DNA from: Glycine soja
Taxonomy: Eukaryota; Streptophyta; Magnoliopsida; Fabales; Fabaceae
Length of the DNA stretch: 64,000 bases
Reading direction: 5' to 3'
NCBI RefSeq assembly: GCF_004193775.1
Contig: NC_041005.1
Span: 10,852,501-10,916,500 of the forward strand
A model generated the notes under the pieces. It did no database searches. It was given only the letters and a program-made list of their open reading frames with translations, and was not told where the DNA came from. The position numbers were made by a program, and so were the translations under genes. Each line of letters starts with the position of its first letter. Within the stretch, counting starts at the first letter, position 1. Positions 1 through 64,000 of the stretch are shown piece after piece.

Positions 1-270
1 GGGTTGAAAATATAAATAAAATTGCAGGCAGAGGCAGCAAATGGAATTCAGTGCTGTGAACCACAACAAATATATGCTACACAAACATGACAAGGTGCTC
101 AAAATTTATAGTAAAATCTAACAATGCTGACTCAGATGCCAAAGAAATTTAATTCTAACATAATAACATATATGTATTTATGATGTCGATAGTAATTAAA
201 GTTCAGCTGATGGTAGGACTAGAAGTTCTGTGTAGATCTTAACTTATAGTACTTGGTCTGTGCTGTTTAA

Positions 271-528
271 TCTCTATTTTAGGGGCGTGGCAGACAAGTG
301 GTTGTGTTAACGGAGATAGCATAAGATATACACATGTTTTTCCCTACCTAGTCCTCTGTTTATGATGGGATATACTAATGAATTCCTCACCTAGCAACAT
401 GATGGGAGTTAGCCTTGTGTATAACAACAATGGATTTCCTTTTGTGAACAGTTCTATGCTATGTGCCAAAGCATCCATGTTGCTACAGGTATGCATTTTC
501 TTTCTCTATTTTAGGGGCGTGGCAGACA
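271..528 (+). repeat. 26-bp exact direct repeat pair
   Basis: The stretch beginning tctctattttaggggcgtgg and ending cagaca occurs at 271-296 and again at 503-528. The second copy is also flanked by two copies of atgcattttctt. This looks like a local duplication beside the LINE remnant. Confidence 0.8.
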
Positions 529-855
529 TGCATTTTCTTATGTGGTATGCTTTTGCAGATTGGTGTGGAATTCAAACAGCATATAATCAGTCAGTGGAGA
601 AATTCTTTTGGGTTGGTGCAAGGAAAAGAAACAAAACTATTGTGGTGGAAGAATATGTGGTTAGCAGCTCTATGGACTATTTGAAACACAAGAAATAATT
701 TGTTCTTCAATGACTATCCTGTCGATCTGAAAAAGGCTATGGAGCTCATCAAAGTCAGATCTTGGAAATGGAACGTAGCCAAATTGAAGCACTTCAAGTG
801 TTCCATGTATCATTGGATTTCTAATATAAAGGTGATTATGAAACAAGAGCCATAA
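463..855 (+). pseudogene. LINE ORF2 C-terminal remnant
   Basis: One frame runs from 463 to a TAA at 853-855, broken by an in-frame TGA at 682-684 where LINE proteins usually have Trp (WTIW followed by TRNN). The tail reads NLFFNDYPVDLKKAMELIKV and then RSWKWNVAKLKHF, the pattern typical of the extreme C-terminus of plant non-LTR retrotransposon ORF2 proteins, downstream of the reverse transcriptase. Upstream, KLLWWKNMWL resembles the W-x-W/D-x-WL block of the same proteins. No reverse transcriptase core is present, so this is a 3' fragment. It is not expected to be functional. Confidence 0.65.
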
Positions 856-2373
856 ACCAACTTTCACAATGTGGAACTGGTATATTCAGCAAAATTAACA
901 GATGTGGAGTAACAATGAATTTCCAGAGGCAAAATTATATCAGTCAATGAATTGTGAGAAGAAGGGTACTAATGTTTTGATTTTAAAATAAGACTTGGAG
1001 TAGTAATATTACTCAAGCTTTGATAATTTTCGAGGGGTATATGGAAGTAAATGGAGTTATGCTTTTATGGTTTCTCAGTAAAGTCTAGCAGCTTCATTTT
1101 CTGTAATTAGTTTGTGTACTGCTGAAATTGTTGTGGGGGACTTAATGAAGGGTTTAAATTTGTGGTGTATTAGGAGAACACAGTTACAAAGGCACAAGGA
1201 AAGGAAGTTTTCTTTGGAGGTTAGAGTTTATTTATAAACAAACTGCTTTTGGTATACATAAATTTTAACATCTGCGTTCCTTTTCTCCTATAATGCTACA
1301 GTATGTACTCTTTACCTTTAGGTACCTCTGGTACCATTTATTTTATAATATTTGATTGGCTAATTAAAAAAAAAAAAGAATATTCAAATTTGGATTTGAT
1401 GGTATCATTAAAATTGTTTTTTTTTCTACCAAAAAAAGATGTAGAATTTTTTTTTACTATGATTTGAATATAATAATAAAAAAGTTAAATAGTCTTTTAA
1501 GTGTTACGGAAGGGCTCTCGGCCATGCCAAAAGACAAGGACAAACTTTTCTTACAAAAATCAATACTAAATGTAGAAAAAAGGGGAGGGGGGGGGGATTG
1601 GATCACACTTCCAACTTATTGATATTATTTATGTGGGTGTCTGTTTGCTTTATCTCATAATTGTCCCTTGGACAAAAACATAAGATTATCATACTTTTAT
1701 TGTGTTATTAGGGTGAAAAAAATAACAATGGAATTATGATCGTTATACACTTGCATTGCAATGAATTTCTCTCTTTCTGTCTGCTCTTCTTCTTTTCACT
1801 TCATCATCATTACAAACATGAATCCTGACCAGTAAGACACTATAATAACCATGGTATGGCCCCTCTGTCAATGTTTAACACATATGTTCAGAAGCATATT
1901 GATCTGTTGCATGTTTCTTTGTTTCTACATTCAATTAATGCTTAGCTACTTAATTTACTAGCATTATCAAAGTTAATGTTGTTAACAATGTTATTACTAT
2001 TTTATAAGAATATGAGGATATAACATAATGTGAGAATGTTATATATCATGGGAACTGATGGACCCTTATCCTCTCAAATAGAGGACCCATTTTAACTTTG
2101 TTGATGCTGAAGCAGTTCAATTGAAAGGAATGAAATGATTTTCACTTAAGGATTGAGGATCAACCCAAGAAAGATAAACCACAAGTTCAACATCACTCCC
2201 GCTCTTTGGTCGACTCCTACTTCCAATACCTTCATTTGTTCTACTTAAAAATGGGTTCAGCATATGACTTACAAGCTTGTCAAATAATGTTTGACACTAT
2301 TTATCAAAAAGGATTGCCACTCAAACGCTCCCACAGCCTTACATCTTATATTTTTGCGTGGTGTCAAAGTTAA
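856..2373. other. intergenic DNA, no gene seen
   Basis: AT-rich DNA with homopolymer runs (poly-A near 1365, poly-G near 1587). I see no coding region, RNA gene or transposon terminus. Confidence 0.6.
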
Positions 2374-2516
2374 CATCTAATTAGTTTATCTTTTGTTATT
2401 TATTGTATCGCTGCTGAGAACAATTTGAATTAGAATAGAATAATTCTATTTCCTCCACATATGTATTGTCTCTCTTCTCTCCTCTGTTTTTTATAATTTC
2501 CTCCTCAAAACCAACA
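2374..2516 (+). repeat. truncated 5' LTR of copia element
   Basis: Matches the 3' part of the 4386-4715 LTR and ends in the same CCAACA. The first ~190 bp of the LTR are missing. Confidence 0.85.
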
Positions 2517-2554
2517 ATTGGTATCAAGAGCTTTATTCTTACGGGACCTGTACC

Positions 2555-3967
2555 ATGGAAGGTGATGGAGAGAATTATGATCTTTGGGAAGTGAAAATGC
2601 AATCCTACATGGATTCTTTGGATTAATGGGATGCTGTAGAAGAGGATTATGAAATATATCCGCTGCCTGAAAATCCCACCATGGCCCAAATTAAAAATCA
2701 CAAGGAAAGAAAGATGAAGAAGGCAAAGGCGAGGTCATGTTTGTTCACTGGTGTTTCACAAATGATATTCATCAGAATCATGACTTTTAAATCACCCAAA
2801 GCAATTTGGGATTATCTGAAAGAGGAATACGCTGGAGATGATAAAATACGAAGCATGCAAGTGCTGAATTTAAGGAGGGAATTTGAGCTTCAAAGGATGG
2901 AAGAGTCAGAGACAATCAAAGAATGCTCAAACAAATTGTTGGGTATTGCCAACAAGATAAAGTTGTTGGGAAGTGATTTTGCTGATTCGAGAATTGTAGA
3001 GAAAATTTTGGTAATAGTGCCAGAGAGGTATGAAGCATTTATAGCTTCATTGGAGAACACTAAGGATCTGTCGAAAATCACATTGGCAGAAGTGCTACAT
3101 GCCCTACAAGCTCAAGAGCGGCGAAGGTTGATGAGGCAAGATCGTGTCTTCGAAGGTGCTTTGCCCACCAAACATCATGGATTTGATGAAAGCAAAAAGA
3201 AGTTTTTCAAGAAGAATCAGCCAGCAAGCAGTGAAAATAGTGCAAACAACCAAAACAAAGACAAGGATAAAAAGGAAAATTATCCACCTTGTCAGCATTG
3301 CGGAAAATTGGGTCACCCACCATACAAATGTTGGAAACGGCCAGACGCAAAGTGCAGCAAGTGCAATTAGCTTGGACATGAATCTATAATTTGTAAAAGC
3401 AAATTTCTGCAGCAAGAAGTTGATGCCCAAGTTGTTGAGCAGGAGGAAGATTATATTTTTGTTGCAACATGCTATTCGATGAGGAGTGGTTCTAAGTGTT
3501 GGTTGATTGATAGTGGTTGTACGAACCACATGACATATGATAAGATTCTATTCAAGGATTTGAAGCCAACTAATGTCTCAAAGGTCATAATTGGGAATAG
3601 TGGCTATATTCCAGTAAAAGGAAAAAGAACTGTTGCAATTTCAACGTGTTCAGGTATCAAATTAATATTAGATGTTCTTTATGTACCTAACATTGACCAA
3701 AACTTTCTAAGTGTAGGTCAGTTGATTAAAAAGGGATTTAAAGTGTCCTTTGAACATCAACATTGCTTTATCTATGACATTTTTGGCCAGGAAGTTCTAA
3801 GGGTTAAAATGAAAGGTAAAAGCTTTTCATTTGATCCAGCAGAGGAGGAGCATACAACCTATTTCACTCAAGTCACACCCACGGAATTCAAGCACAAGAG
3901 ACTTGGTCATTGCCATCTTGAAAGAATGCTAAACATGAAAAAAGGAAATATGCAAAAGATAATTTGA
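2555..3967 (+). pseudogene. copia gag-protease-integrase (N-terminal part), broken
   Basis: A single frame from ATG 2555 is interrupted by TAA at 2624-2626 and TAG at 3368-3370. Domains in order: a UBN2-type gag (around DYLKEEYAGDDKIRSMQVL), zinc knuckle CQHCGKLGHPPYKC, a second knuckle beginning CSKCN that is cut by the second stop, a protease core CWLIDSGCTNHM with the DSG triad, and a GAG pre-integrase segment with HKRLGHCHLERM. The frame ends at a TGA just past this motif, where the internal deletion joins it to the RNase H end in another frame. Gag-pol of copia elements is normally one long ORF, so about two thirds is missing. Confidence 0.9.
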
Positions 3968-4407
3968 AGAAGTTTCAAATGAAGGAATGCAAATCTGTTA
4001 GCACACCAATGAATCAAAAGGAGAAGTTCAACAAGGAAGAAGGTGTTGATAACATTGATGAAGGATATTATGGGAGCTTGATTGGATGTCTAATGCATCT
4101 CACTACAACAAGGCCAAATATTCTATTTGCTCAAAAGAATAAAACTGAAATTTTTGTTGACAATCAAGTAGCCATTGCTATTGCAAATAATTCCGTGTGT
4201 CATGGGAAGACTAAACATTTCAACATCAAAGTCTATTATTTGATAAAGATGCAACAAAGTGGAGAAGTGAACTTAATTTACTGCAAGTCTAAAGATCAAT
4301 TGGCTGACATGTTTACAAAGTCACTACCTATCAACAAACTTGAACTCAAAGAATTGGAGTTTGCAGTTCCAAAAGCAAGGAGGAGTGTTGAAGATATACT
4401 TTTGTAA
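3964..4407 (+). pseudogene. copia RT/RNase H C-terminal fragment
   Basis: Reads CKSVSTPMNQKEKF, then YYGSLIGCLMHLTTTRPNI, then a jump to IFVDNQVAIAIANN, HGKTKHFNIKVYYL and KDQLADMFTKSL. These are the standard C-terminal blocks of copia pol. The segment between TTRPNILFAQ and KNKTEIFVDNQ, normally about 100 residues, is deleted in frame. It sits just upstream of the polypurine tract and 3' LTR, as expected for the end of pol. It is in a different frame from the gag part. Confidence 0.85.
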
Positions 4408-4715
4408 CTGCATAGTATTTTATTTTTCAATTTTTAAAATAGGATTTAGTAAATAAGTTGGTTTCCTATATTTTAGGAGTAAGTCAGTTTTAATGGATTA
4501 GCCTAGTCAATAAGTGGTTCCTATCTTTAAGGAGCAAGTTAGTTTTAATATTCTATTTTGCTAATATCTTGTTATCTAATTATTTTATCTTTTGCTATTT
4601 ATTGTATTGCTGCTGAGAACAATTTGAATTAGAATAGAATAATTCTATTTCCTCCACATACGTATTATCTCTCTTCTCTCCTCTGTTTTTTATAATTTCC
4701 TCCACAAAACCAACA
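4386..4715 (+). repeat. 3' LTR of copia element
   Basis: 330 bp bounded by TGTTG and CAACA. The last part repeats at 2374-2516. Confidence 0.85.
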
Positions 4716-4889
4716 TGTATAACTAATCTTTGTGGACCTTTGGGATTACTCCTAAAGATATCCAGGTACAATGGGTCCTAGTAAAATTGGCAAGATGAAA
4801 TTTCAGTCAAAAAGAGGCATAGTTACACCAATCAGATGGACGTCACTTGTGATGAAACTAGGGACATGTTATTTCTAGTGTTGGGGTTT

Positions 4890-5001
4890 TGTTGTGTTGT
4901 TGGTCAGAAATTTCAGAAAAGAAAGTTCGAGGCTGGTGGGGAGACTGTTGTGTTTTTGGTTAGAAATGTCAGAAAAGAAAGTTCCAGGCTGGTGGGGAGA
5001 C
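4890..5001 (+). repeat. tandem duplication, 2 x 56 bp
   Basis: Units 4890-4945 and 4946-5001 differ at only a few positions. Both contain cagaaaagaaagttc and end ggctggtggggagac. Function unknown. Confidence 0.85.
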
Positions 5002-7080
5002 CTACTGTGACTACTATCTGTTGTTTCTGAAGTTAAAGAACAGTGATGGACAAACTGTGTAGTTCAGGATGTGACTAATTGAGACTACACACAACCAGTG
5101 TGGCAATAGTCCCTTTAGGGAAACACTGAATTATGTGTTCAAACTATGTGTGTGTCAGTGGTGGAAGATATATTAGAGACAGAGTGAAATGCTCTGGTGA
5201 TTACTATTAACAAATATGAGGTCCATTTCAAAATGGAACAACTAGAAGATGACAATTCACAACAGAATAATTCATCATGAAATAAATACGAGACCTATAA
5301 CTTGTCGTATTGGCTAGGGCTTGAGAAAAAGCAACAATAGCTTTTAAACTCCACCATAAAGGTGAACAATTCCTTTTTCTAAGGGAATATTACTAAAAAG
5401 GGGGAAGAATTGGATATTAATTGTATTGTATGTACTTGTAGCTCATGTGATTAAGCAACTGGATTTTGAAATTTTGTATTTCTTTCTTTTGGTTTTCTCC
5501 CAATCAAATTGGGAAAAAAATATATCAGGAATTATATTATATATTTCAAATTTGACAAATTTCACTAACTGTTTCAGCGGGATTATATTATATATTTCTT
5601 TCTTTTGGTTTTGTCCCAGATATATTGTCATTAGGGCTAAGGCGATGAGCTTGGAATGATTTAATCATTTTCAACACTACTTTTTGAAGGTTTCAAATTT
5701 TGGGGGGCACAAGTTCTCACTTTAGTACTTGATTACTTTCCATCCATGTAGCCACATGCGCACTTTCTTTTTTTGATGAATTTTTTTGAATAATAATTGA
5801 AGTGCAAAAGCAAGGGAAGGGAAGCTTGTTGTGTGTCACTGCAGTTGCATTGTAGGTGTGCTAAACTATGACTACTTACTTTCTCTTTTATTAATAATTA
5901 GAACCAAGATGAGGTGGCTATAAAAGGGATGCGGAAGCAAAACAGTGCTTTCCATTTGCTAAATTTGATAAAAGTTGTTAACAAGCCCATAATATAGCAG
6001 TCTAACAAATATTCATTCATTTCACCTACTTCAGGTAGCGCTATTGTCAACACCAGTATACACCACAGAGTGTTCTTAATTTCATGCATGTACAAACTCA
6101 TATACTTTTTTCACTTTTAAAGGACTCAAGAGGAACTAAGGAAGTACAATATTACAGTGTATTCCACTTCTACAAAATTCGGTAAAGTAGCAGGGTTGTA
6201 ATATGTATGATTATAGTAGTCAAATACCTGTTGGAGGACAACAGAGATGTTGAGAAATTGATGATGTCTATCCCTTGGTGATTCAACTCGTAATAGAGAT
6301 GGTAATTGTCTACACATGTGAAAAAGAGTGAAAGTCATGCTATAGAGATAAGTAAATCTTTGTTATCAGTGCCTACTTTTCACCCAAATTAAAAGAACAA
6401 AGTAAACAATAAACATATAACACAGAAAAAATTGGGTTATAAATATAATTGTACTCAGGATGACAGAATAGAATGAGACCTTGAACAATCATTGTTTAGG
6501 TTAAAGTGAAAAGATAAACAATAGTAATTCAGGTTAGTTTTAAATAGATACAAAGCAAACTTTGGATTTCATAGCTGGCAAACTCATGCCTGAGTCTTCA
6601 AATAAATATTGTTATCCATAAGATGCTATAAGGGAAGTGATAGAAATTATGCCATAAAATTCACATAAAAGGGAAGCAAGAGTTTGGCCAAAGATTTGAG
6701 AGTCAATTCGCTGAATCCATTTTGGAAGGCAATGCTCAGCTTGCTTATCAAAAACTTGCAACTGCTACTATGGAAAAATTGATGCCACGAATAGAAGGGA
6801 AGGGAGAGTTTGGCCAGCCTAGGTGGAGGCTACTGTATGCACCTAAAAAATAATAGTTTAGTTTCTATGGATCCTACAGCAGATCCTCTGAAGTCACTTC
6901 CCAGTGATATATGTTTTAGTTTCTTCTTGCTAACTTCATTTAATTTTTAAAAATTAAATGGATATAAATTGAATAATATAATTCAATAGCTTCATTTCTC
7001 AGTTTCAACTTACAAGTGGGACTCTTTTGTTTTTTTTAATATAATTACTGTTTTAATTTTTTGGGTCAACCATTGCATTA
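5002..7080. other. intergenic DNA with degenerate local duplications
   Basis: The motif tatttctttcttttggtttt occurs near 5478 and again near 5592, and attatattatatatttc occurs near 5530 and 5582. This suggests an old local duplication, possibly of retrotransposon LTR origin. I can support no gene here. Confidence 0.5.
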
Positions 7081-7500
7081 ACAAATGTGTGGAAAATGAT
7101 GACATGTGCCTGGTTTATGACTTCTTGGCTCTTGGCACAATGACAGAGCATCTTTACAAGGGCAACAACCTATGGATACTCTATCATGGAAGCAAAGGTT
7201 GGAGATTTGCATTGGAGCTGCAAAAGGGCTTCACTACCTTCACATTGGGGCTTAGTACATCAGCATTCATATAGATGTGAAAACAACAAACATTCTCTTC
7301 GATCAAAACTCGAATGGCAAGGTTTCAGATTTAGGCTTGTCTACAACGGGTGCAACCATGAACACTGTTCATGTTAGTACGGTGGTGAAGGGAAGTTTTG
7401 CCTACTTCAATCTTGAATACTTCAGGAGGCAACAGTTGACTGAAAAATCTCGTGTACTTTAGGAGGCAACAGTTGACTTCAGGAAGTTTTTGCCTACTTT
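7081..7500 (+). pseudogene. CrRLK1L (FERONIA-type) receptor kinase fragment
   Basis: Only part of a kinase domain remains. NDDMCLVYDFLALGTMTEHL reads in the frame of 7089. After a frameshift near 7170-7180 it continues as LSWKQRLEICIGAAKGLHYL, a hallmark of malectin-like (CrRLK1L) kinases. An in-frame TAG sits at 7253-7255. The catalytic loop reads HIDVKTTN (normally HRDVKTTN) and the DFG motif is [25 protein letters not shown] and LTEKS follow, then the match stops. No extracellular or membrane part is present. The last ~60 bp repeat the aggaggcaacagttgact and gaagtttttgcctactt strings in scrambled order. Clearly non-functional. Confidence 0.85.
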
Positions 7501-8125
7501 TAAAACAGACAATGCCTTAATATATAAATATAATTGATGTGAGCCAAACAATTTATCTTTGTTACCTAGGTTGTACTTGTTCCATTGAATCTCTCATTCT
7601 ATTTGTCAGTGTGCTTGGTCTTTGGATTCTCTAACATTACATCATTACTTACCTACATTTTTACCAATCATAAATTTTCCTACATCATTATTTACCTGCA
7701 TATTCATTAATCAAGCACGACGTTGTAGCTTACAGAACCTAACATGATTTTGGGATACTTCCTTCTGGAATTTGAGTTTGTCCTTTGCGTGTTAACCACA
7801 ATTATATACACAGAGAACAACAAAATAACAACATGGCATCTACTAAGTAGTTTAATAAGAAAAGAAATCCAATTTGAGGAGATTTTGGAAGTCAAGTCAT
7901 CAATAAATATATTTTCTAGTTGCATTATTCTCAAAGTAGGTGTATATTTAAATTGTAATGGGTTATGACTTTGTGTGCATAATTCATGTTACTTATATGT
8001 GGCGTTTTCCCTACATTGTGAAAGATGCATAGTGTGCATAATTGCATATATTAGCCCTTATCATTAAACCAAGACATTAGCCATCTAGCTCTTGTTGACA
8101 TTCCAATAACTTTGGTGCTATCATC
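7501..8125. other. intergenic DNA, no gene seen
   Basis: AT-rich. A 74-codon reading frame at 7744-7968 has no recognisable motif and overlaps another on the opposite strand, so I do not call it a gene. Confidence 0.5.
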
Positions 8126-8411
8126 ATGGAGATCAATGCATCCCCCGACAACATTAATTCAGTCAAGTACAATGTACATGAAAAACAGCCTTACCAAACT
8201 TGGTATCACTTTCAGCCCCTGCAAAATTGGATGAATGGTATTATCCTTGCTCTTTAGCACTCTCTTATACTGTCCTTTCAATTATAGCACATACGCTTAT
8301 GTTCATATGTTCTAAATCACTACCATCTATGTCTAATTATTTTCTCTGCCATTTGACATGCTTTGCTGATGAAAATTGAACATGGTTGCCTTCATCATGC
8401 AGATCCAAATG
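8126..8411 (+). pseudogene. GH32 acid invertase fragment: exon 1 end plus 9-bp mini-exon
   Basis: 8126-8237 encodes ...KQPYQTWYHFQPLQNWMN, the start of the beta-fructofuranosidase domain of cell-wall/vacuolar invertases, and ends in AATG followed by a donor gtatta. At 8403-8411 the 9 bases ATCCAAATG sit between cag and gtatgc. Spliced, N + G/AT-CCA-AAT-G/G gives the catalytic NDPNG motif. A 9-bp exon encoding DPN is a known feature of plant invertase genes. The next exon (expected to begin with GPMYYNG-like sequence) is not found, and the segmental duplication starts about 290 bp later, so this is a 5' fragment only. Exon 1 has no clear signal peptide. Confidence 0.75.
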
Positions 8412-8703
8412 GTATGCTAGTGAACTTCTCTGACTTTCAGTTAAATTAGTATTTATCTCTGGCCCATGTCACCCCCCTCCGCCAAATCCCAATGAGAAAT
8501 TATTTGGAGAAATAAACAATCACTCCTTGTTCATGTTAACCCCCCATTAGATTACTATATGATGTGTAACCATCATGTTTCTATTGTTCTGGCTAATCTT
8601 TATCTGAGACATGTAGTTGAATTTTTCAATTTACTATCAAAGAGTTTATAAAGTTTAGTTACATGTTACCCAAAGATTGATCCGGACCCATGATAATCCC
8701 GAA

Positions 8704-9482
8704 CTTTACAAAGGCACCATTTTTTAGTTCATGACCATTAGGTATCATGACTTGGGAATGATGACGTTGATCCTGATTTTCATACAACGGGGGATGCCAA
8801 TAAGAGAATATCGTTAACATAATGAAAATGTCATACTTGATAAATGGATATACCTGTCGGTTTTAAATTGTTCATACAACAAATTAATTAAAAAAAATCA
8901 AGTTACTCTATTAATAACTCTTTTTTAAAAGTTATTCCCTTAAAAAACTATATGTATATATTAAATTTTATCAATTCAATAGCTGAATATTTTAATATTA
9001 ACTCAACAATCGTATACATTACATTTTAAATAAATTTAACATTTGCATTTATGTAGTTCTATAATCAACTTTTACTTTTATTTTTAAGAAATACATTATA
9101 CATTAAATTTAATCATTTAACGGAGTAATTATAAACCTCATTTATTTAATAAAAACTTTTATTTCAGCTATTGGATTAATAAAATTAACACACGGAGAGA
9201 TTGATAGATAGATAGTTATTGGAAAGAGTATTTTGACCCTCCTCAATTGAAAAAGACACTAATTATTATTAGTTGTCTACTTTTAATTTATTAAGTTTTT
9301 TGACATCTCTATAAAGTAAAACAAGAGATGATATCAATCAAATAAGAAAAAGATAAATTAATCAAATGTAATTATATTTTTCTAAACTTGTGGCTATTTA
9401 ATAATTTTTTAATTTATATATAAAGCTTTAAATAGAATTTCTTTTAAAACAAGTAAACAAAGTGGAAATTTGAGGCCAAACA
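8704..9482 (+). repeat. duplication copy A, segment a
   Basis: Matches 57433-58218 in the same orientation, from aaaggcaccat through tgaccattaggtatcatgac to caagtaaacaaagtggaaat and aaaca. Differences are scattered substitutions and small indels. At 9482 the match stops where CACTA-like DNA begins. Confidence 0.9.
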
Positions 9483-9507
9483 TATATAGAAATACAGCAA
9501 CAGCTTT

Positions 9508-9795
9508 CTACATCGGTTAAATGGGGTTTTCTATATCAATTTACGATTGTCGTCATAGACTACATCATAAAAAGGGGTAGCTATTCTATGATGGTCGCAC
9601 AGATCGTCTTAGAATGTGTATATTTCTAAGATGGTCACGTCAGAAGGACTGATGTACAAAACATTTTATTCTACGACGATCACATGCAATGATCGATGTA
9701 GAATCCTTTTAATTATACGACAGTCACTTGTCAAGGATCGATGTCGAAAGTTTTTAATTCTACAACGGTCTTACCAGAACCGATGTAGAATGCAT
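9508..9795. repeat. CACTA subterminal repeats
   Basis: Alternating forward and reverse copies of a motif close to ttctacatcggtt / aaccgatgtagaa, followed by a poly-T run near 9797-9833. Confidence 0.65.
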
Positions 9796-10106
9796 TTTTT
9801 TTTTTTTTTTTTTGTTGGATTTTTTTTTTTTTTTGCTATTCACAGACTTCAAACGTCAAAATTGAAGGAATAAACACACAATGTACATAAATAATCATAA
9901 TTTTAAAATATAATTAAATGTTAATTTTTTATATTTTTTTATAGAAAATAATGATAATAAAATTTATACACAAATATTTATTTTGTACAATGCTAACTAC
10001 TAACTTATTCTACAAAAAGAAGTACCAAAATTAATATATTTGCGTCTACAAATTTGTTCACGCGAGCTCATGGTATGAATACAAATGGATAAGATGATTG
10101 GAATGT

Positions 10107-10112
<6 letters not shown>

Positions 10113-10158
<46 letters not shown>
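10113..10158. repeat. (TA)n microsatellite
   Basis: About 23 TA units. It generates a spurious YIYIYI reading frame on the minus strand. Confidence 0.95.
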
Positions 10159-10163
<5 letters not shown>

Positions 10164-10278
10164 CTTGAGATGCAGATATAATAATAAATATATAAATATG
10201 ATTAAACAAGATTTGCAGAATTGAACAAAGCCGTAAATGATTAAATGATATCAGTGCAAATTTTGGGTCCCATTACTT

Positions 10279-10942
10279 GATGGAAAAGATTTGGCTTTCC
10301 TTTTGTGATCCTTGAGACTCACCATGCCCATTATGGACATGATAGTTGTTCAGACCAAAAACAGCCTCAACAAAACTATTGTATGCTAAAAGAGGAGACT
10401 TGACTGGTGAGGAAAACACAATAGTTAAAATCAAATGACAAACATTTTTCAATTTATATATAATGGCAAGTATAAATATCAAGATAATGCTTCAGACCTT
10501 TCAAAATATTTCCAAAGAGAAAATCCGCTAACTGCCTTATCTTTTCTGATTCATCACCAAGTGACAAAAGGAACAGAAGAAATAGCACTCCTTTCCATTT
10601 CACATAGTCCCTCTAGATAAAAGAAAATCATATTTTAGCAAACAATACAATTTTTCCCTCTTCACCTTTTAGAAGAGATAATGAAAACAAGCTGTGAAAT
10701 AGAAGCAATTGATTCATAAAAAGTACCTGCAGCAATCTGGAAAGCAATATGAACGTTTGCCTTCTCACAAGTTCACAGGGATCTAAGAGACATCTTGTGA
10801 TCTTTGTTATGTAACTGATAACTTCCATGAAAAAGAAGTTAGAATAGCAAGGCAAATATTTGCTTACATTCAATTTAAGCATTTTGCATAATGTAAATAT
10901 TGGATTTCTGCCACAGCACAAAACATAAATTACTCCTATTTA

Positions 10943-10991
<49 letters not shown>

Positions 10992-11365
10992 CAATCTGCT
11001 ATGTGTTTATCAATATGTTCAAGAACACTACATGATTGTATATGCAATAGAGGAACTACATTGCTCATATCAGCAGATGGGCAAACAATAACTACAGACC
11101 CAACTGTATAAATCGCTATTACTGCTTTAGACAATGACTTGGACTTTGCTACTGATTTCCTGCCTTTGCTAGTCTCACTTCTAGGTGGAGTGAAGAAGCT
11201 ACCTTCTGCATTTTGTTCTGAATTCTCTGAAATGAATTTTTCTATAATTCCAGAAGCCCTGGAGAGAACTTGGTGGACCCATTTCAAGACTAATGCTTCT
11301 GCCTCTTCGAGATTTGAAGCTTTCCTCTTGAATAATGTTTTTAGTGCTTTTAAAAGAGCATCAAC
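10279..11365 (-). pseudogene. CAPD3: condensin-2 subunit CAP-D3 gene fragment
   Basis: Minus-strand exons keep correct splice sites and phases. About 11035-11365 reads VDALLKALKTLFKRKASNL..., then KWVHQVLSRASGIIEKFISE, SFFTPPRSETSKGRKS and VIVCPSADMSNVVPLLH. About 10727-10830 reads YITKITRCLLDPCELVRRQT and FILLSRLLQ. 10498-10612 reads RDYVKWKGVLFL... to GNILK. 10279-10403 reads VKSPLLAYNSFVEAVFGLNN and on to QIFSIK, then stops at TAA. This is the HEAT-repeat region of the plant condensin-II CAP-D3 subunit, which acts in chromosome compaction. Two or more exons between VVPLLH and YITKI are missing, replaced in part by a TTA microsatellite. Identification is from recalled homologues. Confidence 0.75.
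10943..10990. repeat. (TTA)n microsatellite
   Basis: About 15 TTA units, located where CAP-D3 exons appear to have been lost. Confidence 0.95.
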
Positions 11366-12137
11366 CTATCAAGCAAAAGTAACAAGTCAACAAAGTGTAC
11401 TATTTAACTCTATAATTATAATGTTCTCAGCCATTATCATTTTGTTCTACCTCTATACCTCTCAGTTTAACTTGTCCACCTTTCTGTATAGATTTATCAA
11501 CTAAAATACCAGCTAACATTATTTCTATGAAAATAGTTGTTCCATTAACAATTAATAACAAATTTATTATCACAGCACTATTTAATATATAAGTCTAGAT
11601 AGCTTGGCTAATTGCTTAAGAAACTAAGATGATCGTGGAACTAATATTTGTTTATTAAATGACGTTGTATAAAGAGTGTCCAGTTTTCTTCATTGTGTGA
11701 AGCAGTAGAGTAAACAAGATAAATGCTTAAGGTTCAGATGGAATGAAATTCCCATGACCTGGCATAAGACAAAAAATAGAACTGAGAGGAAGACATTTAC
11801 ACATCTTAAAACTTAAAAGACCATGCAGAAGTGTTAATTTCAAGGCAACCTTCAGTCCAGTCCACTCCACAAGATATTGGCATCATTAATAGACAGATTT
11901 GTTACCATATATTTTTAAGTGTTAAGAAATTATAATATATGATGCAACAAGATGATAATCAGGACAAATAAGCATCCCATGAAAAGCATTATGAAATTCT
12001 AAATCTGGTGGATAAATAAAGTCGTGTTTAACAATGGTAGAATATCACACATTCACACCATCCAGATAGACATTGAAGAATAATACAAGAAGCAAGTGTT
12101 AGAAGCCCCTAATGAATTCGATCAATAATACTACTTA

Positions 12138-12240
12138 ATGATTACCTCTATTGAATGCATGTTGAATTGTTCAACCCATTTGAGCAAGTTATGATCCAAA
12201 TCAGTTGCGGGTTCAGGGGCAGCTCCACATAAACATTAGA
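12138..12240 (-). pseudogene. possible upstream CAP-D3 exon
   Basis: The minus strand reads PATDLDHNLLKWVEQFNMHS then IE, followed by a GTAATC donor. Joining it in phase 0 to the VDALLKALK exon at 11365 gives a continuous frame in the same orientation. I infer that it is the preceding CAP-D3 exon, but I do not firmly recognise the sequence. Confidence 0.35.
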
Positions 12241-12460
12241 AATTGTTTGTAAGAGGAAAAATCGGTCAGTGGCCTAGGCAACATGATTGCATTCTATGCT
12301 TTCTTCCTCTGCAGATGCATATCTTTGTACAAATAGGCTTTTGAACTCACCTAAATACTATAAAATAGTCCAGAAGGAGCAATTAAAGCATTTTTTAACT
12401 TTTCTTGATTAATATGAACCCAAATCAACGCAACAAATCATGATAATATGAATAAATTAC

Positions 12461-12985
12461 AAGGTCAAGAACATGAACGAGGGCCGTAATCCGAATTTCA
12501 TCCAAGGAGTGAATGTTGTCCGGCCTCAACCCATTTTCCGAGGACCAAATCCAGTTCCAGGAACCCTCGTTGTTTGCTTCTATATAATAGCCTGTTGAGA
12601 AATTAGAACAAACTAAAGAACGTTAAAAAAAATAAAAAATTTTCCATAGAAATCAAAAAGGGTAAAGCTAAAAAAAAAAGGAAGAAGAAGAAAGAAAGAA
12701 ACGAACTGGTTAAACAAATGTCTTTTGCTTTCTTCATTAGATAAATCGATTTCCAGGGCTTGATTTTGAGTGTGGGACAAGAAAGGGGTAAACCTGGAAT
12801 AACAAAAAAAGAAAACCTTTGTTAAAAGGGAAAAAAGGTGAATGAAGAAGAAGTGAAGGTGTGACCGAAGGGCACCTTACCTGAGAGTGTGAAGGGGGTT
12901 TGTGGAAGCAATGTTGGTGGCTTTTTTTGGAATTGATCACTCTGAAAACGTTGATTGCAGCATTTCTGAAACTCGCCAATACCAT
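12461..12985 (-). pseudogene. SDHAF2: SDHAF2/SDHE (succinate dehydrogenase assembly factor 2) fragment
   Basis: Exon 1 (12881-12985) begins MVLASFRNAAINVFRVINSK, a mitochondrial presequence-like N-terminus, and ends CTCAG/GTAAGG. A later exon (12461-12591) reads LLYRSKQRGFLELDLVLGKW followed by VE, the conserved core of the SdhE/SDHAF2 family that flavinates succinate dehydrogenase. A one-base frameshift then leads to SLDEIRITALVHVLDL and a GTAATT donor. Phases do not match between the two exons, so at least one exon is missing. The family's C-terminal ENPDLWKWL block is absent. Non-functional fragment. Confidence 0.7.
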
Positions 12986-13811
12986 TAGACAAGACTGTAG
13001 TGCACCGTTCGGGTTGCGGTTAACTAGGGAGTTTCATTATAAGTGAGGAACATAGCAAAACAAAAAGCACAATGCCCAGAGGCAGCTTAAACAAAAGATT
13101 TTGATTTTAGGTTATTGGTACTTACTGCACAATGCCCAGAGGCAGCTTGAAGCAATAGAGGGAATGTCCATGACAAGCTTACGACAAGTATTGAAGGTCA
13201 CAACGGAGGTCATGGCAGATTGCGAAGGTCACGACAGGGTGAAGGGCGAGAGTGAGATGTGTGGAGGTCACGACAGGGTGAAGGGCGAGTGTTAACTCGT
13301 TGACAAGTGCACCAAATTTGTCACAAGTAGTAAAGTACTCGGAAGTCAGAGTGTCGAATCCACAGAAATTTTATTTGTACTTAGATTAATGCACGTCCAA
13401 TTTACAAGCAAGAGATAAGAATAAAAGATAAAGAAAGATACGGGAGAAAAGATTAAATATTTAAAGATAAAAAATAGAAGATAAAAAAAGATAGGATAAG
13501 AAAAGTAAAAGATAAAAAAAAGATAACATCAATAAAAGATAAGTTAGCAGAATTTGATAATGTTTGGACCTAGTGTACCTTATCTACCTATGATGTATGA
13601 TTTTATAATTTTTCTTTATCAATTCAGGTAATTTTATCTTACCCACATCTATTTGTTTACTTGCCCCTAATTCCTCATGATGACAAGTCTATTTTATTTA
13701 TCTATCTCCCAAATGCCTTTGAAAAGATTCAACAAATAAAATACATGAAATCTGAATTTTAGATGTTTACAAGAATGAAGAGGAGGCATAAAATTATCAT
13801 TCTATGTCTAG

Positions 13812-16334
13812 TGTGACAACCTCTACCCCTCACATATATATTAATAAAAGAATAAAAATTCGAATGGGTAAAAGGCTCACATTCACTTTCTTCTACATCA
13901 TATTCAAACTTGTCCAAATAAATAATAAAGTCATCTCGGCTCAAAGAAGACCATCTAAGTTTCATAGATATTTTATTAAATCAGTGAAATAAAATAAAAT
14001 AGACTAACATCATGCAATTAATATAAAAACTTATGTCCCACTGTCACATTCTATCAGAGCGTTGTGTCTCGATGTTCTTCAGCATAATGTTCCTTAAAGC
14101 AATTCACCTAGTCATCTGCTCCCCCAAACACAAAGTTCAAGATCATCACAGGATCCAAACACAAACAACACACGGGGAGTGAGTTATCACATTCCTAACT
14201 AATAGAGAAACAAGACAGCTAGATATACATATCATATAAACCAAATAAAACTTACTTACACGTAATTCACGTAATTCCATCACTTTGTCATTCAAAGTTC
14301 ACTTTTCATCCATCAATCACACTTTTCAATCATCAATCACATTACACAAGAATCACATGCTCTGATCAAGACATAATAACACATCAATTTCATAATAAAC
14401 AATTAGCAAGCGCATGAAATAGTTATGCTAAGACTCAAGCCTATATGCAATGTGGTACCATGTCAGTGAAAAACCTCGTCGGACGCCTAGGAGTGCATGA
14501 CAAGACAAACTACACACTAGCAAGTCAAGTCACTCTCACTAGGTAATATCATAGGGAGACCAGTCAGGGTCACAGTGCTTTGCGAGAATGCTCCAACCAT
14601 ATGGGATCAACATAGGCTTAAAGGAGCACTCAAACCGTGTGACCCCCAAGGCCTACACTCCGAAGAGTCCGTCAAGGCCTCTCCTTCCTGATTCAGGTCC
14701 AACCCAGAAAATATTTTAGCACACAGGCTTTATCTATGAACTGTACAAAACACACGACTCCTCAACTGTTCTCAAAATAATTTTAACTCATCGCCCTTTA
14801 AGGGTCTTATCATTAACTCGTCGCCCTTAAAGGGACTTAACATTAACTAGTCGCCCAAAAAGGGACTTAGCATCAACTCGTCGCCCTAAAAGGGACTTAG
14901 CATCAACTCGTCGCCCTAAAAGAGACTTAGCATTAACTCGTCGCCCTTGAAGGGACTTATGATCGTGTGATTGCACAATTCATAGTTAACAACTCAATGC
15001 ACATATATATCTCAATCATATACATACTCAATTTATCACATACACTTAATCCCAATCACAATGGTATAATCTCAATTTAACATGTTATCACACCTCATGA
15101 ATCATATACACTTTACCTATGAACTATGCAATGCACACATTTACTCAATTATTTTCAAAATCATTTTAACTCGTCGGATTCTCACAGTGGATCCCATCAC
15201 AATACTCGTCGCCCTTAAAGGGTGTTACAATTGTGTGATTGCACAGTTCATAGTTCACAACTCAATACACACATTTCATCTCAATACACATGTATTTCAT
15301 CATCCGTCACATGTTCAATTTATCACATTCTCACAGTTTGAATCATCATTTCATAACCTAAACATAACAATTTATACATAAGATTTTATCACAACATGGG
15401 ATGTAAAACCTCTGAAATAGTTTCTCACAATTGTATCAAAATCATGGGTCAAACACAAAGACATCAAGAGCACTCAAGTTTATCAATCAATTCTCATCAG
15501 GACATCAATTGATACATAGAACACAATAATATTGTATTTATAATCATAAAGAAAAATTATAATTCAATAAACATCCCAAAATAAACCCAAATTTAGTTCT
15601 CTAAGGATCCCTACACATGTTCTCACTAACCCCCAATTGTGAATAACTCATCCCTTACCTCTAAGCGGACTCACTTGTCTTCCGACAACGATAGCAACAT
15701 CTCTAGCCGTTCCCTGAGATTCCTCCAGTTTTTCCTCCGACTGCTCCGATAGAATTCTCGAACGTCAGATAGACGGAGAAGAGATTGAAGCCTCCACTTG
15801 TATTGTATTCATGCAATTTCTTTTTCTCCCTCCACGAATATTATTTCGCAAATACCAACGGTGAAAGTGTGCACAATTTAATTTTGAACAACATATCCAA
15901 ATTTCCTGAAAATCCAACGGTTAACCAAACCGGGATCGTAGTTTTACCGAGACAATTTTGGGTTTTTGCGGGAAAATAAAAGGCTACAATGCGAAGGGTT
16001 TTCCTCTAAGCTCAGACATGATTTTAAAATTTCCAACGGTGAGAATGTTCGTAATTGGATTGCGAACGAGATGCTAAAATTTCACAACGATCCAACGGTA
16101 AATGATTCCGAGATCGTTATTTTTCTGAGACAGGTTTGGTGGACTGTGGGAAAAAGAAAGGGTTTTGAGTGGAGAAAAGAGAAAAACGAAAATGAGGGGA
16201 AGAGGAGGCACGTGACTTAACATAGCTATTTATACCTAGGGTACTCAGCCTATTATTTGCTCTATATTTATTTATTTAATTTTTTTTTACTAAAAAGCTT
16301 TTTAAATTTATTTACGAAAAATTGGGATGTTACA
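13812..16334 (+). mobile_element. inner solo LTR, gypsy-type
   Basis: 2523 bp from TGTGACAACC to GGGATGTTACA, flanked by a perfect 5-bp target duplication TCTAG (13807-13811 and 16335-16339). A related copy lies in reverse orientation at 59833-62509. The TGTGACA...TGTTACA termini and long LTR suggest a Ty3/gypsy family common in legumes. It carries six 30-bp tandem units (14785-14964). No gag-pol is present. Confidence 0.9.
14785..14964 (+). repeat. six 30-bp tandem units within the LTR
   Basis: Each unit is close to aactcgtcgcccttaaaggg followed by acttaacatt and holds a ccctttaaaggg-like palindrome. Six matching units are present in reverse orientation at about 61365-61540 in the other LTR copy. 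Confidence 0.9.
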
Positions 16335-17577
16335 TCTAGCAATGACTTTCTTATGAAATCTTTTCTTTTTGTTCTATTAGAAGTTACCCTCTTCCGAACA
16401 TCTAACTCTCAAAACTAATACATGCATATTTTCTTTATATCTTATTTTAAAGTTACCCTCTTCCGATCACCTAACCCCTAAAAGAATGAAAAGATGAATA
16501 ATGCATGAAAAAATAAACAGAAAAGATAATAGGATTGGAAAAATCTGGTATTGCATTGATAAATAGTGAGTACATCATACATCGCTTGGCTCTTAGGCCT
16601 ATCAAACCCTAACTAGGGGTTTAGCCACTCATGACTGTGAGGGCTTTACAATGAGAAAGGGTGGAAGAAAGAAAGGGAGAAAATGGTGAAGGGAAGGAAA
16701 GATTTCCCCTACTAGAGATACTCAGGCTTAAGATGTATTCATTGTAGAGCTCTGAGTCTCTGGGGTTGTGTGTTCTCCCTTGGTCTGACTCTCTATTTAT
16801 AGCTGTTGAAGTGGGTTTTGGGCCTTTGTAGGCTCACTTAGCGTGACCTCCCTCGCTCAAAGCGTGTAGATCGTGCACTTAACGGGCTCCTCTCGCTTAG
16901 CGCGTTATGTTCTGTTGGATTGTGTGCTTAGCGCCTGTAGCCCGCTTAACGCGTACTATTTTTGTTTTGTCCGCTAAGCACCTGTTGCATGCTTAGCGCC
17001 TTTGTCTCCTGTCTCGTTTAGCGCAAGTTGTGCGCTTAGCAAGACACTGGGCTGGGCCTTTTCTGACTTCTTTTTTTTTTCTTCGTTATTTTCCATTTTT
17101 TGGTTTTTAGAACCTCCAGTTTTTATATCTGCAGCCAAGATTAAACAAAACATCAATTCTTAATAATTAAGCGCAAATAACTGTTAAATAATTATTTTTA
17201 AAGACAATTTTGCTTCAATTTAGCAGTTATCAGCGAGAGTGAGATAGTGAGATGGAAAGGCATGCGCGCATGAGTTCCAAAGACTGAAAAGCAAAAGTTA
17301 ATAAAGTAATTATAAATATGAGACAAAGGCGGTTTTTAAGAAACCGTAGTAACAGGCTTACAAACAAAGGGAGTTTTTATAAAACCACCTTCGTAGCATT
17401 TATATCAAAGGCAGTTTTATAAGAACCGACATTAACACTTTATAAAAGTTTGGTATTAATTTCAAAAATGTCACTGCAAGCTTTAATACATCGGTTTTTT
17501 ATAACCGACTTAGATTCAACGATGTTGAATCACACTTTTGTATTCGGATCCAGAGGAATTGCTTGTAGTCTCATGGC

Positions 17578-17721
17578 CTACTTGTTGATTCTGCATAGTA
17601 TTGAATGGTTGGAGCATGCAACCTGAATAAATAATAAATAATTCATACATTTTTTGTTAATTAAGTAGTTAATCAAGTAATTACAATAAGAAGCATGAGA
17701 ATAGAATGATACTGCGTGTGG
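17578..17721 (+). repeat. duplication copy A, segment b
   Basis: From acttgttgattctgcatagt to gatactgcgtgtgg. It matches 58252-58389 in the same orientation. CACTA element II begins at its right edge. Confidence 0.9.
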
Positions 17722-18762
17722 CACTACTAAAAAAAAGACTTTTTACGATGCACCTTCGAGGTCGGTTGCATTTTTTGTTTTAGCAGATATAGGGTTTGTT
17801 GCTTGAATTTGTGTTTCTATTTTGATTTCGTTGATTTGTCTTTCCATTTTGATTTCATTGATTTGGGTTCGCGTTTTGATTTCATTGATTTGTTGATTGA
17901 AGTGTTTGATATCTATTTTTTTTTTCTTTTTACGTATCTAAGAATATGGAGTTAAATGCAATAAAGTTAGAAGCTAATATTAGATTCCCAAGTAGTCCAA
18001 CTAAAGGTTTTACTGATTCGTAAAACCAACTTACAAAAATGAGTTCTCACATCAATAGCCACACTGACTAAGTGGTTGTTGTAGGTTGTATCCAAAATAG
18101 GAAAGGGCCATTGTTTTGTCTAGGACTTGTTTTTTTTCATTAGTAGCTTTTAAGACTAACTTTAAGTCTTCAATGTGGGCATCATAGCTTTTAGTTTCAG
18201 GTTCGATGTTTAGTACATTTTGTTAGGCTTCTCTGCCATTTTTTAAAGCAAATATTGATGGATCCCATGTCAGGGACGTAGACAGCATACATACCACTGA
18301 AAAAATGCTCACTGCAGCATTAAGTGGATCGACCTAGCTAGTGTTAGAACTTAGAAGAGTTGAACAAAATACCGATGCATTTGGAACATCAAACGAATAA
18401 TGAATTTCACGATTCAAAAGAAATTACCCAAAGTCACTCTTTTGAAGACATTCCCTTTGAATGGTACACACTGAACACCATAAGGAGTTGTTCATATGCT
18501 ACACTAAGCTGAACTGTGCATGAAATGACCATCACAAATGATAATTCTTACTTATCTGGGCTCAAGAGGAACAATTATTGTGTGATCACGATTTTTATAA
18601 ACTCAATCAATCATAAGCCTTTGAATAATATAAATATAATATTAACAGATTTCAATACAGTTTTTATTATTATTAATTAGATATTAACTATTTTAACATG
18701 CTTCTGATTGAATATGCCTATAAACCCAATGTTCACGCAAAAATTACCTAGAGGTTTAGAGG

Positions 18763-19486
18763 CTATACATAGAAAACCTGACCAACATTTAATAGAGTGT
18801 CATGAGGAACATTGAAAATCACACTATTTTCCCTGCATATCTTCCTCAGAAATGCATATATATAATCAACAGCTATTTTCTTGTGGAATCTTGAATCCCT
18901 CCTTGCCCTCAGAACTGTGTTTCCAAGAATGAGAACCACCCCAGCATCCCTGCAGTTGTTTGCATCTTTTCCACTTGTTTGCACCAAATTAAAAATTCAA
19001 CAAACTCAACAAGCATCCACTGCCGTCTTCATCCAGATTACAAATTTGTTGTTTCTAACTTGAGATGCTGCTTAAGTGGTTGAGATAATTAACAAGCATC
19101 TTAATTGTTTGCCTCAAATACTAAGCCTGGATTACTAGTAAACCACCAACATGTCAAGTTAACCACCAACAAAATTTGTAATCTGGATGAAGACAGCAGT
19201 GGATGAAGCAGCATGTCAAGTTAACCACCAACAATTCTATCATGCATCTTTTCCACTTGTTTGCACATTAGATGTTTGATATAATGATTTGTCTGTTACA
19301 ATCATGAAAAGTCTGAGAGCCTGGGCTTCTTCCTTTGTTGCATTCCCATGAAAGTATTCTGTAACTTCTTTTACAAGGTACTAAACACATCTGAATCCAT
19401 TCGGGCTGCTTTATATACATCACTAACATGTCTACTGAGCCCTGCCAGAACCTACAACCCTTGTAGATTGAGCTCCAACACCACAT
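18763..19486 (-). pseudogene. unrecognised captured gene fragments (minus strand)
   Basis: 18763-18987 has an open minus frame with [20 protein letters not shown] then [15 protein letters not shown]. 19270-19400 reads [20 protein letters not shown] then [13 protein letters not shown] in a minus frame. Both have coding character, but I do not recognise the family. Between them lies an inverted and direct repeat scramble, so any original gene order is broken. Confidence 0.35.
19015..19204. repeat. imperfect inverted repeat, ~37-bp arms
   Basis: Arm 19015-19051 (atccactgccgtcttcatcc...) is the near-exact reverse complement of 19167-19204, with one mismatch and one indel. The string gcatcttttccacttgtttg is also directly repeated near 18963 and 19243, and taaccaccaac occurs three times between 19139 and 19231. 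Confidence 0.8.
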
Positions 19487-19907
19487 GTCTACTCAACAGC
19501 TTTCTCATGTATTATAAAAGGTCAGCATCAGCTTTGTTATGCCCTTCAAAACAGTAAGTTTATACTCAGTTGCATCAAATTCAGGTTAAAAGATATTTTG
19601 TTTGTGCAGGCTCCAATGCAAATGGTGGTTATAGGGCAATTGCATTTCATTAATTTCATAGGCTATGGACTCTCTAAGCAACCAGAAGACCATGCAAAAT
19701 AAACCATGTTTGATCTTGTTCATGAAATAGTTGATGAAATTAATGTCAAGGCATTTGTCTTTGCAGACAATTTTTTCCATCATTGTTTTTCTCTTTTGAC
19801 TTTTCAGCATAAATGGATCAATGGGTGTCTAAGTTATGATTCATTAGCTTTTTTTTTTTACTTGAAATGTAATCATTTTTTTAACCGTGACTTGCAATGA
19901 GTTATAT

Positions 19908-19990
19908 CAGGTTCTGGTTACACACAAGTTTGGCCTACCAGAAATTGAAGAATTTGCGTATTGTGGAGCAAAGGAATTGACTCAGTGTGG
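19908..19990 (+). pseudogene. small unrecognised exon-like segment
   Basis: VLVTHKFGLPEIEEFAYCGA then KELTQC reads open between an ag acceptor and a gtaagt donor. Source gene not recognised. Confidence 0.3.
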
Positions 19991-20337
19991 TAAGTGCTTC
20001 ATTTTTCTACCCTAAAGTTTGCAATGTTGATTGATATTCCCTATTTCCACTGATGGCAACTTGAACCGTTTATTTATGACGTAATCTTTTATCTACTAAG
20101 CATATTTAAATTCACAGCTGCTGCAATTGTAGGTACTTAGGCGTGTTGTGAATTGTTTCATAGATTACTATAGTGATTTGAGAATAAATTAATCTGTTAT
20201 GGTGTATATATAGAGAGCTGAAAATAGAAGGAGATTACCTTGAACAAAATACGAATAGGAACATGAGAATGGGTTTGGATTGGTATAAATATTTAAAGTG
20301 CTTTTTTAGAACAGTGTAATATACTATTTTAGTTTAG

Positions 20338-20601
20338 ATTTTGGAAGCTAATAATTGTCCAGTAGCTGGTGTTCTTGGTCCAATTTCATTAAGTGGTCTC
20401 AACGAAGGGAGAAGGGACTTGTCTTGGCAGAAATGGATTCATTCAGTGGAGTGGTCTTAAAGGTGAAATCTAATTGTGTGTTTTGTGTAGGTTGGTCTTA
20501 AAGGTGAAATCTTGAGTCTTCACTCTCTTAGTGGAAGTTCCTCAGTGGAGTGGATTCAGGGATCTTTAGTTTCTCAAAGACAGCCATTGACTTGGTACAA
20601 A
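20338..20601 (+). pseudogene. beta-galactosidase (GH35) fragment
   Basis: The first exon piece (20338-20441) reads AGVLGPISLSGLNEGRRDLS then WQKW. The second exon (20491-20601) reads [20 protein letters not shown] then [17 protein letters not shown], ending at a good gtgagt donor. This is the C-terminal beta-sandwich region of plant GH35 beta-galactosidases, secreted cell-wall enzymes. The catalytic domain is absent. The start of the first exon is altered, and the intron contains a 20-bp partial copy of the second exon's start (tggtcttaaaggtgaaatct at about 20452). Non-functional. Confidence 0.8.
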
Positions 20602-21205
20602 GTGAGTAGGCTTTGCTTAATTTTATTTGTATTTACATGTTCTAATGATAGTACTCTTTCATTATTATTTTTATAAATAATATTATAATAATCATAGAGG
20701 AAGCAGAGAATGTTCCTTATGGAAAAAGGACACATTTCACTTTCTTTTAATTCCTCAACCCCACACTATCCTTTGTTTTTAGCATGGGTACTCCTAAAGT
20801 CATGTCATGCTCTTACTGGGTATATACCAATATCTGGTATGTGTTGGGTACTTGTGGGAACATACCAGATAAGTACCAAAATATGAATAGGAATACGAAT
20901 AGGCAATGTTAAAGTGCGTAAAGGAAGCCCACTTGTCACTTGTCTCTTGGAAGGTTCCCGTGGCAGGTATGTCACGTACGTATGGAGTTTCTTCTTAATT
21001 TGACCTTCATAATAGATTGTTTCTACCTTACTTTGTTGTCATAGTGGTAAAACTGCACTTTCAGATACTGTGGTTATTGACAGCGACTGAGACATATGTC
21101 AAAATAATAAGTTCTGTTCTTATATTGTATATTACTCTACAAATGTGCATTTCTTTTGACATTATAATTATGGCTACATACAATTCATCTTGTGAATTTT
21201 GGTAG

Positions 21206-21759
21206 GTTTCAGCTAAATCAATGATTGGTCTACATGAGAGCACCAAATGTGCACAAATTATTAAGGTTTGTCATAACTAATATTTTTTTAGCCTTTCTTT
21301 TGAATGTATTGCGTATTTAGTGTATATAGTTTCCGAAGCCTTTGTTACTGACCTTACAAGTGAGGTTTTTTTTGTGGTTACAAGTGAGTTTTTACCAAGC
21401 CAAAATTCAAGTATTTTGACTTTCAATTATCTTTATTTCATTAGCAATTTGATATAATAATCTTTTCTGTATTTCTCTATCTAGTTGATTGTATAATGTA
21501 AATTGTATGGTCTGATGGTTTTCTGATAGGTTTTTAAGTATTCATATAAGTCACCATTGAGTGTCATCATTCTTGATGACATTGACAGCTAAGATTTGTC
21601 ATTTTCATTTGATCATCCTTTTTAGTAATTCCTCCTTGACTTCCTATATATTAATTGTTTCCTTGTTCATGGATCCAGATTATTGGAGTATGTGCCCCTC
21701 GATTTTTAAACTTGATTTCTCAAACACTACATGTTTTGCTCAGACTGTTTCCTCCAAAG
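21206..21759 (+). pseudogene. NSF: NSF (vesicle-fusing ATPase) D2-domain fragment
   Basis: Three exons. 21206-21265 reads VSAKSMIGLHESTKCAQIIK. 21530-21588 reads VFKYSYKSPLSVIILDDID, containing the Walker B IILDD. 21679-21759 reads LLEYVP, then after a frameshift PRFLNLISQTLHVLLRLFPP then K. These match the second AAA+ domain of the N-ethylmaleimide sensitive factor, which disassembles SNARE complexes. The donor after exon 2 is CTAAGA instead of GTAAGA, and about 7 bases appear missing in exon 3. Walker A and the N domain are absent. Confidence 0.8.
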
Positions 21760-22429
21760 GTTTGTATTCATTCATATGATTTTTCACTGACTTGCTTCTG
21801 TAATGTATGCCCCTTATAATATATATAGGATTTGACTTGGGTGATTAGCTTATCAATTACTAAATGAATCTGTGCTTTCCTTCCCATATCACAAATGTAT
21901 GTTTCAAGTGATTTGATTGAAAATGGTTTGCTTAGGTGATGCGCAGATGCTTTTGGTCTGGGAGGGATGCACCTTCTGTTGGTTAGGTATTCTGTGAGGA
22001 TGTCAACACTTATCCTGGGATATTCAACTTTTGAGGATGTCAACACTTATCCTGGGACATTATGATTAAAGACTGAAGCCAATCACCTTTCCTGGAAAAG
22101 TGATTAGGAACACTCATCAAGCTTGACTTACATTTGGAGCAGAAAGTGGTATTTCAGACCTCTTGTGGTTCAGCCTCAGGTCACACTTTGTTTCACAATG
22201 ATGCTAATATTAATATTAATTTTATAAATATGAGAAATACGCTTTAATATTAATATTAATATTAATTTTATCAATATTTTTCCAATGTTAAATATTTATT
22301 TTGTAAATATTTTTTAATATTAATATTAATTACAATGATGCTGATAACAATTATTTTTAATTATTAATATTTTTTCTGACGGGATGTCGTTTAAAAAAAT
22401 ATCAATAATTAAAAATAAATTAAATTTCA

Positions 22430-22812
22430 ACAACGGTAGTTACGTAAGTATCGTCTTTGAAACTAAGCCTTCTAAGACAGTGCTGACATAATGATCGTTT
22501 TAGAATGCATGATTTCAAAGAGGGTGCTTAAGTAAACCCGTCTTAGAAACCAAACTTTTAAAGATTGTGCTTACGTAAGAACCGTCTTCGAAACCAACCT
22601 TTCTAAGACGGTCATGACGTATGCACCGTCTTTGAAGCTAACCCTTCTAAGGCGTTGATGACATCAGCACTGTCTTAGAAGTCTTACTTTCAAAGACAAT
22701 GCTGATGTAAACACCGTACTTGAAAGTTGGCGGATTTCTAAAACGGTGTAGTTTGACCTATCGTTGAAAGGGTTCACTTTCGACAACGTCGGATTCTAAG
22801 ACGATCAACAAC
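22430..22812. repeat. CACTA subterminal repeats, right side of element II
   Basis: At least eight copies of motifs like ccttctaagacggt and accgtctttgaa in alternating orientation. Confidence 0.7.
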
Positions 22813-22813
22813 C

Positions 22814-25800
22814 TTGGTTGTATGGGTTTGTGTGTATTGTGCACCATAGAAATCAGGAGCAAAGAATAGGTGGTTTTCAGGCCTAAAGATTAAAAATTCA
22901 AATTCAAATGAATTGTCATTATGAGTACATGAAACATCCAAAAATATTTAATTGTAAGTTTAAATAATTTATGAATTCTTGCTATAGAAGCCAACAATTT
23001 AGTACAGGTACTACTAAGATTCAAAATTGTGGGTCTCACACAGACAGAGAAAAGGGGGCCATTGTGGGACTAACAATTTTGTTATCCTTTGGGGTAATAT
23101 TTTCAAAGGAGAGGAATACTTGGGTAAGTATTAAGTACCGGTAGTTGAAATAGTTAGATGTCACCTTGAATCCCATGCAAGTCTTTGAGGTGTTACTAGT
23201 TGTCCACTTCAAAATGTTGTTTCAATCCTTGGCCCCATTAGTACCTGCAAACAAGTCAAGATATGGACAACAAAAATGGTCACTAAGAGTACAAAAAGAA
23301 AACCCTATATAACCAATGCAATTAACCTTTTTTTCTTGCACATCAAAAAAAGTATTTAAATATTAATAGCAAGGCTTTGTCACAAGAAGTGCAAAGACCA
23401 CACAAAGTATTACAAAGTATAGAACCTTGCATCTTGGTGACATTAAATGCACCTAAAAACTAATGATATTCCTTCGCATTGTACAATACAAGTACGAGGC
23501 ATCTAACAACAACCCAACCCACACCACAACTTAACTAACAAATTTGCATAAGTCAACTAATATATGCAACATATATGCAGTGATAGCTTAAAGTCTTTCA
23601 CATAGGCCTTGCACCAGCTCCAAGCTTGATATTTAATAGAATCTAACAACTCCCTAGCGTCTAGACTTGCTTCGTTGAAGATGATATGGTTCCGATGCTT
23701 CCTCAACGACCATATCACTGCAACTCACACAGTCCCCTCCACACATCTAGCCTTTGTCCCAGGTAAAATTCTGAAATGTTGAGAAAAATGTTCCTTACAC
23801 TCCACATGTAGCACCCTTATTTTCCCTAACCATACATAGCATCTTTGCCAAATTTGATGACAAAAGCAGCATTCAAACAACAAGTACTTTGCAAATTCCA
23901 TGCCTAGATTGCAGAAAACCCAATTAAGACTAGTTCCATCTTGTAGTATGATCATTCTCCTCAAGTTATCTTTAGTTTGAATCTTATGTCCCACCCTCCA
24001 CAACAAGCCTTTAACCTTTGACGAAACAAGTAAATTCCATATTTGGTTAAAGAAGGAACAAACATCTCCAAACCTATATGTAATTAATGATGCATAAACC
24101 TCTTTAACAATGAAGATTTTTGCAGCATTATTTTTCCACACCCATCCATCTTTTTCACCCACATTTGGCTCCCAACCCTCCAAAGCCTCATCCATTTGTT
24201 GCACAATGAGGATTTCCCATTGCAACCACAATTGTCTCCATGAGAAATGCCATGACCACACTCCACGACACCAATCACCAGCCTCCCTAATGTTCTTGCT
24301 TTTTTTCTTCAGAGTTAAGAAAGATCATATTGAACTTATTACATAATCTCACGTCTCCTAACCACTTTGCTTCCCAAAAGCTCACATTATTTCCACCTCG
24401 CACTCCTCTCCCTAACCCGGATTGGAACCACCTATGCTCATTTTCAAAGATCTCACAAGAAGTCAAAGTATCGCACCACCATTGAGCTCCCTTCACCACG
24501 CCCCCACCCTTGATATGATAATCCAAGTTCTCAAGCTCATATTTTTGTATAAGGACCTCTCTCCAAAGACATATTCTCACTGAAAAGCCTCTATACCCAT
24601 TTCCTCTCTAAGGCCCTATTAAAAATTTCTAAGTCTTTAATACCCAAACCCTCATACTCCTTAGTATACACAGAACTTCCCATTTTACCCTAGACACTAT
24701 TTGTTTCTCACCTTTAGCCCCTCACAAAAAATTCCTTTGAATTGTATTTAAAATACTTACAACCTTTTTGGGAATTTTGAAAAAAGTTAAAAAAAAAAAA
24801 GTATTGGAACAAAGAAGATAAAGCCGATTTTACCAAGCAAATCCTCCCACCAAATGATAATTGCCTCCTCCTCCAAGATGTCAATTTACTTCTCATTTTG
24901 TCAATCACCGGTTGCCATGTGCTAAGCTTCCTTGCATTTGCTCCAATTGGAAGCCTCGAGTAATTGAAAGGAGTGGACATTGTTGCGGAATTCAATACTC
25001 TTGCAACTCTTGTAAGAACATTCTCTTGCACATTTATACCCCCAAGCTACTTTTTGAAGAAGTTCAATTTGAGACTGAAAGCCAATTCAAAACAAGGGAG
25101 AATGACCTTCAAGGTAATAGATTCTTGCATGGAATCCTTGAAGAAGAAAATGGTATTATCTGCAAATTGTAAGAGTGAGACCTTCAATGAACCTCTCCCA
25201 ATATCCACCTTGGACAATTTTTTCCTCTGTCATTTCTAATCATGCCATTTAGCCCTTTAGCCCTTTTGCAATTTTTTCCTTTAGCAACTTTCAAGAAAAG
25301 GAAAGGTGTCAATGGATTCCCTTGCTAGAGCCCTCTTTTTGCTATGAATTCCTTTGTGGGACCACCATTCATAAGAACAAAAATAAAGGATGATTGAAGG
25401 AAACCCCACATCCATCCAATCCATTTGCTACAAAAACCCATCCTATAAAGCATGTAAGCTAGAAAACTCCATCTCACCGTGTCACAGGTCTTTTCAAAAT
25501 CAGCCTTAAATATAAGATAAGCTCTCTTCTTAGTCTTCACCTCATGCACAACCTCATTTGCAACTAGTATTTCATCCAAAATATTCCTCTCCTCCAAAAA
25601 CCCCAATTGTCTTCCCATCTACAATCTTACTCATGATCTTCCTCATCATCTTTGACAAGATCTTTGCTATAATCTTATATACAAGCACCCTATGAGGGAT
25701 ATTGGTCTAAAGTCCCCCCTTGAGAATTTTCTTTCTTAGGAATAAGAGTGAGAAAAAATGCATTTGTACCTCTTTCTCGACTATATTCAGTATCAATGGA

Positions 25801-26010
25801 TTGCTTGGCATGGCTTTTGTTTGTCATAATGGTGAATACCTTGAAATCTACAACATAGGAATACAATATTTTAACTAGTTGTGATAAGATATAAAATACA
25901 TAATTCATAAAATGACAGGAAAAACTTAGGCAACCATATCCTCATTTTCCATGTTGGGAAATTGGTTCAAGTAACCTATTTGGTTCAAATCATAGTCTTG
26001 AATAGACGAA
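22814..26010. repeat. duplication copy A, segment c
   Basis: Runs from tatgggtttgtgtgtattgt through the LINE remnant to gaataGacgaaacaact-like sequence near 26005. It matches 58398-59832 plus 62515-63828 in the same orientation. Copy B is interrupted by the solo LTR. Confidence 0.9.
23590..25800 (-). pseudogene. LINE ORF2 remnant (copy A)
   Basis: The minus strand shows non-LTR reverse transcriptase blocks in order: NAFFLTLIPKKEN near 25780, GCLYKIIAKILSKMMRKIM near 25650, FLEERNILDEILVANEVVHE then FKADFEKTCDTVRWSFL (25325-25618), zinc-binding zf-RVT region WGDVCSFFNQIWNL-like at 23725-24261, and a C-terminus LDARELLDSIKYQAWSW near 23640. Several frameshifts and stops break it, and the FADD catalytic region is not seen. 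About 25% of a full ORF2 is missing between 25325 and 25040. Confidence 0.8.
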
Positions 26011-26022
26011 ACAACTCCTTCC
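25928..26022 (-). pseudogene. orphan first-exon-like fragment (copy A)
   Basis: The minus strand from ATG near 26022 reads MLEGVVSSIQDYDLNQIGYL then NQFPNMENEDMV, open until TAA. In copy B the same position after ATGCTTGC is GTAAGT, a splice donor, while here it is CTAAGT. It may be the first exon of a gene whose rest is gone. Family not recognised. Confidence 0.35.
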
Positions 26023-26829
26023 AACATTAATCTCTCCTAATTAAACTATGTATTAAAGAATGTACAATTACTTGCCATCTCAAGAGACATATATATGTGT
26101 GAGAAACATCTTAAGATACACTATATAATGATTAAATATGTGTGTGTATTCGTTTTAGATTGCATATAAATTTATCAGGAATAATAAATTTACTTTGGAT
26201 AAAAAAGGATGACTTTTTTCTCCTAGTAAACAATCTACAAATCATTTTACTCTCTAATTTTAATTTTCTTTTTTATCCTTTTCTTTTTTATTCCACTTTT
26301 TTTTTTACTTTCATTAATTCCTAAATCTGAGATATCCTAAATGACCATTCTAAAAAAATGCATATATAGTAATACTTATAAAATTAAATTATAAGGAAAG
26401 AGAATGAGTGACAAAGTTAGTGCTTAAGACAGGTGTAGGAACAACACTTATAGATCAGTTATTGTTTCCTGAACATTTTTGGTAGGAAGACCAGTTTGAA
26501 AGTTAAAAGTTTCCATTAAATTAAATTTGCCTCTTCAAAACCATTGTGGAGACTATCGAAAGGAAAAGTGTTGGTAGGTTATCTATGAAATCGTCGTGAA
26601 TGTACACACCAAGGGCTTTCGGGCTTAGACTCCCCATCCATGTTGTTTAGTACATTATCCATTTGTTAATGACCAAAGAGAGGAAAGAGATTTAGTCAAA
26701 TCATAAATTAATAAGAACAGAAACGCAAAAAATTTTCTCTTGTAAAATAGCATTTAGTGGATTGAAAGGAAAGGGCATTTACAAAAAAAGGTGGTGCGGT
26801 GACATTTTTATAATTATAATAAAAGAAAT
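26023..26829. other. intergenic DNA, no gene seen
   Basis: AT-rich stretch between the duplication and CACTA-like region III. No supported feature. Confidence 0.5.
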
Positions 26830-26845
26830 TATATTTTACGACGTA

Positions 26846-26881
26846 CATTCTAAGACGGTTATTGAAAACCGCCTTAGAATG
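26846..26881. repeat. 15-bp arm hairpin with CACTA subterminal motif
   Basis: cattctaagacggtt and aaccgccttagaatg are reverse complements with one mismatch, separated by 6 bp. Confidence 0.75.
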
Positions 26882-27081
26882 TTTTATGCAATAAAGTCTA
26901 CCTCGGGTTTTATGTAAAGACTGTCGTAATTGGAAAAAAAAAAACAAGCGCGCTATTTTTTCCCAGAAATCACTCTCTTCTTCTGCACGCCTCTTCTTTT
27001 TCTCTCACTAACCCTAAAAGCCCATCCTCGTGAGTCATTGCCGCTTCTACTTCTAGGGTTTCTTTTTTTTTTTTTACGACG

Positions 27082-27780
27082 TTGCTGCAAAACCAGAGCA
27101 CCCCATCCCCAAGGAACCCTCGCAAATCGCAGCGGCGCTCCGAGCTCGAGATTAGAGAAGAAAAAGATTCAACCTTTGTGGAAGAGGATGGAAAACCCAG
27201 AACGAGAAGACAAATCGCGCGAACTAAGAAAGAGAAACCTAACTCCGTTCCACCTTCAACCCCATCTCCAAGTACGCATTTTTACCATTTTCTCCCTAAT
27301 CCGTTTGGCTTCTCTATGTTTGATAAAAAACAATTATTATTTCTGGGTGGTTTTGTTTTCAGAGAGTGAAGAAGAGAATGGTTGTAATCTGGACCATGTT
27401 GGACAGGTGGTGGGTGATTTGATCATGTGGAAGGATGCGTCAAAGTCAACCTTTTGGTTTGGTTTTTGTTCTCTTTGTCTCTTGTCTTCGTGCTTTACTC
27501 AAGGACTCAACTTTAGGTCAGTAAAAAAATCTAAGTTTTTTTATTTTAATTTTCAGTGTTTTGTCGACCTTGTCGCAATTGCGGATTCTCTTATCGGGTG
27601 TTTCGTTTTTCTCGAATTCGGTTTGTCAAAAGTACAATTTTTAGTTCGAGATTCATAGGTGGTGTTATGCTTCAAGCTCTTTCTTGCGTATTTTGTGACT
27701 TTGGTCTTTGTGTTTCAGAAATGAGGTTGAAGAAAAGAGGGAAATCAAGCTGACACAGGATGACATTTTGCATCTTAAAC
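27082..27780 (+). pseudogene. reticulon-like protein (RTNLB17/21 type) fragment
   Basis: 27082-27270 reads a basic stretch ending KPRTRRQIARTKKEKPNS then VPPSTPSPS. An exon at about 27366-27516 reads GDLIMWKDASKSTFWFGFCS then LCLLSSCFTQGLNF, ending at a GTCAGT donor. An exon near 27719 reads NEVEEKREIKLTQDDILHL. This is the start of the reticulon homology domain (first hydrophobic hairpin and part of the loop) of ER-shaping plant reticulons with long N-terminal extensions. The second hairpin is missing, and an exon between GLNF and NEVEE appears deleted. Confidence 0.65.
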
Positions 27781-27875
27781 TTTCCTTGTCTTTATTTAAA
27801 TTGTCCGTCAATTTGTGCTTGGGTTTTCTTATAATTTGGGGTTGAGTTGCTGTTTTGTCATTTACTTTTGAGTAG

Positions 27876-29134
27876 GTATGCAACTGCCAGTGCACGCTCT
27901 GATGGGCTTCTTCTACTTTGTGGAGGGAGGGACATCAATAGTGTTGTGAGTTATCTATTCAGAAATTTTCACCTATTCATTCGATTGATGTGATTTGCCT
28001 AGGAATTTCCTTGTACAAGTTTACCTTATTTTGTGATTGAAATTACTCTTCTTCCCCCTTTTGCCCTTGTGGGTTGCCTGTATGGTGGCCTATAAACATT
28101 CTAGAGTTATCTATGGTGATGAGTAAGAGTTAAATATCCCTTTTTCTTAAGCTACATCTGTAGCTTAATATTGTTTTCCAATTCATCATAAGAATTAGGT
28201 CTGTGTCTGCCTGGTTGCTATATAAGTCAATATTATGATAGAGAAGAGAAATAAACTAGGGGTGAAGAAGAGGTATGGTCGAGAGTTGAAAAAAAAAACA
28301 AAGATAATAGTAGTGTATTGGGTTACAGGACAGTCAATTTCTTGTGCAAATTGGATTGATCCAAAGAATGGTGGCTTCCTTTCAATTCTTTATAAATAAG
28401 TGATGCACTGTTTGTGGGCTTGTAGATTTTTTTTTTTATGCTCTAAACGGGATTTGTCATGGGCATACCTTACTAGTTCCTGGGCAAAATAGTATGAGTA
28501 CCATTGATTCTTATACTGGAGGCTTTCCTTGCAAATAAGCAAATGAATTGCTATATTTATATAGTGATCTGAGAGTTTATGATTACAAACAGGAGAATAA
28601 ATGGTTAATAGGTTTTTCTCCTTTCCCTCATGACTGGCTAGCATAATATTTTGTTTGGACTATTTTTAGTATTTTATTGCGAGTGAGTTAGGCATTTAAT
28701 TTCCATTAATGCTAATTTTGGATGCATGACTCAGATACATTGACTATCTATTCCTCGGAGATTATGTTGATAGGGGCCAACACAGCCTGGAAACTATAAG
28801 TCTTCTGCTTGCTCTAAAGGTACTCTGGATGTATAGGTTGCCTTTTGTTTTGTTTGTCAAGTTTAATGGCATCAGGTTTATGCATGGTTATTTGGATTTT
28901 GCAGGTTGAAAATATTCAGCGTCCAATTACAATGGAAGCAGGATCAATTGTGCTTATGGATCTATTATGGTTGGTGCATTTGTATACTCAAACATGTTTG
29001 TGATAATTTATTTCATGTTCTTTTGGAAGAATGACAGCATGAAATGTTTCTCTAGGTCTGATCCTACGGAGAATGATGACAGTGTTGAAGGGCTGCGGCC
29101 AAATGCTAGGGGTCCAGGATTAGTCACTTTTGGG
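27876..29134 (+). pseudogene. BSL-type Kelch-phosphatase (PPKL) fragment
   Basis: Exon 27876-27945 reads YATASARSDGLLLLCGGRDI, part of a Kelch repeat. Exon 28735-28819 reads [20 protein letters not shown] then ISLLLALK, with the GDxVDRG metal-binding motif of PPP phosphatases. Exons 28905-28969 and 29056-29134 read [20 protein letters not shown] then LWSDPTEND and EGLRPNARGPGLVTFG. These are characteristic of BSU1/BSL phosphatases in brassinosteroid signalling. The exon holding RGNHE is missing between 28819 and 28905, so the catalytic site is incomplete. Donor and acceptor sites of the remaining exons are mostly good. Confidence 0.8.
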
Positions 29135-32100
29135 GTGAGTGATTTTTATTTGGTATTTTGTAAAATAGTCATTATTTTGTTTTTCTTCCAAGAGAATGAT
29201 ATAAATAGATTCAAGATTTGATATTTTTAAATTTGACAATAAATATATTAAGAGCTTAATTTTTGTATGCTGTCATTTTGAATTTCCTGGACAATTAAAT
29301 CAAAATTTGCTCAATGTTAATTTTTATGTGAAGATGTAAACTGAAATTTTGACTATGACTATGATAATATAGTGCACACGAATTGTTGGCTAATTGCTGA
29401 CCCTGTTCTTTGAAGTTTATTTATTTTTAGTAGTGAGATAGAAAATAAGGTGGTAAAGGAAAATTAAAGGCACATAAACACTTTTCACTATGAATTTGTG
29501 CTTATTTCTGTCTATTTATCTTTTTCTGGAAAAAAATGGAGCTTGCTGGAGATCAGACATATTGTTCCATTGGAAATTGAGGTCTATTTTTGGCACCAAT
29601 TTCATTTAAGACTATAAGATGACATAAAAAGTTATATAGAGATAAATATTGAATTAATATATTAATGCAAAAATATTAAAGAAATTAATATATTATGATA
29701 TATATTGAATATTTTTTCATAAATTAAAAATATATATAACTACATTAAGTACAAAGGTAATACTATATGAGAAAAAAATTAAATAGATAAAATAATTAAT
29801 TTTAGATATTTAGACATAGGTACCTCAGCATTATCAACATTTCATTAATACTTATAATTTCTCTTTAATATATTTTGTAATATTCTAAGAACATTTTAAT
29901 ATTCTAAGAACATTTAATTTAGTTTTAATATATTTTGTAATGGCTTTTTAATATATTTCTTTTTTATGTGAAACATATTATTGGAATGTGTGTATACTAC
30001 AGAATCAGAAATCTTACAGATTGAAGAGGCAATTGCAATTCAAGGAAATAGTTCTTTTGAGGAGAGAGCAATTATACTTTACAAGGTTAGTAGTATATAT
30101 ATATATATATATATATAAAGGTTATGTGGTTAGTTTGCTAGAATATTGCTGCTGCAAATGGGGCATGGACTTTTGATAGTTTATCTCACCGATTTATTTT
30201 TTTAACATACTAGTACAATTGTATTAGCCACGTTATAAGAGACGTTTTTTTTTTTTCACGTTATAAGAGATTGGCTTTCCTATTCAATATAGATATATAA
30301 TATAATACATCAAAAGATATATGTGAGTGAGGGCTTTAAATTTAAATCATATATTTAATTAAATATAAATGATTAAAATTTAATGTTATGTAATTTTTTA
30401 AAAAAAATTATTTGACTTTTTAATATTAATATTAGATATTACTCATTTATGTATGTTTAGACGATTCAGATTTAAATCATTTTATTCTCATATTAAAAAT
30501 ATTACTTATAGTGTCATTACAAAAGATCATATTATTATTATTATCATAACAATTTTTTACACTCAGACCAATTATTTATTGAATTTAACTCTATGTATGT
30601 TTAATATGTTTTTTTAAATTAATTATGGTAAAAAAAGTCAATAAATTTATTATATATGATCATTTGTGATAGTTATTATTTTTTTTCTCATGCATGATCA
30701 TTTTAGTTATGATATTTTATGTACTAATTATTAAAAATAATATGCTATGATATTTTATGTAATAAGGAATAAATAATTGAACGTGTTAATGAAATGGAAA
30801 GAAAGTAAAAGTCGAGCCGAACTTTTGAGTTAGATAGGAGGGCCTGTTTTACTGGAAGTGACCTTTGCGTGCTCCATTCCTTTATTAATTGTTTCATTAT
30901 CTTAATTTTCTTTTATTGGTTTTAAGATTTGCCTGTTTGACTGGAAGTGACCTTTACTCTTTACTTGGGTTTTATGAACGCAGAGATTGACAGATTATAT
31001 TGGATTGCCCTGTCCGCATAGCTCGAGGTTGCAAGTATTGTGTTGCAGATCATAGATCTTCTTGCCTAGTCAAAATTAAAGATGACAAACAGCTCTCAAG
31101 GGTGTTTCAGGTGTGTAGAAATTAAATTAAATGCAGAAATTAAATTATTTAACTATATGGTATTTCAGGAAGAAGTGAAAGAATAATCGCTGTGTAATTT
31201 AAAAATTGAGATGTTGTAGAGGTGTTTCTTTTCTACTGTATAACTCTTATCTCTTGATTGGATCAGGTAAAAGTAAAACACTTCATACTAATTATACACA
31301 ATAAAGTTCTAAATCATTTGAGTGTTAAGGATTCATTTATATATAGAAAAGTTTCTTCAGTCATTGTATGTGGAGTCAAATATAGCTTACTGACATTATA
31401 ATTTCTTTATACTAACAGTAGATCAAAATTAAGAAGTTTTGACTATACATTTATAACTTATACTTAATTTTAATTTATTGCTTGCTGTAGTTTTTTAATT
31501 TCTCTTTAGGACTCTAGATATACTATAGCTGTTTGCCATGTGTAGGAGTATCTCTAGATATACTCATGCTTTTTGAATTTTTCCGTTTACTGAGAAATTC
31601 TTCTTAACTAGATTGTATTTTTAGTTTAATTTTTATATATTATTAATTATTAATGGGAAGTTTTTTTCTCGATAATAATGGGAAGATTTTTATATTGGAT
31701 CACTAAATAAATGAGAGTTATTTTGTATCTATGGTAGTTTTTAAATAATAGTGATTTATTATTGTTGTAAAAAAAAGTGGTTTATTTAAACAAACAATTA
31801 AAAAATCAATAAATTTAGCATAAAATAGATTCTTAGTTTGTGTACTAATTGATTGGTATTGTTATCATGTTATGGACATTTAAAAAACACTATTATTAGG
31901 TATTAGTGTTACCGTGATATAGTCTGGATGTTTATAGCAATTCTCTTTTTAAGGCATATGAGTTCTCTTTCATTTTCTTTACTTTTTTTTTTTTTGCAGG
32001 TGACACTAAGCAATTCGTTTAATTTAATGTTACCCACAATGAAATTTAAGGTATATTTTCTTTTCCTTCACTATTACTCCCATTTAGTATCTTTAACATT

Positions 32101-32618
32101 TGTGCCAGACTTGGAACTACGTGATGCTTAATCAGCTGGTCTTCAATAATTGTGTAAATTTTTACCATGTGACATTATATGAGCATATATTAAAAAAATT
32201 TTAATTCAGCAAAATTTAATATAATTTTTCAAATATTTTCATCAATTTTATATACTGACAAATTTTGTTAAATTTGGCTGTCTAAATTTGACAAATGTAA
32301 CATTACTTGTATGCGTCTTAATTAGTTGGATTGAATAAAGATTGCCATAGAATCATTCGAATTGTATCATTATACACATTTTTATCGAGTCAATTTAGCT
32401 CTTCATCAAACAAAGACTTTAAGTATGGACTACGCAGGCTCAATGAAAACCTCTTTAATTTAAAGATTGGGACACCCGAATCAAACACTCCCGTGCTCGC
32501 TCGTTGATGCCATCCATGTGTGTGTTTTTTTAAACATAATTGGACTGTATTTAGCAAACACTTTTGTAGTAGGCAATTAGTTGTTCAATACTCTAATCGT
32601 ACAAGCATAATTTTTCAG
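29135..32618. other. intron-like DNA with small unassigned exon-like segments
   Basis: Mostly AT-rich DNA. Open segments between plausible splice sites: about 30020-30085 (IEEAIAIQGNSSFEERAIIL), about 31003-31110 (CPVRIARGCKYCVADHRSSC then LVKIKDDKQLSRVFQ, before gtgtgt) and 32000-32050 (VTLSNSFNLMLPTMKFK, before gtatat). They look captured, but I cannot name the source genes. A (TA)n run lies at 30091-30116. Confidence 0.35.
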
Positions 32619-32703
32619 CTTCAAGTAAGGCAAGCTCGAAGGAATCAGAACAAATTGATAGTCTATTCTATTCATATGCCAATGGGTCTACCGGGTTGAT
32701 TGA
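32619..32703 (+). pseudogene. DCN1-like (DCUN1 domain) exon fragment
   Basis: Between cag and gtaagt the exon reads SSKASSKESEQIDSLFYSYA then NGSTGLI. This matches the start of the potentiating neddylation domain of plant DCN1-like proteins, which promote cullin neddylation. The next exon (PEGIE... region) is not found. Splice sites are good. Confidence 0.65.
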
Positions 32704-33796
32704 GTAAGTGTGCTTCATCCAAGACTGTTTGTTTTCTTTCCTCCATTCAATATGCATATATCGAATTGCATTATCTTGTTGTTGTTTTCTTAATTCAAGT
32801 TTCAAACCTTGGACATGGATCCAGTGGCAGATCTAGGACAATCTATTTAAAGAATAAAAATTAACAAGTATTACCATGAAAGGAGGGGAAAATAAAGGCA
32901 GGGGTTCAAATATGCAAAATTAGGAGGGACAAAATATTGGATTGAAAGTGAGGGGTGCATGTGCAGCCCCTCATTTAAGTGTGGATGCACCACTGCATGA
33001 ATCTGTTAGGGATAAATAGCATTCAATCAACTATTACATACTATTATAAATGACCTGTTAAAGGTGCATATCTCATTTAATATAGCTAGGTGAATTTCAC
33101 AAGTAGTTATGAGCAGGATTTTGGGGGGTATATGCACAGACAAAATGACAATAACACCCTAGTCCTATTATACTGAAATACTCAGACTATAAGGTTCGTT
33201 TTGTGTATAAATATGATAGTAACGTAATAGGGTAAGTATAAAAAATTTGATCAACTCTTGTATTATCAGGCATTTGGTGTGTGTAATGTAAGTGACTTAA
33301 TTGTATATATATATGACTATCTGCTATGACTATACAACTGCCTGTTGCTTTTTTTCTTTGGTATCTCACCCAATTCCTCACAGAAACCTCCAAGCCTGAA
33401 CCCAACTGACCCCTCACTTCCAGTTCAACAGTTTATTCTCTTCACTCTCTTCCTTCACCCTACCTCTCCTGCTATGATCAAACTATTGTGTAGGGTTATG
33501 GTGATTGACATGCTTCTCTTCAAGTATATCATGTTTCCCAATGTTGGCAATGGACACTCACCTAGATGCCATGAATCCCTTCACAGTGTGGCGTGGACTA
33601 GCTTCCAGCTTGTGATGTAAGTGTGGCAGTGGAAACCAGAAAACATATATACAAGCAAGGTAGTTTCTTGTACTTATTCATTAACTATTTTGATAGTTGA
33701 AAATTGACACGAGTTTATAAATTAAGTCTCATATGAGACATTACCTAGCTAGGACGCCACAAAAATTTCAGGAAAATAATAAATAAAAAAACAACA

Positions 33797-34081
33797 TTCT
33801 ACATCGGTTATGGAGGTACAAACGATGTAGAATGTCCACATTCTACATCGGTTATACCTGCAGAACCGATGTAGAATGTGGACATTTTACATCGTTTATA
33901 CCTTCAGAACCGATGTAGAATGTCCACATTCTACATCGTTTGTATCTTCAAAACCGATGTAAAATGTCCACAATTTTAAAATGGCCATTAGAATCGATGT
34001 AGAAAGGGTCTACCACCACGCATCATAACCGATGTAAAATGACCATTAAAATCGATGTAGAAAGCCATTTTTTTAGTAGTA
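33797..34081. repeat. CACTA right end: subterminal repeats and terminus
   Basis: At least eight alternating copies of ttctacatcggtt and aaccgatgtagaatg, ending in a terminus one base different from CACTACTAAAAAAA (reverse complement). Confidence 0.85.
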
Positions 34082-35503
34082 GGGTAGGGACATTTGGTTA
34101 TCAATTTTCATTATGTCTTAAATTTGAATTGTCATTTATGTATGCCAAAAAGTATTATAAAAAGAATGGGACAATTACAATCTGTTAAGTACATTTATAT
34201 TTTTTTATTTAATTATTACATCTATTTGTCCTACACATTCTTTATCTTATTAATTTACTATTACTATATTTCCTGCTTGAGCATGACCCCATGGACCCAA
34301 CACTGTTACCGAGTTACATCCTCTCCTTTTCTTGCCCTTTTTTTTCTCATTGGTTGGTACAACCTATACCTATGTGTTCTTCTTTCTGTATATCAGCTTC
34401 TTGAACCATCATGCAATTCTTTTCAGTTTCTCCATTCTATTAATTATTGTCTTAAAAAGAATTCAATTTAAACCTTTAAAGTTACATAGATCAAATACTT
34501 TTCTTTTAAAAAAAAAAATAGGCACCCGATAAACATAGTACTCTCGTATCTGGGAGCTTAAGGTTTCAAAAAGACCAACTAAAATGGAGTTTGAAAATTT
34601 TCTTAAGGCATAAACTATAGACTTGTCTGTTTTACTTATGAAAAGAAATGAAGTTATAATGTTGGCTCAGTGGTAAAAAAAAGAAAGAAAACAGAAAAAT
34701 GTTTTGAATTGGATTTTTCCATTAACAAAAATTAATAATTAACCATTAATATTTATGGATAAAAAAATTAATTTATGAAAAGAAAGTTACATGTTTTTTT
34801 AACATAAACAGTTATGGTTGGCACCCAGTTTTTCAAACAGAAATCCTGAAGACATTTAAGTCAACTCCCTTTTTGATTGGTCAATACTATAATTTATTAG
34901 TCAAAATCTCTTTTCATACAAATCTGTACTACTTTTTTTCTTAACAAATGGCCCTCCATCTTTTCAAAAGAAAAAGAATTTGCTTTTGTATTCTCCCTTA
35001 CAGATACACAGGCTCTGTACCTGTTATTCAAAGATAATAGTAAGTATTTACTCATAAACATTTTATCTAACAAAATATCGTTGTTCATAATTTTTGTTAA
35101 AAATATAAAATTATTCAAAACATTCTAATATCTTAAAATTTTAAGAAAACTCATCTTTGACATTTATCAAAACTTGTAAACCAAATAGTAGCGAATTCAA
35201 TCCTCGCCGTTCTCCTTGAATAAAGCTAATTAAAGTTCAACTTAATTTGTCAGAACAAAATTCTATTTTGTGATTTCACTTAACCATGCATGTAATCATA
35301 TTAATCCGCAATAACTTCTAGTCGGAAATGAAAAACAAAATGCACGGTAACACCATATCTGCCCATAATTTGTTTGTATAGAAATTCATAACCATTGTTT
35401 CAAATAAGAATGTTCAAACTAAAGACATTCAATTTGTCCCACCATGTCTTTGTTGAGAATTCGGAAATTATTCAATTCAACTGCTCCACAGGATTCCAGG
35501 CGC
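34082..35503. other. intergenic DNA downstream of the AT-hook gene
   Basis: AT-rich, no supported gene. It includes the probable 3' UTR and terminator region of the minus-strand gene ending at 35504. I see no single clear poly(A) signal. Confidence 0.4.
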
Positions 35504-38500
35504 TTAAGATTTCCAATTCGGATTTTCACGCCCTTCTTCAGCTGGTTTCTCTGCTGTGAAGAACAACATCATTCTTATCGATATATATCTAGTAGCTTTT
35601 TAATCTCAAAACATAAATCTGGCTTGTAATCTTATAAACTAATAAATAAAAGATTTCTATAATGAATAATGGTTCATGCGGTATAACTAATTAGAGCTAG
35701 AGCATCACTCTTAATATGTCGAATTGTTAAAAGAGAGCTAGTAATAATAATTACCTGAATTTGCGTTGAACAACCTGAGAATGGGATCAATTGGAACGCC
35801 AGCCCTCTCAAATGCCGGGTCATACATAGCATTCACTTGTTCCCTGAAATTAATTTAAAACCATGAAAGTATTCAATTTTGTTGTACTCAATAATAAAAC
35901 TGAAGGAAAATGAAGGAGAGACCCTACAATGCTACCATGCAACCAGAGAAAGCTGGAGATAGAAGAAAGAAAATTGTAGATATAGTATGCAATATGATAT
36001 ATAGAATGAAAAATGTCAATGAGGTGAATATATACACTCTGAAGGTGTCCATGTATCATTATTCGTTACTCAAAAGTGAAATGTAAAATGGTAAAAGGCA
36101 GGTAATTAAAAACCTTGATGCAGTTGCATCAGAGGAGGGGTTTCTTGGGTTCTGATCTTCCCTGATCACCACACCATCAGAAGTGTTGTTTCCTCCGGAT
36201 GAAGGTGTTTTCCCAGGGTTACCCCTCTGCAACAAATCAAAATAAACCAAGCAGAATAACCACAAAATTCCATTTTGTTTCCACAAAACAAAACAACAAC
36301 GTCTTCATGCATGGCCAAGAAAAAAGGTCACCTTTCGGCGCTTATAAGGAGGAAGAGATGTCTGGTCTGGTTCAAAGTGTTTCCGGGGACGACCGCGACG
36401 TGGTGGTTCTCGCTGTCCCTGTTGTTCATGTGCAATTTACCATGTTTAGTTTAATTTTCACACAGCTTTTTGCAGCTTTCTTCTTCTTCAAATATGGTAA
36501 CTATTGGAGGAAGTGAGAAATCGAAAGTGGGAACTAGTGTGTCTTGTAAATAAATAAAAATAAAGGCCAGTAAAAATACTCTAAGTGTACTAGACCCTAT
36601 GTTGTTGTAGAGATAATAAGGTTTTCAATGGCAATATATGAACACCTCTGTATTACGAAACTGTATTGTTATGAGGAAAAGTATACAATACTCACAAAAA
36701 AACATCATCAAAGAGCTACAAAGAAAACTTATGAAAAAGATAAAAATAACAACTCAGATACTTTTCATTAATAATAATAGATAAAAATGAATATATTTAT
36801 ATAATCATGTGAGATATCAATGAATAGATAGTAATTATTCAAAGTGTTAACATCATATTATTTAACAAATAAAATAAATACTATATAATTCATAAATATC
36901 TAACTTAATTCTATATAATTATTAAACTACTTAATTATCCTTTTTTTTTATCACTTTGGGTCCATCCAATCAGTGTATTAACCCTCGTTATTTTTTTCTC
37001 TCATTATTCTTGTCTCTCTCTTCATAATTTAAAATGATTTTTGGACACCCAACATTTTCCTAAAGTTTGCAATCCAAGTATCCTACCAAGTATCCAGCTG
37101 GCTGAGGTGTGGACCCGCAGATATTTTAACCAAACTAAAACAGTCATTCTATATCATCATCGCTGTGATAAAAAGGCAAGAAGTGACTGTGAAATTGTTA
37201 CCCTTGGATTTGGCAGTAGAGTAGAATAAGAACCATAGGAATCAAAAGTTGATCTGTCATTCTGATTCAGCATGCTTAGACCTGGCACTGAAGTTTGAGC
37301 CCTAGTACGATTCAACAATGGTAATAGTAATATTGTTAATATATATACTATATCCTAGTTAATAAAAAAAATGGCATGGCTAACATGGGCATATATAATA
37401 TTGTTAGATATACTTCCTGTTAGAATTACTCCATAGTTAATGGAAAAATATGAAGAGCCCTACATATAGGAGAGTGTCCTTAATTAGGTCAGAAATAGTT
37501 TTTGCTAAAACTAAAGCCAACTGATTGAATGTGCGAGAATTTTATTACTAATCATACAATGTGACTTGTACATAAGATTAATACTACTGATTACCAACCA
37601 ATTCTAATTATGTGTAACTAATTAATTCCAAACTAGGTATAGCATCTTGTAATTCTATCTCCAACATATGATACTCCTTTCAAATATTACTATGTAATTA
37701 TCCAATTGTTCTAGGGTGTCAATTATGTCCTTGGAGTTTATAGCCAAATTTATATTACGAGACTATTTTTTAATGAAATAAACAAAGTTAGATTTTATAA
37801 AAATCTAGTACATGTTTTAATTTTCGAAAGGTTTAATTATATTTTTAGTTCTTCAAATTAAGGGATATGTTATTCTAACCTCAAATAAAAAAAATTATTT
37901 TGTAGTCTCCCAAATTTAAAAAATATTATTTTTAGTTCCTCCCTTCAAATACAAATTTATATTTTTTTAGTACCTCAAATTTTGGCAGAAGGACTAAAAA
38001 TAGTTTGAAAATGAAGGATTAAAAGATAAATTTTTTATTTTGAAACTAAAAAAAGATCTTTAAATTGAGAGACTAAAAACATAATTAAACCTTTTTAAAA
38101 TTAATAATTGACTTTACATAGCCTTTTTTTATTAGCCAATTAACCTTCTTAAAAATAGGTAAAAGCCTACATAAATATATAGAATGGAATAGACTATTAA
38201 AATAATAAGTCAAATCAAACTTTAAAAAAAGTCAAAGTTGGACTTAAAAGAAATTATGATAGATAATAAATCCAATTTGACTCAAGAATTTTTTAAATAG
38301 ATCAAATTTATTTAACAAATTTTGGTAAGTCTACCCTATTTTCCATCTTTGAGAAACCAACTTAAAGAGGTTATATTGTTGCGTGTGTGTGAATTTCAAA
38401 GGGAATGTATGTAAGTAAAAGTATAATTTGTTAGAAATAATAATGGTAACTTGAAAATAAAAGATTGTGAGTTACTCTTAGAGGATGAATGGGAGTGAGT

Positions 38501-41500
38501 TAATAAGAATTAAGGGACAATATTTTTTGTTACCAATATGTATTGAAGGTGTTACAACATTATGCTCATTTTGTGTCTTAATTGAATAATTATGTTATGC
38601 TTATGGATTGCTCAACTATAAATAGAGCATCAAACCATGTAACCAAGTGTACAGAATAAAGAGGAAGAGGTAGAGAAAATTTTGGAAGAACAAATGAAAG
38701 GAGGTATGATAAATCTAACATGCCATAAGTATGGTCATTTTTCATGGGGATGCAAAGCCAATATTGAATGCTATAATTGCCATAAGTATGGTCATTTTTC
38801 TTGGAAGTGTAAATCCAATGTTGAAGAAAAATTCAATGGAGCAAGTAATAGTGACAAGAAAGATGATAAGAACTTATGGTATCTTGACAATGGAGCAAGT
38901 AATCACATGGGCGGTTACAAGGAGAAATTTGTGGAGCTTGAAGAAGAGGCCAAGGGAAATGTTTCAAGAAGCATGAGGTGGAGTGAAGCCAAGAGTTGAT
39001 CATCTAAAAGTCTTCGGGAGTATTGCATATGCTCATGTGTTCAACTAATTAAGCACGTGTTCATTGGTTATAATGCAAGTTCAAAAGGTTACAAGTTATA
39101 CAATCCTATCAATAGAAAGATTGTAGTAAGTAGATATGTAGAATTTGATGAAGAAGAGATGTGAAATTGGAAAAAAGAAGAAGATACCGATGATTTCTTT
39201 CCTTATTTTGGAGAAAATGATGAAGAAGTTACAACACCAAATGAGTTTTTTACTCCACCTTCTTCAAAAGTCATTCAATTCATGAAGATCATCTTCCGAA
39301 GGGAGTTCAAGTGAAAGACTAAGAAAAATGAGAAGCCTTCAAGACATACATGATGAAACTGAAGTCATGAATGATTTGTTTTGTCTTTTTATTGACAATG
39401 AGTTTTTCACCTTTGAAGAAGCTATGAAAGACAAAAGGTGGAGACAAGCCATGGAGGAAGAAATTAATATCATCAAGAAAAATGACACTTGGGAGTTATC
39501 AAAACTTCCTGAGTCATGAAACAATTGAAATCAAATGATGTTCAAGTTTAAGAAAAAGAATGCCAAAAATGAAAGAAGTGATGTTAGTTCATGTGAAGAC
39601 AGAAAACCAACTTGTATATATTTTTACTAAGCCCCTTAAGCTTGAAGATATTAGAATTAGAAGATTGAGAGCAAGATTTGGAGTGTACAAAATTAATTGA
39701 GGATTTTCTAATTAAGGGGAGATGTTAGAAATAATAATAATAATAATTAGAAAATAAAGGATTGTGAGTTACCATTAGAAGATGAATATGAGTTAATAAG
39801 AATTAAGGGACATTATTTTTTGTTACCATTATGTATTGAAAGGGTCATGACATTATGTTCATTTAGTGTCTTAATTGAATAATTATGTAATACTTATGGA
39901 TTGTTATACTGTAAAATAGAGCACCATGTAACCAAATAAAGAGAATCTTCTCTAAAATCTCTAGTGTCTTCTCTTTTTCTAACAAAATTTACCTGGGGGA
40001 ATTCCACGCACTAGGAGGGTTGATGCCACGGTTGTTGAGAGCAAATACCGGGGAAGTTTGGTTAGTCATGAAATGTCCATTTGTTGTCCAACTCCATGTT
40101 CCTGCCTGCACCTGCTTATGAGTTATGATCAACAACAATAATAATGTTAACTTTGGTTTGCAAAACATGGTCCATGTAGAACATCCATAGTAATGGAACA
40201 AGTATATAAGGATGCTTACACTCACATGGTTTTGCTTAAAAAAGGGTGGATAAGAGGAAAACAGTGCATTGAATTCATTGAAATTTTGGTTTGCTAACAT
40301 ATTTGAAACCAACAGTTGATTGCTTGTGTTGTTCTCGTTGACCTGACCCAGTTTCGGCCTTCTACAAAATGGGAAAGTACACAAGAAAAACACATATCTA
40401 AAACTTGTTATAAAGGATGTAATAATGACTTCACAATTTGTGAAATATGGTAGGAAGACCTACAGAGGTAGATTATTGTTTTGCATGAGAGGATATTGAT
40501 TGTTGCAGTTCATCGGGATGGTGATATCTTGGGCTTGAACCGATGAACCTACTCCTTCTGAGATCAATCCCACCTAATTAATCGAATCAAATGTTAAACA
40601 ATTTAATTGTAGAGATTGCCCATTGTGGTAAAGTTATTTGCAAATGTAAGTGTCTTGTTAGCTTCAGGTATATATACATATATTAAGACACATAATCATC
40701 AGATATATGAGATACCTGTTGTTGAATGTACTACATTAATATAGAGTAGCCGGTTTTCAACTAATAATATGTATGATTTTAAATTGTGGTTCACAATCAC
40801 AATTATGATGGTTAAATCAGCAACTGCATTGTGACTGCATTAATCCCATTGTTTTTCAATTTTTTACAATATCAATGATTGTGACCAAACTACAACCGCA
40901 GTTTAGAACCATGTGTATATGCCATATTAATATTGGACAAACGCCTACTTATATTTTAATGCTCGGTAAGCGTACAAGTAAAATGCATATCAATGAAGGC
41001 AAAGTATTATAAATTATGATGACATGCCACACTAATAGATGAATTGATCGTGCTGTTACCATGGATGGTATATAACAGTTGGACTCAGCATCCGGATCCA
41101 ATAATGGAGCGGAAGTGTTTGGAGACAACAAGGGCAACTGATAAGAATCATTTACAGAAAGTTGTGGAGGGTTTCCTCCCATGCTGGAAGAGTTTACTTC
41201 CTCGGTATTGTGGGCTATGTTTGGTGTTGCAACCACAGTTCCCACCATGTCGTGAACCTGAACAATAATATATATATACATGATACATAAAATGGGAAAA
41301 CAATCTCAATATGCACAAACAAAACAGTTCTTCTTTCTTCATTATGTGGTAGAGTGCCAAGTGCATATAATAGTTTGGTTGAATTAATTTACAATCTCTT
41401 ACGTATTTGACAATATTTAATTCAATTCCTAACTTATATTTATTTTTTAAACTAAGTCCTTAAAGCTGGGATTAAAAAACAGATACAAGCATAAGGGATT

Positions 41501-42010
41501 TAATTTAAAAATAAATACAGATTCAAGAACTCAATTAAAACAAAAAATAATCAGAAATCTAATTAAAAATTGAATAATAGTTCAGGAATATTAATTTTGG
41601 TATTATATTTGCTGCATTCTTTTTTTATTCATATCTTATAAGAATGAATGTGTCATACAATCTCAAATATGAATAGTAAAAAATTTAATATTATGTGATA
41701 AAATATTACATAATTTTTTTATTTTAATAGTGGACATAAACCTTTAAATAATTACCATAATAAGATCTAATAATTAATATTTATTCTTCACTCTCTAATA
41801 TAAGAAAAGTATTCTCACTATTGTTAGTACTAATTGCATAATTAATTCATAAAAAATGGAACAGGAAAGAATAAAGGTGATAGTTTTTACATTGGGTTCG
41901 TTCACTTGCTGCCAAACATTAGTGGGGAAGTCTGGCAATGTAGCTGAGACATTGCAAAGGATTTCCTCCATAGTCCAATCAAATCCCATATCTAGATCCT
42001 CCTTGTCCAT
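35504..42010 (-). CDS. AT-hook-like nuclear protein, ten exons, uncharacterised
   Basis: Exons on the minus strand: 41891-42010, 41060-41257, 40464-40573, 40226-40361, 39993-40111, 37202-37301, 36332-36418, 36114-36226, 35755-35843, 35504-35553. All junctions are GT-AG, all phases agree and no internal stop occurs, giving about 373 residues. It starts MDKEDLDMGFDWTMEEILCN, acidic and unlike a signal peptide. The middle is Ser/Asn/Pro-rich. Exon 7 holds EPPRRGRPRKHFEPDQ, an AT-hook core (RGRPRK), and PPYKRRK, a likely nuclear localisation signal. Exon 9 holds MYDPAFERAGVPIDPILRLF, shared with a paralogue at 51.1 kb. The end is EEGRENPNWKS. I infer a nuclear DNA-binding protein. I do not recognise the family. 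Alternative acceptors exist for exons 5 (40105) and 10 (35550). A copia element sits in intron 5, 8 bp from the exon 5 boundary. Confidence 0.75.
38682..38999 (+). pseudogene. copia gag zinc-knuckle and protease remnant
   Basis: The frame from 38682 has two near-identical knuckles (CHKYGHFSWGC and CYNCHKYGHFSWKC) and the protease core LDNGASNHM, where Asn replaces Ser/Thr in D-S/T-G. Integrase and most of pol are gone. Confidence 0.75.
39310..39519 (+). pseudogene. copia reverse transcriptase N-terminal remnant
   Basis: MRSLQDIHDETEVMNDLFCL then FFTFEEAMKDKRWRQAMEEE then KKNDTWELSKLPES, the RVT_2 N-terminal block. It stops at TGA, and no catalytic YVDD remains. Confidence 0.75.
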
Positions 42011-43503
42011 CTCCAAGTTTATGAAAAAAATTAAAAAAGGAAAAATCAGTCAAAAGAATAAAGTAATAAAATATATCCATCCTTCAATTTTTTTTCTAAG
42101 AAAGGGAGGTGCATAACCTTATAATCATTTCATTGAGGTTGAGTTATAAAGAATTTATTTATTACATACAATTCATTTGATTAATCAATAACCAACGAAT
42201 TTATTCTTATCTTAAATATATCGGACAATATTGCGAAAAAAATAAATGTCATAGCAATCATCCCTTAACTATCAACTTGAAGAGAAGGCAATATATACAA
42301 ATGAAAAAAAAAACTTGAATTTTTATAAAACTTAATTGAAAATTAATTCAATTTTTATCCTATTCTTATCTCATATTAAAGCACTTTTTATCTGATATTA
42401 AACTGATCACAGGTAAACTTTTAGTACACATTTTTCTACTATCTATGTTTTTTTTATTTAAATATGATACATGCATGTCACTATTTCAATAACTATACAT
42501 ATTAAGAGCTCACCTTGAATACATTATACTAAAGTAATTCCCTAATATAAAACAAGTTATATTCGTGACCAAAATGGAGCTTATACACCTCGAAACCACC
42601 AGCAGCTCAGCCTGAATACATTGATTTTCCAGGGTCGTGTCTTTGGAAAGCAAAAAAAAAAAAAAATTATGATTATTGCTTAAATCCAAACCAGAGACAC
42701 TCCATCGTTGAGATGAGAAAGTATCCTGTAAACTATAGTTCGCCCTAGGGACAGTGTACAATAGCCACTGCACCACAACATCTATTCATATAATAACTAT
42801 ACTTACTCACATAACAAATAGGACAAAAAGGCTGAACACTTCTGATTCCAATTTGTCTAAATTTCCATTAATTGATATACCTATACATTTCAGAGAAAGA
42901 ATGGATGGCATGGTACAAGAAAAAAATGGTAAAATAAAAATATATTTTGTGAGTGGTTTCATACTGAAAAGTATTAGAACTAATATTTGTTTACTGTCAA
43001 ATGTGATTTCAATTAAAATACAGATGTTGAGTTATTGTCAGAAAAATTGATTTTGGCTTTAAATCTCAATTTAACTAAAAGTGATAAAAAAAATTGTGTT
43101 AGGTTGCAAAAATTACACAAAGAGTGGATTTGATTTCATTGCGAGAGAATAATGAAAATTGATTTTGACTTCAGTCTAATTAACTTGATTTTTTTTAAAA
43201 AAAATAAAGATGTTTGGATGTTGTCTGGTAAAATTGATTATGCCTAAAATCCCCAATTTGATTAGAAGTATAAAAAAAGAGTAGCATTTGCTTTGGATTG
43301 AAAAATTTTACACCAAGTGTTATAGCAAAATTGTTTTAAAGATAAAAAATCCATTGCTTCACTTAAAAAATAATTTTACAAAATAAGTTTTATTTGAAAT
43401 CGATTTTATATACATCAATCCAATCACACTTTATATTAAAAAAATGCATTTAGAATAAAATATCCAAAAATCTCAAAATCAATTTCATGGTTTGGTAATG
43501 AAA

Positions 43504-43506
<3 letters not shown>
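42011..43506. other. upstream region of the AT-hook gene
   Basis: Presumed promoter and 5' UTR of the minus-strand gene. Around 43028-43130 and 43205-43320 lies a degenerate ~180-bp repeat containing aattgattttggctttaaat-like sequence. No further coding exon could be supported. Confidence 0.4.

Positions 43507-43598
<92 letters not shown>
43507..43598. repeat. (AT)n(AG)n compound microsatellite
   Basis: About 28 AT units followed by about 18 AG units. Confidence 0.95.
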
Positions 43599-43600
<2 letters not shown>

Positions 43601-45720
43601 TAGTTGCCTTTAACACATTGTCACTTCAAACACATATATAATTCAAAATTAATTCTACAAACAATCTCCAAAACATATACCTAATTGAAAAACATACACT
43701 CAACTAGAGTGTAAAACCAAAAGACAATTAGATCCTTACTCATGTTTTTCAATGCAACAAGAATTTTTCTTTTGCTCAAATTATCATGAAATTAGGGTTG
43801 GTGTTCCTTTCATGTTAACCAAAGGGGAAAAGCATACCTCTGGTAAGAATTTCTGGCTTAGAAAATAGATGTGTCAATTTTAACCCTGCAAACTAGAATA
43901 CTCATAAATAAGTTAACAAATATATGTGTGACTCAACAATAAAAACAAATACAAATGTGTCAATCAAAATTGATAAAATGATAACAAGATGACACAATCA
44001 AAAGAAAGTAAGAAGTGATCGAAAGAGCAAACAAATATAGCTTTAATCAAGAGATACAAAATGAGCTTATGAAAGAGATAGGGAAATTAAACTTAACTAT
44101 GAGTGCTCAGAGCTCAAGTTGTGCAAATGTTATACAATGAGAGTTTGAGATATGAAATCCTTGAACCCTGTCCTATATTTAAAAGAAATTAATGCATAAA
44201 ACTGCCACCAATATAAAAGCTTAATCCAACTCATATTTTGTTCATGTAATACTTTTTAGATGGCAAATTAGGAAAGATGTTTTGGAATAAAAGGAGTTAC
44301 ATAAAATTATGCTAGTTTAGTCACGGTTTTTTAAGGAAAATCAAAAAGAAAAGAGAGAGAGAGTAATCTTTTATACAAGTCCAACCAACACATGATGACA
44401 TTTGGAGCTAAACCGTTTTTGTTTATAAATATATATAGAATATTCATCTCAATTTTGAAATGCAGGTTTACCATTTTCCTAATTTTATTTAGAGATAAGG
44501 ATTTAAGTCCAGGTACATGGACAAGCGGATGACTTCACAAAACATTCCTTCATAGGATGAATTTATTTTAGGAAAAGTAACAAAGACTTAACAAATAAGA
44601 ATTTGTGATAAATAATCTTATAATAGAAACTAGTCTGTAAATATATAATATTGTCCCTTTATAATTTTAATAAATAAGAAGGTTCAAAAAGGATAAAGGG
44701 GCTCTGAAAGCAATAACGGTAGTTTTCCTTCCTTTTTTTACTTTCATTTTTCATATTATGGTGGATTGAGAATCAAAGCAAGTTCTTGCTTGCTTGTACC
44801 TTGTTGGTGCACATGTGAAGCTTGGCGGGTTTACTGTGTATCAGATTCTCACATATAAGACTGTGTTGATTCGAAGTGAAGAGTGAAGACTAAACGTATT
44901 AGTGTGTTTATTTTTTCTTTTTGGTCATCAGTATTCAGTTATGGAAAGAACTTTAACCTATGTTTGATAGAGAGAAAACAAGACGAGGGAGAAAAAAATT
45001 TAAGAATTAAATTGGAGGTAAAATAGAAAGGAAAAGAATAAAAAATGAAATGATTGCAACATTATTTGGTAGGATAAAATTAAAAGAAAAAATAAATATG
45101 TATATAAAATAATATAAATATCTCTAAAATAGTATACTCCAATTTGTGTATCACGTATCGGCGCATTACTTTTTAAAGATATTTTATTACTTAAAACTTT
45201 TCTTTTGTGCAAATTCACACTTTTTTTATTTTTTTTTCTTTCACGTTGTTTGTGTCTAGCACCGCAATTCCTCTATATAAAACAATACTTTTCTTTGCTT
45301 TTCTTCTCATTTTAGAAGAAATATTAAACGTGTGAAAATCACTTACTTTATAATTCTTTCTCTCAAAATTAAGTAATCAAATAATTGTAACAAAAAAGTA
45401 ACCAAACAATAGTCGTAATAAGAAAGTAACTAAAGAAACAAACAATGAAAGGAAGATGATTTTCATGTCCTTCCTTCTTTAATTTATGGTTTTTTGTTCT
45501 ATTTTCAATGTAAAATGGACGTAATATAAATATTTTAAAGTATACTAAAATATGTATTATTTAATTATTTTCTTGTTATTATTTAATTTTGACAATATTT
45601 AATACATACAATATTCGTAATATATAAATATAATTCAATGGTTGAATCAATAAAAATCATATTTTATATGAAGTGACAAAAATGATGTAATAGTTATCTA
45701 TAATTTGATCTCTCTATCTC

Positions 45721-45730
<10 letters not shown>
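43599..45730. other. intergenic DNA; weak copia trace
   Basis: The segment at 44510-44560 reads VHGQADDFTKHSF in one frame, reminiscent of the ADxFTK tail of copia pol, but too short to be sure. Otherwise no feature is supported. Confidence 0.35.

Positions 45731-45778
<48 letters not shown>
45731..45778. repeat. (TA)n microsatellite
   Basis: About 24 TA units. Confidence 0.95.
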
Positions 45779-45785
<7 letters not shown>

Positions 45786-47234
45786 AGCATCTCACCCTTT
45801 TTAACACTAAAAATTTGGGTTATGTATGTTGTATTGCATCAAGTTGATTCTCGAGCGAGGATTGTGAGGATCCATTCATATAAAATCCAATTAAGCTCTG
45901 ACAGTTCAAATGTTGCATAAAGGAGTGATCCACCCACTAGCAAGGTGTTTTATTTTGATTCAACCCCATTTCATCTTGTGTTCTTCCCATCTTTAATTTG
46001 TTGCTTTCCTCCCAAACCCGTTAAATCATACATATTTTAAAAAATATTTCTTTTTAAAGTAAGATGGGATCTTGTATAAGACTCATTCTTACTCCATTGA
46101 GATCCCGCGACGACTTCTATTAGTAGATATTGGGAAAAATGATCTTGAGCTTAAGACTCTGGCTGAAGACTCAACGTTAAATATGCTGTTAACTTCTACT
46201 AATGCACAAATGGGATGGATCTTTAACATGTCTTCCACAAGGCCAATAGTCTGTAAATCCAATCATGAAAGTTTAAACTTAAACATTGACATGCATTTCT
46301 TCAACGCCGCTCTTGCTTGAATTCAACGTCTTCTTCTAACCATAACAAATGTTTGTGCAATATATACATTTTTATTTTTGGTTTTTAGTGTGTCGAGCTC
46401 TTGCCCTGTTGATATAAAAAGGAACAAACTAACTTGAATATTCTCTTTAATTTTTCAATTAATGAAAAGTTATTTTTATGATTACATACTAAACCAAATC
46501 AACTTGTTTGGTGAGTTTAGTTTAAATTTGAAAGAAAAAAAAATCAAACCAAATGAATCCATTTTTTTAATATCAAAACTGAATCAAATTGAGTTATGAA
46601 AAATTTAAGATATATTACATATTGGATTGTGTGTGTAAGTGATACATTAAAGCTAAAGGGGATGGAGTGGTGTCATAGTCTAAGGTAAGGACAATCTTAC
46701 ACAATTATATAGTTACATTTATTTCATTTGTAGAAGAGACGTGGGCATTAAACCTATAACCTATTAGATGTGAGACATTTTCTTGTTTCACTTGATCACA
46801 TAATGGATTAGTTCACTTTCAAAAAATAATTATTGTTTATAATGAACTAACCAAAATACATATACATCAATTATAATTTAAAAGATAATTTGTACACAAT
46901 TTAATAAAAAATTTCTCTTAGATTTAAATAATCTCCTAATGTGTTTAAATGAGTGTGTGTAGATTATTATAAATATTGGAATAAATAATATTACTTATTT
47001 AAAAATAATAATTAAAAAATAGAGTGTTCTTTAAATACTTTTCATCGTAACCAAAAAATTAACCTTAAATGTTTATGGTGCAAAACAATTGAGTGCAAAT
47101 GCAATACATCCTTGAATATTTTACCCCCCTAAAACTTTATTATATCATTTAACCAAAAAGGACGGTCAGTTGAATAATTGAAGCCAGAAAAAATGTTTGG
47201 TTAACTTTTTTTTCATATTTCATTAAATATGTGC

Positions 47235-47235
<1 letters not shown>
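45779..47235. other. intergenic DNA, no gene assigned
   Basis: An 82-codon frame at 46072-46320 has no recognisable motif. No transposon ends are seen. Confidence 0.4.

Positions 47236-47284
<49 letters not shown>
47236..47284. repeat. (AAT)n microsatellite
   Basis: About 15 AAT units, immediately left of a CACTA terminus. Confidence 0.95.
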
Positions 47285-47285
<1 letters not shown>

Positions 47286-47720
47286 CACTACTACAAAAGA
47301 GTTATTTAATAACACATAAATTAGACTTTAAATAACACTTAGATGTGTTGCTTATATTGCATCTATTAAAGGAGGGAAAGGCTTTCACATAGCTTATTAA
47401 ATGGTCTCATTAGATAGCACTTGGTTAGTACAAGCGTTGTTAAATGAGAATCTTAATCGACACTTAGATTAAATTAGACTTTAAATAACACTTAGATGTG
47501 TTGCTTATATTGCATCTATTAAAGGAGGGAAAGGCTTTCACATAGCTTATTAAATGGTCTCATTATATAGCACTTGGTTAGTACAAGTGTTATTAAATGA
47601 ACATCTTAGACAATATTTGTTTAATACAAGTGCTATAAATGGACACCTTAGACAACACTTGTTTAGTACAAGTGTTGTCAAATGTAAATCTTAGATGAAC
47701 AAATGTTGTCTAATTGGGAT
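47286..47720 (+). mobile_element. CACTA left terminus with tandem duplication
   Basis: CACTACTACAAAAGAG starts at 47286. A 153-bp unit is tandemly duplicated (47317-47469 and 47470-47622) with few differences. Copies of a palindromic motif gtttagtacaagtgttgt follow. A matching right terminus was not found, so the extent of the element is unknown. Confidence 0.7.
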
Positions 47721-49227
47721 TTTAACTTGTACTACTTATACAAGCATTGTTGAATGTTTTTTATTTTTTAATTACATTTTTGTTGTTTTCACCTATATTA
47801 ATATATAGTTTCATTTAATGTTCAAAATGTTTCAATAAACCACCAATAAGGCAATAACATTCCATTTCAAGAGTTAATAAAATTATTTTTTCTCTTTTGC
47901 ATAGTTTAAAATAATAATTCATGCACACATCACCTTTTTCATAATCTAATACATACAACTTAATTAATAATCACTCAAGTTTTGAACAATGAAATTTATA
48001 TTGTTCAACATTTAACACTAATGCCATATACCAAAACAAATTGTAATTTTTCTGTTCAACATTTAAGTATATAAAAAATACAAATCAAACTACACATAAA
48101 TTTAAACAATTGAAACTATGCTAAATCATTTTGAATCATATAATGATACCAATCTTCCTTACTTCAACTAGTTGGTCATCATAGTAAGTAGCACACTTGT
48201 AGTCAAGGAAATACTACAAAAGAAAACATCTGAATAAATAATGGTTAGAATTAAATAACATTAAATGATTTGTAAAAATTAAAAATGAGATAAATATAAA
48301 TTACAACTAAAATTACGTATTGTAAATGGGATGTATCAAAGACTTTATTAACACTTTTATTTCTCTTTTAAAATGCCACATTACTTGTATATTGATAATT
48401 ATGTTTCTTCTTTCTCTTTCTCTAATGCTCTTATATGATAAAAATATAATTAATTATATTATTTATATAATATTATTTGTTTGATGTCTTTCAATTATAT
48501 ATTATGTTTATGTACTCTTCCTTTCCTCTCATTTTTACTAAATCTTTTTTTCTGAACTCTATTTTTCTTTCTATTAGAGCTATTTCTTGATAGGAAAGAG
48601 GTACCATACTTAGTCTTTCATCTTATTGGGAAAGATGATTATCAAGTGAAACAACTTCCATAACATTCTTTTGAGCATCCATTGCATCATTCAAAAATAA
48701 TGTATACCTAGTATTAGATACAACATGCATGTTAATCGTAGACTTAACCCTATTACCTAAATCATATACATGTTAAGCTTTGGATTTGTAGACTTTATTA
48801 GATTGCACAACCACTAAGTCTTCTTTTTAGGTTTTTGTAAATCTTGCTAAGAGGTGGAAGTTGTATCTTGCTTTTGACATTTATTTTTGAAAACCAAAAT
48901 TGATGTTGGACCTTCCTTCTTTGTTTTCATTGGGTCCACTATTTTGTGCATTGATTTAATTTGCATTTAAATTGGACATATCTTAACTACATGAAATTTA
49001 TCTTTCTACCATAATTATTCATGATTGATATTTCTTTTTCATTATCTCCATCCTTGGCCTATTTGGACATGTTCCAATGTTTACATTTTACAATTAACCA
49101 ATCTTTACAGGTTTAGTGGTATGTCCACAAGTGGTTGAGGTTTAGTGTTGTATAGCCTTCTCAAGTATGACAACACTACATGCAGCACATGGGTTTACTT
49201 AAGGGCATATGTAGCAAGTTTTGATTT
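47721..49227. other. AT-rich DNA, possibly CACTA interior
   Basis: No coding region could be assigned. The segment 48370-48560 resembles 56290-56460 in local wording (ctctaatgctcttat..., tatgtttatgtactcttcc), suggesting a shared repeat. Confidence 0.35.
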
Positions 49228-49434
49228 ATGTTCTGGTATTGCACTTGTTGGTGTTTGTGGCTGCAAACGAATAAAGTCGTGTTTCATGGGACTGAGCCCG
49301 ACGTGATGTCTATGGTCTCACATATTAAGGACTTGATTTGGATTTGGTTTATGTATAAGGGGTCTATACACAGTGGTCTGATGTTTTCCAATTGGTGCAA
49401 TAATCTATTGGAGTGTCTTAGGGAAGTAGTTTGA
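49228..49434 (+). pseudogene. LINE ORF2 C-terminal fragment
   Basis: CLWLQTNKVVFHGTEPDVMS then HIKDLIWIWFMYKGSIHSGL then FSNWCNNLLECLREVV matches the C-terminal tail of plant LINE ORF2 proteins. It is a short 3' fragment lacking reverse transcriptase. Confidence 0.65.
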
Positions 49435-49479
49435 TAGTAAGATTGTCATTGTTTGTTGTATTTTATTATCCGTTGCTGC

Positions 49480-49960
49480 AATATTTTGTATAATAATAGG
49501 TACCACTTCAATCCAAGGAATAAAATTCATACCCTAGTTTTATCAAACTTTGTTGTTAGAGAGAAAATTTGGAATCCAAACTTACACCATGAGATAATGA
49601 TCAAAGATCATCCACAACCCATCATTTGTCACTTTGAGAATCAACTTCATTGTCAAATTTGACCATTAAATAATCAAAACTTTGTCTCGCAAGGTATGAA
49701 AACCAATATTCTTCCCAAGATGTTTAACAACAAGTGCATCTTGCCATGGAGTGCAAATGCCTTGAACAACTGAATCATTAATGTGCACCATTGGCTTTAG
49801 TGGATTACCATCCTCATTCAATTATGCAAACATTCTCTTTGAAGAGGTCATCCTTTGGTTTGCATAATGACATATTCCTATTTCCCATCATTGTATCTTA
49901 GAAGAAAATTCTAGTTTTGTTTCTACATGTCAAGTTGCTGCTATTACCACTATCTAGTGC
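49480..49960 (-). pseudogene. LINE ORF1 (DUF4283) remnant
   Basis: Minus-strand pieces read PWQDALVVKHLGKNIGFHTL then RDKVL, WSNLTMK and LWMIFDHYLMV, with stops between them. This is the N-terminal DUF4283 block of plant LINE ORF1 (gag-like) proteins. It lies next to, and opposed to, the ORF2 tail at 49228-49434, so the two come from different insertions or a rearrangement. Confidence 0.7.
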
Positions 49961-50524
49961 TTTATTTCCTAAGTCATCATCTGTCATAAAATCAATTTCA
50001 CCAGAAAAAAACATCTCTCAAAAAACCACAGAGAAAAACACGTTGTTAAAGTTTCATTTTGCCATATAGTCGAAACTATGTATGTGTCCTTAATAAGATT
50101 GTTAGTATCAATACATACAATCTCTAACTTAATGTAATAACACACTTTAGACTAGGTATATTTTACATAAAGGAGGTAATTGCATAATCCACTGGATCAA
50201 CCTCTTTATTTGATAGCCTGTAGTCTTTTTCTTTATCAACAAATAACACATATTATTCATGAATTTTTTAAATAAACAATTTAATGAAATTCATATTATA
50301 TATAATATGAATATGTTTCTTTTATGAATTATATATTCATTAAAATAAGAATATGTTACTTTTATTATTTAGAATTTATGTTTGAACTTCGTACAAAAAT
50401 ATTTTATAAATTTCAAACTAGTAAACATAATCAATGGCATTTTCAATTATCTCAATTTCTAAAAATAGAAACTAGGAAACTAAATAAACATGTTCTGTAA
50501 AACTTTAAAATATGACAGTAAATT

Positions 50525-50528
<4 letters not shown>

Positions 50529-50576
<48 letters not shown>
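50529..50576. repeat. (AT)n microsatellite
   Basis: About 24 AT units. Confidence 0.95.
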
Positions 50577-50581
<5 letters not shown>

Positions 50582-51118
50582 GAAATTATTCCTATTTTGA
50601 CAAGGTAATGATAGTTTAGGGTTTTAAGGTTTTGCCCGCCAGATGTCCCAAAAACATTAACACCAGCCAATTATAAATATATCCAGTACTGCCTCGTAAA
50701 ATTGGTATACACGAAAACAACATCGACATTAAGGCCCAGATAATATTATTTGCACTCTAAAATTTATTACATAACCTTTTATCTTCTAGTTTTGTCAAAT
50801 TTTATGTGTGCAACTAATATTATTGGAAACTATAGTCTTTGTTTCTATTCCAATTTAAATGCTCTTGGGCAATTCAGGCACTTGACGCTTCGTTTGAGCA
50901 TGCTAGGCACATTCGTTCTCTACATAAAGAAATTAACTATCTGCAATAACGACTTGCGGTGTAATTTTTCTGTAACGATGAAAACTCACAGTACCTTGCT
51001 AGAATATTTCTGAATAACAAGAAAACTAATTATTGGCAATATAGTATCAAATTTTTGCACATTAGCAACTGGTATTTAATAAAAATAAAGTGCGTGGTTT
51101 AGAGAATTGTAATTAGCT
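50577..51118. other. intergenic DNA, no gene assigned
   Basis: A frame at 50750-51013 has no recognised motif. The region lies just downstream of the paralogue fragment. Confidence 0.4.
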
Positions 51119-51599
51119 GAAGGTGGTGGTGGTGATGGTGGTTTGAATAATCCGAGATGGGGGTCAATGGGAATACCCGTCCTCTCAAATTTCGTGTCAT
51201 AGACAAAGTTTGCAAAATGCCTTAAAATTAACTACACTGTCAGGAGGTTTTCCTCTTTTTGGGATGTAGGGTTTGTTCACTACTAAAATAATAATATTCT
51301 ACAACGCGCATTCAACATCGGTGGTTCCAAAAACGATGTTATTTTAGAGACAATGGCATTTTAGTAAATAAGTGATTTATTTTAACAACGTTTTTGCAAG
51401 AAATGATGTTATTTGTGCGTTACAACATCGTTTTTGGAACACCGTTGTTGAACGGCAAGTAACATGAATTGTGAACAACATCGTTTTTTAACAAAAACGA
51501 TGTAATTTATTCTATTCAACAACGTTTTTAAACAAACCCGTTGTGGTCTTGGGTTTTTTTTGCTTTTTATTCCTATCTGAACTTATTATCGCTTCTCTC

Positions 51600-52252
51600 T
51601 CTTTCGGGCAAAGAACTCCTCAATGAGGCCTGTAGGTCTTCTCCACATGTTTCTCTCTCCTTCACCCTCGATCCCTTCCTTTTTCCTCAAATTCCACGCC
51701 TCCTTCTCCTTGAAGACCCCGACCTCCACCTTTCGCGCCTTCTCCGATGCCGAGGAGGACGAAGAAGACGATGAAGAAGAAGACCAAGACTAAGACAACG
51801 TTTCTACCGACGAATACGACGACGTTTCGGGTGAAGCTTCCAACGAGGCTGACGTATTCCCTCAAATTCGACGTCGATGAGCTCGCTTCAGTCTACGACT
51901 TCCGCATCGACAAGTTTCAGGTTTGTTCACCGTTTGTTTTTGTTTCTCTTCGTTTTCGAGAAATTCGAAACTTGTGTGTTGAGGTCTTGATTTGTTTTTG
52001 TTGAGTTTCAGCGGCAAGCGATACTGGCTTTTTTGAGAGGCTTCTCGGTGGTGGTTTCCGCTCCGACGAGCAGCAGGAAGACGCTGATTGGGGAGGCCGC
52101 GGCAGAATGTGAGTACTTATTGACGACTGCTTTTCATGCAGTGTTGGTAATGTTTCTTCTAGAAGTGGACTTGTAAATGTTGATGTGATTGTTTTGGACG
52201 AAGTTGATTACCTTAGTGACATATCTCGTGGTACAGTCTAGGAGGAGATTGT
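51600..52252 (+). pseudogene. ISE2: ISE2-type chloroplast RNA helicase (DExH) fragment
   Basis: Exon 1 (about 51600-51921) encodes a chloroplast-leader-like Ser/Phe region, an acidic run (AFSDAEEDEEDDEEE), then after a TAG and a frameshift DVDELASVYDFRIDKFQ. Exon 2 (52012-52108) reads RQAILAFLRGFSVVVSAPTS then SRKTLIGEAAAE. Exon 3 (52142-52252) reads VGNVSSRSGLVNVDVIVLDE then VDYLSDISRGTV and stops. These match helicase motifs I and II of ISE2. Motif I has SSRKT instead of SSGKT, motif II is DEVD instead of DEVH, and a conserved Trp is a stop. Exons between motifs I and II are missing. Clearly inactive as a helicase. Confidence 0.8.
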
Positions 52253-52431
52253 AAGCATTATTTTTTGACTTTGCATGTTACATAGCTTGCTCAACTTCTC
52301 CTATTTGTTCATGCATATTAGGACAATTTCTGCAGGTTATTTATTGATAAACTTCATTCCCTAATCTAGGCCCCCTGCCCCTGCCTCATGGAATTTATAG
52401 TATTTCTGCAGTCTAGGATGTATGCTTTACT

Positions 52432-52833
52432 ATAGATGTAAACGGCCTTCTATCTGTTTCTGTGGAAGAAACAACCACTGGTTATAGGAATGAGATTACC
52501 ATAACTAATGACCAAAAAAGGCTTTCAGCTGAGGAGATTATAAGAATGATTCATGAAACTGAGAATTATCAGGTTGATGATAGGAAGTTCATGAAGAAGG
52601 CTAATACAATGAATGCTTTGGATGACTATGTTTACAAGATGAGGAATGCATTGAATAATAAGAATATCAGTTCAAAGCTTTGTTTACAAGAAAGGGAGAA
52701 AATCAAATTTGTAATTTCGAAGGTGACAGATTTGCTAGAGGGTGATAATCAGCCGTATGAAATAGAGGTGTTTGAGGATCATCTGAATGAGCTTGTGAAC
52801 CTCTTTGATCGTGTCATTGGCAAGTTTGCTTAG
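52432..52833 (+). pseudogene. HSP70 C-terminal fragment (substrate-binding domain)
   Basis: Reads VNGLLSVSVEETTTGYRNEI then TITNDQKRLSAEEIIRMIHE then a helical lid through VYKMRNALNN, ending VIGKFA and TAG. This is the end of the beta-sandwich and the alpha-helical lid of a cytosolic-type HSP70. The ATPase domain is absent. The 123-codon frame from 52462 is uninterrupted and includes the native stop, but the terminal EEVD of typical cytosolic HSP70 is lacking, so the donor was probably a divergent family member. Confidence 0.8.
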
Positions 52834-53069
52834 ATGTTTTTTAAGTTTTTATTTTTTGCAATGCTGAGATCTGTCATTTTGTTTGTATTGAATGCAAACT
52901 TTTCTAATTTATGATGTTGTAGTTTAATATATTTGTGCCTGACATGTTTTAAATTGTTATTATTGTTGACTTTGGCTTTTGTTATTGTTATTGAATTCAT
53001 CTTTGGATCAGTTCACAAGAACAAGCTTTGCTATGCGTTGTTCATCTTTCTCTGAATGGATCTCAGTCA

Positions 53070-54210
53070 ATATTGTTGTGGAAAGAAACATATGTTCAAT
53101 ATTGTTTCTTGTTTGTGCAATTATTTGTGGCTATATATATCAGGTACAAGTTTTTGCTGACATCATAATCATGTTGGAAAGTTATTCAGGAGTCATTAAC
53201 TTGCAATTTTCTGTGCTTGGCCAATTGTTGTTGCAGTGTCCACCATTTCGGTTAAGCTACCAGGGGCTGGGAGAGCCCTTGTGCTTTGCAGCATTTGGGC
53301 CTTTTGCCACTTGTGCTTTTTATTTATTACATGGCAGTTCAAGGTTACCTCAGCTACCTAATTAGAATATCTTATAATATTTGATTTTTCATGGTTTTGA
53401 TATGGAATGATTTGGACAGTGTGATGAACCATTTCCCCTTAAGTGGAACGGTTCTTTCAGCATCAATTCTTGTTGGCTTCACAACATCTCTTATCTTGTT
53501 TTGCAGTCATTTCCATTAGGTATATTCATTTTTTGAATTTTAATTTCCAATTTTTAGGAACTTTGATTAGGTGACATGTTTTTATTCACAACACAGGTGG
53601 AAGGAGACAGGGAGGTTGGGAAAATGTCACCTTTGGTAACTGCACTTTCTTTAAATTGAACTTTTTTCTAATCCATGTTAATGCTGTGAATCTACCTATG
53701 TTACTTATTTTCCATTTCTCTTTCAGGTTAGACTTGGCACTAAAAAAGGTGCAGAGGTAGTGAAAGGGGCAATCTTTATGCTCTATGCTATTTTGGTTGC
53801 TTTTGGTCTAATCAAGGCACTTCCTCTCACTTGTATAGTATGTACTTCTAAACTCAACCAATTTTTTGCATCTCATTCTTTATTTTTTTCCCTTCTTTAA
53901 AGGTGTAGCTGTTATTTTGGACCATGTGCTCATGATTTATTCTTTTGGTTATGAATATGATTGTGCTAGTTCCTTTGTGCATTGACCTTGCCGATGGGAA
54001 ACCTAGTAGTTAGATTTGTCGAAGACAATTACAAGGCAAGTGAATTTTTCTTATAGACTTGTCTGTTGGTGTATTTCTTATAGTTTGCTATTAAACCTAA
54101 GTTGTATTCTCACATAACAAAAATAAGATTTTCATGGCTAAGTACTTCTGTGTGAGGCTTCATGCATTGTTTGGAGTTGCACTGGCTTTAGGACTAGTGC
54201 TGGCTCGAAA
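53070..54210 (+). pseudogene. ABC4: ABC4/MenA (DHNA phytyltransferase) fragment
   Basis: Exons with good splice sites: to 53143 (FLVCAIICGYIYQ), 53237-53344 (CPPFRLSYQGLGEPLCFAAF then GPFATCAFYLLHGSS), 53420-53519 (TVLSASILVGFTTSLILFCS then HFH and a TAG), 53597-53635 (VEGDREVGKMSPL), 53727-53837 (VRLGTKKGAEVVKGAIFMLY...), 53970-54035 (FLCALTLPMGNLVVRFVEDN, with a GC donor) and from 54128 ([20 protein letters not shown]). This is the second half of the chloroplast UbiA-type prenyltransferase of phylloquinone synthesis, including the second Asp-rich motif (EGDREVGK). The CAG to TAG change at 53517-53519 and the missing N-half make it non-functional. Confidence 0.85.
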
Positions 54211-54331
54211 GAGTGTGGATGACCCTGGAAGACCCCCTGGCATTGTTCTTAGTGCTGCCACTTCTTTTTGGCTTCCTGTTCCTCCTAAACGAGTCTTTGA
54301 CTTTCTTCGTGATGAAAACTCTAGGAATGAG
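54211..54331 (+). pseudogene. HD-Zip IV START-domain exon fragment
   Basis: [20 protein letters not shown] then [18 protein letters not shown], then a gtatgt donor. This matches the START-region exon of class IV HD-Zip proteins (GL2, PDF2, ANL2 group). It is joined in frame directly to the ABC4 exon (LVLARKS then VDDPGR) without an intervening splice site, so the junction is a fusion point. The homeodomain is absent. Confidence 0.8.
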
Positions 54332-54788
54332 GTATGTGCAAAAATTCCAAAAAGCTAAGTGTTTGTGCTAATTATTTTATTACGAAAACTTTTTTCCAAC
54401 AAATGAAAAAAATAAATAACATTAGTAAACATAAATGTGTGTGTGAGAGATAATATGCAACATTGAAATATAATTGGGAAGAGAGATGCAAGCCTTTAGA
54501 AAAATTAAATATGGAATACAATCGTAGTATTCAAGTAAGGTACTGTCAAAATCCTACCTAAATTGAAAATCAAATAAAAATTTATAACTAATTAAAATCA
54601 AATAAACTTGGATCTTTTATAAGTTTGATATCATAAAAACTATTTCAATTAAATAATCTTTATTTGATTTTTTAAAGCCAACCTATCCAAATCAACTAAT
54701 ATTACATATGCAGTATGAATCTTTTATAAGATTTTAATGCATTTTAGATACGTGTTTAATGATTGTCCTTTTTTTTTGTTCCCTGCAG

Positions 54789-54841
54789 GTGCTTTGGTTT
54801 TACCCATTATACGTGTTTAGCATAGTTCTTAGCACAATTTG
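54789..54841 (+). pseudogene. EI24-like membrane protein exon fragment
   Basis: Between cag and gtaatt the exon reads VLWFYPLYVFSIVLSTIW. The LWFYPLYVFS string is typical of plant EI24 (etoposide-induced 2.4) homologues. Only 53 bp, so identification is moderate. Confidence 0.55.
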
Positions 54842-55209
54842 GTAATTAGCATATTTTGCTTTACACTACTAAAATAGAAGCCAATTGCGCAATCTTATTT
54901 CAAAGTTTCCTATTACTACTTCATTCTTAATTACATAAATGTACAGGTCTTTATTACTGTGTAAAAGAACATAAATGAACACGTCTCCATTTTTTTTGTT
55001 CCTTTACTAGTTTTTTCTTAATTACATAATTATTAATTTATTTTTAATTTGTTTCCATTAACACAACCTTTTTTTGGTTGGACAAAATTTTGAAAATTAA
55101 TAAGATAATAATCTTTTTTATATTATTAATTAACCACATATGTAGAAGGTTATTAATATTGAAAATATAAAAAATGATCATTAATTAATCAATTTTTAAT
55201 TGTAGGTTA

Positions 55210-55655
55210 TTAAATATTTAACATCGTTTCTTAACTGAATATCGATGTCGAAAAGTGCTATTTTACATCGTTTCTTATGATAACACTGATGTAGAAGGTC
55301 TACCTTCTACATCGTTTCTTAACTAAACACCGATGTCGAAAAGCGTTATTTTACATCGTTTCTTATGATAACACTGATGTAGAACGTTTAACTTCTACAT
55401 CGTTTCTTAACTGACCAACGATGTGAAAAAACGCTATTTTACATCGTTTTCTATTATAGCACCGATGTAGAAGGTTTAACTTCTACATCTCTTGGTATGT
55501 TAGGCCTGATGTAGAAAATGTTGACTTTCTACATCAGTGGTTGGAGGACCGATGTTGAAACTTTTAACTTTCAACAACATTCTATTCGACATCGGTTGAC
55601 CACTGATGTTAAATGTCGATTTCCACTGATGTTGAAACTTCCTTTTCCAGTAGTG
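55210..55655. repeat. CACTA right subterminal repeats of element IV
   Basis: More than ten copies of tacatcgtttctta / accgatgtagaag-like motifs in alternating orientation. A CACTACTAAAATAG string at 54872 just inside may be a second, internal CACTA end. Confidence 0.8.
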
Positions 55656-56107
55656 GTTGCAGCTTTTCCTCTTTTGGAAGAAACCTTCTGCAACTTCTCA
55701 AAAAATTAAACAAACCAATTAAAAGAATCTCATAATCTCATTCTTGGATTCATAAATTATTTATCACAATAAAGTGAGAAAAACAACATATTCACGCTTC
55801 AGAAGAAAATAATCTATATGTCAACAGCTTGATGATATGGGTTTTACCTCTCTTAGTGACAACAGCAGGTTTCCTAGATCATAATTATACGTACCCTATT
55901 AACAATAGTGTAGAGCTTAACATATTTTATAACTTACAATGGTGATTATACATTATCATCATCATCTTCTTAAATAAAAAGAAAAGAAATGTTTCAGATG
56001 TTTTTACCCTCCCACTTGGATTTTGCGGAGCAGAAAGAACATTGTGTGTAACTGTTCTTGTCGGATTCATGATGAGTACTCTTTGCATTGCTTCAGAAGG
56101 TTGTGTC

Positions 56108-57432
56108 CTATGCACACATTCAACAACGTAAATAAGAATGCCAAGTATACAAGGCCCTTAACTTGGGAAAAGAGTTTTATAAACTTCCAACATATATAAT
56201 TATAGGAGTCTATACAAAACTCAGAATATATCAAATACTTCATCAATACTTTCACTTCTCATTATTTATCTATTTATAATGTCATATCTCGTATTATATT
56301 TATAGTTCTATTACTTTTCTTTTTCTTTCCCTAGTGCTCTTTTCTAATAAAAATTTAGCAAGTTATATTATTTATTTAATATTTTTCACAATATAATTCT
56401 TTTTTTTTTATCTCTTTTCATTATATTATACTTATGTACTCTCCTTTTCTAAGGATTAATAAGAATATATATTTAATTTTTCCCTCTTATTTTCACTGCA
56501 TTTTTTCTTACTTTCTATCACATCACTTGTCACATTTTTCAATTTCTCAGTGTATTTTTTTCTTCTTTTTTCTTTCTTTCACTCCAATTAATAACAAATT
56601 AGGATGGAAATTCAGTATCTCCTTTGCTTACATCTCTCATGCTTGTAAATTTTGTTAACAATATTATTATATAAGAATAACTTCTCAAATATAAAGAGTG
56701 CTTTGCTTTTTACATTTTCTTCTTGGTCGATGCCGTATAAGAAAATCAACCGGAACACTTTCCAATATTCACTGATATGCTCATTTTACATGATGTAAGT
56801 GCAGGAGAAATCATAGATAACTTGCAGTAAATTACCTAGTCGATAAAGATCTAGAAAGTTCTCCTTTGTTGCCTTGAATATGGACTTCTTTTTTTACATT
56901 GTGGCTACTTATTGCACTCTATAAAAAAAAATCATTTTATCATTTAACTTTTTATTGAGAAAATAAAAATATAGATAACAATAAAGTGTGTTTTTTTAAT
57001 TTATTATATTGTCTAAAAAACAATGTAAAAATAGTGTAAATAATTTGACGCGTGAATGAAATTATTACAGTAAAATCATATCATTGAGATGAAAATAATC
57101 TTTGTTGTTTCAGACGAGACGGAGGCAAAAAAAAATCTCAAATGAAAAATAAAAAATCTGATACGTTAAAATTGGTGTAATCTCAGGCACCCTTGAGTTA
57201 TGTGTCTGTCATCTTGTGCTACTCTGCTATTGTAGATTAGGAGTGTTCATACTTTGATTTTATTTGTTAATCTGATTTGGTACTCCTTGGGACCTATTTA
57301 TTGCAAAGTTAATTAATTATTAATTATCATATACAAATTAATGTACTGCTTATGCAGTTGGTAAAAAATATCATAGCATCCTTTTAGGCGAGAGTGTTAA
57401 TGGTTATTGATAAAGGTTGATCACCACTATTG
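56108..57432. other. intergenic DNA; source of a 35-bp filler
   Basis: AT-rich. Bases 56478-56512 (ttttccctcttattttcact...) recur exactly at 58219-58253 in duplication copy B. No gene is supported. A possible exon-like minus segment near 56830-56880 is not recognised. Confidence 0.5.
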
Positions 57433-58218
57433 CACAAAGGCACCATTTTGTAGTCCATGACCATTAGGTATCATGACTTGGGAATGATGATGTTGATCCT
57501 GATTTTCATACAACGGGACGGGGGATGCCAATAAGAGATTATTGTTAACATAATGAAAATGTCATATTTGATAAATGGATATACTTATCGGTTTTAAATT
57601 GTTCATACAACAAATTAATTAAAAAAAAAAAAGAAATCAAGTTACTCTATGAGTAACTCTTTTTAAAGTTATTCCCTTCAACAGAAACTATATGTATATA
57701 TTAAATTTTATTAGTTCAATAGCTGAATATTTTAATACTAACTCAACAATCGATATATTAAATTTTAAATAAATTTAATATTTGTATATATGTAGTTCTA
57801 TAATCAACTTCTACTTATATTTTTAAGAAATACATTTTACATTAGATGAAATTTTTTAACGAAGTAATTATAAACCTCATTTATTTAATAAAAACTTTTA
57901 ATTCAGCTATTTGATTAATAAAATTAACACACATAGAGATTGATAGATAGTTAGTTATTGGAAAGTGTATTTTGACCCTTCTCAATTGAAAAAGACACTA
58001 ATTATTATTAGTTGTCCACTTTTAATTTATTTAGTTTTTTGACATCTCTATAAAGTAAAAGAAGAGATAATATCAATAAAATAAAAAGATAAATTAATCA
58101 AATGTAATTATATTTTTCTAAACTTGTGGCTATTTAATAAATTTTTAATTTGTATATAAAGCTTTAAATGACATTTTTTTTAAAACAAGTAAACAAAGTG
58201 GAAATTTGAGGACAAACA
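57433..58218 (+). repeat. duplication copy B, segment a
   Basis: Counterpart of 8704-9482 in direct orientation. It ends at gaggacaaacat, where copy A ends gaggccaaacat. Confidence 0.9.
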
Positions 58219-58253
58219 TTTTCCCTCTTATTTTCACTGCATTTTTTCTTACT
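58219..58253 (+). repeat. 35-bp filler at a junction
   Basis: Exact copy of 56478-56512, sitting between duplication segments a and b, where copy A has the 8.1-kb insert I. Confidence 0.85.
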
Positions 58254-59832
58254 TGTTGATTCTGCATATTATTGAATGGTTGGAGCAACCTGAATAAATA
58301 ATAAATAGTTCATACATTTTGTCGGTAATTAAGTAGTTAATCAAGTAATTGCAATAAGAAGCATAGGAATGGAATGATACTGCGTGTGGGTTTGGGTGTA
58401 TGGGTTTGTGTGTATTGTGCACCATAGAAATCGGGAGCAAAGAATAGGTGGTTTTCAGGTCTAAAGATTAAAAATTCAAATTCAAACGATGTCATTATGA
58501 GTACAAGAAACATCTAAAAAATATTTAATTCTAAATTTAAATAATTAATGCGTGCTTAAAAAGAAAGTTTAAATAATTTATGAATTCTTGCTATAGAAGC
58601 CAACAATTTATTAGGTACCATTAAGATTTAAAATTGTGGGTCTCACACTTACAGAGAAATGAGGCCCATTGTGGGACTAACAATTTTCTTATCTTGTAGG
58701 GTAATATTTTCAAAGGATAGGAATACTTGGGTAAGTATTAAGTACCAGTAGTTGAAAAAGTTAGATGTCACCTTGAATCCCATGCATGCAAGTCTTTGAG
58801 GTGTTACAAGTTGTCCACTTGAAAATCCTGTTTCAATCCTTGGCCCCATTAATACCTGCAAATAAGTCAAAATATGGACAACAAAAATGGTCACTAAGAG
58901 TAACAAAAAGAAAACCCTATATAAGCAATGCAATTAACCTTTTTTTTTCTTGCACAACAAAAAAAGTATTTATATATTGATAGCAAGGCTTTGTCACAAG
59001 AAGTACAGAACCCCGCATCTAGGTGACATGCCCAAAATGCACCTGAAAATTAATGATAATCCTCTGCATTGTACAATACAAGTACGTACGTGGCATCTAA
59101 CAACAACCCAACCCACACCACAACTTAACTAACGAATTTGCATAAATCAACTAATATATGCACCATATATACAATGATAGCTTAAACTCTTTCACGTAGG
59201 CCTTGCACCTGCTCCAAGCTTGATATTTAATAGAATCTAACACCTCCCTAGCTTCCAGACTTACTTCGTTGAAGATGATATGGTTCATATGCTTCCACAA
59301 CGACCATATCATTGCAAATCACAGGCCCCGACACACATCTAGCCTTTGCCCCAGGTAAAACTCTGAAATGTTGAGAAAAATGTTCCTTACACTCCACATG
59401 TAGCACCCTTATTTTCCCTAACCATACATAGCATCTTTGTCAAATTTCATGAGAAAAGCAGCATTCAATTAACAAGTACTTTGCAAATTCCATGCCTAGA
59501 TTGCAGAAAACACAATTAAGACTAGTTCCATCTTGTAATAGGTTCATTCTCCTCAAGTTATATTTAGTTTGAATCCTGTTATGTCCCACCCTCCACAACA
59601 AGCCTTTAAACTTTGATGGAACACGTAAATTCCATATTTGGTTAAAGAAGGAACAAACATCTCCCAACCTATCTTAATTAATGATGCATAAACCTCTTTA
59701 ACAATGAAGGTTTTTGCAGCATTATTCTTCCACACCCATCCATCTTTTCCACCCACCTTTGGCTCCCAACCCTCCGAAGCCTCCTCCAATTGTTGCACAA
59801 TGGGTATTTCCCATTGTAACCACAACCGTCTC
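58252..59832 (+). repeat. duplication copy B, segments b and c (left part)
   Basis: Continuous here, whereas copy A is split by CACTA element II (17722-22813). It runs into the LINE remnant and is interrupted at 59832 by a solo LTR. Confidence 0.9.
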
Positions 59833-62800
59833 TGTAACATTCTAATTTTTGTAATCTAGTTTAAAAAGAATTGTTATTTATAAATAAATAGAGTTTTAGA
59901 AAAATGATGAGATTTTATAAATAAATAAATAAGGAGATATAATTATTAATTAAAATAATGATTTGAGAGAAAAAAAATATTTCATTTATTTGTTTGATAG
60001 AAAATAAAATAGAATTTGTTTTTATAAAATAAATAAATAAATAAATATAGAGTAAATAATAGGCTGAATACCCTAGGTATAAATAGTTATCTTAAGTCAG
60101 GTGCCTCTTTTTGGTCTCATTTTCGTTTTTTCCTCTTCTCCTCTCAAAACCTTTTCTTTTTTCCGCAGCCCACCAAACATGTCTCAGAAAAACGATTATC
60201 TCGGACTCGTTCACCGTTGGATCGTCGTGAAATTTGAGTACCATGTTCGCCACCCAATTTCAAACATTCTCACCGTTGGGAATTTCAAAATCATATCTGA
60301 GCTTAGAGGAAAACCCTTCGCATTGTAGCATTTCAATTTCCCGCAGAAACCCAAAACTGTCTCGGTAAAACTACGATCCCGATTTCGTTAACCGTTGGAT
60401 TTTTATGAAATTTGGATATGTTGTTTTAAATTCAGTTGCGCACACTTCCACCGTTGGGATTGTTGAGATAATATTAGTGGATGGAGAAAAAGGAATCTCA
60501 TGAAGACAGTACAAGTGGAGGTTTCAATCTCTTCTCCGTCTCTCTGACATTTGGGAATTCTATCGGAGCAGCCGGAGGAATAACTGAAGGAATCTCAGGG
60601 AACCGCTATAGATGTTACTATCGTTAGCTGAAGACACGTGAGTCCGCTCAGAGGTAAGGGATGAGTTTATCGCAATTGGGGATTAGAATGAACATGTGTA
60701 GGGATCCTTAGAGAACTAAATTTGGGTTTATTTTGGGATGTTTATTGAATTATAATTTTCTCTTTATGATTATAAATATAATATTATTGTGTTCTATGTA
60801 CCAATTGATGTCCTGATGAGAATTGATTGATAAACTTGAGTGCTCTTGATGTCTTTGTGTTTAACCCAAGAATTTGATTAATTGATTTTGATATAATTGT
60901 GAGAAACTATTTCAGGGATTTTACACCCCATGTTGTGATGAAATCTTTTGTATAAATTGTTATGTTGAGATTATGAAATGATGATTCAAACTGTGAGTAT
61001 GTGATAAATTGAACATGTGACGGATGATGAAATACATGTGTATTGAGATGAGATGTGTGTATTGAGTTGTGAACTATGAATTGTACAATCACACAATTGT
61101 AAGACCCTTTAAGGGCGACGAGTATTGTGATGGGATCCACTGTGGGAATCCGACGAGTTAAAATGATTTTGAAAACAATTGAGTAGATGTGTGTATTGCA
61201 TAGTTCATAGGTAAAGTGTACATGATTCATGAGGTGTGATAACATGTTAAATTGAGATTATACCATTGTGATTGGGATTAAGTGTATGTGATAAATTGAG
61301 TATGTATATGATTGAGATATATATGTGCATTGAGTTGTGAACTATGAATTGTACAATCACACGATCATAAGTCCCTTCAAGGGCGACGAGTTAATGCTAA
61401 GTCCCTTTTAGGGCGACGAGTTGATGTTAAGTCCCTTTTAGGGCGACAAGTTGATGCTAAGTCCTTTTTTGGGCGACGAGTTAATGTTAAGTCCCTTTAA
61501 GGGCGACGAGTTAATGATAAGACCCTTAAAGGGCGACGAGTTAAAATTATTTTGAGAACAATTGAGGAGTCGTGTGTTTTGTACAGTTCATAGATAGAAT
61601 CTGTGTGCTAAAATAATTTTAGGGGTTGGACCTGAATCAGGAGGGAGAGGCCCTGACGGACTCTTCGGAGTGTAGGCCTTGGGGGTCACCGGGTTTGAGT
61701 GCTCCTTTAAACCTATGTTGATCCCATATGGTTGGAGCATTCTCGCAAAACATCGTGACCCTGACTGGTCTCCCTATGATCTTACTTAGTGAGAGTGACC
61801 TGACAAACCCATTGTGTGGTGTGTCTTGTTATGTACTCCTAAGCGCCCCAGGGTGGTTTTTCACTGATATGGTACCACATTGCATATAGGCTTGAGTCTT
61901 AGCATAATTGTCGCATACGCTTGCTAATTGTTTATTATGAAATTGATGTGTTATTATGTCTTGATCGGAGTGTGTGATTCCTGTGAATAATGATTGATGA
62001 TTGAAAGGTGTGATTGATGGATGAAAAGTGTGATTGATGAATGACAAAGTGATGAAATAATGTGAGATATGCTAAGTAAATTGTATTTGGCTACTATATG
62101 TTGTGTTGTTTCTCTCTAGTAGTTAGCAATGTGATAACTCACTCCCGGTTTGTTGTTTGTGTTTGGATCCTGTGATGATCTTGAACTTTGTGTTCGGGGA
62201 AGCAGATGAATAGGTGGATGACTATGAAGAACCTCATGCTAGAGGACACGGGAACACCACGCTCTGATAGGATGTGACATTAGGATATAGGTTCTATATT
62301 AATTGTATGAGACTTATATGACTTTCTTTGAGTCGAGATGACTTTATTATTTATTTGGACAAGTTTGAATATGATGTAGAAGAAAGTGAATGTGAGCCTT
62401 TTACCCATTTGAAAAGCTTATATTTAAAAATGTTTTAAAAATACTTGTAATTAATATTTGAATTTTTATTCCTTTATTAATATATATATGAGGGGTAGAG
62501 GGTGTCACAGTCTCCATGAGAAATGCCATGACCACACTCCACCACACCAATCAGCAGCCTCCCACTGGATTTAAATCTCACACCAATCACCACACTCCAC
62601 AACCGTCTCCTAACCACTCTACTTCCCAAAAGCTCACCTTATTTCCACCTCCCACTCCTCTACCTAACCCGGATTGCAACCACCTAAGCTCATTTTTCAA
62701 AGATCTCACAATAAGTCAAAGTATCGCACCACCATTGAGCTCCCTTCACCGCACCCCCACCCTTGATATGATAATCCAAGTTCCCAAGCTCATATTTTTG

Positions 62801-63660
62801 TATAAGGACCTCTCTCCAAAGACATATTTTCTCACTGAAAAACATCCATACCCATTTCCCCTCTAAGGCCCTATTAAAAATTTCAGTTTTTAATACCCAA
62901 ACCCCCATACTCCCACGATTACACATGACTTCCCATTTTACCCAAGACACCTTTTGTTCCTCCTTTACCCCCCACCTCCCAAAAAAAAAACCTTTGAATT
63001 ATATTTAAAATATTTTCAAGCTTTTTGGGAATTTTGAAAGAAAAAAAAAGTATATGGGTAAAGAAGATAAAACCGGTTTTATCAAGTAAATCCTCCCACC
63101 AAATGATAACTGCCTCCTCCTCCAAGATGGCAATTTACAAGGCCCAAGTAGTTGAAAGGAGTGGACATTGTTGCACAATTCAATACTCTTGCAACTCTTC
63201 TAAGAACATTCTTTTCCACATTTATACCCCAAGCTACTTTTGAAGAAGTTCAATTTGAGATCGGAAGCCAATTCAAAACAAAGAAGTATGACCTTCAAGG
63301 TAATAAATTCTAAGATAGAATCCTTGAAGAAGAAAATGGTAATATCTTGCAAATTGTAAAAGTGAAACCTTCAAGTCACCCCTCCCAGTATCCACCCTGA
63401 ACAATTTTTTCCTAGCCCTTTTTGTGCTATGAATTCCTTTGTGGGACCACCATTCACAAGAACAAAAATAAAGGATGATTGAAGGCAACCCACACTCATC
63501 CAATCCATTTGCTACAAAAACCCATCCTATGAAGCATGTAAGCTAGGAAACTCCATCTCATCATGTCACAAGTCTTTTCAAAATCAAACTTAACTATAAG
63601 ATAAGCTCTCTTCTTAGTCTTCACCTCATGTACAACCTCATTTGCAACTAGTATTTCATG
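59160..63660 (-). pseudogene. LINE ORF2 remnant (copy B), split by a solo LTR
   Basis: Minus-strand pieces at 59160-59832 and 62515-63660 match the copy A LINE remnant: MGDVCSFFNQIWNLRVPSKF, LQDGTSLNCVFCNLGMEFAK, WGLRGV-type C-terminal blocks and the CLWREVLIQKYELGNLDYHI region. Further decay relative to copy A includes an internal deletion near 63125-63170. The solo LTR lies between GTCTC target duplications. Confidence 0.8.
59833..62509 (-). mobile_element. gypsy-type solo LTR in reverse orientation
   Basis: 2677 bp from TGTAACATTC to GAGGGTGTCACA, flanked by a perfect 5-bp target duplication GTCTC (59828-59832 and 62510-62514). Reverse complement of the family at 13812-16334, with the same six 30-bp tandem units (about 61365-61540), and about 150 bp longer near its left edge. 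Copy A of the LINE (ccacaattgtctccatgaga) shows the uninterrupted target. Confidence 0.92.
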
Positions 63661-63828
63661 CAAAAACATCACATTAACATTTTAACTAGTTGTGATAAGA
63701 TATAAATTACATAATTCATAAAATGATAGGAAAAACTTACGCAAGCATATTCTCATTTTCCATGTTAGGAAATTGGTTCAAGTAACCTGTGTGATTCAAA
63801 TCCTATCCTTGAATGGACGAAACAACTG
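62515..63828 (+). repeat. duplication copy B, segment c (right part)
   Basis: Matches copy A from catgagaaatgccatgacca (24240 region) to gaatggacgaaacaact. It also holds the orphan first-exon-like fragment (minus strand, near 63720-63825), here with an intact GTAAGT donor but a TAG in the upstream frame. Confidence 0.85.
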
Positions 63829-64000
63829 TTAGAAAAATAAAATAAAAAATGAAAGAAATAAATAAGAAGAAGATCCACAGTCTTAAATTAAATAACAAAA
63901 TAAAAGTAGCAAAATAATTTGATTGACATCACATAAATCAACAATGCAATATATATCATACAATAAGAACAATGAAAATAAATTAGGGGAAGAAAGATAT
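63829..64000. other. AT-rich end of window
   Basis: Diverges from copy A after gacgaaacaact. No feature is seen in this short stretch. Confidence 0.5.

Follow-up and report, generated by a model that had tools for sequence, protein, structure and literature searches.

A complete CACTA transposon at the locus

The window analyzed here is a stretch of 64,000 nucleotides of Glycine soja DNA, and positions 51278-55655 of it are a complete non-autonomous CACTA transposon. The 5′ CACTA terminus, which reads CACTACTAAAAT, and a short subterminal repeat region with ACATCG/ACAACG motifs occupy 51278..51569 (+ strand), and the same end was present in all five copies of the element considered below. The 3′ CACTA terminal region (55144..55655, + strand) contains subterminal repeats with a 44-bp period and ends in the bases CCAGTAGTG. 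Matching GTT triplets flank the element on the left (51275..51277) and on the right (55656..55658), and an empty site was found in a duplicate of the locus at 10.554 Mb of contig C4 (L043), which has one GTT and is 97.75% identical over 1200 bp of joined flanks. Subterminal hexamers (ACATCG/CGATGT) occurred 17 times within the outer 300 and 520 bp and never in the middle. Thus, the termini, GTT duplication, and repeats at both ends that had been described from the letters of the DNA were all recovered, and the CACTA...TAGTG inverted ends, the 3-bp target duplication, and the asymmetric subterminal arrays place the element in the CACTA (En/Spm) superfamily. A larger CACTA element considered at 17722-29435 of the window was rejected, as its end triplets were unlike (TGG versus AGA), and an Rfam search of the window gave no match. 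Open frames on the minus strand around the insertion (51076-51231, 55927-56157, and 57427-57561) are candidates for a host gene; two of the three had no Pfam match above the cut-off.

The whole 4,378-bp unit (element positions 1-4378) was present at four or more loci besides the window, each with its own target duplication, and the five copies compared were 98.5 to 99.4% identical in pairs. In all six elements with ends defined by alignment, the flanking 3-bp duplications matched (GTT, ATC, ATT, AGA, AAT, and TGT). Two further duplications, AGG at a C20 element containing only ISE2 and ACG at a C5 element, depend on 5′ ends chosen by eye with the triplet in view. For another six 3′-end matches (C6, C7b, and L025 to L028), the 1.5 to 6.6 kb upstream contained no CACTA accompanied by a matching duplication. 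Recurrence of the unit at four other loci indicates that the element structure is not a product of chance. The terminal repeats share only the 7 bp CACTACT and then diverge, as might be expected if two unrelated elements adjoined one another. That reading and one in which five neighboring genes formed an ancestral locus, the two conditions named beforehand as refuting the description, nevertheless deserve next to no credence, as both termini have moved together, with different matching duplications at the five copies, and the donors of the pieces inside lie on five different chromosome-sized contigs.

Gene fragments from unlinked donors

Five host gene fragments, all on the + strand and with introns kept, lie between the ends, as the preliminary description had proposed and as domain matches and donor loci confirmed. 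The ISE2 fragment (51651..52407, + strand) consists of first exons and later sequence, with introns kept and internal deletions. Its donor is an apparently intact gene on C1 (L032 to L034) in which SH3_ISE2 was matched with an E value of 2.1e-90; the DEAD domain match of the piece itself (E value of 0.0019) was below cut-off. A second candidate donor, at 8.773 Mb of C20, was rejected because it proved to be a separate element, bounded by ends and an AGG duplication of its own. The HSP70 fragment (52416..53070, + strand) comprises the C-terminal portion plus 3′ untranslated region and was recognized by Pfam within the element itself (E value of 1.8e-17); the nearest gene found was C18:56692518-56693187, at 93% identity.

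The ABC4/MenA fragment with its introns (53074..54205, + strand) was identified through its donor, C8:5393817-5394952, to which it is 98.4% identical (98.6% for the C12 copy). The donor matched UbiA (E value of 2.4e-16) and the TIGR02235 model menA_cyano-plnt (E value of 2.5e-52), the latter under its cut-off because the peptide is partial. All five copies differ from C8 at 11 of 1,130 sites, and just one of these differences equals the homoeolog on C13, so C8 was taken as the donor and C13 was rejected. The HD-Zip IV fragment (54204..54360, + strand) derives from C6:46730076-46730307. Although the HD-Zip IV label given earlier was correct, its assignment to START was not, as the piece matched the PDF2-like C-terminal domain (PDF2_C, E value of 9.4e-16 in the element itself). 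The EI24-like fragment (54736..54846, + strand) comprises an intron end and one exon (VLWFYPLYVFSIVLSTIW), and its donor was C16:242689-242799 (97.3% for the C12 copy). The donor was located by DNA because a Pfam search of the whole genome for EI24 gave no matches, and the EI24 identity is the weaker one, as hand-joined donor exons matched PF07264 with an E value of 0.0014, under the cut-off. We conclude that the five fragments derive from genes that are not linked to one another (C1, C18, C8, C6, and C16), with no single ancestral locus.

The earlier count was correct for the five named pieces and missed a sixth, at 54369..54681 (+ strand), which is 98.7% identical to C9 (L021) at a source roughly 1.7 to 2.1 kb upstream of an open frame of an Aux/IAA-like gene. 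Donor loci were thereby found for six pieces, and all seven pieces that could be oriented are in the sense direction. Captured pieces and ends account for the length of the element except for a leader, a deletion scar, and an AT-rich spacer (about 54682-54735 and 54847-55143). Present also in the C20 ISE2 element and a C7 element, the leader (51570..51650, + strand) did not align with the C1 ISE2 gene. The scar (54361..54368, + strand) marks a deletion of roughly 330 to 340 bp in the window copy, where the other four copies keep more intron sequence and more of the C9-derived sequence. No transposase domain was found in the nine open frames that were scanned. An element with no transposase gene inside and with captured host DNA whose donors lie elsewhere (C1, C18, C8, C6, C16, and C9) corresponds to the Pack-CACTA type, the part of the original classification that held.

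Stepwise capture and its proposed mechanism

Relatives of the element hold subsets of its pieces. An element of 2511 bp on C20 carries ISE2 alone, with the same internal ISE2 deletion as the five-piece copies; a 1604-bp element on C5 carries HD-Zip and EI24 alone; and an element on C7 carries ISE2, HSP70, a chloride channel insert, and HD-Zip flank without ABC4. Moreover, divergence declines along the inferred order of capture. ISE2 diverges from C1 by 4.5% (355 clean sites of the C12 copy) and HSP70 from C18 by 4.7 to 5.2%, the C7 element differs from the five-piece copies by 2.3 to 2.8% in ISE2 (two copies) and 1.5 to 2.0% in HSP70, and the divergence of ABC4 common to the copies is about 1%; the HSP70 distances cover three of the five copies, without C10 and C16. 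We conclude from the subsets that the captures were stepwise. Simple linear descent is not established, because the 5′ ends of the C5 and C20 elements are partly unlike and the C20 element is no nearer to the five-piece copies than is the C1 gene (two of five copies compared), and exchange or fusion between elements may have contributed.

Junctions in these elements resemble products of repair. A 33-bp duplication flanks the chloride channel insert of the C7 element, and none of 300 null windows was as good. A 24-nt filler of the C20 element was matched at 22 of 24 positions by sequence 114 bp away (1/300 null windows as good), and a 22-nt filler at the HD-Zip/C9 junction was matched at 20 of 22 (11/300). 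A templated origin was rejected for the ISE2/HSP70 filler, for which 151 of 300 null windows were as good. The fillers and the 33-bp duplication suggest that copying during break repair took place at some junctions.

We favor, with a probability of roughly 0.85, a non-autonomous CACTA family of the Pack-CACTA type that took up host gene pieces in successive steps and was then amplified. Pieces would have been copied from genomic DNA, introns included, into breaks within existing elements, template-copying repair would have left the fillers, microhomology, and flanking duplication, and the CACTA transposase of a putative autonomous relative would have moved the elements in trans. A possible but unlikely alternative, which competes with the capture step only, is that two neighboring elements each lost the end facing the other, after which the remaining outer pair mobilized everything in between, a tandem model attributed to Catoni et al. 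2019 in the accounts of PMC8903248 and PMC13317346. ABC4 would then be genomic DNA trapped between a left element with ISE2/HSP70 and a right element with HD-Zip/EI24. Indeed, the five-fragment element resembles a C7/C20-like left arm plus ABC4 plus a C5-like right arm, and relatives with common inner pieces have unlike 5′ ends. Moreover, an internal CACTACTAAAAT at 54864..54875 (+ strand), equal to the 5′ terminus and found also in L019 and L020, could be a leftover end; that it is a relic of an older element end is possible but unproven. The 6 kb around ABC4 on C8, however, contain no ACATCG/CGATGT motif, neither of the CACTAC strings present there (two in all) resembles an element end, and the 33-bp duplication of element sequence around the C7 insert fits break repair inside one element better.

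CACTA elements that capture gene fragments are already known; here, the source genes, partial elements, and empty site are visible as well. With donors, subset elements, copies, and an empty site all visible in a single genome, the history of capture can be read as a pedigree, so that models of capture (break-repair copying versus hybrid elements) and the bias toward the sense strand become testable.

Comparison with known capturing elements

Tgm-Express1, as described by Zabala and Vodkin 2007 (PMC1947982), is a 5.7-kb soybean CACTA element in the wp allele of F3H with five host fragments (UP, CDC2, FPK, MDH, and CS) that are spliced as exons into chimeric transcripts. The present element is likewise a CACTA element of similar size in the same genus with exons and introns of five unrelated host genes. 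The host genes differ from those named there, and whereas chimeric transcripts of Tgm-Express1 were demonstrated, the element here is known from DNA, with copies, donors, and partial stages traced. The subterminal motif halves given for Tgmt*/Tgm-Express in PMC2613891 are TTGGCAG and AATCTTACAG, and neither occurred exactly on either strand of the whole element. Because that published motif is absent, the element is not a member of the Tgm-Express subfamily, contrary to the type first assigned to it, although it may work like Tgm-Express1.

Arabidopsis Pack-CACTA elements, in the accounts of PMC8903248 and PMC13317346, similarly enclose captured chromosomal DNA between CACTA ends of non-autonomous type, are mobile, and contain gene pieces. 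Tandem or hybrid capture was proposed for them, whereas the fillers and flanking duplication here suggest that template-copying repair was at least partly involved. Maize Ds2 and Ds-l4 resemble the element in DNA-level capture, kept introns, filler DNA, and a donor elsewhere; unlike it, they belong to the hAT superfamily, and the examples named in PMC3260210 carry a fragment of one gene each, plus one compound element.

A fusion frame across the captured pieces

The ABC4/HD-Zip IV in-frame join within one exon, predicted at about 54210, is real and lies at 54204-54206, where CT is common to both sides. The fusion exon opens at the acceptor of the last ABC4 intron, which is AT rather than the native AG in all five copies. 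Two NCBI-sourced predicted proteins, P0121 from G. max and P0122 from G. soja, join the ISE2, HSP70, ABC4, HD-Zip IV, and EI24 pieces in a single reading frame, and because databases hold such proteins, the chimeric spliced product envisaged earlier is plausible. P0121 matched the C12 copy at 442 of 443 residues across 11 GT-AG introns, and its frame is open in three of the five copies (C12, C20, and C10). For the window copy, the expectation is weakened, as ACG stands there in place of the P0121 start codon and two stops interrupt the frame: a premature TAG in the ABC4 exon (53517..53519, + strand; CAG in the other four copies) and a TAA (54843..54845, + strand; CAA in most copies). A frame from an upstream ATG at 51771 would extend for 281 residues, through ISE2 and HSP70 into ABC4, and end at the TAG. 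We conclude that the copy in the window has decayed and is unable to encode all five pieces as one fusion.

The joined frame and the near-complete match of P0121 to C12 would also be expected of a domesticated chimeric gene, in which intact copies encode a translated and selected five-donor fusion protein and the window copy has decayed. We consider domestication very improbable. The P0121 start codon is present in one of the five copies (the remaining copies would need an upstream ATG, as in P0003 and P0122), and the frame is broken in two of the five. Private changes were as common in exons (31/6649) as elsewhere in the span (38/9850), and the fusion-frame changes (12 synonymous, 17 nonsynonymous, and 2 stop) were near the neutral expectation of 8.8, 21.3, and 0.9, small numbers in each case. 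No constraint on the fusion frame was detectable with so few changes. Gene models also differ between copies, as P0001 and P0122 map imperfectly onto C12, with 22 and 27 mismatches, respectively, and copies or alleles beyond the five exist, because P0001 has residues absent from all five. It seems quite improbable that intact copies, C12 among them, undergo transcription and translation to yield a five-gene protein of 440 to 480 residues and that the seven of seven sense pieces reflect transcription-coupled capture rather than chance. The predicted product would combine helicase, chaperone, membrane prenyltransferase, HD-Zip IV C-terminal domain, and EI24 parts, and if real, it would mean that a new gene of several domains is being assembled by a transposon in Glycine.

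Under the favored reading of stepwise capture and amplification, kept introns and in-frame exons would lead annotation pipelines, and perhaps the spliceosome, to read intact copies as one multi-donor gene. At least six fusion proteins were present in G. max and G. soja among the matches listed, a count that leaves aside P0123 (154 amino acids), which contains the HD-Zip piece only. Five of the six are named after a captured gene, a chloroplast prenyltransferase, and one is labeled hypothetical, and fusion proteins named after one captured gene can mislead gene-family and pan-genome studies.

The element is mobile and present in at least five copies

The element at window 51278-55655 began with CACTACTAAAAT, ended with CCAGTAGTG and was flanked on both sides by GTT. 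All 17 ACATCG/CGATGT hexamers of the element lay within its outer 300 and 520 bp, none in the middle, and subterminal repeats were present at the 5′ end as well as the 3′ end, where they formed an array with a 44-bp period. With both termini, the GTT duplication and subterminal repeats at each end in place, the element was a CACTA transposon, as the preliminary description had claimed. The searched assembly (1.014 Gb in 1119 contigs, the window being G000:C4:10852501-10916500) was also screened for the sister copies which that description had proposed to look for, and the whole unit was found at four other loci, on contigs C12, C20, C10 and C16. Five copies is a lower bound, as 40 of the 338 candidates were scored. 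Pairwise identity among the five was 98.5-99.4%.

In all six elements with alignment-defined ends, the flanking triplets matched (GTT, ATC, ATT, AGA, AAT and, for a relative on C7, TGT). Triplets also matched in two smaller relatives, at C20 8.77 Mb (AGG) and on C5 (ACG), the 5′ ends of which were chosen with the triplet in view. Six of six further 3′-end matches had no matching 5′ end within the 1.5-6.6 kb examined per locus. Moreover, an empty site was found at C4:10.554 Mb, where a duplicate of the flanks carried a single GTT and was 97.75% identical over 1200 bp of joined flanks. We conclude that the element is a mobile unit. The flank at 50000-51277 is itself one of a duplicate set on C4 (10.16, 10.41, 10.55, 10.75 and 10.90 Mb), with relatives on C6 at 8.57-8.59 Mb.

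The closest system in kind was soybean Tgm-Express1, likewise of the CACTA type, whose five gene fragments are reported to be alternatively spliced (PMC1947982). Tgm-Express1 falls, however, in the Tgmt* subterminal group, and the Tgmt* motif, as given in PMC2613891, was not found in the present element, such that the label "Tgm-Express type" did not hold. No paper title among the listed open-licence literature was devoted to this element family. The pedigree of the element is unusually complete within a known kind of transposon.

Host gene pieces and their order of capture

The five host gene pieces reported earlier were all recovered with donors: ISE2 from an apparently intact C1 gene with SH3_ISE2 and DSHCT domains (84-98% identity), HSP70 from C18 (93%), ABC4/MenA from C8 (98.4-98.6%), HD-Zip IV from a C6 gene with a PDF2_C domain (98.3% over 232 bp) and EI24-like from C16 (97.3% over 111 bp; donor Pfam match weak, E 0.0014). 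A sixth, unlisted piece was 98% identical to C9 sequence 1.7-2.5 kb upstream of an Aux/IAA-like open frame (AUX_IAA E 0.0085, below cut-off). The window copy lacked, at 54361-54368, some 330-340 bp present in the other four. An ABC4 intron at window 54039-54045 has a GC donor (AAG|GCAAGT) in the C8 and C13 genes (L015 and L016) and in all five copies.

Relatives carried subsets of the pieces. The C20 8.77 Mb element (2511 bp) contained ISE2 alone, with an internal deletion identical to that of the five copies. HD-Zip and EI24 were the sole pieces of the C5 element (1604 bp), and another HD-Zip/EI24 relative lay at C15:46.26 Mb. In the C7 element, ISE2 was accompanied by a longer piece of HSP70, by HD-Zip flank sequence and by a chloride-channel piece, the Voltage_CLC match of which (E 3.8e-5) fell just short of the cut-off. 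At a C15 locus, part of an ISE2 intron occurred together with EI24 and with exons for START and PDF2_C; the element's 3′ end was not found in the 27 kb examined there. At 355 clean ISE2 sites, divergence of the C12 copy was 4.5% relative to the C1 gene and 2.8% relative to C7; for HSP70, three copies showed 4.7-5.2% divergence from C18 and 1.5-2.0% from C7. For ABC4, 11 of 1130 sites differed from C8 in all five copies (one of the 11 equals C13), beside 14 polymorphic sites among the copies. These divergences thus indicate that ISE2 and HSP70 were probably captured before the split from C7 and ABC4 afterwards, with amplification last. ISE2 of the C20 8.77 Mb element was 5.1-5.4% from the two copies compared, no closer than the C1 gene, and the 5′ ends of the C5 and C20 8.77 Mb elements were unlike the rest; both features argue against simple linear descent.

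Joins are suggestive of template-copying repair

The retention of introns and the continued presence of the donors point to copying of DNA as the mode of capture. In C7, 33 bp of element sequence were perfectly duplicated on either side of the chloride-channel insert, a match that none of 300 random windows equaled. At the ISE2/3′-end join of the C20 8.77 Mb element, 22 positions of a 24-nt filler matched sequence 114 bp away (equaled by 1 of 300 random windows), and at the HD-Zip/C9 join 20 positions of a 22-nt filler matched sequence at a distance of 30 bp (11 of 300). For the ISE2/HSP70 filler, the template match did not exceed chance, 151 of 300 windows equaling it. Bases were shared at the ABC4/HD-Zip (CT) and C9/EI24 (AATGC) joins. 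Fusion of neighboring elements, the published rival model, suits the left-arm/right-arm layout as well and is retained as a less probable alternative; no trace of an element of the same subfamily was seen in the 6-kb C8 region containing ABC4. The duplication, fillers and shared bases suggest that breaks within the element were mended by template-copying repair, during which host sequence would have been copied in.

All seven pieces of known orientation (ISE2, HSP70, ABC4, HD-Zip, EI24-like, the C9 piece and the C7 chloride-channel piece) were in sense (two-sided sign test, 0.016); the count excludes the leader and a C7/C19-matching spacer, neither of which has an assigned gene orientation. 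Without the EI24-like and Aux/IAA-like pieces, which had the weakest Pfam support, the count was five of five (0.06), and a sense bias is suggestive only.

Fusion proteins and coding capacity

Protein databases contained at least six fusion proteins, all from Glycine (G. max and G. soja names), each with one or more joins of the element (P0001, P0002, P0003, P0008, P0121 and P0122); one of the searches behind this count covered the best 120 of 937 matches. Five of the six were named for a single captured gene, an apparent misannotation. All five gene pieces were present in P0121 (443 residues) and P0122 (475 residues). P0121 matched the C12 copy at 442 of 443 residues across 11 GT-AG introns; P0001 and P0122 fit that copy worse (22 and 27 mismatches), and some P0001 residues were absent from all five copies. 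The last native ABC4 acceptor was lost in all five copies, and the P0121 model uses another donor and acceptor there. The P0121 frame was open in the C12, C20 and C10 copies, a deletion removed one of its donor sites in the C16 copy, and the window copy had stops at codons 266 and 435. The P0121 ATG was found only in C12; from the upstream in-frame ATG used by P0003 and P0122, at 51771 in the window copy, the frame would run 281 residues.

Private substitutions were about as frequent in exons (31/6649) as in the rest of the span (38/9850), and the exon changes (12 synonymous, 17 nonsynonymous and 2 stop) were near expectation (8.8, 21.3 and 0.9). Thus, no protein-level selection was detectable in the five copies from these small numbers. 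We conclude that function as a gene is unproven for the element generally and unlikely for the window copy. Overall, what the preliminary description had observed was confirmed, and its interpretation was supported only in part.

Other features of the window

Three minus-strand open frames (51076-51231, 55927-56157 and 57427-57561) resembled, by eye, exons of one gene, within which the transposon would be intronic and antisense; the first two, which were scanned, had no above-cut-off Pfam match. At 33795-34080, a ACATCGGTT/AACCGATGTAGAATG repeat array with a degenerate TTTTTTTAGTAGTA at its end matched element positions 55221-55489 at 69-74% and is the remnant of a different CACTA end whose subterminal repeats are related. 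Perfect inverted CACTACTAAAAA ends lay 11.7 kb apart at 17722-17733 (plus) and 29424-29435 (minus); their flanking triplets, TGG and AGA, differed, and thus 17722-29435 was rejected as one simple element. Two large repeat pairs spanning 83-93% identity were present, one inverted (13859-16296/60019-62413) and one direct (22814-25581/58392-63665). A zf-RVT match (E 4.9e-8) at 23725-24324 suggests a LINE-type element. Remains of copia-type polyproteins were seen at 2627-4407, by eye, and at 38643-38999 (Pol_BBD E 5.2e-6).
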